Below are positions 1 to 64,000 of a DNA stretch of 64,000 nt, in pieces. The notes below the pieces were generated by a model. That model was not told the DNA's origin and made no database searches. It saw nothing but the letters and a program-made list of their open reading frames with translations. A program made the position numbers and the translations under genes. The first letter of the stretch is position 1; each line of letters starts with the position of its first letter. Source of the stretch: Hanleya hanleyi (Eukaryota; Mollusca; Polyplacophora; Lepidopleurida; Hanleyidae); NCBI GenBank assembly GCA_036873755.1, contig JAVTVY010025160.1, positions 48,677 to 112,676 of the forward strand. The letters run 5' to 3'.

Positions 1-426
1 GGAGCATCGGATGGAGTGGGTAAGACGTGGAAGTGACGTCATTCTGCGCATGCGCAGTAGACCAAGGGTATGGAAATAGACGTTTTGGGATCTAGGAGAG
101 CCCCTAGTGGGCCGATTGGGTCGAGTGAGGTATCCATGTGAAGCCTATGTGAGGAAGCATCCGCTTGGACTAGCGTCTCGGCCGTTGTCAACATTCTGCG
201 CATGCGCAGACAGGGAATTGTGGGAAAAGGGTATGGAAATAGACGTTTTCGGGTCTAGGTGGGCCACTATTGGTCCGATTGGGTCGAGTGAGGTATCAAA
301 GTGAAGCATTCGTGAAGGGGCATCCAGTCATGGTTGGGTGCATGTAAAATTAGGATTTTGTCCAAAATATAAAAAGCGGAACACGGACTTTACCCCTAAA
401 ATAGGGGAAACCACCTATCAACCCTA
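1..426. repeat. Left inverted-repeat array of element A, partial
   Basis: Two units with the core GCGCATGCGC at about 46 and 198 (152 bp apart), each followed by a run like 'gggtatggaaatagacg' and by 'gaggtatc...gtgaagc'. It pairs in inverted orientation with 4344-4977. Open frames across it are by-products of the repeat. Confidence 0.85.
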
Positions 427-776
427 TCCCAATCTCGGAGCTCCAAGAGCTTCGGAGCTCCGAGTTCCAAGAGCTCCGGAACTCCGAATCCGATTGGCTG
501 GGTGCCAAGTTTTATATGGGCCGGGTGCCCATTGGCTCAGTGCCAAGTTTTTCGCTATAAAAAGGGGTTCATTTTGCAGTTCGGAGCTCCGGAGCTTCGA
601 AGCTCAGAGCTCCAAGAGCTCAGAAAGGAGCGCCAAGAGCTCCAAGAGCTCCGGAGCGCCGAGTTCCAAGAGCTCCGGAGCTCCGAGCTCAAAGAGTTCT
701 GGAGCTCCAAGGCTCCACCCCACGGGCGCTACCACCACCACCGGGCGTTGACATCCGCGAGCTCGGAGCTCTTGCA
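427..776. repeat. GAGCTC-rich array at the inner edge of the inverted repeat
   Basis: Dense palindromic blocks of the type GAGCTCCGGAGCTC and 'ccaagagctc' recur at 427-490 and 570-705. Similar blocks lie at the inner end of the right inverted repeat (4344-4415). Copy 2 has lost 78 bp of this array, as expected of an unstable minisatellite. The promoter at 492-565 lies between the two clusters. Confidence 0.75.
492..565 (+). promoter_or_regulatory. Distal promoter: two inverted CCAAT boxes and TATA
   Basis: GATTGGCTG near 493 and CATTGGCTC near 532 are inverted CCAAT motifs. A strong TATAAAAAGG sits at 556-565. A start site near 586 would give an mRNA with a leader of about 250 nt before the ATPase ATG at 840, including a very short upstream frame at 788 (ATG, two codons, TGA). 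That would fit weak leaky control of the ATPase, which is an inference. Confidence 0.55.
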
Positions 777-783
777 TATAAAC
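777..783 (+). promoter_or_regulatory. Proximal TATA box of the ATPase gene
   Basis: TATAAAC lies 63 bp upstream of the ATG at 840. This spacing resembles that of the other element genes. Confidence 0.5.
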
Positions 784-839
784 ACACATGCATCTGTGAA
801 AGCTTCATTATACGCCTGGTGTCCGTGGAGACGAGAGCC

Positions 840-2128
840 ATGGTTTACGCATGTCACTTGTGTTCGAAGTCATTTTCCACGCCATTTAATCTACGTAGAC
901 ATTCGCTTTCCATACATAATAATCGTATACAGCGAAGCCATCTCAAGGAACGGAGTCCCGATAACGCGCAAATTCAAAGTACGCGCGAAGAACGATCAAC
1001 ACCTAGGTCATACACGACAGTATTAGAGCATACTTATACGATGACGGTGAGCGGCCCTACGGGGTGTGGAAAGACGTCCTGGGTGATGAAGTTCTTAGAG
1101 GAAGGTGTGGCAACCCCAGCTCCGACACGCGTTGTATGGTGTTATAGCCAGTGGCAGCCCGCCTACGAAACTACGCGATTACAGAATGTGAGCTTCGTCC
1201 CAGGAATTCCTCACGACATAGACGAGCCGTATTACTTCGATTCCGAGCAGACCAACGTGGTAGTGCTCGATGATCTGATGAGTGCGGCCAAGGACAATTC
1301 GAAAATCGCCGACCTATTCACCAAAGGGTCCCATCATCGCAATCTGTCCGTCATCTATTTGACTCAGAATCTCTTTCCTCAAGGGAAGGCGTCCAGAGAT
1401 ATTGCCTTGAACTGTCAATACTTTGTGTTATTCTCCAACCCCATCGATAGAGCACAAATCCGTGTGTTTGGTAGTCGAATTTATCCTCAGAACATCGACC
1501 ATTTCATGCAGGTGTTTCAAGGGGCGACAAGTCGTCCCTACGGCTACCCGTTCGTAGATTTAAAGGCCCATACCCCCGAAGATTGTCGGCTGACGACCCA
1601 CCTGTTACCCGGCGAGGGATCACCGCAGCCCCTACGCCATCCACCGAGTCCACATCTGGCAGAGCAGCAGCAGCAACCCGCTCCCGTACAGCGTGTCCCC
1701 TTCATACCATTTAGTGCCCGACTACCACCCAACCGTGAAGGATCAACCCAAACCCGTACAAGGGAATGAACATAATGTGAACTCGAGGCTATGGAAGGAT
1801 TTGTTCAAAGAAAGTATGGACGCCGAGCTGGGCGAGATGTTGGAGGCCGCAGGAAACAAGTTTCATCGCAAAGGGTATTCGAAAGAGGAAGCCGCAATTT
1901 TAGCCCATAATACTTTGGCACCCAGACTACGACTTACGTCAGCAGTATGCCCACCTCCTAACCCATATAAAATTGCTGGACAAGGACCCGGTCCATATGG
2001 AAATCGAAAGAACAGCGTCGATGTTGAAAACCTCGGGCATGAACTGGAAAGCGGCGTATGTCACAGCAATAGCACAAAAGAAACATTTGTTCGAACGCAT
2101 CATTAAGATCAAAAACGTCTCACTATAA
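840..2128 (+). pseudogene. C2H2 finger + A32/FtsK-type packaging ATPase, frameshifted
   Basis: Polinton packaging-type ATPase, the motor thought to pump DNA into capsids. The ATG at 840 sits in a perfect CCATGG context; the GTG upstream at 819 is not a credible eukaryotic start. The first open part runs 840-1769 (309 codons). It has a C2H2 finger with C5, C8, H21, H26, then Walker A GPTGCGKT at 72-79, Walker B VVVLDDL near 140-146 and a downstream LTQN sensor-like motif. Against the open homologue at 39632-40738 there is a 1-bp gain near 1710 and a 5-bp loss near 1931. The C-terminal helical domain is therefore broken over three frames and ends around 2128, inside the next TATA box. The element at 5865-11647 shares both lesions, so they predate the duplication. 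A truncated finger-ATPase could still be made. Function is inferred from motifs. Confidence 0.8.
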
Positions 2129-2131
2129 ATA
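2124..2131 (+). promoter_or_regulatory. TATA box of the 121-aa gene
   Basis: TATAAATA lies 39 bp upstream of the ATG at 2163 and overlaps the broken end of the ATPase gene. Confidence 0.6.
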
Positions 2132-2162
2132 GACCACACGGCACCAGTCTCCTCATTTCACC

Positions 2163-2528
2163 ATGAGCACTGCAGAGTCCAACTTGTTTGAACTCAACAA
2201 CGAGGATATGGTAGCCGAAGCGTTACGTCAAGCCAATGTCGATGCTATTATTGATACAGCGCAAGGTGGAATCAATAACCAACGCATGCGTTGTCACCTT
2301 ATCACGCTCATAGATGACATCCAATGGGTGACACGCGTATGTCTTCTGCTGCATAAGAAACAGATAGTACCAGAAGAGGATACCAACACAACTACCCGTG
2401 CCCAGAATCTGCTGACCCTGCATGAGGCATTTCAAACCTTTATGGAGACCCAGCTGGAGACGGGAAATTATCTTCTTCAACCTCCAACATCAACGTCCAG
2501 TGATGATGGACATGGCATAACGCGTTGA
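2163..2528 (+). CDS. Element protein 2, small helical protein, 121 aa, unknown
   Basis: The ATG at 2163 (context accATGa) follows a TATAAATA box by 39 bp, and the frame is open to TGA at 2526-2528. I do not recognise the family. The protein looks largely alpha-helical (stretches near residues 8-25, 40-66 and 80-103), has no signal peptide, membrane segment or metal motif, and ends in a Ser/Thr/Asp-rich tail. It lies between the ATPase and the finger-acidic gene on the same strand. Copy 2 keeps it open despite a 24-bp in-frame loss, and it is absent from the element at 36315-43066. It is thus an optional gene of the family, possibly a regulator or small virion component. That role is a guess. 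Confidence 0.6.
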   Translation: MSTAESNLFELNNEDMVAEALRQANVDAIIDTAQGGINNQRMRCHLITLIDDIQWVTRVCLLLHKKQIVPEEDTNTTTRAQNLLTLHEAFQTFMETQLETGNYLLQPPTSTSSDDGHGITR

Positions 2529-2706
2529 GACAGGTATGGAGACGGGCGTTGAGACGGACGTTATGGCGTTGAGACGGGCGTTAAAGCGTTGAGATGGGCG
2601 CGGACGGGCGTCACTATATTTCGATGTATTGGTGTCTAGAAAAATGAGAGCATTTGAGCTAATTCACCAGGGCGTTGAAGCGTTAAGCTAAGCGTTGACG
2701 GGCGTC
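2526..2706 (+). promoter_or_regulatory. GGCGTT-repeat regulatory module upstream of gene 3
   Basis: GGCGTT/GCGTTGA words recur roughly every 10-20 bp, split by a stretch with 'tgtctagaaaaat' and 'aattcaccaggg'. The module runs straight into the TATA box of gene 3. A related module closes the gene block at 4190-4340, and both recur in the other copies and in the element at 36315-43066. Conservation outside genes suggests protein binding sites, perhaps for the element's own zinc fingers. Confidence 0.55.
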
Positions 2707-2714
2707 TATAAAAG
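2707..2714 (+). promoter_or_regulatory. TATA box of gene 3
   Basis: TATAAAAG lies 54 bp upstream of the ATG at 2761. It fixes the start: the longer frame beginning at 2695 with TTG starts upstream of this box. Confidence 0.65.
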
Positions 2715-2760
2715 GAAGTGTATTCCCCAAAACACGCACAGTCGACGTTCAACCGTCAAC

Positions 2761-3312
2761 ATGGCTTATACTTGCTCTGAGTGCGAACACACGTTCACCA
2801 GACATTACGATATGATGCGACACCAGAAAAATATACATGGGATTGAAGACTCCGTTGAATCGGATGCTGATACAGAGATTGATGAGAGTGTATCGACTGA
2901 TACCGAAACCGAGATTGCTGACAGTCTATCTACTGATACGGAGAGCTTACAGCCTACATCCCAGGAAAGTGAGGCAGAGCCTACTTTCTGGGATCGCATT
3001 GTGACAGCCGCTATCAATACTCACGCTGCAGCGATCGAGGACGCCGGACAGGATAACTTACAACAGGCGTATACCCAAATGCGCACCCGCATCAGGAAAA
3101 CAGCCATGGCGATCTATGAACAGTATACCTTACTACCGCTTGAAATGGAGGGCGACTCCTCGCACAGGTCCATCATGAAGACCAAGCGTCACTTGGAAGA
3201 GAATATGGGGCTACCACCCACCGAGGCCCTGGAAAATGCGATCAGAATGCGCAAACAACTGTTTCAGGACATGCTGCCCGACGAATATCCAGGCCTGCAC
3301 GAGGAGGACTAG
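2761..3312 (+). CDS. Element protein 3: C2H2 finger, acidic linker, helical domain, 183 aa
   Basis: The start is the ATG at 2761, 54 bp after TATAAAAG. Residues 3-26 form one C2H2 finger (C5, C8, H21, H26; CX2CX12HX4H). About 29-80 is very acidic and Ser/Thr-rich with two imperfect repeats around 'STDTE'. About 82-175 is a helical domain starting FWDRI, with conserved RIRK, an HRSIMKT stretch and a KQLF near the end. The same domain plan, including the finger spacing, is seen in the ATPase gene of this family, so the two are probably paralogous outside the ATPase module. A single finger with an acidic region suggests a DNA-binding regulator or DNA-associated virion protein; that is inference. 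It is open in all three larger elements, with mostly substitutions between copies. Confidence 0.75.
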   Translation: MAYTCSECEHTFTRHYDMMRHQKNIHGIEDSVESDADTEIDESVSTDTETEIADSLSTDTESLQPTSQESEAEPTFWDRIVTAAINTHAAAIEDAGQDNLQQAYTQMRTRIRKTAMAIYEQYTLLPLEMEGDSSHRSIMKTKRHLEENMGLPPTEALENAIRMRKQLFQDMLPDEYPGLHEED

Positions 3313-3458
3313 AACAAAAGGATGAAACTTTCTGAAACGGCGACTTCTGATTGGACAGCCGAGAATATCTAACGGGCAAGAAAGAATATGACTGATACAA
3401 AGGACGGCCTCTGATTGGACAAGAGTCTTCTTGAATTCTAAACCTACCCATCTCTAAC
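3313..3458 (+). repeat. Direct repeat DR1, promoter of gene 4
   Basis: A block of about 150 bp starts right after the gene 3 stop and recurs at about 3914-4075. Shared runs include 'ctttctgaaacggcgactt' and 'ctgattgga'. It holds two inverted CCAAT boxes (ATTGG at 3350 and 3414) and leads into the gene 4 TATA box, so this copy serves as a promoter. Confidence 0.75.
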
Positions 3459-3466
3459 TATAAATA
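3459..3466 (+). promoter_or_regulatory. TATA box of gene 4
   Basis: TATAAATA lies 41 bp after the second inverted CCAAT box. An mRNA start about 30 bp downstream excludes the ATG at 3485 and favours the ATG at 3521. Confidence 0.65.
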
Positions 3467-3520
3467 CGGAAACACGCATGTTAGATGTACATTCTCACAG
3501 CCTGTACCAGACCCGATCAA

Positions 3521-3877
3521 ATGGAGAAGCCAGCCAATTCCAAGGCAGACGAGCAATCGTTGAAGATTGACGAAAAGGTGCCGGTTCCCGCTCGACTCCC
3601 CAAAAGAGTTACCAAAAGATACCCACCCATAACTATGGAAATGATAGATGATTTCTTCAGTGTGGGTTACAGTTCAACCAGGGGAGAGCCCGGGGATCTT
3701 CGCTACCATCGCCAGCGATGCCTGACCTGCCTTGAAGGTGTACCCTTGGCCGGGTGTGATCTTTGCATGAGGAGAGAGAATCTTTCCAGTGGGCGAAGTG
3801 AGAGCTTGCCACCAAAGGCCGTTTTTTCCTTGTATGGAAAAATATGGCCGCGATTATCTCGAAAGAGAGACTTGTAA
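3521..3877 (+). CDS. Element protein 4, Cys-knuckle protein, 118 aa, unknown
   Basis: I chose the ATG at 3521 (aaATGg) because the TATA box at 3459-3466 would start the mRNA at about the upstream ATG (3485). The protein is basic. Its N-terminal third is rich in Lys and Glu, followed by a Pro/Lys/Arg stretch. A CX2CX8CX2C pattern (from RCLTC to CDLC, about residues 69-84) could bind one zinc, and the tail is basic. I do not recognise the family. The gene lies between two direct repeats (3313-3458 and 3914-4075) with its own CCAAT/TATA promoter and is missing in the element at 36315-43066. It therefore behaves like an accessory cassette. It is unchanged in copy 2. Confidence 0.6.
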   Translation: MEKPANSKADEQSLKIDEKVPVPARLPKRVTKRYPPITMEMIDDFFSVGYSSTRGEPGDLRYHRQRCLTCLEGVPLAGCDLCMRRENLSSGRSESLPPKAVFSLYGKIWPRLSRKRDL

Positions 3878-3913
3878 CATATATACAGACAGATGAATGA
3901 ATGAGTAAAAATC

Positions 3914-4075
3914 ATATTAGATCACACCGAACAAAGATGGAACTTTCTGAAACGGCGACTTCTGATTGGATAGCCGAGAATACATCTAACGGGCAAGAAC
4001 GAATATGACAGGACCAAATGGTGGCCTCTGATTGGATAAGAGACTTCATGAATTGTAAACACACCCAACGCGGCT
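3914..4075 (+). repeat. Direct repeat DR2 after gene 4
   Basis: Second copy of the DR1 block, with both inverted CCAAT boxes but without the TATA end. Its first bases ('agatcacaccgaacaaag') match the sequence directly after the finger gene stop in the element at 36315-43066. So this copy looks like the original 3' flank of gene 3, with DR1 plus gene 4 inserted before it. Confidence 0.7.
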
Positions 4076-4108
4076 CCCCCAGCGTGGGTATGTTATGATG
4101 GAGGGGAA

Positions 4109-4114
4109 AATAAA
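4109..4114 (+). terminator. Shared polyadenylation signal
   Basis: AATAAA follows the last gene, then 'ctatatgaaaaaaa' and a TTG microsatellite (about 4131-4178, two blocks split by 'ctctcatc'). The same signal and microsatellite lie behind the genes of the third element, so the + strand genes probably share one 3' end. Confidence 0.55.
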
Positions 4115-4189
4115 CTATATGAAAAAAACTTGTTGTTGTTGTTGTTCTCTCATCTTTGTTGTTGTTGTTCTCTCATCTATCTACATCAT

Positions 4190-4340
4190 GGCGTCAAGGC
4201 GTTATGTTAGGGCGTACCGACGAACGTTGACGGACGTCACTGCATTTCCAATGAATTAGTGTCTAGAAAAATCAGAGTTTTTGGGCTAATTCACCAGGGC
4301 GTTGAAGCGTTGAGCTTGGCGTTGGCGGGCGTTGCTACAA
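4190..4340 (+). repeat. Second GGCGTT module at the 3' end of the gene block
   Basis: This is a diverged copy of the module at 2526-2706, sharing 'gtctagaaaaat', 'aattcaccagggcgttgaa' and 'gcgttggcgggcgt', but with no TATA box or gene behind it. The two modules thus bracket genes 3 and 4. Confidence 0.65.
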
Positions 4341-4343
4341 GAG

Positions 4344-4977
4344 AACTCGGAGCTCCGGAGCTCTTGGAACTCGGAGCTCCGGAGCTCTTGGAACTCGAGC
4401 TCCGGAGCTCCAATTGGGATAGGGTTGATAGGTGGTTTCCCCTATTTTAGGGGTAAAGTCCGTGTTCCGCTTTTTATATTTTCGGACAAAATCCTAATTT
4501 TACATGCACCCACCCATGACTGGATGCCCCTTCATGAATGCTTCACTTTGATACCTCACTCGACTCCATAGGACCACTAGTGGCCCACCTAGACCCGAAA
4601 ACGTCTATTTCCATACCCTTGGTCACCGCGCATGCGCAGAATGTCGATATTTCAACCTCACACCCAGCCCATCGGATGCCCCTTTACGAATGCTTCATAT
4701 TGATACCTCACTCAACTCCATCGGACCATTAGTGGCTGCCCTAGACCCCAAAACGTCTATTTCCATACCCTTGGTCGACCGCGCATGCGCAGAATGACGA
4801 TATTTCAACCCCACACCCAACCCGGTAGATGCGCCTTCACGAATGCTTCACTTTGATACCTCACTCGACCCAATCGGACCATGCAGCGTATTTGAAGTCT
4901 AGGGACTACTTTTTCTCCGCGGAAGCTTTTTCCCGCGACCGCATCACCGCCAGACCGCATCACCGCGGAAGAATACA
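4344..4977. repeat. Right inverted repeat of element A
   Basis: From inside out: GAGCTCCGGAGCTC blocks, a shared segment with 'ctattttaggggtaaag', then two palindrome units (GCGCATGCGC at 4628 and 4791) and an outer end with 'gaccgcatcaccgc'. It is the reverse complement of parts of 5865-7130. It has only two palindromes against six on the left arm of copy 2, so the arms are unequal. Confidence 0.8.
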
Positions 4978-5318
4978 TGCCCAGGGGCCCTTTGTCGGAA
5001 CTATAGCGACCCGGAGTACCTCCCCCTAGATTGGAACTCTTCTGTGTTGGGAGGTAGATTTTCTCTCCAATATGCAAATTTTTGAGGTCATTTAAGTGCA
5101 AAGAGGTCAATGAGACCTGTTTTGCTTGAACACTACTACTAACTGAATTTTACATGCCCCGGCCCTTCAGAGTTGTCTTCACCCTTCGTGTACAGATGTC
5201 GCCACGGTCGACGTAATACGGATGTTTGGATTCTACAGACGCTGTTTTATAGGTTATGAATATATGCGGAATGACATTGATTAGTCCGACCACGAGAAGC
5301 TCGATACTCGTGTCGCTA
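4978..5318. other. Flank of element A, no gene seen
   Basis: This stretch is duplicated in copy 2 (11648-11988). No credible gene is visible: the - strand frame of 127 codons over 5150-5533 runs out of the fold-back that follows. Confidence 0.5.
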
Positions 5319-5670
5319 TGGAGGCCGGATGTGGCCATCTTGAGTTTTCGCGTATTTGCATCGATAATAGTAACGCTAAAACGCGACAATGTGAACACGG
5401 GAAAACACGGTGACGCAAAAATGTGATGCAAAAACGTGATGCGAAGACACGAAAACGTGATGCGAAAACACAGCGCGAAAATGCGAAAACGTGAAAATGT
5501 GACGAGAAAAGTTGAAAACGCGATGCGAAACACGTTTCACGATTTCGGGTTTTCGCGTCGCGTTTTCGTATTATCGCGTTTTAGTTTTTTCGCATCGCGT
5601 TTTCGTGTCTTCGCGTTACTATTATCGATGCGGAAACGCGAAAACACGAGATGGCCGCATCCGGCTTCCA
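5319..5670. mobile_element. CG-rich fold-back element
   Basis: The ends are inverted copies (left 'tggaggccggatgtggccat', right 'atggccgcatccggcttcca'). Both arms continue with 'tcgataatagtaacgc' and CG-bearing runs such as 'cgaaaacgcgatg'. The middle is a degenerate minisatellite of the same word. I see no clear target duplication or coding capacity. Confidence 0.65.
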
Positions 5671-5682
5671 CACAGTCAGAAA

Positions 5683-5835
5683 CATGGTGTTAGCCCAACA
5701 CTCTTCTTTGGTGTTGAGGGCTAGTCAACCCTATAAGGTGGTGTTGAGAAATGGTGTTGACCAATGTGAAAACTCAAAAATGGTGTTGAAGCCTGTTCAA
5801 CACCAAATAATAGTTTTGGTCAACACCAGTAAAGG
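5683..5835. repeat. CAACACC/GGTGTTG degenerate repeat
   Basis: 'GGTGTTGA' and its complement recur on both strands every 10-30 bp. Copy 1 is cut at 5835, where copy 2 starts. The same family is at 12353-12660 and about 23400-23590. Confidence 0.65.
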
Positions 5836-5864
5836 CCACTATAGGTCTGGCAACCTTTGACCTT

Positions 5865-7252
5865 TGTATTCCTCCGCGGTGATGTGGTCATGTCTGGCGG
5901 TGATGCGGTCGCGGAAAAAAGCTTCCCCGGAGAAAAAGTAGTCCCCAGAATTCAAATACGCTGCATAGTCCGATTGGGTCGTATGAGGTATCAATGTGAA
6001 GCATTCGTGAAGGGGCATCTGATGGGCTGGGTGCGGGGTTGAAATAGCGTCATTCTGCGCATGCGCGGTGGACCAAGGGTATGGAAATAGACTTTTTGGG
6101 GTCTAGGGGAGCCACTAATGGTCCAATTGGGTCATATGAGGTATCAATGTGAAGCATTCGTAAAGGGGCATCTGATGAGCTGGGTGTGGGGTTGAAATAT
6201 CGGCATTCTGCGCATGCGCGGTGGACCAAGGGTATGGAAATAGACGTTTTCGGGTCTTTGTGGGCCACTAGTGGTCCTATGGAGTCGTATGAGGTATCAA
6301 TGTGAAGCCTATGTGAGGGGGCATCCGCCTGGACTAGTGTCTCGGCCGTTGTCAACATTCTGTGCATGCGCAGACAGGGAATTGTGGGAAAAGGGTATGG
6401 AGATAGAGGTTTTGGGATCTAGGTAAGCCCCTAGTGGTCCGATGGGGTCAAGTGAGGTATCAATGTGAAGCATATGTGAGGGGGCATCTGCCTGGACTAG
6501 TGTCTCGGTCGTTGTCAACATTCTGCGCATGCGCAGACAGGGAATTGTGGGAAAAGGGTATGAGAATAGACGTTTTGGAGTCTAGGTGGACCACTATTGG
6601 CGCTATGGAGTCGTATGAGGTATCCATGTGAAACATTCGTGATGGAGCATCGGATGGAGTGGGTAAGACGTGGAAGTGACGTCATTCTGCGCATGCGCAG
6701 TAGACCAAGGGTATGGAAATAGACGTTTTGGGATCTAGGAGAGCCCCTAGTGGGCCGATTGGGTCGAGTGAGGTATCCATGTGAAGCCTATGTGAGGGAG
6801 CATGCGCTTGGACTAGCGTCTCGGCCGTTGTCAACATTCTGCGCATGCGCAGACAGGGAATTGTGGGAAAAGGGTATGGAAATAGACGTTTTCGGGTCTA
6901 GGTGGGCCACTATTGGTCCGATTGGGTCGAGTGAGGTATCAAAGTGAAGCATTCGTGAAGGGGCATCCAGTCATGGGTGGGTGCATGTAACATTAGGATT
7001 TTGTCCAAAATATAAAAAGCGGAACACGGACTTTACCCCTAAAATAGGGGAAACCACCTATCAACCCTATCCCAATCTCGGAGCTCCAAGAGCTTCGGAG
7101 CTCCGAGTTCCAAGAGCTCCGGAAGGATTTTGTCCAAAATATAAAAAGCGGAACACGGACTTTACCCCTAAAATAGGGGAAACCACCTATCAACCCTATC
7201 CCAATCTCGGAGCTCCAAGAGCTTCGGAGCTCCGAGTTCCAAGAGCTCCGGA
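5865..7252. repeat. Left inverted repeat of element B, six palindrome units
   Basis: GCGCATGCGC or a one-base variant lies at 6057, 6210, 6362, 6525, 6689 and 6841 (spacings 153, 152, 163, 164, 152). After them 6995-7123 is duplicated in tandem as 7124-7252 (129 bp), a change not seen in copy 1. Confidence 0.8.
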
Positions 7253-7470
7253 ACTCCGAATCCGATTGGCTGGGTGCCAAGTTTTATATGGGCCGGGTGC
7301 CCATTGGCTCAGTGCCAAGTTTTTCGCTATAAAAAGGGGTTCATTTTGCAGTTCGGAGCTCCGGAGCTTCGAAGCTCAGAGCTCAAAGAGTTCTGGAGCT
7401 CCAAGGCTCCACCCCACGGGCGCTACCACCACCACCGGGCGTTGACATCCGCGAGCTCGGAGCTCTTGCA
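7253..7470 (+). promoter_or_regulatory. GAGCTC array with CCAAT/TATA promoter, copy B
   Basis: Matches 481-776 but is 78 bp shorter in the GAGCTC array. The distal TATAAAAAGG lies at 7328. Confidence 0.55.
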
Positions 7471-7477
7471 TATAAAC
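7471..7477 (+). promoter_or_regulatory. Proximal TATA box, ATPase copy B
   Basis: TATAAAC lies 63 bp before the ATG at 7534. Confidence 0.5.
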
Positions 7478-7533
7478 ACACATGCATCTGTGAAAGCTTC
7501 ATTATACGCCTGGTGTCCGTGGAGACGAGAGCC

Positions 7534-8821
7534 ATGGTTTACGCATGTCACTTGTGTTCGAAGTCATTTTCCACGCCATTTAATCTACGTAGACATTCGC
7601 TTTCCATACATAATAATCGTATACAGCGAAGCCATCTCAAGGAACGGAGTCCCGATAACGCGCAAATTCAAAGTACGCGCGAAGAACGATCAACACCTAG
7701 GTCATACACGACAGTATTAGAGCATCCTTATACGATGACGGTGAGCGGCCCTACGGGGTGTGGAAAGACGTCCTGGGTGATGAAGTTCTTAGAGGAAGGT
7801 GTGGCAACCCCAGCTCCGACACGCGTTGTATGGTGTTATAGCCAGTGGCAGCCCGCCTACGAAACTACGCGATTACAGAATGTGAGCTTCGTCCCAGGAA
7901 TTCCTCACGACATAGACGAACCGTATTACTTCGATTCCGAGCAGACCAACGTGGTAGTGCTCGATGATCTGATGAGTGCGGCCAAGGACAATTCGAAAAT
8001 CGCCGACCTATTCACCAAAGGGTCCCATCATCGCAATCTGTCCGTCATCTATTTGACTCAGAATCTCTTTCCTCAAGGGAGGCGTCCAGAGATATTGCCT
8101 TGAACTGTCAATACTTTGTGTTATTCTCCAACCCCATCGATAGAGCACAAATCCGTGTGTTTGGTAGTCGAATTTATCCTCAGAACATCGACCATTTCAT
8201 GCAGGTGTTTCAAGGGGCGACAAGTCGTCCCTACGGCTACCCGTTCGTAGATTTAAAGGCCCATACCCCCGAAGATTGTCGGCTGACGACCCACCTGTTA
8301 CCCGGCGAGGGATCACCGCAGCCCCTACGCCATCCACCGAGTCCACATCTGGCAGAGCAGCAGCAGCAACCCGCTCCCGTACAGCGTGTCCCCTTCATAC
8401 CATTTAGTCCCCGACTACCACCCAACCGTGAAGGATCAACCCAAACCCGTACAAGGGAATGAACATAATGTGAACTCGAGGCTATGGAAGGATTTGTTCA
8501 AAGAAAGTATGGACGCCGAGCTGGGCGAGATGTTGGAGGCCGCAGGAAACAAGTTTCATCGCAAAGGGTATTCGAAAGAGGAAGCCGCAATCTTAGCCCA
8601 TAATACTTTGGCACCCAGACTACGACTTACGTCAGCAGTATGCCCACCTCCTAACCCATATAAAATTGCTGGACAAGGACCCGGTCCATATGGAAATCGA
8701 AAGAACAGCGTCGATGTTGAAAACCTTGGGCATGAACTGGAAAGCGGCGTATGTCACAGCAATAGCACAAAAGAAACATTTGTTCGAACGCATCATTAAG
8801 ATCAAAAACGTCTCACTATAA
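7534..8821 (+). pseudogene. Finger-ATPase-helical gene, copy B, three frameshifts
   Basis: Copy of the gene at 840-2128. It keeps the ATG in CCATGG, the N-terminal finger, Walker A and Walker B. A 1-bp loss near 8081 (aagggagg instead of aagggaagg) ends the first frame at 8103 soon after the LTQN motif. Open fragments follow at 8100-8462 and 8386-8799. The two older lesions (near 8403 and 8624) are shared with copy A. Any product would be an N-terminal part of about 189 aa, probably not a working motor. If a raw-read check removes the 1-bp loss, this copy would equal copy A. Confidence 0.8.
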
Positions 8822-8824
8822 ATA
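8817..8824 (+). promoter_or_regulatory. TATA box of gene 2, copy B
   Basis: TATAAATA lies 39 bp before the ATG at 8856. Confidence 0.6.
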
Positions 8825-8855
8825 GACCACACGGCACCAGTCTCCTCATTTCACC

Positions 8856-9197
8856 ATGAGCACTGCAGAGTCCAACTTGTTTGAACTCAACAACGAGGAC
8901 ATGGTAGCCGATGCTATTATTGATACAGCGCAAGGTGGAATCAATAACCAACGCATGCGTTGTCACCTTATCACGCTCATAGATGACATCCAATGGGTGA
9001 CACGCGTATGTCTTCTGCTGCATAAGAAACAGATAGTATCAGAAGAGGATACCAACACAACTACCCGTGCCCAGAATCTGCTGACCCTGCATGAGGCATT
9101 TCAAACCTTTATGGAGACCCAGCTGGAGACGGGAAATTATCTTCTTCAACCTCCAACATCAACGTCCAGTGATGATGGACATGGCATAACGCGTTGA
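8856..9197 (+). CDS. Element protein 2, copy B, 113 aa
   Basis: Same as the 121-aa protein at 2163-2528, but eight codons are missing in frame after 'EDMVA' (24-bp loss). The loss removes part of the first predicted helix. One Pro-to-Ser change and otherwise near identity. The frame is retained although the neighbouring ATPase is broken. Family and function are unknown. Confidence 0.6.
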   Translation: MSTAESNLFELNNEDMVADAIIDTAQGGINNQRMRCHLITLIDDIQWVTRVCLLLHKKQIVSEEDTNTTTRAQNLLTLHEAFQTFMETQLETGNYLLQPPTSTSSDDGHGITR

Positions 9198-9375
9198 GAC
9201 AGGTATGGAGACGGGCGTTGAGACGGACGTTATGGCGTTGAGACGGGCGTTAAAGCGTTGAGATGGGCGCGGACGGGCGTCACTATATTTCGATGTATTG
9301 GTGTCTAGAAAAATGAGAGCATTTGAGCTAATTCACCAGGGCGTTGAAGCGTTAAGCTAAGCGTTGACGGGCGTC
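9195..9375 (+). promoter_or_regulatory. GGCGTT module upstream of gene 3, copy B
   Basis: Essentially identical to 2526-2706. Confidence 0.55.
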
Positions 9376-9383
9376 TATAAAAG
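9376..9383 (+). promoter_or_regulatory. TATA box of gene 3, copy B
   Basis: TATAAAAG lies 54 bp before the ATG at 9430. Confidence 0.65.
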
Positions 9384-9429
9384 GAAGTGTATTCCCCAAA
9401 ACACGCACAGTCGACGTTCAACCGTCAAC

Positions 9430-9981
9430 ATGGCTTATACTTGCTCTGAGTGCGAACACACGTTCACCAGACATTACGATATGATGCGACACCAGAAAAA
9501 TATACATGGGATTGAAGACTCCGTTGAATCGGATGCTGATACAGAGATTGATGAGAGTGTATCGACTGATACCGAAACCGAGATTGCTGACAGTCTATCT
9601 ACTGATACGGAGAGCTTACAGCCTACATCCCAGGAAAGTGAAGCAGAGCCTACTTTCTGGGATCGCATTTTGACAGCCGCTATCAATACTCACGCTGCAG
9701 CGATCGAGGACGCCGGACAGGATAACTTACAACAGGCGTATACCCAAATGCGCACCCGCATCAGGAAAACAGCCATGGCGATCTATGAACAGTATACCTT
9801 ACTACCGCTTGAAATGAAGGGCGACTCCACGCACAGGTCCATCATGAAGACCAAGCGTCACTTGGAAGAGAATATGGGGCTACCACCCACCGAGGCCCTG
9901 GAAAATGCGATCAGAATGCGCAAACAACTGTTTCAGGACATGCTGCCCGACGAATATCCAGGCCTGCACGAGGAGGACTAG
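9430..9981 (+). CDS. Element protein 3, copy B: C2H2 finger, acidic linker, helical domain, 183 aa
   Basis: Copy of 2761-3312 of the same length with about three amino-acid changes (Val to Leu after WDRI, Glu to Lys and Ser to Thr near the EMxGDS stretch). The finger (C5, C8, H21, H26), the acidic repeats and the helical domain are intact. The start is set by TATAAAAG at 9376. Likely a DNA-binding protein of the element, by analogy with the fold only. Confidence 0.75.
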   Translation: MAYTCSECEHTFTRHYDMMRHQKNIHGIEDSVESDADTEIDESVSTDTETEIADSLSTDTESLQPTSQESEAEPTFWDRILTAAINTHAAAIEDAGQDNLQQAYTQMRTRIRKTAMAIYEQYTLLPLEMKGDSTHRSIMKTKRHLEENMGLPPTEALENAIRMRKQLFQDMLPDEYPGLHEED

Positions 9982-10127
9982 AACAAAAGGATGAAACTTT
10001 CTGAAACGGCGACTTCTGATTGGACAGCCGAGAATATCTAACGGGCAAGAAAGAATATGACTGATACAAAGGACGGTCTCTGATTGGACAAGAGTCTTCT
10101 TGAATTTTAAACCTACCCATCTCTAAC
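9982..10127 (+). repeat. Direct repeat DR1, copy B
   Basis: As 3313-3458, with two inverted CCAAT boxes; it is the promoter of gene 4. Confidence 0.7.
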
Positions 10128-10135
10128 TATAAATA
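10128..10135 (+). promoter_or_regulatory. TATA box of gene 4, copy B
   Basis: TATAAATA lies 62 bp before the ATG at 10190. Confidence 0.65.
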
Positions 10136-10189
10136 CGGAAACACGCATGTTAGATGTACATTCTCACAGCCTGTACCAGACCCGATCAA

Positions 10190-10546
10190 ATGGAGAAGCC
10201 AGCCAATTCCAAGGCAGACGAGCAATCGTTGAAGATTGACGAAAAGGTGCCGGTTCCCGCTCGACTCCCCAAAAGAGTTACCAAAAGATACCCACCCATA
10301 ACTATGGAAATGATAGATGATTTCTTCAGTGTGGGTTACAGTTCAACCAGGGGAGAGCCCGGGGATCTTCGCTACCATCGCCAGCGATGCCTGACCTGCC
10401 TTGAAGGTGTACCCTTGGCCGGGTGTGATCTTTGCATGAGGAGAGAGAATCTTTCCAGTGGGCGAAGTGAGAGCTTGCCACCAAAGGCCGTTTTTTCCTT
10501 GTATGGAAAAATATGGCCGCGATTATCTCGAAAGAGAGACTTGTAA
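10190..10546 (+). CDS. Element protein 4, copy B, Cys-knuckle protein, 118 aa
   Basis: Identical in predicted sequence to the protein at 3521-3877, with the same start reasoning (the ATG at 10154 is too near the TATA box). It has the CX2CX8CX2C motif and basic ends. It is enclosed by direct repeats 9982-10127 and 10583-10744. Perfect identity beside a frameshifted ATPase reflects a recent duplication more than selection. Function unknown. Confidence 0.6.
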   Translation: MEKPANSKADEQSLKIDEKVPVPARLPKRVTKRYPPITMEMIDDFFSVGYSSTRGEPGDLRYHRQRCLTCLEGVPLAGCDLCMRRENLSSGRSESLPPKAVFSLYGKIWPRLSRKRDL

Positions 10547-10582
10547 CATATATACAGACAGATGAATGAATGAGTAAAAATC

Positions 10583-10744
10583 ATATTAGATCACACCGAA
10601 CAAAGATGGAACTTTCTGAAACGGCGACTTCTGATTGGATAGCCGAGAATACATCTAACGGGCAAGAACGAATATGACAGGACCAAATGGTGGCCTCTGA
10701 TTGGATAAGAGACTTCATGAATTGTAAACACACCCAACGCGGCT
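10583..10744 (+). repeat. Direct repeat DR2, copy B
   Basis: As 3914-4075. Confidence 0.7.
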
Positions 10745-10777
10745 CCCCCAGCGTGGGTATGTTATGATGGAGGGGAA

Positions 10778-10783
10778 AATAAA
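10778..10783 (+). terminator. Polyadenylation signal, copy B
   Basis: AATAAA, followed by the TTG microsatellite at about 10800-10847. Confidence 0.55.
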
Positions 10784-10858
10784 CTATATGAAAAAAACTT
10801 GTTGTTGTTGTTGTTCTCTCATCTTTGTTGTTGTTGTTCTCTCATCTATCTACATCAT

Positions 10859-11010
10859 GGCGTCAAGGCGTTATGTTAGGGCGTACCGACGAACGTTGAC
10901 GGACGTCACTGCATTTCCAATGAATTAGTGTCTAGAAAAATCAGAGTTTTTGGGCTAATTCACCAGGGCGTTGAAGCGTTGAGCTTGGCGTTGGCGGGCG
11001 TTGCTACAAG
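10859..11010 (+). repeat. Second GGCGTT module, copy B
   Basis: As 4190-4340. Confidence 0.65.
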
Positions 11011-11012
11011 AG

Positions 11013-11647
11013 AACTCGGAGCTCCGGAGCTCTTGGAACTCGGAGCTCCGGAGCTCTTGGAACTCGGAGCTCCGGAGCTCCAATTGGGATAGGGTTGATA
11101 GGTGGTTTCCCCTATTTTAGGGGTAAAGTCCGTGTTCCGCTTTTTATATTTTCGGACAAAATCCTAATTTTACATGCACCCACCCATGACTGGATGCCCC
11201 TTCATGAATGCTTCACTTTGATACCTCACTCGACTCCATAGGACCACTAGTGGCCCACCTAGACCCGAAAACGTCTATTTCCATACCCTTGGTCACCGCG
11301 CATGCGCAGAATGTCGATATTTCAACCTCACACCCAGCCCATCGGATGCCCCTTTACGAATGCTTCATATTGATACCTCACTCAACTCCATCGGACCATT
11401 AGTGGCTGCCCTAGACCCCAAAACGTCTATTTCCATACCCTTGGTCGACCGCGCATGCGCAGAATGACGATATTTCAACCCCACACCCAACCCGGTAGAT
11501 GCGCCTTCACGAATGCTTCACTTTGATACCTCACTCGACCCAATCGGACCATGCAGCGTATTTGAAGTGTGGGGACTACTTTTTCTCCGCGGAAGCTTTT
11601 TCCCGCGACCGCATCACCGCCAGACCGCATCACCGCGGAAGAATACA
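11013..11647. repeat. Right inverted repeat of element B
   Basis: Pairs with parts of 5865-7130. Two palindromes, at 11298 and 11461 (163 bp apart). The outer end is CCGCGGAAGAATACA at 11647. Confidence 0.8.
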
Positions 11648-11988
11648 TGCCCAGGGGCCCTTTGTCGGAACTATAGCGACCCGGAGTACCTCCCCCTAGA
11701 TTGGAACTCTTCTGTGTTGGGAGGTAGATTTTCTCTCCAATATGCAAATTTTTGAGGTCATTTAAGTGCAAAGAGGTCAATGAGACCTGTTTTGCTTGAA
11801 CACTACTACTAACTGAATTTTACATGCCCCGGCCCTTCAGAGTTGTCTTCACCCTTCGTGTACAGATGTCGCCACGGTCGACGTAATACGGATGTTTGGA
11901 TTCTACAGACGCTGTTTTATAGGTTATGAATATATGCGGAATGACATTGATCAGTCCGACCACGAGAAGCTCGATACTCGTGTCGCTA
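11648..11988. other. Flank of element B, no gene seen
   Basis: Duplicate of 4978-5318. Nothing recognisable. Confidence 0.5.
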
Positions 11989-12340
11989 TGGAGGCCGGAT
12001 GTGGCCATCTTGAGTTTTCGCGTATTTGCATCGATAATAGTAACGCTAAAACGCGACAATGTGAACACGGGAAAACACGGTGACGCAAAAATGTGATGCA
12101 AAAACGTGATGCGAAGACACGAAAACGTGATGCGAAAACACAGCGCGAAAATGCGAAAACGTGAAAATGTGACGAGAAAAGTTGAAAACGCGATGCGAAA
12201 CACGTTTCACGATTTCGGGTTTTCGCGTCGCGTTTTCGTATTATCGCGTTTTAGTTTTTTCGCATCGCGTTTTCGTGTCTTCGCGTTACTATTATCGATG
12301 CGGAAACGCGAAAACACGAGATGGCCGCATCCGGCTTCCA
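11989..12340. mobile_element. CG-rich fold-back element, copy B
   Basis: As 5319-5670. Confidence 0.65.
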
Positions 12341-12352
12341 CACAGTCAGAAA

Positions 12353-12660
12353 CATGGTGTTAGCCCAACACTCTTCTTTGGTGTTGAGGGCTAGTCAACC
12401 CTATAAGGTGGTGTTGAGAAATGGTGTTGACCAATGTGAACACTCAAAAATGGTGTTGAAGCCTGTTCAACACCAAATAATAGTTTTGGTCAACACCAGT
12501 AAAGGGTGTTGAAAATGGCTCAACACCATATTTTGGTGTTCATTTTTAAGTGCTAATACTGGCTCAACACCAATTAATGGTGTTGGCCAACATCAATAAA
12601 GGGAGTTAGACACATATGGTGTTGGTCGAAAAATAACACCATTTACTGGTCCATTTTTTG
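12353..12660. repeat. CAACACC/GGTGTTG degenerate repeat, full extent
   Basis: Unlike copy 1, this copy continues past 12504 for another 150 bp of the same word. So 12505-12660 shows what originally followed the repeat, and the duplication breakpoint lies inside it. Confidence 0.65.
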
Positions 12661-13015
12661 GCTGTGCATATATCGCACTGATACAGGAGGTATAGGTTTC
12701 TTTGCATTACAATTATTCAGGTTAATTATCGGTTATATGTAGTTCTAAAGTTATAGCTTTCACCCCACATCGTTTTCCCCCCACACCCTTTCTGAAACTA
12801 TGTCGGTCGGTGATGGGGATTTTCCTCTCTCGATGCATAGGTCACAAACCAGACATGTCCAGTTTTGTGACCTGCCATGGTTCAGTATTATGTTATTAAC
12901 ATGGTATGTTGCCTATATGTGCACGATGTTGTCCATTTTGTTTTGCTATTCCCTGGTACAGACTATAGGTGCGTGGTAGAAAGCGGGTTCACCAGTACCT
13001 GTACTAGCACGGAGC
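12661..13015. other. Intergenic, nothing recognised
   Basis: No convincing frame, repeat or RNA gene. Confidence 0.5.
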
Positions 13016-13021
13016 TAGCGG

Positions 13022-13100
13022 GAATTTCCCTTTAACTCAGTTGGTAGGGCGCTGGGCTCGTAAGCGATAGGTCGGTGGTTCAAATGCCGACCAGGAACTC
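13022..13100 (+). repeat. tRNA-like sequence (Thr-CGT type loop), SINE head or pseudogene
   Basis: 'ctttaactcagttggtaggg' is a D-arm/A-box, CTCGTAA would be an anticodon loop, and 'ggtggttcaaatg' is a B-box. The anticodon stem (CTGGG against GCGAT) does not pair, so this is not a working tRNA. A related copy is at 13345-13412, and both follow a run like 'gttcaccagt', which suggests a tRNA-derived repeat. Confidence 0.55.
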
Positions 13101-13344
13101 AGTCACCACAACATTGACGTCGCCGGTAGGATCCTCGCGGGAATGGGAGTGGGCTCGGTCGATGAACACGTTGTTGAGTTAAGAAAGAGCAGGAAAGGTG
13201 GTATGTGATTGTCGAGTTGAGTTGCTGGGAAGGGAAGGGAGGTTCGAGGGAAGGAATGGAGAAGCTTGGGTTAATCGGGAATGAGGATGGCGGTTCTTCG
13301 TGATGGGGAGGAGTGTGGTGGGAGGCGCGTTCACCAGTGCGTGT

Positions 13345-13412
13345 GCTAGGTTCTTTCCCTTTAGCTCAGTTGGTAGGAAAGGTCGGTGGTTCAAATCCCG
13401 TCCGGGAACTCG
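13345..13412 (+). repeat. Second tRNA-like sequence, anticodon arm deleted
   Basis: A-box 'tagctcagttggtagg' runs almost directly into B-box 'ggtggttcaaatcccg'; the anticodon region is missing. Upstream 'gttcaccagtgcgtgtgcta' matches the run before the first copy. Confidence 0.55.
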
Positions 13413-15756
13413 ATCGCTACAAAAAGTACTATCACACTATAATGCTAAAAGCGTAATTATGTTTAAGTGTATTATATTATACATCTATAGAGCAAGCATC
13501 ACTATTGGCACAGATGATCTTTTAAAATCGCCAATTTGCATTTGCTAGGACATTTTCAGACTTGTTTACAGGACGTAAATCACGTGACCGGAAGTTGCGC
13601 AAGACAAAGGCTAAATTAAGGCCTCTCTTTCGCGCGCGCAGTCTGGTGTGGCAAGCAACCCTTAGCGCTCAACCGAAAATGTGCAGCTGGGCATGTGCGT
13701 CGCACGCCACACGCCACTGTGCGAAAAAGGAGCCTCAATCTCTGCTCCTGCAGAGGGCTGTGATCGCCGTCTGCGTTAGGCCTCTTAAACGTGCGTTAGG
13801 CCTCTTAAACGGCCCCATATCCGCAAACTCTTTTGTATTGCTTCAAAACAGAAATTGTGTAGCGAGTTATGACGGCAGGAAATAAGACAGCAGTGTCAAG
13901 ACATTTCGGCAGGCGACATTTTTCCCCGCGACATTTCGACAATCAAATTCATTAATTCTAACTTGAAATTGAATTCAAGATCCTAAAATCTTAAATGTAG
14001 ATAGAAAAATACAACACAATTTTCATGTTCACGTGGGTAATTTATTTTCACGCGTGTTTAATTCCAGATTTAACAGCAGACATCAAAATTAACTCATTGC
14101 AAACTGCAATGTATTTTCATCTGAAAGACCTGGAGCAACAACAACAAGAAAACACTTATTTAATGCCGCATGAATATTTTTGAATTAATTGAAAAAAACG
14201 AAAGAAATGTTTTCAATAGTCTAAAAACACTCGATGTAGGGAGAAAATTGTCAGAAGTTAATTGTAGAATATCATTTAGAACTGTTGAATAATACCTTTT
14301 TGCTCCATATGTGTATATGTACATTTGTCAATATTATATCACTCATCAAGCTAGTTTCATCGTTGATAATTTTCTAATCTCAAATCGACCGATCTTATAC
14401 GACATATAGAATGATGTGGCAGAAATCGAACGAAGCTGTGAGGGTGGGACGGTGGTGGGGGTAAGGGAAGGGAGAACGGGTCTACTTCAGCAACTAAATC
14501 TATATGACGTGACGGGTCGACATTGTTTAACTATTTCGATCAGCTGTATCAATTATTTCCTCGTTTTTTTCCACTCACGAAGGAGAGTCAGATGTTGTGC
14601 TTGTCTTCAAAAGGTAAGTTGTAATAAGTAAAGGGTAAAAATAACTTACACAGTCTCAGGAGTCTGGGTTTGATTTTAGAAACAATGAAAACCATGAATG
14701 CGAACGTAAGACGGAACGACGGATCAATACGAATCAATTGGCTAAATATACCCGTGTGTGCAAACATAGCACGGAGCAGATGCATTGTTATATAGCCGGC
14801 CAGACCCGTGTCGGATACGTCTGACAAAGGGAAATTATTATATCCTATTATATTGGTTGTTAGGCATTGATTGAGTCAAGCGTATTATAGGTCATTTATC
14901 TGGTTAATTCTATAAGGCAATGTTTGAGATTGACATTTCAGAAGTCTTGGAGCCACCCACGCCTCCCCTCCTACGCTGCAAATAAAAAGCAGCGAAGAAG
15001 AAGAAAAAGAATTCCATATCGCTAAGATTTGTCCCAGTCATCGCCTTTCACCTCCTCCCCATCCTCCCCCCCAACTTCCAACAAAATTATTAGTTTTCCT
15101 TCTTCCTGAATCGAACGGCGGTGCTTCGGCTATTGTTGGGTTAACCTTCGCGAATATATAGGTTGTTAATTGTCGCGTGACCAGTAACAGCTTTATAATG
15201 ATCAGTCAGGTATGTCGGTGTGCCGGAACATTCTTGCTCGTTTTCGCTAATAGAATCCAACAATTCTTAATACTGTTACGACGACAAGTGCTTCTGATTG
15301 ACAAACAGGAAACATTAATTCCTGAAATATAACCCCATAACAGGTAACACGACCAGAATTCCTTTTCAAGTGTTATATTATTAAACAGTAAAATAATAAG
15401 GTTTGACGATTGAAATAAATTCAAATTGTTCCGGCATTGATTTGCTGTTCGGAAATTTTTGTCTCTTTTCTATCATTTGGTATGTGATTAACGCTGAAAT
15501 AGAGCATTTCATTGTTTCTTCCTGCACCCACCATACATAGATGGACCGGAGCTGCCGATATCCGACCATACGATCGTTCGAAGATCAATGATCACCACAG
15601 CCCGTCTAGGTGAGTAATAATCTGGAACGCCCAAGAAGAGAAATTATCGCTTACTAAGTACTGTATTGTCATGACTCACCGAGTTATTGGTAGAGGATGT
15701 AAGCTGCCGAAATGGAGAGGTATTACTTACTTTATCCTATCTTACCTGGGTGATTT
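13413..15756. other. Intergenic, no gene recognised
   Basis: Only short frames. A 20-bp tandem pair 'gcgttaggcctcttaaacg' is visible at about 13773-13811. A T-rich stretch carries 'gacattt(c)' repeats near 13900. No domain, splice-supported exon or RNA gene could be supported. Confidence 0.45.
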
Positions 15757-16190
15757 GGGGGAGTGACCGATTAGGCAAGGTGACTGAAACTTACCACAAT
15801 ATATCCTGGAGTCAAGCACTTCCAAAAAATGTAACAAAAACCCAACATCGCCGATCTGATGACGTCATATTCTAAGAATGTATTTTTTGTCGATTTTTCG
15901 AATTTTTATTTGTGATCTTTTCTCCGGCAAAACTAAATGACAAATTAGAAAATAAGTATGCAATGTGAAACAAGATAATTTTGGGCGCTTTTATGAGTAA
16001 AAACGCAAAAGTTTTGAACAAACCGACAGAAACGCAAATTTTCGGTCGCCATTTTGAATTTTCTCATGGTTCCCTGTTCGTGGGGGTATGGAAACAAGCT
16101 CAAAATGACCTCAGTATATGATACGCTATAAAGTTAAGGAGTGTCATCTCTTAATTGTCCGTCGTCCTGTCAGGGGTAGTATGGGAATTT
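15757..16190 (-). repeat. Interspersed repeat, - orientation
   Basis: Resembles the reverse complement of the MITE at 18496-18972 (shared parts: 'cttaccac', 'gtcaagc', 'gatgacgtca', then A/T-rich text) and of 50745-51178. It lacks recognisable ends, so it is a truncated or old copy. Confidence 0.4.
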
Positions 16191-16739
16191 TGATATGGGC
16201 ATACATCTCACGCTCACAATTTTCATATGATAGCTTCGCAGAGGCGTCAGTTGGACGTCCACGTCAATATCTAAAACCAAAACTTGGCAGAGATACAGAA
16301 AACACATAACATTCGAGAAACAGCCTGGTCATTGTGGATACAATGCTCTGAGACTATCAGGTTGTTGGGTCGCATGACTTCTGTCAGATTACGCCGTTCT
16401 GTGCTTCCACCACGATTGCATGTTGTCGCTTAATTCTGACTAACGAGAATAGCTGACAAGAATTCGTAATCTGAGAAGAAATAATTCCAGGGCATTCTTG
16501 GAACGCGAATACAAGGAGGGTTCATCATGAATTATACATATACTTTGACCCGGTTTGGTTTGTCATTCTCCAAGGTATAGAGAGCTTAGAGAGGTATGTT
16601 ACGTATACTTGCTCATACTCGGGGTACCCGTTTGTCATTTGCCCAATTTCATGGTCTCAGTACTTGGCCACTGTACACGACTCCTTGTAGAAGCCTTCCC
16701 CCTAATGTCCCTCGATAAAAAAAACATGCAGACACACAC
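16191..16739. other. Intergenic, nothing recognised
   Basis: No supported gene or repeat. Confidence 0.45.
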
Positions 16740-17180
16740 AATATGGAATAGGTCTTCGGATTATGGACGCGGAAATATTGAATGACGGACTGGACGCTTG
16801 TATTTTATCTTGCTGTTCCTATAGCGACAATTCATAACTGCGGACATTTTGGCACCTAGAAATAAAATAACCATACGGTGTTCCGAGTTTCACTTGAACA
16901 CTGGACACTGGTGATTATGAAAAGGAGAAATAGCAAGCGTCATATCCGACATTCACTATTCAGCCGTCGTTCATAAAGGAATTTCCGCGTCAATAGACCT
17001 ATTCCGTATTACAGATAGCACCAATTCCAAATGTGTATGAAATATAAATAATAATAATAAAAAGAAAGATGGTTTCCTACAAGAGAGAAGCGGTCAACAG
17101 TTTTCAATAATGCCAACAAGACATAATGATGTCTATACAAAAAATCGTATCACTGACCAATATTCTTTATCCAAATGAAT
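16740..17180. repeat. Dispersed repeat with inverted arms
   Basis: 'ggaataggtctt...atggacgcggaaata' near 16744 returns inverted near 16985-17010 ('tttccgcgtc...gacctattcc'). A related copy of the right arm and downstream part ('caagagagaag', 'acagttttcaat') lies at 59840-60075, and a left-arm fragment near 20070-20110. Confidence 0.5.
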
Positions 17181-18491
17181 CCAATGCCTTCAATGGGACA
17201 ATTTATCAACTGGTAGGTTAAAAGGAAAACCCGACAATTTCATCATCGTCATGGCTCGTATTGTGAAAGCGTATGTCTTAGACTATTTCGGGCAGATAGA
17301 CTGTTAACTGCTTGAACTGAATATCTATGGATGAGGACTGGTAATAGGCAGCTTGGGAGAAAACAGATGTGGCGTATTGTTCACTGCCCAGATTGTTGGT
17401 AAAATTCTCTTTTTCAATCTGAGCTTAAATACTTGCCCGAGGTTGGTAAATGGGATGAGAAGCCAACTGCCAAACCTACGTCAGTTGACACTTTAAAAAG
17501 GCAAATTGTATGTATGCAAGTTTCGTGCATACATATATGGTTTTTTCTGCTCATGCACGTGAGGTCTCGACGTAAGTTGTCTGTCTGATCCTGGTCAGTA
17601 TTCGCAGAGATGATCATATCGTCCAAACTACACTGTGTTTCGTGAATATCCTGCAAAATGTGTAATATTTCTACAGCAGTATTTGGTTAAATTTCTACCG
17701 CACCAAATTAACAGCAAACGTTTGTACTTGTACAACCCTTAAAGGGTGTTTATAGTCACAAGATTCTCCGACCGTTGTGAGTAGGTCTGGTATAGGTTGG
17801 CTTTAGTAAAGTGTGAGTTTACGACAGAATGATAAGAAAGTTGCAGGACTGGGTTCATGGTGATCTCCACTCCACCAAAAGTGCGCACATCCTCATCTGA
17901 TTTCACGAGCTGGGAAAATCATTCACTGCGATTTACGTTTGAGATAATGTCTATCCGTTTCATCCGTCCTTGTCGACTCCTGCCTTATGATCCAGAGCAT
18001 GAGATACATGAAGCGCATTGGAAAACTTTAGGGAAGCACCTTTCGTCTGGTGTAAATTAAGTCATTTGGCCCTTCATTCTTCCAATTTCAGTTTGTAAAT
18101 TCTATCTGCCGTTTGTCGACTTGCTCTTTTACACTTTCAGATGCCGGCAACATTTTATCGCCATAGAAACCGCGCAGATGTGTAATTTTGGTTTCTCTTG
18201 TTGATGTATCGATTTAAACAATTAAAGGATTGCAACTGTTGATCAGATTTATACCATTTCCTGATTTCGGTCTTCTGTAACACTTTGACATCAACACTGT
18301 CTTACACCGTTTTTCTTTACTCAAAGTTTTTGAACGGAAACAAGATTTAACAGATAACCCTTGAAAACAATAGTCATCCCGTTTGCCGTAATTTTAACCA
18401 TATATAAAATTTGGTGACAGCCCACCGTCTCAATTTGCAGATATTGCTTGGAGACAAAGATTTCCTCTTCATGACCTATGATCCTCTTAAC
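17181..18491. other. Intergenic, no gene recognised
   Basis: Short frames only; no motif that I can defend. Confidence 0.45.
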
Positions 18492-18495
18492 TTAA

Positions 18496-18972
18496 CCCTA
18501 TCTGGCCTACTAAACTTTCTGTGCTTTCTCCGGAACGACAACAAAGAATAGAGAGCTGAAACTCCTTGACTTTATAGTTAATCATCTTGTGGGTACCAGA
18601 AAAATGAAGTTTTTGTCATATTTCTTCAAAAATTTTGTTTTCCGCGATGAAAAGTGGGCAAAAACTATTTTATTTTACATCGCAATAATTTTTACTAATT
18701 TATCATGCAGTTTTTGCGGAGAAATTGCATAAATAAAAAATTCGAAAAATCCGACCAAAAATCGACCAAAAAAATGCCGTTTTTTGAAAATGACGTCACT
18801 GTGACGTTATCAAAGCGGCCAGCTTGGATTTTTTTCACATTTTCTGGTAGAGCTTGACCCAAGGGTATAGTGTGGTAAGTGGTAAGTCTCAACCCCCTAG
18901 CTCAAGGGGTAAGAAATATAATTAGGGGGGGGGGGGGAATTTCAGGTCCCAAAAAGCCCAGGCCAGATAGGG
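18496..18972. mobile_element. piggyBac-type MITE with TTAA duplication
   Basis: 13-bp inverted ends CCCTATCTGGCCT...AGGCCAGATAGGG are flanked by TTAA on both sides (18492-18495 and 18973-18976). TTAA plus ends starting CCC is the hallmark of piggyBac-like transposition. It is 477 bp long and non-coding, with a G13 run near 18925. A related copy starts at 50745. Confidence 0.7.
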
Positions 18973-18976
18973 TTAA

Positions 18977-19890
18977 AATGAACGATCAGACTGGCGCAAC
19001 CAGCTATATAGGCTTCACAATCCACGTAACGATGTATACCTTTAAACATTTCAGGGGGGAATTTGTAGTTTTTAACGTGACCACTCAAGTTCAAGGATGA
19101 TGACCGATAAATCTCTGGAAACGTTTTTTTATTGAATGAATATTCCTACGAAGTAGGCTACAGATCGCAAATTGTCCGGTAATGAGTGAGTGAGTCAGTC
19201 AGTCCATCCGAATCCTTTCGTCGGCAAAATAAGGAGAACCGTTGACATTAGAACCTTGATTTTTGGCATGAACGTACATTAGGGCATTGCTACCAGCAAG
19301 TTCTGAGCTGATCGAATTCTGATGAAAATTTGATTTATAATTATTTTTTTATATTATTTATTGATGGCTCAGCGAGTGCACTGTCATGCTCAATGGGAAC
19401 CTTTGGCTGTATGTTTCACTGTATATATAACACAGTACAAAACCTGGTGGGATATGCCATCCGTAATTGTTTTGAGAGCTAGAGGTCACAGCAGTGTAGC
19501 TGGGTCACCCCCAATACGCCTATAAACAGATCAGAACTAACAGTCTGATAGGCTTGCAGTTAATATTGTTCTTAGAGGTCAGAGCAGGGGAGACAAAAAT
19601 AAACAGATCTGTCTGGGAGTTAAAAAAATATCACAACGGATGGTACCGGTATTACATTAAACCATCGACAGTGCAGATTCTATGAGTTCACATGTTGACG
19701 TCTTTATTAATTTATTACCGTTCCAGGGGACATTTGAGCAGCTGCCGTTAACTTGAGACACACACTTTTGCTATATACACACATGTTTTGGTTACTAGTA
19801 ACTGCTACATTATGGGAAACGAAATTAAACAGATATGTTTTACAGTATTAAGAGACTGTATTTAAGAGGCTAAGTACAATCCTTAAATTC
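18977..19890. other. Intergenic / possible long repeat start
   Basis: 'cctacgaagtagg' at about 19146 returns as its near complement at about 21466-21480, with TGAG/TCAG microsatellite text beside it. Together 19144-21480 may be one old insertion, but the arms do not extend, so I do not call it an element. Confidence 0.3.
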
Positions 19891-20043
19891 TACATTCATC
19901 AGATTGTCGATACCCAAAATGTGTTGTCTCATATATCTAGATAACAACGTGATGCAGAGATGCTATTTATTCGTCTTTGTATCGGTCATGCTCAGGAGAA
20001 TGACATAGAATCATTATTATCTTGTGCCGAGAAGGTGTTGGTC
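19891..20043 (+). repeat. 153-bp direct repeat, copy 1
   Basis: Begins 'tacattcatcagattg' and ends 'gagaaggtgttggtc'; it recurs almost identically at 20863-21015. No coding capacity is supported: a 124-codon frame over 19960-20334 starts inside it without an ATG and has no recognisable domain. Confidence 0.8.
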
Positions 20044-20862
20044 ATCCCATGGTCTCTAATGGACGACGGCTGGATTATGAATGACGGACTAGACGCTTGT
20101 AATGCCATCCGTATTTGTTTTTATGAAATAGGAAATGCTAATTTTCCATCATTTGTTAGTGCATTTATCTACACTGCTATTACCAACTTGCCAGCCTCAA
20201 TACACACAATTCAGTATATTGTTATAGATATATGTAAACTGTGGCCTTTAACGTGTATCCTGTTTCACATCCAAACATTTCATCACAGACCACATCAGGC
20301 CTCAAATTCAGGTCAAATTACCCACTGGTGGTGAAATATCCTACATCAACCAATTAAGTCAGCCTGGTGCAATAACCCAGCAGAAGAAAGAAAGATGTGG
20401 TATCATCCTTCAGATTAGTCTGTGTGAGCAACAATGATAAAAGTTTACTGAGGGTGAAACAAAGCCATGACGGCATGTTTAAAGGGTCTTAATTTATTTT
20501 CTTTGGGTAGAATTTAACTAGATAAAGTAACTTTGATCATGATGTGAAAATATGAGCACATACTTTGAGGGTTTTTTTGTACCTCTTGAATATTGACTAT
20601 ATATCACACTTGGATATAATTTAAACAAAAAATTACATGTATAAACAAAATATTTTTAAATTTTTCTTGTCATTTCAAATCTTGATCCATTCTGATTCCT
20701 TGATTAGGGGATACAGAATCACTGCCACGGAGTGTGTTGGTGTGTCACAGCAATGCAATTCCGATTCACACAACGAAGCTGAGGCGGTTTAACGTTTATC
20801 AATGAAGAAAATCACCGATCAACCGCCATAGAATATAATGTGAAACAAGAAAACCGGAATAG
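20044..20862. other. Spacer between 153-bp direct repeats
   Basis: Contains a fragment of the repeat seen at 16740-17180 (near 20070-20110). Nothing else recognised. Confidence 0.4.
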
Positions 20863-21015
20863 TACATTCATCAGATTGCCGATACCCAAAATGTGTTATC
20901 TCATATATCTAGATAACAACGTGATGTAGAGACGCTATTTATTCGTCTTTGTACCGGTTATGCTCAGGAGAATGACATAGAATCATTATTATCTTGTGCA
21001 GAGAAGGTGTTGGTC
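20863..21015 (+). repeat. 153-bp direct repeat, copy 2
   Basis: Same length as 19891-20043 with a handful of substitutions, 972 bp downstream. Confidence 0.8.
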
Positions 21016-21829
21016 TTGAGTTGAATTACCGTAAACTACATAAATGCTACCTTTCTACTATAGTACTATATATAAAAATGTGTTGTATTATTGGGAAAAT
21101 AATGTGATTCAAAAAGTTGTTTTGGTCCTGGACAAGGGCACTGAAAACTATTAAAGAGATGTAAATGTAATTTCACACGTAAAGCTTGAAATCTACTGAA
21201 CTTTTTATTATTCAATCTGTTTCCTTTAGTTAAAAAAATGTAAAATTAAATCGGCGATCGTTATTTCTTTTTGGAATGAAGGCGCATTAGGAGACTGTTA
21301 CCAACAAGTTCTGAGCTGACCTACTTTTGATGAAAATTTCTGGTGATTTTTGATGAAAATCACTGGCGATTTTGACTTGGGCGGTGCCCATCTTAATATA
21401 GGCAGGATTTCAACTGGGGGTGGGGATTTCCAAGAGTTCAGTTCGCGTTGGAATCCTAATGCCTACTCTACTTCGTAGGTCCTGTGACGTTAGTCACACT
21501 GCTCATGTATTATATTGTAGTGTGTATAAATATAAATGCTATCATAATCCAACGTAGAACGGTTTATTGTTTTCAAAACTGAACGTTTTGAAGCACACGC
21601 GAAGTCACTCTCCTTGCGTACATGTAGCATCCCAGTTTTCAACTGAATGCAGATCAGTGGATACGGTTTTGACCATAGACACATCATGCCGTCTTGTCGA
21701 CCTTATTGAAAATTGTTGACCGTCACTCCGTTGCAAAGACTAGATTGAGTTTATATATTTGTAGACTACGTCAGCTGTAGCTGGTGAAGTCCAATGGAAT
21801 GCACATTCCTATTCTCTTCTTCCTCCTCA
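21016..21829. other. Intergenic, diverged repeat text
   Basis: 'acaagttctgagctga' and 'gatgaaaattt' near 21308-21345 echo 19299-19334. No gene seen. Confidence 0.4.
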
Positions 21830-22139
21830 GCCTTCTTCAGACGTATTTAGTTCTATAACTGCCTTCTTCAGACGTATTTAGTTCTATAACTGCCTTCTTC
21901 AGACGTATTTAGTTCTATAACTGCCTTCTTCAGACGTATTTAGTTCTATAACTGCCTTCTTCAGACGTATTTAGTTCTATACCTGCCTTCTTCAGACGTA
22001 TTTAGTTGTATAACTGCCTTCTTCAGACGTATTTAGTTCTATAACTTCCTTCTTCAGACGTATTTAGTTCTATAACTGCCTTCTTCAGACGTATTTAGTT
22101 CTATAACTGCCTTCTTCAGACGTATTTAGTTGTATAACT
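21830..22139. repeat. 31-bp minisatellite, ten units
   Basis: A 31-bp unit starting 'gccttcttcagacgtattta' repeats exactly ten times (310 bp) with few substitutions. No spacers, so it is a tandem array and not a CRISPR. Confidence 0.95.
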
Positions 22140-22686
22140 TTCCTATTTCTCTCAGATTTGACCACGATATCTGTGGAATCACGCAGATGTTGTGTACCAA
22201 AATTAAGGTCAGTATCCAAATGTCAAGGTCACTGTTACAAAAATCAGGAAATCATCGAAATAAATTTTTTGATTGAGTGGCTATAATGAGAGACGATACT
22301 GAAATTATCAAATAAATCAAAGTTGAAATAGGTCAAAGGTCAATATCACGGTGGCATTCAAAAGCGGGACTTATTGAAAACATTGCACTATCACTGGCTC
22401 GAGAAGGTAGATTGTCATTGAACTTCAGGAATACCTCACACGGATGGCTAATATGAAACCTAGTCAGATGGAAACGTCGAGGCAAAATACCAGAAAATAA
22501 CTACAAAATATCAGAAAAAATTGTGTTTTTGTGAGTGTATGCATTAGCGGGAAGAGATTGTCGGGTACCAAGATTGCATGAGGTCAAAGTGGTCAAGGTC
22601 ATTGGTCACCAGCTACTCTATCACGTAATACTCAACATTCCATTCTAATGATGTAGTCATAGCGCCAATTAGGCTCTTGATATGTT
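22140..22686. other. Intergenic with 'aaggtca' repeat text
   Basis: Runs such as 'caaggtcactgttac' and 'aggtcaaaggtca' resemble repeats common in mollusc genomes; this is recollection, not a search. No gene seen. Confidence 0.4.
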
Positions 22687-22901
22687 ATTGTTCATCATCA
22701 CCACTCACCCCTATTGTTCATCATCACCACTCACCCCTATTGTTCATCATCACCACTCACCCCTATTGTTCATCATCACCACTCACCCCTATTGTTCATC
22801 ATCACCACTCACCCCTATTGTTCATCATCACCACTCACCCCTATTGTTCATCATCACCACTCACCCCTATTGTTCATCATCACCACTCACCCCTATTGTT
22901 C
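22687..22901. repeat. 26-bp minisatellite, about 8.3 units
   Basis: A 26-bp unit 'attgttcatcatcaccac...' runs eight full times plus 7 bp. All three + frames stay open and give His-rich peptides; these are by-products. Confidence 0.95.
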
Positions 22902-23959
22902 CTCCTGTCTGTAAACATCATATTGACTGAGTGAGTGATTGAGTGGACATGATTCAAATATTCTTGAAAGTGACGTTAACGTCGCTTTGGGAACATTCAA
23001 GTATTGCGTACGCAACGAGGGGGAGAAGTGTGGTGGGGGGGGGTCTAAAAAAATCAGGATTCTTACCTATGTGCGCTGGGTTAAATTTTGCGTATAGGAG
23101 TGGGGTCAAAAATCCAATTTTTGCATACGTAATGCTTGAATGACCCTTTTCAAAAATATTTCAGTGATATCACGACGTGTTTATTCCAGGAAACCCCACA
23201 GGTGCCCCAGTTAGTCGTCTCTTAATACGACCAGGTTTCTGAGGAGAATGAGACCCTTAATTCTTTCCATGACCTGGTGTGTGCACGGCGACGTCTCAGG
23301 TCAATCCCCGGAAGCTCCACCAGGCCCATCTTCACATCCTAACAGATCGATCGATACACTGGCTCGCGAGGATGCACTGGGCCATGATATGTATCATCTG
23401 CACAATCAGAATAATTGTGTTGACCCATTTTCTGGCGTAGAGGGCTGCCCAACACCATATAAAGTGCTTGAAAATGGGGTTGACCATACTCAACAACACA
23501 AATAGTGTTGAGGTAAGCTCAAAACTAAATAATGGATTGGCGAGCAAACATGCATGGCTGTTGAGAAGGGCCTCAACACCATAGTTTGCTGTTGACGTTT
23601 AGATGCCTTACTGGCACATATATGCTGGGATATATGGCGTAGGCTGTTCTACAACATCATTATTTTTTTATTTATTTAATCAGCACCATCGTGCTGGCTG
23701 TGTAGATAAGACAATGTATACAACTTCCGATAAAATTAATTACGGGTTATCTCAATACTATCCTGATTCTATGGTTCGCCAGGAATGCTTTCCCCAGCTT
23801 AAATGGACACGAAAATAGGAACAGATCATGCTCACTAGAGCTAGAGTTGTCTATCACAGAGGAAAGTTCTGTAGGGAAAACAACTACTCTGCGGGGAAAG
23901 CGGCCCCGAACAACCTTGATATTACGATGGTATTGAGATAATTACTAAAATCTGTCCAT
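22902..23959. other. Intergenic with CAACACC-family block
   Basis: Between about 23400 and 23590 the CAACACC/GTGTTGA repeat of 12353-12660 returns, diverged, in 'gtagagggctgcccaacacc'. The rest holds nothing recognised. Confidence 0.45.
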
Positions 23960-24560
23960 TTTACTTAGATGTATACTTCAGAGCTTGTAAAAAATCAATA
24001 ATTAACTTTTCTTTTTTGCAGCGTGTAGAACAAACTTAGCTCTACAAAATGACTACAATTTCTCCGTGATGTCGAAAACATATCACGCTTGAAATAACTT
24101 TGTAATTCTCTCCATATAAAACTCCAGTAGAGTAGTTTCATACTGGGCCTCCATTACATAGGGAGACGTCATAATGTATTCATGCTCAGTGCCACAAAGG
24201 TCATTGATGCCGTATAAAGTAATAACATGCGGTCCGTGGGAGTTTCGCTTATATCCTATGCCCAGTGAAATTGTCGAATGTTAAACCGCACACACCTGTA
24301 TGACCGTACACGGCATTGTTGACCTTTGCGGTAGTGAACACGAATACATTATGACGTCTCCCTGTATGTATACTTGAGCACGGTACATGAAACAAACTGT
24401 ACTGCAGTTTTATATGGAGCGAATTACAAGGTTATTTCAAGCGTGATATATTATCGATATCACGGGGTAATGGTGGTCATTTTGTAGAGTTCAGTTTGTT
24501 CTACACAATGCAAAAAAATAAAATTCAACTACTGATTTTTGATAAGCTCGACTTGTCAAG
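23960..24560. mobile_element. Imperfect fold-back element of about 600 bp
   Basis: The two halves are diverged inverted copies around a centre near 24265. Left 'gtagaacaaactt', 'tatcacgcttgaaataac' and 'gggagacgtcataatgtatt' return as complements on the right. No target duplication found and no coding. Confidence 0.7.
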
Positions 24561-27399
24561 TAGACGACAAATTAAACTGGACAGACTATAATTACTAATT
24601 AGCCGGTTGTACCTCATCCTCGCTAAGCCAGCTAGGAGTAACTCTATCCTCGATAGCCACTGATACACATGGGGATGGATAGTGTTTAAGGGAAATGCGA
24701 CTGTATTTTTCAGTTAATCAGCAAAGCAAAATCCTGTTTATATATATATTGACCAACCAGATCACCGCAACCATGGCGACCGTGACAACATATTCGAAAA
24801 CACCACATGCAGCTGACTGGCTTGTGGGATATTTGGAAGAAAAAAAATGGATTCCAAAAAAAAAAATTATTAATAATAATAATTATATTAATTAGTTTTC
24901 ATACTTTACTGAAAATTTACGTATTGATCTATCATCAAATTTCTCACAAGCCTGCTAGGCAAGATGGCCAAAAAAAACCATGTCGTTGAAAAGATGGGTG
25001 TACCTATGCTCTGTGCAATGTACGCATATTGGAGTCCCATGTGCCGAGAAAGCGTATACATCCGCGTCAGCAGTTATCAACAGAAGACTGATTTTCCGGT
25101 TATTCTCAGTAATCGGACATCACTCGTAAGATGGATATTTTCTTCGAATATGATGCAACAAACAATTGGCTTTTACATACAACTTATTTAACATATATAA
25201 TACTGAAATGAATCAGTATAGAGATGTGTAACACAGAAAAAACGCTTGTCTCGCCCACTTTCTCGACACGCAGACGACGACAAATAAAAGGATCGTACAG
25301 ATGAGTCTAGAAGAGCCATGATTGGCCAGAGTTGCGGGTATCGTATTTGGCTGGAAGCATATTTTCTTTCACGTCCGTAGTATGACGCGTGTATATGCCT
25401 ATATATTACAGTTTCCTAGTAAAATAGCAAGTCATATGTAGATAAAGTTTTCGATGGGCAAAAGAAAATACTTCCTTGTTCTCACGAATACGCCCTGATT
25501 ATGCATCCCCCTTCATATATTAAAAGGAAATAAGATTTCGTCATTGTTTTCTTACGATATGGAGAACTGGGTTTGTTCAATGACAGTAATGTTACAAGTG
25601 AACAGCTTTTTATGTACTAATTTAGCATTATATCTATACGGTATACCTAATTATACCGAAGCTGTATATCTAACATAATGGAATGCATAAAAATTCAAAT
25701 ACACGGAGCGCTACCGGATTTCCACCGTTCAATCGTTTTTTTGTTTTTTATGTCAACAATTTTATTTTTGAATCTATACTTTTTGCTTTTTCTATAATAA
25801 TTTTTTTTCCAAATTTTATTCTCTTCAAGTCGAAATGGATTTTTCAATATGTACTGATTTCGACGTAAAAGAATCAATTTTGCATATACTAGTAACGAAA
25901 ATTCATATTTTCCTTTGAAGAATTCGATTCGATCAATATATCGATAATTTCTATTGAAAATTCAACGTATGTCATAAATAATAACGTTTGAAATCAATAG
26001 TTTGTATATGATAACAATCAGTACATTATTTGTGTGAGAAAGTGAAACACAGTTTTCGGTACCAAAAATATAAGCGGGGTTGCCTTTACATTGTCATAAA
26101 AGCTCTGAATGTGGTAAATAATCGTAATTTTACGCAAAATAAAGTAGTTTTGTGTCCCATGAGGCAAGACAAATAGGAAAACTGCAGGTCAGTTCCAGAA
26201 ACTCATCTTCCTAAAACCACATTGTCGTATTTTGAATTTATCCACAACCCTTCACGCCTAATATTGCAAATAGGTCACAACAGGACACGCTTCCAAGTCC
26301 GCGTTCGTTTGGGAATTACCGAGTTACCGGTACGCCGAAATCGCTCGAAAAGATTGAGATTTCAGTGTAATAATTTAAAAAGAGAGTTGTAATTTACTTA
26401 TTAAACTCTGTTCTCAGATATGGAAATTAGTAATTTAAACCAAATGTATCGGACATACGACCCTGACTCGCAATCTAATGTGAGGCTAAGAATGTCCGGT
26501 GACTACGAGTGTCCGACTCTTATATCTGTCAAACCAGGTGGGACATTTTTATCCATACTGGAGATAAGTGTTCGTCCTTAATTGTAATAGAAAAAGATAC
26601 GAGAAGGGACACTAATCCCCAGGACAGTTTTTGCCCTCAAATCCGACTGATGGCTGGGGTATTATTAGAAGCGAGGTGGTTGCAGCCACCAGTCAGATTT
26701 TTGGACCGGATTCGGGGCCGCGCGCACATAGCCGGAAGCGATATCATATATAGTAAAATAGATGTTTGCCGAACATTTCAATTACTTTTCATGTCTGCAT
26801 AATACCTCTGTTGACCTAGTGTTAAAAAGAATTATCTGGAGATTATTTTCCCTGATTATCTGGACAGAGCATATGTAAAGTAAAATGTGCAAAACTGAAG
26901 GAGTTGTTCCGCCGGATTCAAACTGAAGCATGCGTACGGGGGTGTTCCCTAGACGTCATAGCAACGTAGTAAAGATCAACTTCCGCTATTGGAGGCAGGG
27001 ATGATACATGAGCCTGTGAAATGGAGCATGCGCTGTGGGGCGGATACTCCAGCGCTGACAATAAACAAAGAATTCTGTGTTGAGGGAATCTCACACGATT
27101 AGTAAAGAATGGGCAGTTACCTATACCGGTGGCTTGTTAGGGCCATGCATTGATCTTTCCAATTTTCTGCCTTTCTCTAATTTTCAAGATTTCACTTTCG
27201 CATTTTCTCTCTTTTCTTGTCATCCTCTTAGATTCATTTTCGATTTTTCAAAATTTATCTGATTTTTTTGTATTCATTCTCAAGAAACTACAACCATTTC
27301 CATACGAAAAAAAAAAAAAAAAAAAAATTCAAGACTAATTCGAAGTGATGACGGATCAGTCGATTTGGCTATAATGATGGGGTACAATGCGAGGGTCGA
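24561..27399. other. Intergenic, no gene recognised
   Basis: AT-rich with short frames; a run of about 21 A lies at 27307-27327. The 97-codon frame at 26509 has no ATG-supported start or domain. Confidence 0.45.
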
Positions 27400-28030
27400 T
27401 ACTTGGTGTAAGAACGCATTGTTGAGGCTTTTGTTGAGGCTTTTGTGCAGCTGAAAAGGGTCACGTCTAGACGCATTGTTGAGCTCAGACAGGCTATTGT
27501 AGGCTTTGTCTTACACCAAGTATAAACCAATGCGAGGTACTGCGCGAGCATGCGCGCGATGACGTCACTCGCGATCCGACCGCGTTTGCGGGTTTATTAG
27601 CCACTGATAGCGTCTCCTCTGGTACATGGAGTGTATAGTATTGCCCAGACACAGACCCGCACACAGAAATGTGATCTCTCTATCCCACCCTACAGGTGAC
27701 ACAAAGTCCACAACAAATCGCATCTCAAATGCCTTTTCTATACTAGTCCTCGACTGCGCATGAGTATTCGTGACGTCACTGCCGGTAAAACAGATACGTG
27801 ACGCATTTGGATAAAGGATGGCCCATCTGACACCCAAACACTTCCCTGTGTACCCCGAAAATGCTCTTTCTCTACTACTCTTCGAATGTGCATGCTTCCG
27901 TGGCAAGTGAGCATGCGCACGATGACTTGGCTGGCAAACTCAACAAACCCCAAAAAGTCCACCACAGGCCTTCCCGAGGAGTGCACATGCGCACCACATC
28001 TTTACCGGTGAACTCAACCAACGTGCTCTA
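27400..28030. repeat. Possible decayed Polinton inverted-repeat array
   Basis: Degenerate GCATGCGC words near 27549, 27754, 27909 and 27983 lie in contexts like 'ctctttctctactactcttcg' and 'gatgacgtcac' that recall the TIR units ('ctctttttctactgagcatgcgc' type text at 60830). One spacing is about 155 bp. A short inverted pair ('tacttggtgtaaga' with 'cttacaccaagta') lies at 27400-27525. The relation is suggestive only. Confidence 0.35.
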
Positions 28031-31000
28031 CAGCGTGACCCAGATCGATTAAATACCCACACCCGATGGACCGTCCAGTCCGTTTCTCGAGATGTTTTGC
28101 GACCACATGATAATTCTTTATATGTTTCTAGTTGCTGATATAGTACCATCCTGTTGGGTATTGTCAGTCGTTCAAACGAACATATACGAATCGATGGCTG
28201 GGTTCACCTAGTTGTTTTTTTTCTGATTTTTGTTACATATCGAGATTGTTTTCAAGTCCGAGTTTTGCACTTTGAGCTTTCCATCTTCGTACGGGGTTTA
28301 GCAGCCAGGATCTCCGACTCCAGCTGCCGCGACTTGCCGCTCTGAGTGGCCTAAACAGGGGGAAATAACTCCGTAAGTAGGTCAATTGGCTATTAACTGT
28401 CCATTCTGTACTACTCGCATGATGTCACCCCTTACAGCATTGGTACATGCTACACAGTGTTCAACGTTTTATCGTTTCAATATTGAATGCTGCTCTTTCA
28501 GAGAATCAAACGTTTGGATGAATGGACGATATATTGACATGGTGACGCGTAACTCTTGTTGAGGTAGTTTATTCGAAAAAAGTCTTATCTGGCCTTTTCA
28601 AACAAGGTCTGTTGGGGCAGAGACAATGAGCAATTCAACTTGCGCTAAACACGTAGAAAGTTAAAGGGGATTTAGTCCTTCTGGAATGCAAGTCCGCTTT
28701 TCTATATTGTCTGTCTCGCATCTCGATGGAACGGGATTTTCGGAAATATATATCAGAGTCAATTTTTCTCAGAGTTGTGAAATTTCTTACAGTATCTGTA
28801 TGTAAGCCTAACTTGTTTCTGAAATTTCGAGGAATAAAAGAAAATCTCCAAAACCTCGCATATTATTCAACGCACAATGACATTGGGCTTGCAATGTTGT
28901 AACATTTGGACTGGCCTCCATGACGTCATAATTTAACATGCAAACATCAGCGCGCTGTTCCAGCAGTCCACCGATTGGTCATTCGACCCGCGCCATTTTA
29001 AATTAAGACGAGCGTTCTCATTGAATCACTATTTATAGGAGCCATCCCAACCACGTGACCCATGATGTAGTCCGTTTCCTTTTTCGAACTCAAAATCTGC
29101 TGCCTAACTGTGAAAATGTTATTGTTGCTGCATCAGTCAGTAATCGACCCTCCGTAGAAGGGTCATCATAGGCTAGGTTTGTTGAAGCAATCGACTCAAT
29201 GTGTATGGTGTTTTCATTTTGTTTGAGCGACTATATTTTAGTAATTTGTATCAAGTTTTTGCAGAATGGACAATGTAAGTTCTACTGAATGAATTGAAGG
29301 AGTTAATGGATACACTCAAATCTACCTGTATAAAAAATAACAAATTGGTGTTCGATTTTAGGTGCTCGTGTTCTCTTATATGTTTTGAACTCTCTCTAAC
29401 CAAGCAAGTCAAGTGGAATAATGGTGGATGTAGATTTGCCCAAGGTGTCCGACATGGCGTAGGTGGTGATCTAACTACAAACCCACTTGACGAAACAATC
29501 CGATTTAGAGCGTGAACCCTGGCCGATTCCCATACCTCAATGTACAGTAAACATGTCCGTCACCTATCATTCGCCTAAACTCATTAATGATCTAATTCTC
29601 TGACCATTTCTCCTTCAAAAGGTCAACAGCCGCCACAACATGGTGAGATTTTTTACGGCAATTTCAGGCTGATTACGTCTAATGAACACGATGAATCCTC
29701 TTCATCCTTTAACACCACTTGAAGTAGTTGTGGGAGGTTGCGGCTCTTGGCTCGGCATTGTCTCGGATCACGTGAGATCTCATCGCAGACGTGACCAGCC
29801 CCCCAACGGCCTATCTTTCGGCTCAGCCGATTTCGTTTACGCGCTACTGCAATATCCTTATTAAATGGTAATAATGCAAACAACTGCATTGATGCAGAAT
29901 TGCCTTCAAAACTAAAAATATATTAGCGAAAAGTCACGCTAATTGCTTTCCTGGCGAATATTATGACGATGCAGCTGAAAATGATGATCCGTGTGGCAAC
30001 GAATAACGCGATTTGTCCTTATCTTCGTTACTGCACAACAAACAGACGCATTACTCTAATTGCGTCAACTTAATCCGACGATTCTGTGCGGGGGAGCTTT
30101 AACTTGTCCAGTCTCCGTGAGATCAATTAACTCGTAAATCCTTGTTTGTCTGGCTTTAATTTGTTTTGAGCAAACAAAATTCAACGACAACAAGCATTTT
30201 CAAGAAATGTTATGAAATATGCATGAGATTTCATTCACGGAATTGTCTGGTGGGATTAAAGTGTTCATCGACATTTAATTTGATAATCTGGAACATTCGT
30301 ATTGCTCGAGAGGCGTGAGTAGACTGGCGTTATGTTAGTTTGATGCAAGCACACACATCCGGTACAAAAAGAGACATAATTTAAATTCCAATTCTCTTAA
30401 TGGACTAACGGTAGTGAAATAATCATGGAAAGCTGTGAAGTGGGCATGGATGGACTATGAGGACAATGTGTGGAAGGGATTGGTGGGCCAGTCTAACAAA
30501 ATGAACAGATTGGGCACTCAACGCATAGTCGTCGTCGTCCAGTATCGTTAGGACCCAGAATATCAGCATGTACAGGGCTAGACCGAACACGCCGGAATCA
30601 AACACGCTGTTCTAGGTATCCGTCACCATGAATATTGTATCACACCGAACATTTGACAGGTTCTCTAATTTTTAATAGAGAACAAACCATGTCGTTATTA
30701 TTATGCAAATTAGATAGGCGGCCATTTTTCTTTATTACCATCCGAGGCCTATATGGCAGATTTCTCCTAGTTCGATATATTTTAGTTTATTTGCAAAAAA
30801 AACGACATTTTTACCTACAGTTCAGAGAGAGATAGTTCACTCTCACCTGTATAATAGACAGTTGTCAGCCATACAAGATTTTCGCGTCCATAATCTCGAG
30901 ATATATACTGTACTTGGGTAGTTCTGATTTCACATCCACTGTACAAGGATTCCTCAATAGAACCGCGATCAGACACGACGAGTGAAACCCATACAATTCA

Positions 31001-31213
31001 TTGACCAACAATTTAAGGCCAAACTGACTTACATGTTTATTCATTGTTTCAGATGGAAATTTGATTTCAAAACCGAAGTATTAACGAAGTATGCTTGCTA
31101 ACAGACAATTAGAAGAATATAGTTTGCAACACTTCATTCGTCTGACAGTGAACATTTCTTGGTAGCTTTTGGCTATACGGGTTACACAAGTATACTCGCA
31201 GTATGTTAATTAC
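28031..31213. other. Intergenic, no gene recognised
   Basis: Only short frames. The motif 'atattagcgaaaag' near 29922 also occurs in the hairpin arm at 31242-31255. No RNA gene or conserved domain could be supported. Confidence 0.45.
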
Positions 31214-31336
31214 ATAATACAGGAGGAAAGTGACTCCGAAAATATTAGCGAAAAGCATTTTGTAGATATGTTATATGTCGAAATCTACAAGCTGCTTTTC
31301 GCTAATATTTTCGGAGTCACTTTCCTCCTGTATTAT
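31214..31336. repeat. Perfect 44-bp hairpin with 35-bp loop
   Basis: 31214-31257 is the exact reverse complement of 31293-31336, and inside it 31261-31267 pairs with 31283-31289 on the same axis. No other inverted repeat this short in the window is perfect, so it is young or maintained. Confidence 0.9.
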
Positions 31337-31504
31337 ACCAAGTTAATCAGTGGATATTAATTACACATGTCATACTTCTCCGAGTATACTTTTGTCATAT
31401 TTTCTCAAAGTGTGATGTGTCAACAAAAGCATTGAACGATAGTGTTCAAATCTGAACACTTCAGTAAGATGTGAAAAATGTGTTGAAATAGATCACAGCA
31501 ATGT

Positions 31505-34500
31505 TATAGTGGCCGGCCAAGGACCTCAGAAACGCTTTTAAAAACTTTCGATGGCATTTTTTGTTACAAATGGGTACCCATGTTAAATTAGTTCTTTGAG
31601 TGGTAGGGATCAAGGTAGGAGGGGATACTACCCTGATTTTGGTCAATTAAGGTCATTTTGGGGTCACTCTTGGGATCAAATAAGGTCAAAAATGGGTAAA
31701 AATCGGTTATAAATTAACATTCACCGTATTGTTTGTTACCAAGGAGTATCCTAGCTGAATTAGTTGTAAGTAGTGTAGAGTGTAAGGCAGTCATAGATAT
31801 CACGTTTAATATAAGAATTAAGGTCATTTTAGGGTCACTTTTGGGTCAAATGAGGTCTAAATGGTTTTGATAATCGGTTATAAATTAATATTCACAGTAC
31901 TAATTGTCACGAATGGGTATCCAATCTGTATTAGTAGTGTGTAATGTAAGGTTTAAATTAGTCATAGCTAACACGTTAATTATTCAAATTAAGACCATTC
32001 TAGGGTAACATTTTGGTAAATGACGTCAAAAATGGGTACAAATCGGTTATAAATTAATATCCGCAATACTCGTTGTTACGAATGGGTAGGCAGGCGGAAT
32101 TAGTTGTATGTAGCATAGCGTTTAAGGTAGGCATAATAACCATTATGTAACCATTATATTGTCTGTCGATGATTATTATTCCGGCTGATGATTGTACGAA
32201 TAGAGCCAAACTAGGCTCATATATAGTCAGATCGATCTGTTTTGTGAAGGGGCTTGGCAATGAGAATGCTACTTTCAGCTCCAATAATCACAATACCTTG
32301 AATTATAAGAGCAAAATGAGAATATGAGTCTCACATGGTCACCATTTTGAATTTAATAATTGTATTCTCAGCTGAAGGTTATGCCAACAGAATAAAAATG
32401 GGCATAATTCTATGGCGTTATTCTGCTCAATTTAAACAAGTTTGTACCTAGAATAAAAATATTCTCACAGTAACATGAAAAAAGAAGAATTTCCGGATGA
32501 CTCCTTATGGTCGCCATTTTGAATTTAACTATCATTTTTAATCTGACGACTAAGCAGATTGACTCAAAATAGGCAAAAGGTATCTGGCTATGATGTGAGA
32601 CCCTTCAGTTTTGATAAATTTGCACAGTCAACTAAGAATAATGCCTTGAATTACCCGAGCAACATGGAAAAGCAGGAGATTCAGATAACACAACACAGCT
32701 GTCATATTGAATTTGAACATCGTATTTTGATTTTGGGGATAGATACGCAAATAGATTCAAAATGGGCGTAAGTTATTAAGCTATGCTAAGGGATCCCTCT
32801 GTTTTTATAAATTTGCACAATGAGCGAAGAATAGTGCCTTGAATTAAACAAGCAACATGAAAAAATATGATTTTCAGATGACCCATATGGGCACCATTTT
32901 GAATTCAATCATCAAATCTTGATCTTAGGGATACGTAAGTGGATTCAAAAAGAGCATAGGTTATTGGGCTATGCTTGGGGATCTCACAGTTTTTATAAAT
33001 TTGCATAATGACCTAAGAATAATGCCTTGCACTATACGAGCAACGGTCAAAAGTGTGATATGGCCGCCATTTTGAATTCGACCAACAAATCTTGGCCTTA
33101 GAGATATGTAAATAGATTCAAAATGGGCACAGGATATCAGGCTATGCATAGAGATCCCTCAGTTTTGATAAATTTGCTCAGTGAGGTAAGAATAATGCCT
33201 TGAACTACATGAGCAATAGGAAAAATTGTGATTTTCAGATGACCCCATATGGGCGCCAATTTGAATTTGACCATCAAATCTTGATCTGTGGGATATTTAT
33301 ATAGATTCAAATTGGGCATAGGATGTTGGGCTATGCTTAGAGATCCCTCGGTTTTGCATAAATTTGCATATTGAGCTAAGAATAATGCCTTGAACTACAC
33401 TAGCAACAACCAGAAGTGTGATTTTCATTTGACCCCATATGGCCGCTATTTTGAATTTGACCATTGAATATTGATATTTGGCGTATGAAAATAGATTCTA
33501 AATGGGCATAGGATGTTAGGCTATGCAAAGAGATCCCTCGGTTTTGATAAATTTGCTCAGTGAGGTAAGAATAATACCTTGCACTACACGAGCAACAGGA
33601 AAAAAGTGTGATTTTCAGATGACCCCATATGGCCGCCATTTTGAATTTTACCATCAAATCTTGAACTTTGGCATATGTAAATAGATTCAGAATGGAAATA
33701 GTATGTTGGGCTATGCTTAGAGATCCCTCGGTTTTGACAAATTTCCATAATGAGCTAACTTGAACTATACGGGCAATGGCCAAAAGTGTGATTTTCTGAT
33801 GACACCATATGGCCGCCATTTTGAATTTGACCATCAAATCTTGAATTTTGGCATATGTAAATAGATGCAAAATGGGAATAAAATGTTAAGTAAATGGGAA
33901 TAAAATGCATAGAGATCCCCCAGTGTTTGATAAATTTGCGCAGTAAGGTAAGAATAATGCCTTGAACTACACGAGCAACATGAAAAATGTGATTTTCAGA
34001 TCACCCACCTGTCTGACATTTTGATTTAAAACATATTTTAAGCTGAGAATTAAGCAAACAGATTCAAAATAGGCAAAAGATGCTGGGCTTTGATAGGAGA
34101 TTCATTTGTATTAACTAATTTGCACAATGGGCTAAGAATAATGCCTATTATATGAATAACCTGAAAAAGGGTGATTTATGGATGAACCCACATGAGCGCC
34201 ATTTTGAATTAACGCATGATGGTTAATCACTAGAATTACAAAATAGGCTCAAAATGACCTGATAATGACCTAAAATTGCAAAAGTTGTCTTAGTATCCAC
34301 CCTACCTTGAATCATACTGCAAACAAAAGTAAATAACAAAAGCACATAATATATGAAATAAAACAGAATTTTCCCTCATTTTTGACCTTATGTGACCCGT
34401 AAAGTGACCCTAAAATGACCTCAATTTCAATAATTAACCAGCTAGCCATACCTGTCTGAGTCATACAGTACATAAAACCAATTTAGCGTGGATAGCCATT

Positions 34501-34722
34501 GGTAACAAACATCACAATGGAAATTAAGTTAGGAATGACTTTTACCAAATTTGGCATTAATTAACCCCAGAAGTGACCCCGAAATGACCTTTAATGTCCA
34601 AAATCCAGGTGGTAACCCCTTCCACCTTGGACCTTAGCACACAAAGAACTACTTTAGCATGGGTATCTATTTGTAACAAAAATGCCATCAAAAGTTACAT
34701 TTCGTGCCCTTGGCCGGCCTAC
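31505..34722. mobile_element. 3.2-kb fold-back element ended by AGTGGCCGGCC / GGCCGGCCTACT
   Basis: The left end ('agtggccggccaagg', then 'gatggcattttttgttacaaa') returns inverted at the right end ('tttgtaacaaaaatgccatc', then 'ccttggccggcctact'). The outer 500-600 bp on each side carry 'aggtcattttagggtcac' repeats facing each other, and the core is an array of about 190-bp units. Target duplication is unclear (flanks gttat / attat). No coding capacity. Confidence 0.7.
32290..34260. repeat. About 190-bp diverged tandem array
   Basis: 'gaccccatatgg' starts lie at 33241, 33431, 33621 and 33801 (190, 190, 180 bp), with earlier and later diverged units marked by 'ccattttgaattt' and 'aagaataatgcc'. 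Frames on the - strand (for example 33400-33870) only reflect the array. Confidence 0.85.
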
Positions 34723-36308
34723 TATTATCGAAATTGACAATGTGACTATTTATGAAGCAATTATTAGATAAAATGTGCAAAAGATTTCTCCATGATAAAT
34801 ATTTTATTTATTACAAAATAGCTTACGCTGGTGTTGATGGTTATTATGTACCGGAGTAGGCATTTACGATTGAGCGAAAGTCAGGAAGCCATGATACACC
34901 GAACTCGATATACTGGTCAAGTCCGTCAAGGTTTTTTCACCTTGACATTATCACTGAAATGCTTTGTTGACGTGAGCACATAAAACACCCCACTGGAATT
35001 CATTAACTATTTTATAAAGTTGTGCTTTTAAGGGCAAATCATTTACACCGGGTCATGAACGATATTTTCAATTTTTTGCAGAATGTTACAACTTAATACA
35101 GATATGGCATACTTTACATAGGACGTCACCTGTTCTCGTATACGCCACTGTGGTGGCGATTAGTGTTGAAAAAGTTTTTGGGATAATTTACAAATTTGTA
35201 CAGAATCACTCACTATGTATTTCAGTGTAAGTAAACTGTGTAGGCGTGGGAACCAGGCTAAGAATCTTCTAGAAATAGACTCTCGTAAAACAGAAAAATT
35301 CTTCCTTTCCCTGTTTTCCTGGTTAGTGATACACAAAACATCCGCGCACGCCTTGTCTGGCCGCTGAACAATGCGGAAGATATTCGGGGGAAGGGTTTGG
35401 TTAGGTGGAATTATGCGGAAACGTACAAGTCATTCCTTCGATACAATATGCGATTAAAAACTTTCTGAAATGAGTACTACTTACAAAAGTAAATAAATGA
35501 ATCGACTTATTGCGATAAATTTTGAGATTTGATAATATTCTCTCACTAAGCCAACGTCGTCCGCAAAGACAACTCTTATAATATGCAAACGTTAAAATTA
35601 AATTAACTGTAGATATTCAAATTGACTTGAATTGACATAATTATACTGGTTAAATACTAATAATCATCTATAGTCTTGTACATGTATCCTAATTATTCAG
35701 ATTAACTGTATTCTCTCACTGTTATCGGTCGTCTGTCATATATAATATTTATTTTACTTTCTTTTGCAAACTTCGCTGAAATAACTATTTGGGTACCGGT
35801 AATAATTCGTTTCACATGAATTTCACCGTGACGGAATCACCGTTGGGAAGACTTTTTTTTTTATTCAAAGCCATGTACTCGGAAGTTCCGTGGCCATACC
35901 CATGTAGTTTTATGTTTAGTTTGCTATTCTATATGACATCTGTTTACGGATCCATGAAAAATCTACAGATGATCCAGCATTTTCAGTAAATCATGCCTCG
36001 AAATGATCGTGACGGAATCACCTGAAACGGACATGACTCTTGACTAGTCTTGATTGTCTATTTTTTTGCTGCTCTGTTTCAATCTGATTATTCTTATATG
36101 ACATCTCTTACTAACATACAGTACCCAAGGATGATAATACATATTTTTTCCTTGTCCGAATCACGAGTGCGCTTTTTAAATCATCTCAGTAAAAGAGCTT
36201 TATATTAATTACACATTTTCTCCCAAAAAGTATTCCTAGGGTGAATTTATCACTTCTACTTATAAAATTAAAACTCTGAACTATTTATTTTTACCAATGT
36301 ATACAGTT
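34723..36308. other. Intergenic left of the complete element
   Basis: No gene or RNA recognised up to the target-site duplication. Confidence 0.45.
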
Positions 36309-36314
36309 CCCGTC
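36309..36314. repeat. Target-site duplication, left copy (CCCGTC)
   Basis: CCCGTC stands directly before the element and again directly after it (43067-43072). Six bases is the length made by Polinton integrases. Confidence 0.85.
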
Positions 36315-38428
36315 AGTAGTAGGAAAAGAGTAAATTGCCTCCCATTTGTGGCGCGCTCACTTCCGGTTGAGTGGCACGCTGCCCTCAGCCAATCAGAAGC
36401 GAGTATTTTGACCCGGTGCATTATGGGACATATCCAAGATGGCGGCGTCTGCCTTCTGGTTCAAGATGGCGGCACGTCCGGTGTCGAAAACTGGCCATTT
36501 TGTCGGGATGTGGTCATCTAGTGTCGAAAACTGGACCCGGTATGGTCCCGCTAGACGTTTTGGGGTCTAGGTGGGCCACTAGTGGCCCGATGGAGTCGTA
36601 TGAGGTATCAATGTGAAGCATTCGTGAAGGAGCATCCGAGGGGATGAGTGTGACGTGGAACTTACGTCATTCTGCGCATGCGCAGTAGACAAAGGGTATG
36701 GAAATATACATTTTGGGATCTAGGGGAGCCCCTAATGGGCCGATAGAGTTGTATGAGATATCAATGTGAAGCCTATGTGAGGGGGTTGGGGCTGGGTCTG
36801 GGGTTGGAATATCGTCATTCTGCGCATGCGCGGTAGACCAAGGGTATGCAAATAGCCGTTTTGGGGTCTAGGGCAGCCACTAATGGACCGATGGGGTCGA
36901 GTGAGGTATCCATGTGAAGCCTATGTGAGGGGCATCCCACTGGGTGGATGTGGGGTCGGAATATCGTCATTCTGCGCATGCGCAATAGACAAAGGGTATG
37001 GAATAGACGTTTTGGGATCTAGGTGAGCCACTAATGAGCCGATGGAGTTGAGTGAGGTATCACTGTGAAGCCTAGGTTAGGGGGCATCCGACTGGGCTAG
37101 TGTCTCGGCCGTTGTCCACATTCTGCGCATGCGCAGACAGGGAATTCTGGGAAAAGGGTGTGGACATAGCCGTGTTAGGGTTTAGGTGAGCCCCTAATGA
37201 TCCTATGGTGTCGTATGAGGTCTTATTTTGAAGCTCTCGTGAGGGAGCATCCATGTAAAGCAGTCGTGAGAAAGTCTTCAACGGGCTGGGTGTGACGTGG
37301 AACTGACGTCATTCTGCGCATGCGCAGTAGAGAAAGTGTATGGAAATAGACGTGTTGGGGTCTAGGCGAGCCACTAATGGGCCGATGGAGTCGAGTGCGG
37401 TATCCATGTGAAGCCTATGTGAGGAAGCAACCGCCTGGAGTAGTGTCTCGGCCGTTATCCACATTCCGCGCATGCGCAGACAGGGAACTGTGGGAAACGG
37501 GTGTGGAAATAGACGTTTTTGCGGTCTAGGTGGGCCACGTAGGGTCCGATGGAGTCGAGTGAGGTATCAAAGTGAAGCATTCGTGAAGGGGCATCCAGTC
37601 ATGGGTGGGTGCATGTACAATTAGGGGTATGACGTCACTTCCGGTTTGGGTGAATGGGGCGTGACCTGGGAACATGATAGGACATGTACCGACCTGTCTG
37701 TCGGGGTTTTCCCACCAGAATTTCGCTGACGTCTGCGCCTGCATCCGGGTATGCAGGAGGGTCTGTGTGTGAATGGGGTGTGACCTGGGAACATGATAGG
37801 AATGCCTGTCTGTGGGGTTTTTTCCCGGCCCCAGCCCGGCCCGCCCCGGCCGCAGCGCGCGCGCGCGCCATCACCGGCAGTGCGCGGGTGAATGTCGGGT
37901 CAAAAGGTCAAAGGTCACATTTAGGTCAAAAGGTCCAAGGTCGCCCTTTCGGCAAGGTTCGGAGACAATGTTGCGGCATCGATATACAGAGCTTGAACCC
38001 CAAAAGGGGGTTGTAAATTAACCTGGGAAGGATGGGCAGTTCCATTTGGATCAATCAGCGGTCGAGAAAAAGAGCCAATGAGCGATCGATAAAAGAACCA
38101 ATGGACGGGTACTAGAATTTAGCTCACGTCTGCACCTACATCCGGGTACTGGGATGCTTTCGCCTACGTCCGCGCCTACATCCGGGTTCTTGTACACCCG
38201 GGTAATATTTTCTGGACATGGATGGGTTACCTTTGGCTCCATTGTAGGCCACTGATTGGCTAATACGGTGTTCAAAGCCAGTTTCATGCATTATGCTCAT
38301 ATAGAAAACACACGAGACAGGGTGTTTTGGTGAGATCTCATTTTGTTTTTTATTCGCGTGTGAGTGAGTGAGTGAGTGAGTGAGTGAGTGAGTGAGGCGT
38401 GCAAAACGCCCGTGAGGCGTCCCCAACG
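36315..38428. repeat. Left terminal inverted repeat with six phased palindromes
   Basis: It pairs with 40811-43066. GCGCATGCGC lies at 36674, 36822, 36974, 37125, 37316 and 37468 (spacings 148, 152, 151, 191, 152). The inner part has the 'aaggtcaaaggtcac' stretch, a CG run near 37855, and a GTGA microsatellite at about 38360-38396. Confidence 0.9.
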
Positions 38429-38580
38429 CCAAGCTTAACGCTTCAACGCCCTGGTGAAATAGCTCAGAAGTTCTGATTTTCTAGATATTCCATGGGATTC
38501 TTCGAAATGCAGTGATGCCCGTCAACGCTTGTAGTTATGCCTTAACGCTCTAACATAACGCCTTGACGCCATGATATAGA
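38429..38580 (-). repeat. GGCGTT module at the 3' side of the gene block
   Basis: On the - strand this corresponds to 4190-4340: 'aacgccctggtgaa', 'ttttctaga', then AACGCC-type words. Confidence 0.6.
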
Positions 38581-38651
38581 CCGGAGAGAGAACAACAACA
38601 ACAAGGATGACACATGAGAGAACAACAACAACAAGAAGTTTTTTCATATAG

Positions 38652-38657
38652 TTTATT
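38652..38657 (-). terminator. Polyadenylation signal (- strand)
   Basis: AATAAA on the - strand, followed by the same A-run and TTG microsatellite text as at 4109-4178. Confidence 0.55.
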
Positions 38658-38689
38658 TTCTCCAATGTTGGGGGAGCCGCGTTGGGTAT

Positions 38690-38827
38690 GTTTACAACTC
38701 AAGAAAACTCTTGTCCAATCAGAGGCCGCCATTTGCATCTGTTATATTCCTTCTTGTCCGTTAGATGTATTTTCGGTTGCTCTTGTCTGTCGCCATTTCA
38801 GAAAGTTCCATCTTTGCTCGGTGTGAC
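38690..38827 (-). repeat. Single copy of the DR block behind the finger gene
   Basis: Only one copy of the 150-bp block exists here, and gene 4 is absent. Its gene-proximal end ('tcacaccgagcaaagatgg') matches DR2 of elements A and B rather than DR1. Confidence 0.75.
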
Positions 38828-39403
38828 CTAAGCGTCGTCGTCGGGCAGGCCTGGATATTCTTCGGGCAGCATGTCCTGAAACAGTTGTTTGCGCATTCTG
38901 ATCGCATTTTCCAGGGCCTCGGTGGGTGGTAGCCCCATAGCCTCTTCCAAGTGACGCTTGGTCTTCATGATGGACCTGTGCGTTGGGTCGCCTTTCATTT
39001 CAAGCGGTAGTAAGGTATACTGTTCATAGATCGCCATGGCTGTTTTCCTGATGCGAGGGCGCATTTGGGGGTATGCCTGTTGTAAATTATCCTCTCCGGC
39101 GTCCTCGATCGCTGCAGCGTAAGTATTGATAGCTGCTGTCACAATACGATCCCAGAAGGTAGGTTCTGCCTCACTTTCCACGGATGTAGGCTGACTATCT
39201 GAGGTCAAGCTCTCCGTATCACTAGATGGACTCTCAGCAATCTCTGTTTCGGTATCAGTCGATACACTCTCAGCAGTCTCTGTATCAGCATTCGCCTCAA
39301 CGGACTCCTCGGAGTCTTCAATCCCATGTATATTTTTCTGATGTCGCATCATATCGTAATGTCTGGTGAACGTGCGTTCGCACTCAGAGCAAGTATAAGC
39401 CAT
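38828..39403 (-). CDS. Element protein 3: C2H2 finger, acidic linker, helical domain, 191 aa
   Basis: Start at the ATG at 39403, 48 bp after a - strand TATAAAA (39451-39457); a TTG further upstream is before the TATA and cannot be the start. The plan is as in 2761-3312: finger C5, C8, H21, H26; an acidic Ser/Thr-rich linker slightly longer here; then the helical domain with FWDRI, RIRK, HRSIMKT and KQLF. It differs from elements A and B by scattered substitutions and small in-frame indels in the linker while staying open. That argues for past selection on the protein. Likely nucleic-acid binding; role unproven. Confidence 0.78.
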   Translation of the reverse strand: MAYTCSECERTFTRHYDMMRHQKNIHGIEDSEESVEANADTETAESVSTDTETEIAESPSSDTESLTSDSQPTSVESEAEPTFWDRIVTAAINTYAAAIEDAGEDNLQQAYPQMRPRIRKTAMAIYEQYTLLPLEMKGDPTHRSIMKTKRHLEEAMGLPPTEALENAIRMRKQLFQDMLPEEYPGLPDDDA

Positions 39404-39450
39404 GTTGACGGTTGAACGTCGACTGTGCGTGTTTTTGGAAATACGCTTGC

Positions 39451-39457
39451 TTTTATA
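39451..39457 (-). promoter_or_regulatory. TATA box of the finger-acidic gene (- strand)
   Basis: TATAAAA on the - strand, in 'gtctataaaagcaag', directly after the GGCGTT module. Confidence 0.65.
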
Positions 39458-39459
39458 GA

Positions 39460-39631
39460 CAGTAACGTCCATCAACGCTTAGCTTAACGCTTCAACGCCC
39501 TGGTGAATTAGCTCAGAAGCTCTGATTTCCATGGAAATGACTCCAATTCACCGAAATACAGTGACGCCCGTCAACGCCAGTCGTTACGCCTTAACGCCCG
39601 TCTCAACGCCTTAACACACTTTCTTAACGCG
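39460..39631 (-). promoter_or_regulatory. GGCGTT-repeat module between the two genes
   Basis: On the - strand GGCGTT/GCGTTAA words recur about every 10-20 bp with 'agctaattcaccaggg' embedded. It equals 2526-2706. In elements A and B gene 2 lies between the ATPase and this module; here the ATPase stop abuts it. Confidence 0.6.
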
Positions 39632-40738
39632 TTAACGTCGTTTAATGATGCGTTCGAACAAATGTTTCTTTAGTGCTATTGCTCTGACATACGCCGCTTT
39701 CCAGTTCATGCCCGAGGTTTTCAACATCGACGCTGTTCTTTCAATTTCCATATGGACTGGGTCCTTATCCAACAATTTCATATGGGTCACGAGGTCGACA
39801 TACCGCTGACGTAAAGCCCGTCGTAGTCTGGGTGCCAATCTGTTATGGGCTAAAATTGCGGCTTCCTCTTTCGAATACCCTTTGCGTTGAAACTTGTTTC
39901 CTGTGGCCTCCAACATCTCGCCCAGCTCGGCGTCCATACTTTCTTTGAACAAATCCTTCCATAACCTCGAGTTGACATTATGTTCTTCAACCTCGTGTTG
40001 GTCCTTCACGGTTGGGTGATATTCCGGGACTGATGGTATGAAGGGGCCCCGCTGTATGGGGGTGGGTTGCTGCTGCTGCCCTACCAGATGTGGACTCGGT
40101 GGATGGTGTCGGGATATATGACGTTGCGGTGATGCCTCGCCGGGTAACAGGTGGGTCGTCATCCGACGATCTTCCGAGGTATGGGCTTTTAAATCTACGA
40201 ACAGGTAGCCGTACGGACGGCTTGTCGCTCCTTGAAACGCCTGCATGAAATGGTCGATGTTCTGAGGATAAATTCCACTAGCAAACACACGGATTTGTGC
40301 TCTGTCAATGGGATTGGAGAACAACACAAAGTATTGGCAGTTCAAGGCAATATCTCTGGACGCCTTCCCTTGAGGAAAGAGATTCTGAGTCAAATAGATG
40401 ACGGACATATTGCGATGATGGGACCCTTTGGTGAACAGGTCGGCGATTTTCGAATTGTCCTTGGCCGCACTCATCAGATCATCGAGCACTACCACGTTGG
40501 TCTGCTCGGAATCGAAGTAATAGGGTTCGTCTATGTCGTGAGGAATTCCTGGGACAAAGCTCACATTCTGTAATCGCGTAGTTTCGTAGGCGGGCTGCCA
40601 CTGGCTATAACACCAAACAACACGTGTCGGAGCTGGGGTTGCCACGCCTTCCTCTAGAAACTTCATCACCCAGGACGTCTTTCCACACCCTGTAGGGCCG
40701 CTCACCGTCTTTTGACAGAACGGACATGTACTCGACAT
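39632..40738 (-). CDS. A32/FtsK-type packaging ATPase with C-terminal helical domain, 368 aa
   Basis: Uninterrupted ATPase of the HerA/FtsK, A32-like class that Polintons and related viruses use to move DNA into capsids. Walker A GPTGCGKT is at 14-21, Walker B VVVLDDL at 82-88 (acidic pair D86, D87), and LTQN at 116-119 with the conserved Gln after beta-strand 4. About 205-245 is a Pro/Gln-rich linker. About 255-368 is a helical domain with RLRR, a DPVHMEI stretch and KKHLF, which resembles the C-terminal domain of the finger-acidic protein of this element. The N-terminus is odd: only CPFC of a finger remains, and the rest of the finger found in elements A and B has been replaced. The ATG at 40738 follows a TATA-like box by about 55 bp. 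Length and motifs suggest a working ATPase core; activity is not shown. Confidence 0.82.
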   Translation of the reverse strand: MSSTCPFCQKTVSGPTGCGKTSWVMKFLEEGVATPAPTRVVWCYSQWQPAYETTRLQNVSFVPGIPHDIDEPYYFDSEQTNVVVLDDLMSAAKDNSKIADLFTKGSHHRNMSVIYLTQNLFPQGKASRDIALNCQYFVLFSNPIDRAQIRVFASGIYPQNIDHFMQAFQGATSRPYGYLFVDLKAHTSEDRRMTTHLLPGEASPQRHISRHHPPSPHLVGQQQQPTPIQRGPFIPSVPEYHPTVKDQHEVEEHNVNSRLWKDLFKESMDAELGEMLEATGNKFQRKGYSKEEAAILAHNRLAPRLRRALRQRYVDLVTHMKLLDKDPVHMEIERTASMLKTSGMNWKAAYVRAIALKKHLFERIIKRR

Positions 40739-40790
40739 GGTACCCGGTCAAAGGATGGATACAGACTGAGGCTAATGGTGTACAAACGAC

Positions 40791-40798
40791 CTTATATG
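40791..40798 (-). promoter_or_regulatory. TATA-like box of the ATPase gene (- strand)
   Basis: CATATAAG on the - strand, just inside the right inverted repeat. This promoter differs from the CCAAT/TATA promoter used in elements A and B. Confidence 0.5.
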
Positions 40799-40810
40799 AC
40801 CACTCACTCA

Positions 40811-43066
40811 CGTTTGGGACGCCTCACGGGCGTTTTGCACGCCTCACTCACTCACTCACTCACTCACTCACTCACTCACACGCGAATAAAAAACAAAATG
40901 AGATCTCACCAAAAAACCCTGTCTTGTGTGTTTTCTATATGAGCATAATGCATGAAACTGGCTTTGAACACCGTATTAGCCAATCAGTGGCCTAGAATGG
41001 AGCCAAAGGTAACCCATCCATGTCCAGAAAACATTACCCGGGTGTACAAGAACCCGGATGTAGGCGCGGACGTAGGCGAAAGCATCCCAGTACCAGGATG
41101 TAGGCGCAGACGTGAGCAAAATTCTTGTACCCGTCCATTGGTTCTTTTATCGATCGCTCATTGGCTCTTTTTCTCGACCGCTGATTGATCCAAATGGAAC
41201 TGCCCATCCTTCCCAGGTTAATTACAATCCCCTTTTGGGGTTCAAGCTCTGTATATCGATGCCGCAACATTGTCTCCGAACCTTGCCGAAAGGGAGACCT
41301 TGGAGCTTTTGACCTGGATGTGACCTTTGACCTTTTGACCCGACATTCACCCGCGCACTGCCGGTGATGACGCGCGCGCGCGCTGCGGCCGGGGCGGGCC
41401 GGGCCGGGGCCGGGAAAAAACCCCACAGACAGGTCAGTACATGCATTCCTATCATGTTCCCAGGTCACACCCCATTCACACACAGACCTTCCTGCATACC
41501 CGGATGCAGGCGCAGACGTCCGCGAAATTCTGGTGGGAAAACCCCCACAGACAGGTCGGTACATGTCCTATCATGTTCCCAGGTCACACCCCATTCACCC
41601 AAACCGGAAGTGACGTCATATCCCTAATTTTACATGCACCCACCCATGACTGGATGCCCCTTCACGAATGCTTCACTTTGATACCTCACTCGACTCCATC
41701 GGACCCTTCGTGGCCCACCTAGACCGCAAAAACGTCTATTTCCACACCCGTTTCCCAAAATTCCCTGTCTGCGCATGCGCAGAATGTGGATAACGGCCGA
41801 GACACTACTCCAGGCGGTTGCTTCCTCACATAGGCTTCACATGGATACCGCACTCGACTCCATCGGCCCATTAGTGGCTCGCCTAGACCCCAACACGTCT
41901 ATTTCCATACACTTTCTCTACTGCGCATGCGCAGAATGACGTCAGTTCCACGTCACACCCAGCCCGTTGGAAACTTCCTCACGACTGTTTTACATGGATA
42001 CCTCACTCGATCCCATCGGCCCACTAGTGGCCCACCTAAACCCCAACACGTCTATTTCTATACTACGGCCAGACTGCGCATGCGCAGACTATGGACAACG
42101 AACGACACACTAGCACAGGCGGATGCTCCCTCACGAGAGCTTCAAAATAAGACCTCATACGACACCATAGGATCATTAGGGGCTCACCTAAACCCTAACA
42201 CGGCTATGTCCACACCCTTTTCCCAGAATTCCCTGTCTGCGCATGCGCAGAATGTGGACAACGGCCGAGACAATAGTCCAATCGGATGCCCCCTAACCTA
42301 GGCTTCACAGTGATACCTCACTCAACTCCATCGGCTCATTAATGGCTCACCTAGATCCCAAAACGTCTATTTCCATACCCTTTGTCTATTGCGCATGCGC
42401 AGAATGACGATATTCCGACCCCACATCCACCCAGTGGGATGCCCCCTCACATAGGCTTCACATGGATACCTCACTCGACCCCATCGGTCCATTAGTGGCT
42501 GCCCTAGACCCCAAAACGGCTATTTGCATACCCTTGGTCTACCGCGCATGCGCAGAATGACGATATTTCAACCCCACACCCAGCCCACCGGATGCCCCCT
42601 CACATAGGCTTCACATTGATATCTCATACAACTCTATCGGCCCATTAGGGGCTCCCCTAGATCCCAAAATGTATATTTCCATACCCTTTGTCTACTGCGC
42701 ATGCGCAGAATGACGTCAGTTCCACGTCACACTCATCCCCTCGGATGCTCCTTCACGAATGCTTCACATTGATACCTCATACGACTCCATCGGGCCACTA
42801 GTGGCCCACCTAGACCCCAAAACGTCTAGCGGGACCCATACCGGGTCCAGTTTTCGACACTAGATGACCACATCCCGACAAAATGGCCAGCTTTCGACAC
42901 CGGACGTGCCGCCATCTTGAACCAGAAGGCAGACGCCGCCATCTTGGATATGTCCCATAATGCACCGGGTCAAAATACTCGCTTCTGATTGGTTGAGGTC
43001 AGCGCGCCACTCAACCGGAAGTGAGCGCGCCACAAATGGGAGGCAATTTACCCTTTTCCTACTACT
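40811..43066. repeat. Right terminal inverted repeat with seven phased palindromes
   Basis: GCGCATGCGC lies at 41771, 41923, 42076, 42239, 42391, 42544 and 42697 (spacings 152, 153, 163, 152, 153, 153). It is about 142 bp longer than the left arm because it holds one more unit (around 41960-42120). It otherwise mirrors 36315-38428, including the GTGA-type microsatellite. Confidence 0.9.
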
Positions 43067-43072
43067 CCCGTC
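43067..43072. repeat. Target-site duplication, right copy (CCCGTC)
   Basis: Matches 36309-36314 exactly. Confidence 0.85.
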
Positions 43073-43419
43073 ACATGCATATCTTTTCTATAGATGTTTC
43101 AAAATAGTATAGTTTTCAGTAAAATGCAACTTTTTCTTCCTTGAGAATTTCCAATTTCGAGTTCTTCAGGTTCGCAAATTGCGGGAAAGATATTTCGCAA
43201 TTAAAACACATCTTCTTCTTGATCATAGGAAGCGAATAGAAAAAACAGCATGCTAATATTTGGTCTACGGAAGAATGTGGAGTGAATTTTGTGCGAAAAA
43301 GGGCTGTTTTAGCGATGTCCGCTTTTTCTTGGAATTCATGTTCACTCAAATAATATAGTGGTTGTATATATCATGAAAATACGGACAATCATTTGGATAT
43401 TGGATCCTTGACTCATCTG
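43073..43419. other. Spacer between the element and the 29-bp satellite
   Basis: No gene recognised; a 77-codon - strand frame (43116-43349) has no domain. Confidence 0.45.
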
Positions 43420-46345
43420 AATAACGACATTGGCAGGAATATCGGATATACATTGATATCGTTGTCCCAACAGGAAAACCGACAGGAATATCAGAGGCAT
43501 CAACTTCCCGACAGGAATATCGGAGATACATTGTCGAGACAGGAATAGCGGCGATATTATTGTCCCGACAGAAATATCGGAGACATCATTGTCCCGACAG
43601 AAATATCGGAGACATCATTGTCCCGACAGGAATATCTGAGATACATTGTCGAGACAGGAATATCTGAGATACATTGCCCCGACAGAAATATCGGAGACAT
43701 CATTGTCCCGACAGGAATATCGGAGACATCATTGTCCCGACAGAAATATCGGAGACATCATTGTCCCGACAGGAATATCTGAGATACATTGTCGAGACAG
43801 GAATATCGGAGATATCATTGTCCCGACAGGAATATCTGAGATATCATTGTCCTGACAGGAATATCTGAGATACATTGTCGAGACAGGAATATCGGAGACA
43901 TCATTGTCCCGACAGGAATATCGGAGATATCATTGTCCCGACAGGAATATCGGAGACATCATTGTCTCGACAGGAATATCGGAGACATCATTGTCCCGAC
44001 AGGAATATCGGAGACATCATTGTCCCGACAGGAATATCGGAGACATCATTGTCCCGACAGGAATATCGGAGACATTGTCCCGACAGGAATATGGAAGATA
44101 CATTGCCCCACATGAATAGCGGAGATATCATTGTCTCGGCGGAGATATCAGAGATAGGATTGTCCCGGCATGATTATCGGGGACATCATTGTTCCGACAG
44201 GAATATCGAAGACATTGTCCCGATTGGAATATCGAAGATACACTGTCCCGACATGAATATCGGAGATATCATTGTCCAAATAGATATATCAGAGACTTTA
44301 TTATATCGACAGGAATATAGAGGAGAACCCATTATCCACACAAAAATATCGGAGACATAATTTCCCCTTCAGGAATATCGGAGATATCATTGTCCCGACA
44401 GGAATATCGGAGATACCATTATCCCTACTGGAATATCGAAGATATCATTGTCCCGACAGGAATATCGGAGATACCATTATCCCTACTGGAATATCGAAGA
44501 TATTATTGTCCCGACAGGAATATCGGAGATACCATTATCCCTACTGGAATATCGAAGATATTATTGTCCCGACAGGAATATCGGAGATACCATTATCCCT
44601 ACCGGAATATCGGAGATATTATTGTCCCGACAGGAATATCGGAGATACCATTATCCCTACTGGAATATCGAAGATATTATTGTCCCGACAGGAATATCGG
44701 AGATACCATTATCCCTACTGGAATATCGAAGATATTATTGTCCCGACAGGAATATCGGAGATACCATTATCCCTACTGGAATATCGAAGATATTATTGTC
44801 CCGACAGGAATATCGGAGATACCATTATCCCTACTGGAATATCGAAGATATTGTTGTCCCGACAGGAATTTCGGAGATACCACTATCCCTACCGGAATAT
44901 CGGAGATATTTTTGACCCGACAGGAATATCGGAGACATAATTTTCCCTTCAGGAATATCGGAGAGACGTTGATATCATTGTCCCAACAGGAAAACTCGAG
45001 ATATCATTGTAGACATCGGATTTTCAGAGATGCTTATAGCATTGGATCCTTGACTCGTCTGAATATTATTGTCCCGACAAGAATATCGGAGACATCACTG
45101 TCCCGACAAGAATGTCGGAGATACTAATGTCCCGACATGCAGAGATATCATTGTCCAAATAGAAATATCAGAGACTTTATTATATCGACGGGAATGTAGA
45201 GGAGATCCCATTATCCACATAAAAATATCAGAGATATCATTGTCCTAACAGAAATATCGGAAATATTATATCGACAGAAATGTCTGAGATACAATGATTC
45301 CAACCAACAGAAATATCGGAGATATTATTGTCCCGACAGAAATATCGGATATAGTATTGTCCCAACAGGAATGTCGGAGATAACATTACCCCTACCGGAA
45401 TATCGGAGATATGTTTGACCCGACAGGAATATCGGAGACATAATTTTCCCTTCAGGAATATCGAAGAGACATTGATATCATTGTCCCAACAGGAAAACTC
45501 GAGATATCATTGTAGACACAGGATTTTCGGAGATGCTCATGGCATTGAATCCTTGACTCGTCTGAATGACGACATTGACAGAAATATCAGAGGCATCATT
45601 GTCCCGACAGGAATATCGGAGATACGTTATCGAGACAGGAATAGCGGCGATATTATTGTCCCGACAGAAATATCGGAGACATCATTGTCCCGAAGGGAAT
45701 ATCAAAGGCATCATTGTCCCGACAGAAATATCTGAGATACATTGCCGAGAAAGGAATAACGGAGATATCATTGTCCCGACAGGAATATCGGAGATATCAT
45801 TTTCCCGACAGAGATATTATTATATCGACAGGAATATCAGAGATATCATTATCTCACCGAAATATCGGAGACATCATTGTCCCGACAGGAATATCAAAGG
45901 TATCATTGTCCCGACAGGAATATCAAAGGTATCATTGTCCCGACAGGAATATCAAAGGTATCATTGTCCCGACAGGAATTTCAAAGGTATCATTGTCCCG
46001 ACAGGAATATCAAAGGTATCATTGTCCCGACAGGAATATCAAAGGTATCATTGTCCCGACAGGAATATCAAAGGTATCATTGTCCCGACAGGAATATCAA
46101 AGGTATCATTGTCCCGACAGGAATATCAAAGGTATCATTGTCCCGACAGGAATATCTGAGATACATTGCCGAGACAGGAATAGCGGAGATATCATTGTCC
46201 CGACAGGAATATCGGAGATATAATTATCCCTACAGGAATAACGGAGAGACATTGATATCATTGTCCCCGGCCAACACGAAAACTCGAGATATCATTGTAG
46301 AAACCGGATTTTCGAAGGTGCTCATGGCATTTGGGATTTAAAAGA
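43420..46345. repeat. 29-bp satellite array with higher-order structure, about 2.9 kb
   Basis: About 100 units built on 'cattgtcccgacaggaatat' plus 'cggagacat'. From about 44400 to 44900 two unit types alternate as a 58-bp dimer. A non-unit marker ('ccttgactcgtctgaat') recurs at about 43409, 45050 and 45551, dividing the array into blocks; related 'ggattttcggagatgctcat' text precedes the later ones. Because 29 is not a multiple of 3 and the unit has no stop, all three + frames are open over long stretches (up to 245 codons). I see no evidence of a gene. Confidence 0.92.
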
Positions 46346-47314
46346 TGATCTGAGCTAGTGTTGTCCAGTATTTACATTTACAGATATAAAATAACGTTTG
46401 CCTATATCTTCATCATTAATGCACATCAAAAATACGAAAACATCATTTTGAAAACGGCGGGGGCCCATGGAAAGCAGTTCGAACAGATTAATAGTCCAAT
46501 CACGCCTGAGTTTGCGAAATGATCCTGCTAGTTCGAGAGAGTGTTTGGTGTGAGACAGAACCAGGTGTGATATTTAATCGAAAATCCATAAACACCGGCC
46601 CACGTGTGACATTCGTTTTGTTTATATCAGAATCATTAAGTGGCACTTCTCGGAAACAGGAAGTCGATGATGCCGGGGCGTCAGTTCTGGTGAGTCCACA
46701 TCAACAGACGGTTTAACCAATCGCGTGGCTTGTTACATATGACATGGGTGACCGAGGAGAGCCACATGTCACCATGACCAGCTGTTGTTATCGCGTGTAA
46801 TATTGCAGTTCTCCATCAGTACACGCCGCCATAATCCTGCTCAATTGACAAGGCCTTAATTATTGGTGTGGGGGAGTGCAATATGAGAGGTAAAACAAAT
46901 TTATTCAGTTCTCCACTGAAGATTAATCGACAATATCATAAGGGTCCAAATCAGACAAAAACATGTCAATAGCTCTGTCAGCAATATTTTATCTCTCACC
47001 GGAACTCGCCAACTTCCGGTTAATCTCTCTGGTGGTCTCTGGGCACGAAAAGTCTCAGATTCCACCGAAGGTTTGATATTAAAGTTGACTCGATGGTTTT
47101 GCATCAATCACTTCAGTGGGATATTATTTCTGTTATCACCACCGGAGCGAATAATAACAAAGCGAGTCTCATTCCCTGTTTGATTACCATGTCACACACA
47201 GTAAACAAAGGCAGGTCTATCGATCAGCACGATTGAATGCAACTATGGCCAATATCTTAATATAGCATCAGAAAATAAACGGCTAGTCATAGTAATCCGA
47301 CAATGATCGAGGAA
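46346..47314. other. Intergenic, no gene recognised
   Basis: Short frames only. Confidence 0.45.
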
Positions 47315-48520
47315 AATTCGGGTTAGTCTACACTAGCAATGTTTGAGTGTGGTGAGGGGGGGGGGAGCAATTGAGGTTAATCTGCACCAGCAATGTTTGG
47401 CGGGAACGATTCAGGTTAATCTTCACTAGGAATGTTTGCGGGTGCAATTCGGGTTAATCTACAACAGGAATATTTGGTGGGTACAATTCAGGTTAATCTA
47501 CAACAGGAATATTTGATGGGAACAATTCGGGTTAATCTACACCAGAAATATTTGGTGGGAACAATTCAGGTTAATCTACACCAGGAATATTTGGTGGGTA
47601 CAATTCAGGTTAATCTACAACAGGAATATTTGATGGGAACAATTCGGGTTAATCTACACCAGGAATATTTGGTGGGAACAATTCAGGTTAATCTACACCA
47701 GGAATATTTGGTGTGAACAATTCAGGTTAATCTACACCAGGAATATTTGATGGGAATAATTCAGGTTAATCTACACCAGGAATATTTGGTGGGAACAATT
47801 CACGTTAATCTACACCAGGAATATTTGATGGGAACAATTCGGGTTAATCTGCACTAGGAATGTTTGGTGGGGACAATTCGGGTTAATCTACACTAAGAAT
47901 GTTTGGTAGGGACTATTCGGGTTAATCTACACTAAGAATGTTTGGTGGGGACTATTCGGGTTAATCTACACTAAGAATGTTTGGTAGGGACTATTCGGGT
48001 TAATCTACACTAAGAATGTTTGGTAGGGACTATTCGGGTTAATCTACACTAAGAATGTTTGGTAGAAACAATTCAGGTTAATCTACACCAGGAATATTTG
48101 GTGGGAACAATTCGGGTTAAGCGACACCAGGAATATTTGATGGGAACAATTCAGGTTAATCTACACCAGGAATATTTGGTGGGAACATTTCGGGTTAATC
48201 GACACCAGGAATATTTGATGGGAACAATTCGGGTTAATCGACACCAGGAATATTTGATGGGAACAATTCGGGTTAATCTACACCAGGAATATTTGGTGGG
48301 AACAATTCAGGTTAATCTACACCAGGAATATTTGGTGGGAACAAGTCGGGTTAATCGACACCAGGAATATTTGGTGGGAACAATTCAGGTTAATCTACAC
48401 CAGGAATATTTGGTGGGAACAATTCGGGTTAATCGATACCAGGAATATTTGATGGGAACAATTCAGGTTAATCTATAGTACTAGGAATGCTTCGTCGCGC
48501 ATTCGGGTTAATCTACATTT
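47315..48520. repeat. 39-bp minisatellite, about 30 units
   Basis: The unit 'ggttaatctacaccaggaat' plus 'atttggtgggaacaattc' repeats about 30 times with two or three variant types. The period is divisible by 3, so one frame encodes repeats of a 13-residue peptide (VNLHQEYLVGTIQ type) at 47432-47716 and 48059-48478. Stops interrupt it and there is no promoter, so it is scored as non-coding. Confidence 0.92.
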
Positions 48521-50740
48521 GAAATGTGTTGTATTAATAAGACAGAATACAGTGTAAATATTTCCTGTTGACACATTATGCCAGAAATCGTTCCCCAGCC
48601 GACTGAAAGATATAGAAATCAGATAGATGACGGAGTTTGAAAGCTTGGGCAATGTGTGTGTGTGAGGGTGGAGGAGTGAGGTTATGTTGCAGGTACATGC
48701 AGACATTTCTGTCATTAGTAATTGCTGTTGCATTTTCTTGTCGTTATTCTGACATTAACGGTTAACAGTGTACAACTCAATCTGTATCATAACAGCAATT
48801 GCAGCATATAGTCTGGGAATCAATAATTATCTGATGCCAACACATTACAGATTCTTAGTACCTTGCCGATGTGTACTGTCAGGGTTTTTTGTTGCTCATT
48901 TCGATGATTTCCCACAGAGTTATGGCCCTTTATTCCACCCACCAACAATTTATTATCCAGTCCATATCCGGGTTACTATTTGATGGATAACTTTGAAACT
49001 GCCATGGAAGATGCTTTATACTTTATAATTGCCATGGAAGATGCTTTATACTTTATAATTGCCATGGAAGGTGCTTTATACCTTGCAGCTGTACGATATG
49101 TGATTTTTTTTAGATTTTTCGATGATTTTCAAACAAGTTATGGTCCTTTATCCAGTTCGTCAAGAACTTTTTGTGTCCGGTCCGTATCCCGGCTACTATT
49201 TGGTGGACAACTTTGAAAATTGTATGGAACGTGGTTAGTATATTGCAGATGTGCATGGTAGAGTTCTTTCCCTTGTCCTAATCATTTGTGCCATATTTAT
49301 TGGACTTTACCGATGTCTGCCAACATGTATTGCATTCAGGTAGAGGTTAGTACTTCTTTACCAACTTTTAGATTTACTTGCTTCATGCTCAGTACCTTGT
49401 AGATGTGCACTAAGTGTCCAAACACGGAGTTATTGTCCTTTTCCCTCAAACTTTACAGGAATACATACTTGCCCAGGCCGTTGGAATGTTTGGAACTGAC
49501 TTGGTACATGCTAGAACCTCTGCGAAGGCTGATTCCCAATGTTTAAAATCCTTATTTTTTATTTAAGTGTTTATACAAATAATCTTAAGGCTGAGGGGTC
49601 AATGCATCTTCTAGGTGCAACCTCATATTTAGAGTTACCGTACAAGAGTTTCCTGCTATTGTCACGATGATATTGGGACATTATCTGGCGACCTGACAAC
49701 TGCTAAAATACATTTGTCGCGATTGCGACAATTGTGTCATTAGATATACAGATATATGAAATTTGATTATGAAAGGTAGGTCTAAAAGTATTGGGGAGTG
49801 TTCTCTCTAAAATGTGACTCATCGACTTTAAATTTATTTGAATTAATAAAAATAATATTATTACTAATATTAATTAACCCTAGGTTCAGCTAACACGAGA
49901 AATAACTATGCTTTGACAATCGGTATATAAATTCTTCCAAAGCAACGGGAATTCAATATTATGTTAGATTTTCATGAACAATTTCGATGAGTAAGAATTT
50001 TGGGTCTTGAAAATATCAATAGATAATTCTATTACCTGGATAACTTAATTTATTATTGATCGGTTTTGTTTTGGCGGGGGCGGCGTTAGTCAGAAATCAG
50101 ATGTCGTGGTGTAAATGTGCTGTTCCGGACAGATCGACCTAATAGAATCAAACCCATATAGGATATAAATACCGAACTATCGAGGATGCCACGACAATAA
50201 ACGGTATGTCGGTTGATAAAATATAAATTTGACGTCTATACCTCGTATTGGATCAGTTCACACCTCGTTTGATCCAGGCTGATAATATAACTCTCCAAGG
50301 TAGGCTATTGCCGGGAAATAAACAAATAATGAAAGGCGATCCGTGGTGGAGAAACGGCCTTTATTAGATTTATTACGTCTGTATGAGATTATTGATCAGT
50401 CATCGCCTCATTCAGTAATGCGACCACTCCATTATTTACACTTCGCTTATGTGGTCGTGAGGCTGAGCTCATTCTTCTCTGTGACGGTGAAATGATTCGA
50501 ATGAGGCGGGAAAGGGGGGGGAGGCGAGAAAGGGGGGGGGGGAACGAGAAAGGGGAGACGGGAGGGGGGGAGAAAGGGGAAAGGGGGGTTCCGAATCGAT
50601 AAAGAACACACTTCTGATTGCCATTTGATCGCGTCAACGTCTTGTTAACTTAGTCGTTATACCAACAACTTACGAAAGTAGACAGATTATGTTTACGATA
50701 AAGTCCTATATTCTGACAACACCACACCCGATACCTTTTA
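48521..50740. other. Intergenic with diverged direct repeats
   Basis: Blocks at about 48895-48990 and 49115-49220 are diverged copies ('gttatggccctttat' / 'gttatggtcctttat', 'ggttactattt' / 'ggctactattt'), with a 30-bp unit 'gccatggaagatgctttata' repeated three times between them. A G-rich tract (50508-50590) has many runs of 4-12 G and could fold as G-quadruplex. No gene recognised. Confidence 0.5.
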
Positions 50741-50744
50741 TTAA

Positions 50745-51178
50745 CCCTACCTGGTCTGGGAGGAGGGGGAGGGCGCGGGGGCACTTTTCGCACCCCCTGT
50801 TGTTTTTTTGCTCCTATCTCCGGAACGACAATCAATTCAAAGCTGAAACTCCGTGACTTTGTAGATTATCATATTGGGGTCATTTTAAGCCTATTTGCAT
50901 GACCCCTGAGCAGAGGATAATGGTTAAATTCAAAATGGCGTCAATGTGAGGTACCAGAAAAGTGATGTTTTCGTCAGATTTCTTCAAAATTTTAGATTTT
51001 CTGCATGAAAAAGTGGTTAAAACCTATTTTATTTCATATCAGATTATTATCATGCAGTTTTTGAGAAGAAAAAAAAAATGAATAATTCGAAAATCATGAC
51101 CGAAAAATCGTCATTTTTTTAAAATGACGTCAATGTGACGTCATGATGGCAGCCATCTTGGATTTTTTGGACTTATAA
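50745..51178. mobile_element. Relative of the TTAA MITE, one end only
   Basis: TTAA at 50741-50744 then CCCTACCTGGTCTGGG, followed by text matching 18496-18972 ('ctccggaacgacaa', 'agctgaaactcc', 'aaaatgacgtcaatgtgacgt'). No matching right end or TTAA is seen, so it is truncated. Confidence 0.5.
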
Positions 51179-52217
51179 TGTTATCAAACAATTTGTAAGA
51201 GTAGGAACAAGAGGAAACAGCTATATTAATAATAATATATGGGATTTTCAAATAATTTAGAGAGAAAGAATGCAAACTCAAAATAGAGTAAAATATACGT
51301 TTTATCGATTAAGTGGTTGCAGTACATTTCAACACATCATTGTAGATATACAATGTTACCATTTTGTATCTTCATACGTTATATATGCATTTAAATTTTT
51401 TTTAAATAATTTACTCTTATTCATCCTTAAGATTTATGTTTTCATTTATATATCTGGATCATCACTACCTGGCATATATTCTCCAGTTGCCAATTGTTGA
51501 AGAAGTCCTTTCTCTGTCCAATACTCAGTTTCGTAGCTTCGCCATAGTCAATATTGTTTTCGTTTTGGAGTTGACAGGTTGTTTTCGAAATTTCTTTGTG
51601 GATATAATCCGTTCTCATATCATGAAAATGAATCAAATGGTTATAAACTTTTGACATAGTTTTTTTTCTTCGCTGGAATATAGTCCTTCTTTGCCATGTC
51701 AATCGATTCATATTCGTCATACTCTTGATTCAAATAATACTGCTGCCACTCTTCAATATCATCGCTATACTCATCCTTTATAGGATCACGAACATTTCTT
51801 ACCACAATTTGTATTCGATAGGCTTCCCAGTATTAATAGATTGGACTATCTCTCTAGGATGATTACTTTCTTCGTAATCTGAAGAGTATTTCCCCTCACG
51901 TCGTCCCGTTCCAATCATGATCTGACCCCGACGATGTTGGAATTCATAACGTTCACTTCGTTTTTACCAATATGAGTTTTACGTTTACCAATTGTTCGAT
52001 ATTGAGTATACAAGCTTACTTCCGGTTTGATAACGTCATTTCAACGTCATTAACGTGTTTAATCAATTGTCTTCGTGTTAAGAAGATTGAATAAGATAGC
52101 TTGAATGTGATACAGCTAAATCGCGCATGCGCGTGGTAGTCTCTACAATCAAAATTGAATTATCTCCCTTTATGGTCATTCTCTCAATAACATCCATGTG
52201 AATACATGGTTGTATAG
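51179..52217. other. Intergenic, no gene recognised
   Basis: AT-rich. A - strand frame (51442-51720, 92 codons) and overlapping + frames have no recognisable domain. One GCGCATGCGC word lies near 52125, without the TIR context. Confidence 0.4.
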
Positions 52218-52219
52218 TA

Positions 52220-52429
52220 CACTCTTAAAACGCTAATGTTAGATTTAACATATAAAGTGTTGGAGGAGGAAAATCACTTAGAAAGTGTTATATTCACCAC
52301 TTTTAAGTGTTGGATACAACAGCTTAAAATGATGCTTAACACTTATATGTGATAAATACAACACATTCTAAATGCTTTCCCTCCTCCAACACTTTAGGTG
52401 TTCAATGTAACATTAGCGTTTTAAGAGTG
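52220..52429. mobile_element. Palindromic MITE with TA duplication (210 bp)
   Basis: The ends CACTCTTAAAACGCTAATGT and complement are flanked by TA on both sides. The arms (about 100 bp each) are inverted copies over nearly the whole length, including 'aagtgttggaggagg'. TA duplication suggests a Tc1/mariner-type parent. Confidence 0.75.
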
Positions 52430-52431
52430 TA

Positions 52432-54546
52432 TACCTTCGAACTGGTATGAAGATTGAAATGGAATGGTTAGGCTGAATCCTTCTCTCTATAAGTCAAACT
52501 CTCACGTGATCAAACATGGTCGAAGATTCATAAAGTTTTACCTACGTAATCAAACATGATTCTGATTGTTCGAATCACAGAATCTGAACCAGTTTATAAC
52601 TTCTGCTACATCTTGGTCACTCTCTGGTCATGATCATGATCATCCTGAACCGGCACCCTGGTCTTTTGTTACGTTGCTTCCGGTAATGACATCGCTTTCC
52701 GCGATGTCCCTTCCGGTGATTAAGTCACTTCCGGTAACGATACTCACTTCCGGTGATTATGTCATTTCTGCTCACCCTCTCAACCTCCCTACCCCCTCCG
52801 CTCATGCTCATACTCCTGGAAAGTGAGGGAACTAAATTCACACTAATTTTTACGTGTTGATAAGGATGGTTTTGTGTAACCATTGGAAACTTTGTAATGG
52901 GGCGAATCTGGCAAATGGTCGGATAGAGCAACCATGACTGGCTAAAAAAGCCGAATCTGACATGGGAACACAGTTGCCTGGCTTGTGCGATGCGAGTTTA
53001 GCTGTATAATCACATTCTAGGTTACCGGAAGGAGTAGAAGTTGCAAAACTACCACATCACGGAGAATGTTTGTTTGTTCTACTCGGCGAAGACAAATTGA
53101 AAAAAGCCGTTTTATTGGCGCCAAGAATCAACCTTTTTCGACAAACGGATAGGTTTACGTATACACAGCGTGAATATTTCGACGGTTGGTCTAATAAGCA
53201 TGTAATCCGTGTTGGAGAAACTTTCAGCCCCGTAACTTGATTGTATATTTATGTCATAGAGATCAGGGTAGGTAGAACATTTATAACTGTAGTAACTCGG
53301 GTTTTGTTAAGACTTCACATTAATGGGAATGATGTATTTAAGACCAAAAATTTCAAAACAAAAATCGATTTGAGAAAAAATAAATATATTTATTAATTTT
53401 CATAATTTATTAAAAATATACGTATACCCATACCATCAAATACTCCATAAGCTTGGCAAATGTGTGTGTAAATGGCCCTCCATCGTATTATGACGGTGGA
53501 TGAGACATATACCTGCTTATTAGGCTATTCTAGCCATATGATTGCCTTGGCATTACAGAAATACATGAAGGCAGCTTGGAATCAATCCTATGGTGTAACT
53601 TCTGCAACATTGAAGCGTGATTGTATCTGTTAATGTATTAACAGTCACTGTAAGAAGCAGGTGAAAGCCACCATGGAAATGTTTATGACGCCATATAATC
53701 GCGTTTGTTACTCACCGGAACAAGTCATGGTCCGCCCACGCTTCGAACTAACGTAATAAATGATCTAAATTTGTACCTCGCATTAATGGGTGTTCGATCC
53801 TCCATTGATTGCCATTGACATCGCTGTGGTATCAGAAGAATAAAATCGAAGATTTAGGCAGTTGACCGATTATTCCCGGGCACCCAGAGGGGTTGTATTC
53901 ATTAGCTCTTGTTCATTCATCTCGGCTTCTCCAGATATCATTGAGAACGCTATATCAGCGATCTGATCGATTGCCCATTCCCTTAAAGTGTATCTAATAA
54001 ATTTATCTGAATCCTTCCATTTCTTTTTCTCGTGGATGCATGGTACTGACAAACCTGAAGAGCAAATACCACCACAGACCAGAATGTTATAGCACTATGC
54101 ATTGGGGATGAATTGCCCGGTGCAAACGACTTCATGTTGTATTTCTATCGTCCACGATTTAAATAGCGGTGAATTTCGACTTTCTTTAGCTCCGGGGCCC
54201 AATGTGTGCTATTTAGTGCCTCTTTTAGCAAAGAACATTATCCTGGTTGGATGTAATCCTGTGAATAGGGCCGCCACGTACCCCTCCTTCTCAGCCAAGC
54301 CAGATGATCCCGTCTTACGTCTCCACCACGAGTCACCAAACATATGCTGAGAGACATATTCGGAACTTCCGAGCTGAAATCTAGGAAGGGAGCGTTTTTC
54401 ACTTTGGAGAGTCGTACCATGAATTACTTTTAAATTGCCAGATGTGTTATATATCATGATAATTACTACTCGCGATGTCTAATTTGTGTCAAATTCATTC
54501 ATCAACCACAACTGGGGAAATGCTCTTTTTACGCCGAAAGAACTAT
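52432..54546. other. Intergenic, no gene recognised
   Basis: 'acttccggt' words recur at 52675-52755 in a short imperfect repeat. No gene could be supported. Confidence 0.45.
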
Positions 54547-54786
54547 GCTTATACTACCCATCGTCCCAGTGCTTACACTACCCATCGTCCCAGTGCTTAT
54601 ACTATCCATCGTCCCAGTGCTTATACTACCCATCGTCCCAGTGCTTATACTACCCATCGTCCCAGTGCTTATACTACCCATCGTCCCAGTGCTTATACTA
54701 CCCATCGTCCCAGTGCTTATACTACCCATCGTCCCAGTGCTTATACTACCCATCGTCCCAGTGCTTATACTACCCATCGTCCCAGT
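54547..54786. repeat. 24-bp minisatellite, ten units
   Basis: A 24-bp unit starting 'gcttatactacccatcgtcc' repeats exactly ten times (240 bp). Three + frames and one - frame stay open. The octapeptide frames have no flanking gene structure. Confidence 0.95.
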
Positions 54787-57180
54787 GAAGCTACCACAGC
54801 ATGAAAGCAAGAATGAAGTACACGTTCTTCAGTTTCGCTAGGTATTTCACCGCGAAGTTGCAAACACATGAAGACACTAACTGACCAGGCCTCTAACTTT
54901 CTTTTAGTGTGGATATAGATATCTCCGCTGCCACACGAGGAAGCATCAGGGAGCAGTCACGTCATCTTACCTCATGAACTTTCGACCTCGTAAATTTAAT
55001 AAATTGACACGAGGCACTAGATTCAAGTTTAAAATTTCAGGAGGTTGAATGAGGTTACTGCTCCATACTCCATGCCCATGTGGTGTCGGAGCTTATAAAT
55101 TGCATTGTCGCGAGCACAACGGCTTTCCCCTGCCCGTTCTCTCCTGATTCAGCCGTTGTATATATTGAGGCTTGTGTGTCCAGGTCCCATTTAGCCCGAA
55201 AACATCGGCTAAGGAGTCTATTTTTTTGAGGGGGGTTGTTGTTGCTGACCCCTTAGCCCGAATCACTAATACAGACCGAAAAGGATCTTTAACCGCACAC
55301 GGCGTGGGGAATTGAGACAGAGGCACAAAAAGCATTTTATCGAATAAATAATATGATTTGGCATCTCCAGCACAACCACCTAATGACTCCTTTAATTAGA
55401 TGGAATCTCCCATCAAACACGGATTTTGTCAACAAAACCGTCGTGTTTCTTTCGCCACAGTTTACAGGGACATGCGCAGAATGGGGTTGACCTTTTGACT
55501 CACGTCATCCATGCTGATTTTAAACCAATAGCGACGTCTGCTTATTCACGTGATCAGAAAGGTCACGACATAAAAATAGCGAAGGTCATATTCTCACAAG
55601 ATGTCGGAAAGGCGCGAAAACGTTAAAATCAATGGAGGTTTTTTCTCACACATTTGATCACATTTTGTCAGCATCAAAACAGTCATGATAGATGGTACAT
55701 GGACAAAGAAGCTCAGGTCGGTCAAACTGTATCAAATTGGCATATTTTTTCTCTCCCGTTTCGCTATTTCCGTCAGCGAAAAGCCGCTTGTCGCGACATA
55801 AATTTTTATCGCGAAAATTTAACCCACCCTCGATCTGGGCTGTGATAGGAATGCCACGCCCCCTTACCTATATTCACCTATCACAGCCAGAGTTTCTGGG
55901 TTAGGTCCCATTTATATCGCGGTGGCCAATCTCCAATTTACATTTAGGCTGACTAAAATTTAAATTCTCTATTTGGCATGAACATGCAAGCGCTCTGTGC
56001 GCCTGCGTGTTATCCCATAAGTGCATCGTAGCTTAGTGAGATAGTGGCCTTTGATTGGTCGTATTGATGATCACGTTGTTCGAGGGACGTGACGTATACT
56101 AATGAATGAAGTACCAAATAAAGACTCAATGCGGTGAATCAGCCAAAGGCAAAGTGAATGCGTGCCTTTGAAGGAGAGAGAATGATAATTTGATAGTCGA
56201 GTGTATCTGATGTCTTTGCGATTTGAAGACGACGAATGATCCATCTCAGTGTCAACTCAGTCTTAGATGGAACACAGAATGACTATTCTGAAAATCTGCC
56301 TCCGACAGAGGCCTGTGCCCTCTTCATCTGCCTCCAAATTATAAATAAAAGAAAACCTAACTCGTTAGGTATCTGTTACCAGTGAGCTTCGAACATCGAG
56401 AGCTCCGAGCTCTCAACTGTCTCACGCCCCCCCCCACCCCCCGCCTCTCGAACAGTAGTATATAAAGCGAAAATTATTTCGTATTAAGGCTGAGGCTGGA
56501 TGCGACGTCACGGAAGCCGTCACTTCCGGGTCAAAGGTAACTTCTGGTGCGAGATCACATCCGGCTCCCCATTCACGCTAACGTTAATGTACGCCCCAAT
56601 CGCTTCGCCTGAATCACTGGGAATCTTCGGTCATGCCCCATAATCTCTGGGAATGTCCGGTATTTTCCGGAGAGCAATTGAACTTAGATGTCAATCATAT
56701 CTTGCCCCGTCAAGGTTATAGCCATACATACAGCGAGAGAAGAGAAATCTCCATGCATGGCATTACATGCAATCAGAGAAGGGAAATCCCCATGGTCGTG
56801 GTGAGAGCATCTGCACAAGTCCAGGTAATCCCTAAATCATCGCAGAAGGTTTACCTGGACCTTTTTGGTGTTTTGGATGAGTTCTCGAGTCGTTGCGTCT
56901 ATTACACAATCTCGTACATTTCATCTCCAGCGGTTGTTTTGAATTAGCGCGTCGGTATCGGAAGCCCGTGGTATTCGCTTTGACAACCGATGTCGATTTT
57001 AGTCTAACTTCAAAGGTAGTCTGGCGGGCAATGAAATTCAAACCAGCCAAATCTCAAACCTCGCTGCGGATTGGCCTGATGACCTGCTCCAGCGCGCTTA
57101 CTGATTGGTTCGGTTTAGTTGAAACCTCTGGAGCTAATTATATCCAGAACTGCTATCGGTAACTAACCAAGCCAGTGTAT
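54787..57180. other. Intergenic, no gene recognised
   Basis: Short frames only. A C-rich run lies near 56425-56445. Text at about 55470-55500 ('catgcgcagaatgg') recalls the Polinton TIR unit but is isolated. Confidence 0.45.
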
Positions 57181-57184
57181 CGAT

Positions 57185-57275
57185 CGTAACCTATCGAATG
57201 ATACACTGGTTCGCGAAGATGGGTGAGAGTCGAACCATCAACGACTGACACGTTATCCACTCGGCCATGAGTCTG
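57185..57275 (-). repeat. tRNA-like fragment, Ser/Leu-type D arm
   Basis: On the - strand 'ggccgagtggataacg' looks like a class II tRNA D arm and 'ggttcgactctcacc' like a B-box. The anticodon and variable arms cannot be built, so it is a pseudogene or SINE part. Confidence 0.4.
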
Positions 57276-57948
57276 TACATAATCGAAAAGGTTGAAAATA
57301 CCACGATATACCTCAAGTAATAGCGGGCGAGTCCCGGACATCTACTTCAGCACTATGTCCAGCTATGTTTATTCGTCATGTAAGGAAAACACAATAGGCG
57401 ACTACATTATGGAACATTTGTTGAAGCTGGAAAAGCTACCTGACGAGCTGTATCACACACGGTGTCCCCGGTTTGAAGATTCTTACATGACGAACTGTCC
57501 CCAATGGGGAAACCACTCATGGATATTTCTCTTGCGGTGTACAGTAAGGAGAGTGGCACTATCTCTGTGTGAGATATCAGTTTGAAGTGCTTGTGAGGTA
57601 GAGCCCGACTGGGGATAATACGCGCATGCGCACTTGGGAGTAGTAGAGAAAGGACAAAGACTTAACATCCTATCTTAATGCTTTAACGCCCTATAGTAAC
57701 GCCTTAACGCCCGTCTCAACGCCTTAACGGCCTGATGCAGACAGATCAGAGAAAGAAAGATGAATACGTTCTCAAGTTTTTATATAGTTCATTCTCCAAT
57801 GTTACATTATACCCAAGCTAGGGGAGCTGCGTTGGGTATGCTTACAATTCAAGTATGCTCTTGTTCGTGTAACAGACGCATCAACGGCTGCTCTTGTCAA
57901 ATCAGAAGCCGCCATTCCGGTCATGTTCGCTCAGATCCGTTTGTCCTA

Positions 57949-58265
57949 ATCGTTGTAGGTCAGGCCCGGATACTGTAACGGCAACATATCCTGAAACAGC
58001 TGTTTGCACGGTTTGATCGCAAATTGCAGGACCTCTGTGGTTGTGCTTTCAGATGACGCTTGGTCTTGCTGTCACAATACGATCCCAAAAGGTTTTTCCT
58101 CACTCAGGTTTCCCTGGTATGTAGCCTGATTATCTGAGGTCGGGTTATCTGTTAGTAGATATACTCTCAGCAGTCTCTGCTTCGGTATCAGTCGGAGGAC
58201 TCTCAGAATCAGAAGGTATAATCTCACCATCTGAATTGGCTTCTTCCGCCTCGATGTCTTCATAC
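57949..58265 (-). pseudogene. Finger-acidic-helical gene remnant, - strand
   Basis: Matches the C-terminal end of the gene at 38828-39403 ('atatcctgaaacagctgttt', 'tgacgcttggtctt', 'cacaatacgatcccaaaagg') and its acidic linker, with a deletion in the helical part and several frameshifts. The zinc finger is missing: homology stops just after the finger's last His. Its polyadenylation-side flank (57740-57945) matches 38580-38827. Confidence 0.7.
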
Positions 58266-58754
58266 CTATGTGTATAAAGACACCGAGGCGCAAGAAGCCA
58301 ATGCAGATGCTTGGAATATACCAGCTGATACCGATGCAGAGACTGCTGAGAGTCTATTTACTAATACAGACAGCTCAACCTCAGATATTCAGGCTGCATT
58401 CCAAGGAAGCTCGGGTGAGGAAGAACCCACCTTTAGCATGGTATTGTGACAGCAGCTATCAATACCCACGCAGTGGTGATCGAGGACGCCGGACAGGGTA
58501 ACTTGCAACAGACTTCATCCGAATGCATCCCTGCATCAGAAAGACAGCCATGGCGATCTGTGAAAGGTATAGTCTGCTGCCGTTTGAAATGAAAGATGAC
58601 CCCACGCACAGGTACACCATGATGGCCAAGCGTCACCTGGAAGAGGATATGGGACTACCATCCACAGATGTCCTGCAAAATGGGATGAAATACGCAAACG
58701 GCCGTTCCAAGACATGATGCCGTTACAGTATCCGGGCCTGCCCGACGACGATTA
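58266..58754 (+). pseudogene. Finger-acidic-helical gene remnant, + strand
   Basis: A second remnant points away from the first and also starts just after the finger. The linker (ADTDAETAES type) and most of the helical domain ('agccatggcgatctgtgaa', 'aagcgtcacctggaagagga') are readable but split by frameshifts and stops. It ends at TAG near 58752-58754. With 57949-58265 it forms an inverted duplication centred near 58265. Confidence 0.7.
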
Positions 58755-58849
58755 GGATAAATGGATCAGAGCGAACATGGCCGCAAATTGACACAACACC
58801 AAAAAGCGTCTTCTGATTGGACAAGAGCAGCCGAGAAAACGACCATCAG

Positions 58850-58999
58850 CTGAACGTCGCCAGGCAAGGCAACTTACGGCTGGAAATCCACTTTGCACGA
58901 GCCCTCCGGTGCAGCATCAATGTGATTTGCTACGCCGAGTTTGTCAACATCATTTCAGTGGACAAGGCGTGCAACGTCCTGTGTGACTTGGCCACCTAA
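58850..58999 (+). pseudogene. C-terminal fragment of a Polinton capsid-type protein
   Basis: About 50 codons ending TAA at 58997-58999. The readable signature is GNLRLEIHFARAL, then NVICYAEF, then VDKACNVLCD. From memory this is the conserved C-terminal pattern of the 'F54H12.2-like' virion protein family of Polintons (capsid). The N-terminal part is absent: sequence upstream of about 58850 belongs to the finger-gene flank. It stands one base before the protease start, a tight coupling expected in a Polinton. The family call is from recall, not from a search. Confidence 0.55.
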
Positions 59000-59000
59000 C

Positions 59001-59153
59001 ATGGATACAGGCCAGATTACCACCGTGCTGGAGAATGACCCAGGGACACACACTATCTTTCAAGGGGTGTTCTCCCGAGATGTTTTAGGTCGTGTGTATC
59101 TTGCCGCATACGTCCTCAACACGGACCCGACGGATCGTCCCGGTCAACATTAG
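59001..59153 (+). pseudogene. Adenain-like cysteine protease, N-terminal fragment
   Basis: The ATG at 59001 opens 50 codons. FQGVFSRD, AAYVLNTD and PGQH match the start of adenovirus-type proteases as found in Polintons, where the His of PGQH (normally followed by Trp) belongs to the catalytic triad. Here a TAG stop follows that His directly, and no downstream Asp/Gln/Cys parts were found in 59154-59410. Such proteases mature capsid proteins. This piece is dead, but it fixes the identity of the wreck. Confidence 0.6.
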
Positions 59154-59839
59154 CCAACGAAATCTCACAGACCGAGTACATGTTTTGAGGTAGGTTAAGA
59201 GCGGGCATTCCAGCACAAACGTTTGACGAGGAAGGACCATGGCAAGTTACAAGACCAACAGGTGGAATAAAAAAACCATAAAGTTCGACGTGCGGTGAAG
59301 ACCAGGAAGACGACGAGAATGTCCATGGCGGGTGTCCGACCGCCCAGGGGTGATATTGATTGAAAGCCGAGGTGGGGCAACACAGATGATGTTTAACCAA
59401 CATTCTAATTAAAATTAAATCCTATCTGCTCACCTATTTGGATGTGTCGCTTGCAGCATCTAACCGGCTTGCAGTAACGCGAGTGTCAACCAATCCCGAG
59501 AGCTCTTCATAGTGCTTTGACGGGAACATAATGGTGGGTGCTTTCTGGTTGGCTCAGCCGAATCACACGCCAGGTTGGCACCATAATGCAAGGTAGAATT
59601 ATGGACTGGTCCTTGGCATAAACATTGGGTTAAAACGGAGACGATGCCCCTACCCCCCCCCCCCCTCCGCGACTGCAACTAAAGTAGTTATACAGTGGAT
59701 TCTCGGACGTAGCCGTTGTATCTCAGCTGTTCATGTGGAGACTATGCGGCCCCTAGCACTCGCAATGCGCAACCCCATTATCTCACCCCACATTACTCTA
59801 GAGAAGCCTGGATCCAGGCGACTCATTTGGTGCAATTCC
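59154..59839. other. Interior of the wreck, nothing further recognised
   Basis: A 95-codon - strand frame (59116-59403) overlaps the protease fragment and has no domain that I recognise. A C-rich run lies at 59653-59665. Confidence 0.4.
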
Positions 59840-60075
59840 CATAATAACAAGCGTCTGGTCCGTCATTCGTCAATTAAAAAATATCCGTCCATAATCCAAA
59901 GACCTTTTCATATTCCATAAAATAGCATCAGCAGCAAATTCAAAAAGTCAATCATAGTATACATAAACATAGGCTAATTTCCTGCAAGAGAGAAGAGAGA
60001 AACAGTTTTCAATGATACCGGCAAGACATCTTGATGTTCCAAAAATATCAATACTTTATCCATATGATATTCGAT
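59840..60075. repeat. Dispersed repeat, relative of 16740-17180
   Basis: Shares 'atccgtccataatcc'-type arm text (near 59882) and 'caagagagaag...acagttttcaat' downstream. Confidence 0.5.
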
Positions 60076-60344
60076 GTGAAGTCCTCATCTAGATAATGAT
60101 GTATCTCAGTCACGTATTGATTTTGACTGTTCATATGAGCAACATGAGGATCTGGAAGTACATGGTTTCATACGGTCCCTAGCCCCGGCATGTCACTATG
60201 CCCTCTGGTTCTCGGCATAGGGCATGTGGGTGATATTGTCGGGGGCCATGTTTGATGACGTGCATTTCGGGAGATGTCAATTAACATTGGAATGACTGAA
60301 GGACATATGAAGCCGTATTCAGGGGCAGATAAGTCTTGCTGAGC
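60076..60344. other. Spacer before the right array, nothing recognised
   Basis: No gene or repeat supported. Confidence 0.4.
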
Positions 60345-61060
60345 CTATACACCAGGCTCCGAAATGGTACGTTGACCCCTCTTGATCCTTTGAAAGGGAA
60401 TCTTTGCGCGTATTGGCCTTGGAAATATGCCCATGATCTTTGTGACGTCATTCCCGGTTCCGTTCACGTGACCGGAAGTGACCTTTGACCTATGCGCATT
60501 TCCATTAGGAGCTAGGATAGACCACCTCCAAACGTAATGCTTTTTTTCCACTATTCTGTCTGTGCGCAGAATGGACGGTATTTTCACTACACATCCATCC
60601 AGTAGAATGCTCCCCCACGAGTGGTTCAACATCACACCCCATACGACCCATCGGCCCCAAAATATCCATTCCAATGCATTTTTCTCACTGCGCATGCGCA
60701 GAATGACGTCATTAATACGGCACGCCTGTCCAGTCGGATGTTCCCCCACGAATGCTACACTATGATACCTCCTACGACCCAATCGGGTCAATAGTGGTCC
60801 ACCTCGACCCCAAGACATCCATTTCAATACTCTTTTTCTACTGAGCATGCGCAGAATTACGACAGTTTACGCCACACTCGTCCAGTCGGATACTCCTAAA
60901 ACAACTGCTTCACTATGACACTTCCCACGGCCCATTCGGACAAATAGTGGTCCACCTCGACCCCCAAACATCCCCCACAGGCCTGCCTATGTACTACGCA
61001 TGCGCAGTCAATACTTTTCAGCGATAGTCACCCCCTGGCCATGAGACCCCTCCCATCGTG
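60345..61060. repeat. Right inverted-repeat array of the wreck, diverged
   Basis: Palindrome units at 60690 (intact), 60843 (GAGCATGCGC) and 60996 (ACGCATGCGC), both spacings exactly 153 bp, plus a damaged one near 60560. Unit text ('gatacctcctacgacccaat', 'agtggtccacctcgacccc') is clearly related to 41680-42830 yet diverged. The 153-bp phase has survived the divergence. Confidence 0.8.
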
Positions 61061-62461
61061 TTCTACATGGTGAGACAGAGAAAACAAGGTGCCGCACCCC
61101 ATAGTAAAATCTATAAGTAAAAAATGACCACCCTTACCCGAATACTCCTACCCCAAACATGCATTCCCGGAAATGTCAATTAACTGAAGGCCTATTAATC
61201 AAGGGGCGTGACATTTGACCTGGACGTGACATCACCGGACATGTCCGGAGCTTTTAACAAGTAACTCAAAGGCAAATTCGTACCAATCCAAGGGCGCAAA
61301 TGTTCGAATCAGGAGAGATAACCCGGAATTCGGTCAACAGAGTTTTCGCCCACTCAGAGTTGTCTTCCTTGCGCCCAGGTGGCAGCACGATCGATGTCAA
61401 AAGGGGTATTCCCAAAGGAAGAACCGCCATTTTAAATTTTTTTAATAAATTACTGACACAAAACGCTCGAACCTGTGGTCGCACTGATCATGGACTCGTA
61501 ATAATAACATCGTACATCATCTATAGGTTATGTATTACATTTTTCACCCACTCGTATGAATATTATACAGAGAGTGGATGGGAGATGCTCTCCGTGACTT
61601 ATCCTCATAAACGTGTAACCCCAAAGAGTAAATAAAGTAGTATTGACCTTGGAAATTTGCATATGACCTTTGTGACTCCACAAAAGGAGCAAGTAGACAA
61701 AATCGAATCACGGAGAATGACGTGCTCCCCATACAATGTTGCCATATAATGTTCATACTTCATGTAAGGATCACGAGACAATGCATACACTAGCCAAGTC
61801 TGAGGACAACAATGTGTCTAGACCTGTGCCTTTTCAGCGACACAAAGACCCAGACAATAGTTCCTACATGAAGTATCGACCCATATAATATCAAAATGAT
61901 ACTGGAATATGTTCTTGCCTGTGCAAGATACTACATATATAGGTCAAACTTTTAAAGTCTACTTGAAGCAAAATATTGATGTATTAATATTGAAGTATAA
62001 ACTGATAACTGAAAATATTCGTAAATATATAGCATCTGTGATATGAGAATGAGAATGAGGTGCGATAAATTTAGCACGCGCTCGTTGACCCTCGTATTCA
62101 TAGCCAGGTTTCGTGATCTGCTCCAATTAAAAGAGAAAATTCAGGCCGTTGACCCCTGCGCACCATTTTTAACAGGTACTGTGTGTCAAATGTCATTTCC
62201 GGTCACGTGACCGGAGCCGGAAGTGACGTCACAGCGGTCATATGCAATTTTTTTTTAGATCAACAGGTATGAATTTGCTCTTTCTATACTACTATCGCTC
62301 AACAGATTACCTAAAAATTACCAGCAATTCGTTATAACGTGGCTCCGTAGATTCACTTCACTTGAAGTAAGGAGTTTTAATTCATGTGTCAAACCTACAG
62401 CACCCATGTAAATTTGGGAATTTGTGTAGGTTTGAGCAGACAACAGTATTTCGTTGCTCCG
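61061..62461. other. Intergenic, possible outer flank of the wreck
   Basis: 'ttgaccttggaaatttgcat' near 61644 echoes 60415, and 'ggtcacgtgaccgga' near 62201 echoes 'ttcacgtgaccgga' near 60464, so scraps of the same element may continue. No gene recognised. Confidence 0.35.
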
Positions 62462-63587
62462 CTCTCTTAAATAATTAGATTGGAATTAGTGACCAATCTA
62501 TTCCCATTGAAAAATCAATCTATTGGATTGAAAATTTCCGTTTATTTCGATCTATTAATCTGATTAAATTTTCAGTCTACATTAATTTCATTCTGTTCTT
62601 TTTCAATCTGTTAGTCTAAGATTGAAAATAATTTCAATCACACTGAAAGATTAACATTTCAATCTGAAAAGATTGGAATTAGGGGTAAGATCTGATCTTC
62701 ACAGATATGTTATCCGATACCGAGAATGGGATTTAGAATCATAAATGGATTAGCTCAGTTAAATCTATCTTGGAAAATACGGGAGAAAATATCACATGGC
62801 TAATTCAATCTTTATCAATGTCGAGTACTAGGGAAAAAGAGTATTGAAAGGATATTGAAAGATCATTACTTGCAGACTTGGTGCGAAAACTTTCATCATC
62901 AACTACATCAACTTAATACAAATTATTCAAAACAGATATTAGCTTCGAAAATTACCTCATTAACCTCCCCAAAAAATACAGAATTATCTACACCAAATTT
63001 AGGACAAGCAACCACAAACTACCAATTTAAGGAAGAAAGAATATATGGACTTTATGGACCAGTAATCTAATAGGCGATGAATTTCAATATCTTTCAATGC
63101 TCTTTTTCCTCGATTTAAGAGAACTATATGTGTACCAAGGTATAATTCGAATTTGTTAAAATTTGCTGATATATTTAGAAATAAATACCCGGCCAGACTA
63201 ATGAAATTATGTAAACTGATTAATGCTATCATGGATAATTTCACAGATTGATTGATGTAAATATCTGTTCTCTGTTCTGGGAAATATGCTAGCTATATAT
63301 ATGCTTGTGTTAATCTAAACCTACGCTACATATAATAATGAAGATACGCCGTCATTTTTTATATTATTCGTTTGTGTGTATCCTCATATACCACAATACG
63401 TGGTCTGAGCGGAAATAAAATTTTGCATTGTATTGTACAGATTAAAATGTCAATCTTTCGGTTTGATTGCAATTCTTTTCAATCTATTAGTCGATTAGAT
63501 CCTGATAAACTGGGATTTTCAATATAACAGACTCATTTTCAATCAGAATAGATTGCTCACTAATTCCAATTTAATTATTTGAGGGAG
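62462..63587. mobile_element. 1.1-kb inverted-repeat element, non-coding
   Basis: The left end CTCTCTTAAATAATTAGATT and following 'ggaattagtga' return inverted at the right end ('tcactaattccaatttaatt', then 'atttgagggag'). Both arms continue with 'caatcta', 'attgaaaa' text. The 71-codon frame inside has no recognised domain. No target duplication seen. Confidence 0.65.
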
Positions 63588-63806
63588 ATGGATACATTCT
63601 CAGATAGTCTATTAGCATACACGCACTATTGCTGTTGTAGAATTAACAGTCATAATATCTGACGCGTGGTGCAGAGCCGTCTTTATACATCACGAATTAT
63701 TATTACAGGAAAATCGAAGTAGAGTATATCTGTTCTTTATTCATCGGATAAAATAACTTATTTGAAAAATTTCGCAATGTTTGGAATATCTAAATTCAGC
63801 AAAATT

Positions 63807-64000
63807 TCAACCTAGTGTACAGCTTCAAAACCTAGTGTACAGCTTCAAACCTAGTGTACAGCTTCAAAACCTAGTGTACAGCTTCAAACCTAGTGTACAG
63901 CTTCAAACCTAGTGTACAGCTTCAAACCTAGTGTACAGCTTCAAACCTAGTGTACAGCTTCAAACCTAGTGTACAGCTTCAAACCTAGTGTACAGCTTCA
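63807..64000. repeat. 19-bp minisatellite running off the window
   Basis: The unit 'cctagtgtacagcttcaaa' (one extra A in some) repeats about ten times up to the last base, so its full length is unknown. Confidence 0.95.

What the first reader, a model, noticed from the sequence alone, without database searches (positions are those of the whole stretch)
36309..43072. Miniature Polinton with 2.1-2.3 kb inverted repeats that keeps a packaging-type ATPase
AG...CT ends and an exact 6-bp duplication (CCCGTC) are seen directly and match the Polinton rule. Yet the element is 6.75 kb, two thirds of it inverted repeat, with no integrase, polymerase, capsid or protease. A parasite that loses nearly everything but retains an open packaging motor and a DNA-binding-type protein could be a satellite that competes for capsids.
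Basis: partly seen in the sequence, partly recalled or inferred. Interest (0 to 1): 0.88.

Follow-up and report, generated by a model that had tools for sequence, protein, structure and literature searches.

The report
High-copy mini-Polintons keeping a packaging-type motor
A short mobile element built like a stripped-down virus-like transposon proves to be one of many closely similar copies in a large genome, and its main gene resembles the motors that viruses use to load DNA into their shells, so it may be a parasite of its bigger relatives.

Summary
In detail: element 36315-43066 (6,752 bp), ends (AGT)2//(ACT)2, exact 6-bp duplication CCCGTC, inverted arms of 2,114/2,256 bp (2,069 of 2,111 aligned columns identical). 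It is not a one-off. Of 20 fetched genome stretches carrying its terminus, 14 hold both ends; these 14 and the window copy all have exact, mutually different 6-bp duplications and measure 4.9-7.9 kb. One sampled element of a second subfamily has other terminal sequence, 8.6 kb, an exact duplication and the same two genes. No polymerase, integrase, capsid or protease frame was found in them. The genes are a C2H2 zinc finger + FtsK/HerA ATPase + helical C-terminal domain protein (406-411 aa in three copies; the window copy lacks part of the finger) and a motorless paralogue, zinc finger + the same C-terminal domain. At least 111 ATPase copies exist, 82 without a stop in the aligned part. The motor model is closest to viral packaging ATPases. 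Best reading: a satellite of Polintons, moved in trans by full Polintons (present in the genome), that keeps its own packaging-type proteins. Packaging into a helper's capsid is inferred, not shown; many copies have a broken motor, and no full Polinton with its terminal sequence was found.

The parts
36309..36314 (.). left target-site duplication CCCGTC
   Evidence: exact copy at 43067-43072
36315..38428 (+). left inverted arm, begins AGTAGTAGG
36558..37596 (+). subterminal ~150-bp repeats (7 copies of their 80-nt core), most with TGCGCATGCGCA
   Evidence: (D8)
38437..38561 (+). cluster of AACGC motifs downstream of the zinc-finger gene
38828..39403 (-). zinc finger + C-terminal domain protein (ZFC), 191 aa from first ATG; TATAAAA 54 bp upstream of the ATG
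39474..39630 (+). cluster of AACGC motifs upstream of ZFC
39632..40738 (-). FtsK/HerA-type ATPase + C-terminal domain, 368 aa; lacks 38 residues (second half of the zinc finger and linker) present in other copies
40811..43066 (-). right inverted arm, ends CCTACTACT
43067..43072 (.). right target-site duplication CCCGTC
1..4977 (+). related element B1 (cut by window start): frameshifted ZF-ATPase 819-2106, 121-aa frame 2163-2528, ZFC 2761-3312, 130-aa frame 3485-3877
5865..11647 (+). related element B2, part of a 6,670-bp tandem duplication with B1 (longest matched block 99.1%)
57690..61000 (.). decayed relative C (approximate limits): ZFC fragments and ~153-bp repeats

Best explanation
A high-copy, non-autonomous satellite family of Polintons. 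SHOWN: the element and the relatives read here end in (AGT)2//(ACT)2, are flanked by exact 6-bp duplications, and show no polymerase or integrase frame, while Polintons with long open pPolB frames live in the same genome. They carry an FtsK/HerA motor with (in complete copies) an N-terminal zinc finger and a helical C-terminal domain, plus a motorless paralogue (zinc finger + the same C-terminal domain). INFERRED: Polinton integrase and protein-primed polymerase supplied in trans replicate and insert them; the zinc fingers recognise element DNA; the C-terminal domains bring motor and motorless paralogue together; the motor loads satellite DNA into a helper's capsid, as phage satellites redirect packaging with their own packaging proteins (recalled comparison). 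INFERRED origin of the anatomy: strand-switching ('snap-back') during protein-primed replication, as recalled for defective genomes of linear DNA viruses, would make arms of variable length and the copies that carry genes twice in inverted orientation.
Against: Only 6 of 15 complete elements have an ATPase frame covering at least 300 residues of the window protein, 3 of 15 the full 406-411 aa, and L022 holds two ATPase fragments only: the ATPase is not needed in cis by every copy, or copies decay quickly. The putative ends of two full Polintons share little beyond AGTAGT with the mini-element (terminus score against L041 equalled by 1 of 200 shuffles, against L043 by 13 of 200), and the one ATPase found there is 204 aa, 42% identical, without finger or C-terminal domain: no matching helper was found. 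Foldseek alone lists F1 ATP-synthase chains right behind B204. dN/dS is lower for the ATPase domain than elsewhere: C-terminal parts 0.48 and 0.28, ZFC 0.42; pooled among copies 0.42 for ATPase (36 pairs) and 0.52 for ZFC (55 pairs), only moderately low; selection before the loss of other genes cannot be fully separated. No particle, expression or packaging evidence exists. Pattern-based scans of IMG/VR, GTDB contigs and a search of phage records found no relative.
Confidence: 0.55

Rival explanations
1. Ordinary non-autonomous Polinton derivatives: only the ends matter for trans-mobilisation, and the ATPase and zinc-finger genes are retained because they help replication, transcription or integration (or are passengers), with no packaging role.
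For: Ends and TSDs suffice for a non-autonomous element; many copies have a broken ATPase but good ends; zinc-finger-gene sequence is present in 15 of 15 complete copies, more regularly than an intact ATPase.
Against: 82 of the 111 best-scoring ATPase copies lack stops in the aligned part (the scoring favours good copies); dN/dS 0.20 in the ATPase domain against B1. In a published survey nine of the Polintons without capsid genes also lacked ATPase and protease (PMC4028283, passages read), the opposite of this pattern.
Confidence: 0.27
2. Element-encoded interference: the ZF-C-domain protein (and the motor) act as competitors or repressors of full Polintons, protecting the host or the satellite's own copies; packaging is not used.
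For: A motorless paralogue sharing finger and C-terminal domain has the anatomy of a dominant-negative.
Against: The one full-Polinton ATPase read here has neither of these domains, so the paralogue would not obviously poison it; no data on expression.
Confidence: 0.1
3. A one-off internal deletion of one full Polinton.
For: Size and missing genes alone.
Against: 14 further complete copies of the same kind at other sites, a second subfamily with other ends, and related or decayed copies in the same window.
Confidence: 0.01

Closest known systems
Polintons/Mavericks (Polintoviricetes, adintoviruses)
   Same: (AGT)2//(ACT)2 ends, 6-bp TSD, inverted repeats, FtsK/HerA packaging-type ATPase
   Different: 4.9-8.6 kb instead of 12.7-24.6 kb (intact vertebrate elements, PMC8097293); no pPolB, integrase, capsid or protease frame found; ATPase fused to zinc finger and C-terminal domain; arms in most copies longer than the 46-1,447 bp reported there (approximate)
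Capsid-less Polintons (PMC4028283, passages)
   Same: loss of capsid genes
   Different: there nine elements without MCP also lacked ATPase and protease; here the ATPase is what stays and polymerase and integrase are gone
Virophages and transpovirons
   Same: small dependents of larger DNA viruses (analogy)
   Different: virophages encode capsid genes (PMC11071308, passages); none was found here
Phage satellites such as PICIs and P4 (recalled, no call)
   Same: would work alike if the motor redirects packaging
   Different: different motors, hosts and integration; no kinship tested
Defective genomes of linear protein-primed viruses, e.g. adenovirus (recalled, no call)
   Same: long inverted terminal duplications expected from strand switching
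   Different: here the forms are inherited as chromosomal insertions with TSDs and often open genes

Membership tests
Polinton/Maverick | 6-bp target-site duplication | tested here: met
   15 of 15 complete elements, all exact and different; C42718 element too
Polinton/Maverick | (AGT)2//(ACT)2 end motif | tested here: met
   motif from PMC8097293 section 7
Polinton/Maverick | FtsK/HerA packaging ATPase | tested here: met
Polinton/Maverick | protein-primed DNA polymerase B | tested here: not met
   two core frames only, no polymerase match, 2,382-bp core leaves no room; in 16 elements no unmatched frame over 214 aa
Polinton/Maverick | RVE integrase | tested here: not met
   Pfam on 10 of 24 unmatched frames
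Polinton/Maverick | major and minor capsid proteins, protease | tested here: not met
   no frame left for them in the core; no unmatched frame over 214 aa in 16 elements; capsid folds were not searched separately
Polinton/Maverick | 12.7-24.6 kb length (intact vertebrate elements) | tested here: not met
   4,945-7,909 bp in 15 elements, 8,647 bp in C42718
Non-autonomous Polinton satellite | multi-copy with shared ends, no own integrase | tested here: met
Non-autonomous Polinton satellite | terminal sequence shared with an autonomous element | tested here: inconclusive
   AGTAGT shared; beyond it weak similarity to the putative ends of two Polintons; a third (L047) shows a candidate end only; the rest were not read
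Satellite virus using helper capsids | satellite DNA found in helper particles | not testable with these tools
   needs wet-lab or virion sequencing data

The most novel reading that the evidence does not exclude
These are chromosomal satellite viruses of Polintons that carry their own packaging specificity: a zinc-finger-guided FtsK/HerA motor plus a motorless adaptor that load satellite DNA into a helper Polinton's capsid. Proteins with the same three-part build in other, mostly unnamed assemblies (23 of the 120 listed of 1,309 homologues have both extra domains by my motif and profile test) may mark such satellites in many hosts.
Probability: 0.3. Interest if true: 0.92.

Novelty: new variant of a known kind. 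Interest (0 to 1): 0.78.

Why it matters
Whether Polintons make infectious particles has stayed open since capsid genes were found in them; the abstract of PMC8097293 (seen in listings) says that particles have not been observed. A satellite family that has dropped replication, integration and capsid genes but still keeps a packaging-type motor with signs of purifying selection is indirect evidence that packaging is, or recently was, worth having. It turns the question into a test: are mini-element molecules found inside DNase-resistant particles? It also suggests a defective-genome route by which virus-like transposons spawn abundant short families.

Tried and rejected
Rejected: one-off deletion; splice-donor reading of the odd ATPase start (other copies show that 38 residues are missing in frame). 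Led nowhere: IMG/VR, GTDB-contig and phage searches for the ATPase or the repeat motif; homologues of ZFC (none among 121 candidates) and of the 121-aa protein (none among 4); ZFC structure model (mean pLDDT 51.6, not used); rve integrase search of the genome, which is not Polinton-specific; ends of the B element (AGTAGTCCC lies inside a longer inverted repeat and I saw no TSD). Literature: ten searches; one search found no paper with any of six phrases for non-autonomous or mini Polintons or Mavericks, but only openly licensed papers are held, and Repbase could not be checked. Kapitonov and Jurka 2006 and Starrett 2021 are not held. Papers: PMC8097293 passages and section 7; PMC4028283, PMC3671162, PMC11071308, PMC6431247, PMC11071296 passages; all others listing only.

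Dropped rows: of the 40 terminal matches, 8 were not fetched and 2 are the window's own; of 20 fetched stretches 6 lack one end (L030, L032, L033, L036, L039, L040; L032, L033 and L039 run to a contig end). In one search, L022 has a second, inner terminus-like match whose pairing has 4 TSD mismatches, and in L031 the right-end match is split by an indel, giving a second pairing with 6 mismatches; I took the outer pair in both.

Full report
OBSERVATION. Between two copies of CCCGTC lie 6,752 bp that start AGTAGTAGG and end CCTACTACT. The arms (2,114 and 2,256 bp) align with 2,069 of 2,111 columns identical and 148 gap columns. The outer arm holds about 240 bp outside the repeats and then ~150-bp tandem repeats. 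The 2,382-bp core has two minus-strand frames.

END MOTIF. PMC8097293 (section 7 read) reports 5'-(AGT)2//(ACT)2-3' as the commonest end motif of vertebrate Mavericks; its intact elements have 6-bp duplications (passage). The window element has both.

RELATIVES IN THE WINDOW. B1 (1-4977, cut by the window) and B2 (5865-11647) are parts of a 6,670-bp tandem duplication whose longest matched block is 99.1% identical. They have the same gene order with two extra small frames, and a frameshifted ATPase. C (about 57.7-61.0 kb) is a decayed relative. Window ATPase domain against B1: dN/dS 0.20 (23 synonymous in 151 sites, 17 nonsynonymous in 515; Fisher 9e-7); two C-terminal parts 0.48 and 0.28; ZFC 0.42 (p 0.02). 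Polarising 20 amino-acid differences with 120 homologues gave 5 changed in the window copy, 4 in B1, 11 unclear, so the window copy's motor is not wholly unchanged.

THE GENOME. When genome search answered, the host proved to be a 2.48-Gb unnamed assembly in 52,793 contigs. The 292-bp terminus has 40 scored matches of 2,666 candidates, at 97-100%. I fetched 20 stretches (30 of the 40 matches; 8 left unread, 2 are the window's own). Fourteen hold both ends; with the window copy, 15 of 15 have exact 6-bp duplications, all different, and lengths 4,945-7,909 bp. ATPase matches of more than 50 residues occur in 14 of 15 and ZFC matches in 15 of 15. An ATPase frame covering at least 300 window residues exists in 6 of 15, the complete 406-411-aa form in 3 of 15; a ZFC frame covering at least 175 residues in 9 of 15 (three incomplete stretches also have long ATPase frames). 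Compared with the complete forms the window copy lacks 38 residues in frame, the second half of the zinc finger and the linker. Among 9 ATPase frames pooled dN/dS is 0.42 (36 pairs), among the 3 complete ones 0.49; among 11 ZFC frames 0.52 (55 pairs).

OTHER GENES. In these 15 elements and the fetched part of the C42718 element there are 62 ATG frames of at least 120 aa; 38 match the known proteins, and the other 24 are at most 214 aa. Pfam on 10 of those 24 gave nothing but two sub-cut-off matches to an unrelated oxygenase family. No frame of Polinton polymerase, integrase, capsid or protease kind was seen.

COPY NUMBER. The ATPase protein gave 36,147 first-look candidates, of which 111 were scored, 92-100% identical over at least 354 of 368 residues; 82 of 111 have no stop in the aligned part (counted by me from the listing; frameshifts not counted). 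The candidates are not a copy number, and scoring favours good copies. A group with 421-aa open frames at about 92% identity was sampled once: C42718:125845-134491, 8,647 bp, arms of at least 3.0 kb at 99.4% identity, ends AGTAGTATATAAAGC...CTTTATATACTACT, TSD ATCGTA on both sides, with an ATPase frame (408 aa from ATG) and ZFC sequence in both orientations. Its terminus is not similar to the window element's beyond AGTAGT (90 of 200 shuffles score as high). So similar genes ride between different ends.

HELPERS. pPolB (PF03175) gave 164 matches, 84 of 1,723 candidates scored, many in open frames of 1,100-1,480 aa. One Polinton read in pieces (C27644) has pPolB, an rve-chromodomain integrase (412 aa) and a 204-aa ATPase. 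Another (C2308) has a weak adenovirus-protease match (E 0.0045, below cut-off), and no ATPase was found in the 20 kb read around its pPolB. The 204-aa ATPase is 42% identical to the window's and has neither finger nor C-terminal domain. The two putative left ends read AGTAGTAAAGGCG (no TSD was tested); beyond AGTAGT they are only weakly similar to the window element (scores equalled by 1 and 13 of 200 shuffles, ten comparisons made). The specific helper is therefore not identified.

ARMS. Arm length differs between copies with the same ends, from about 0.8 kb (L023) to 3.7 kb (L024), by an approximate measure, and L024, L028, L031 and L038 carry ATPase and/or ZFC sequence in both orientations. 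This is what strand switching during protein-primed replication would leave, as recalled for defective genomes of linear DNA viruses; it is an inference.

VERDICT. A high-copy satellite family of Polintons is the best reading. End structure, duplications, gene content, multiplicity and motor fold are shown. Mobilisation in trans follows from missing enzymes plus present Polintons. Packaging into a helper capsid is the most interesting but least supported step. Against it stands that many complete copies have a broken motor. PMC4028283 (passages read) reports that nine of the Polintons without capsid genes also lacked ATPase and protease; here the ATPase is what remains, which is why the pattern is surprising. 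I found no paper naming such elements (and nine other searches), within an openly licensed library.

Noticed in passing
36558-37596 and 41652-42828: Most ~153-bp subterminal repeats carry the palindrome TGCGCATGCGCA, which overlaps the best-conserved 12-mers of the unit across copies; it resembles the NRF1 site (recalled). 13 of the window's 27 such sites are in this element.
   Followed up: partly
36359-36475 and 42908-43022: The outermost 240 bp of both arms hold ETS-like CCGGAAGT and AAGATGGCGGC motifs (names recalled), promoter-like content at the very ends.
   Followed up: no
1-12505: 6,670-bp tandem duplication (longest block 99.1%) containing two copies of a related element, segmental duplication or assembly artefact.
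   Followed up: partly
3485-3877 and 2163-2528: Two small frames (130 and 121 aa) with TATA boxes in related elements; the 121-aa gene recurs in L021, L023, L027, L034, L036 and L037 but had no database homologue.
   Followed up: partly
43479-46254: Large 29-bp satellite array just right of the element; further arrays at 47363-48475 (39 bp) and 54546-54787 (24 bp).
   Followed up: no
L041:1771: AGTAGTAGGGAAAGGGCAAA, like the window element's terminus (score above 200 of 200 shuffles), lies 4 kb left of a full Polinton; no partner end or shared interior was found in L041.
   Followed up: partly
L042:7281-7895: A full Polinton in the same genome has a 204-aa ATPase without extra domains, so two distinct packaging-ATPase lineages coexist.
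   Followed up: yes
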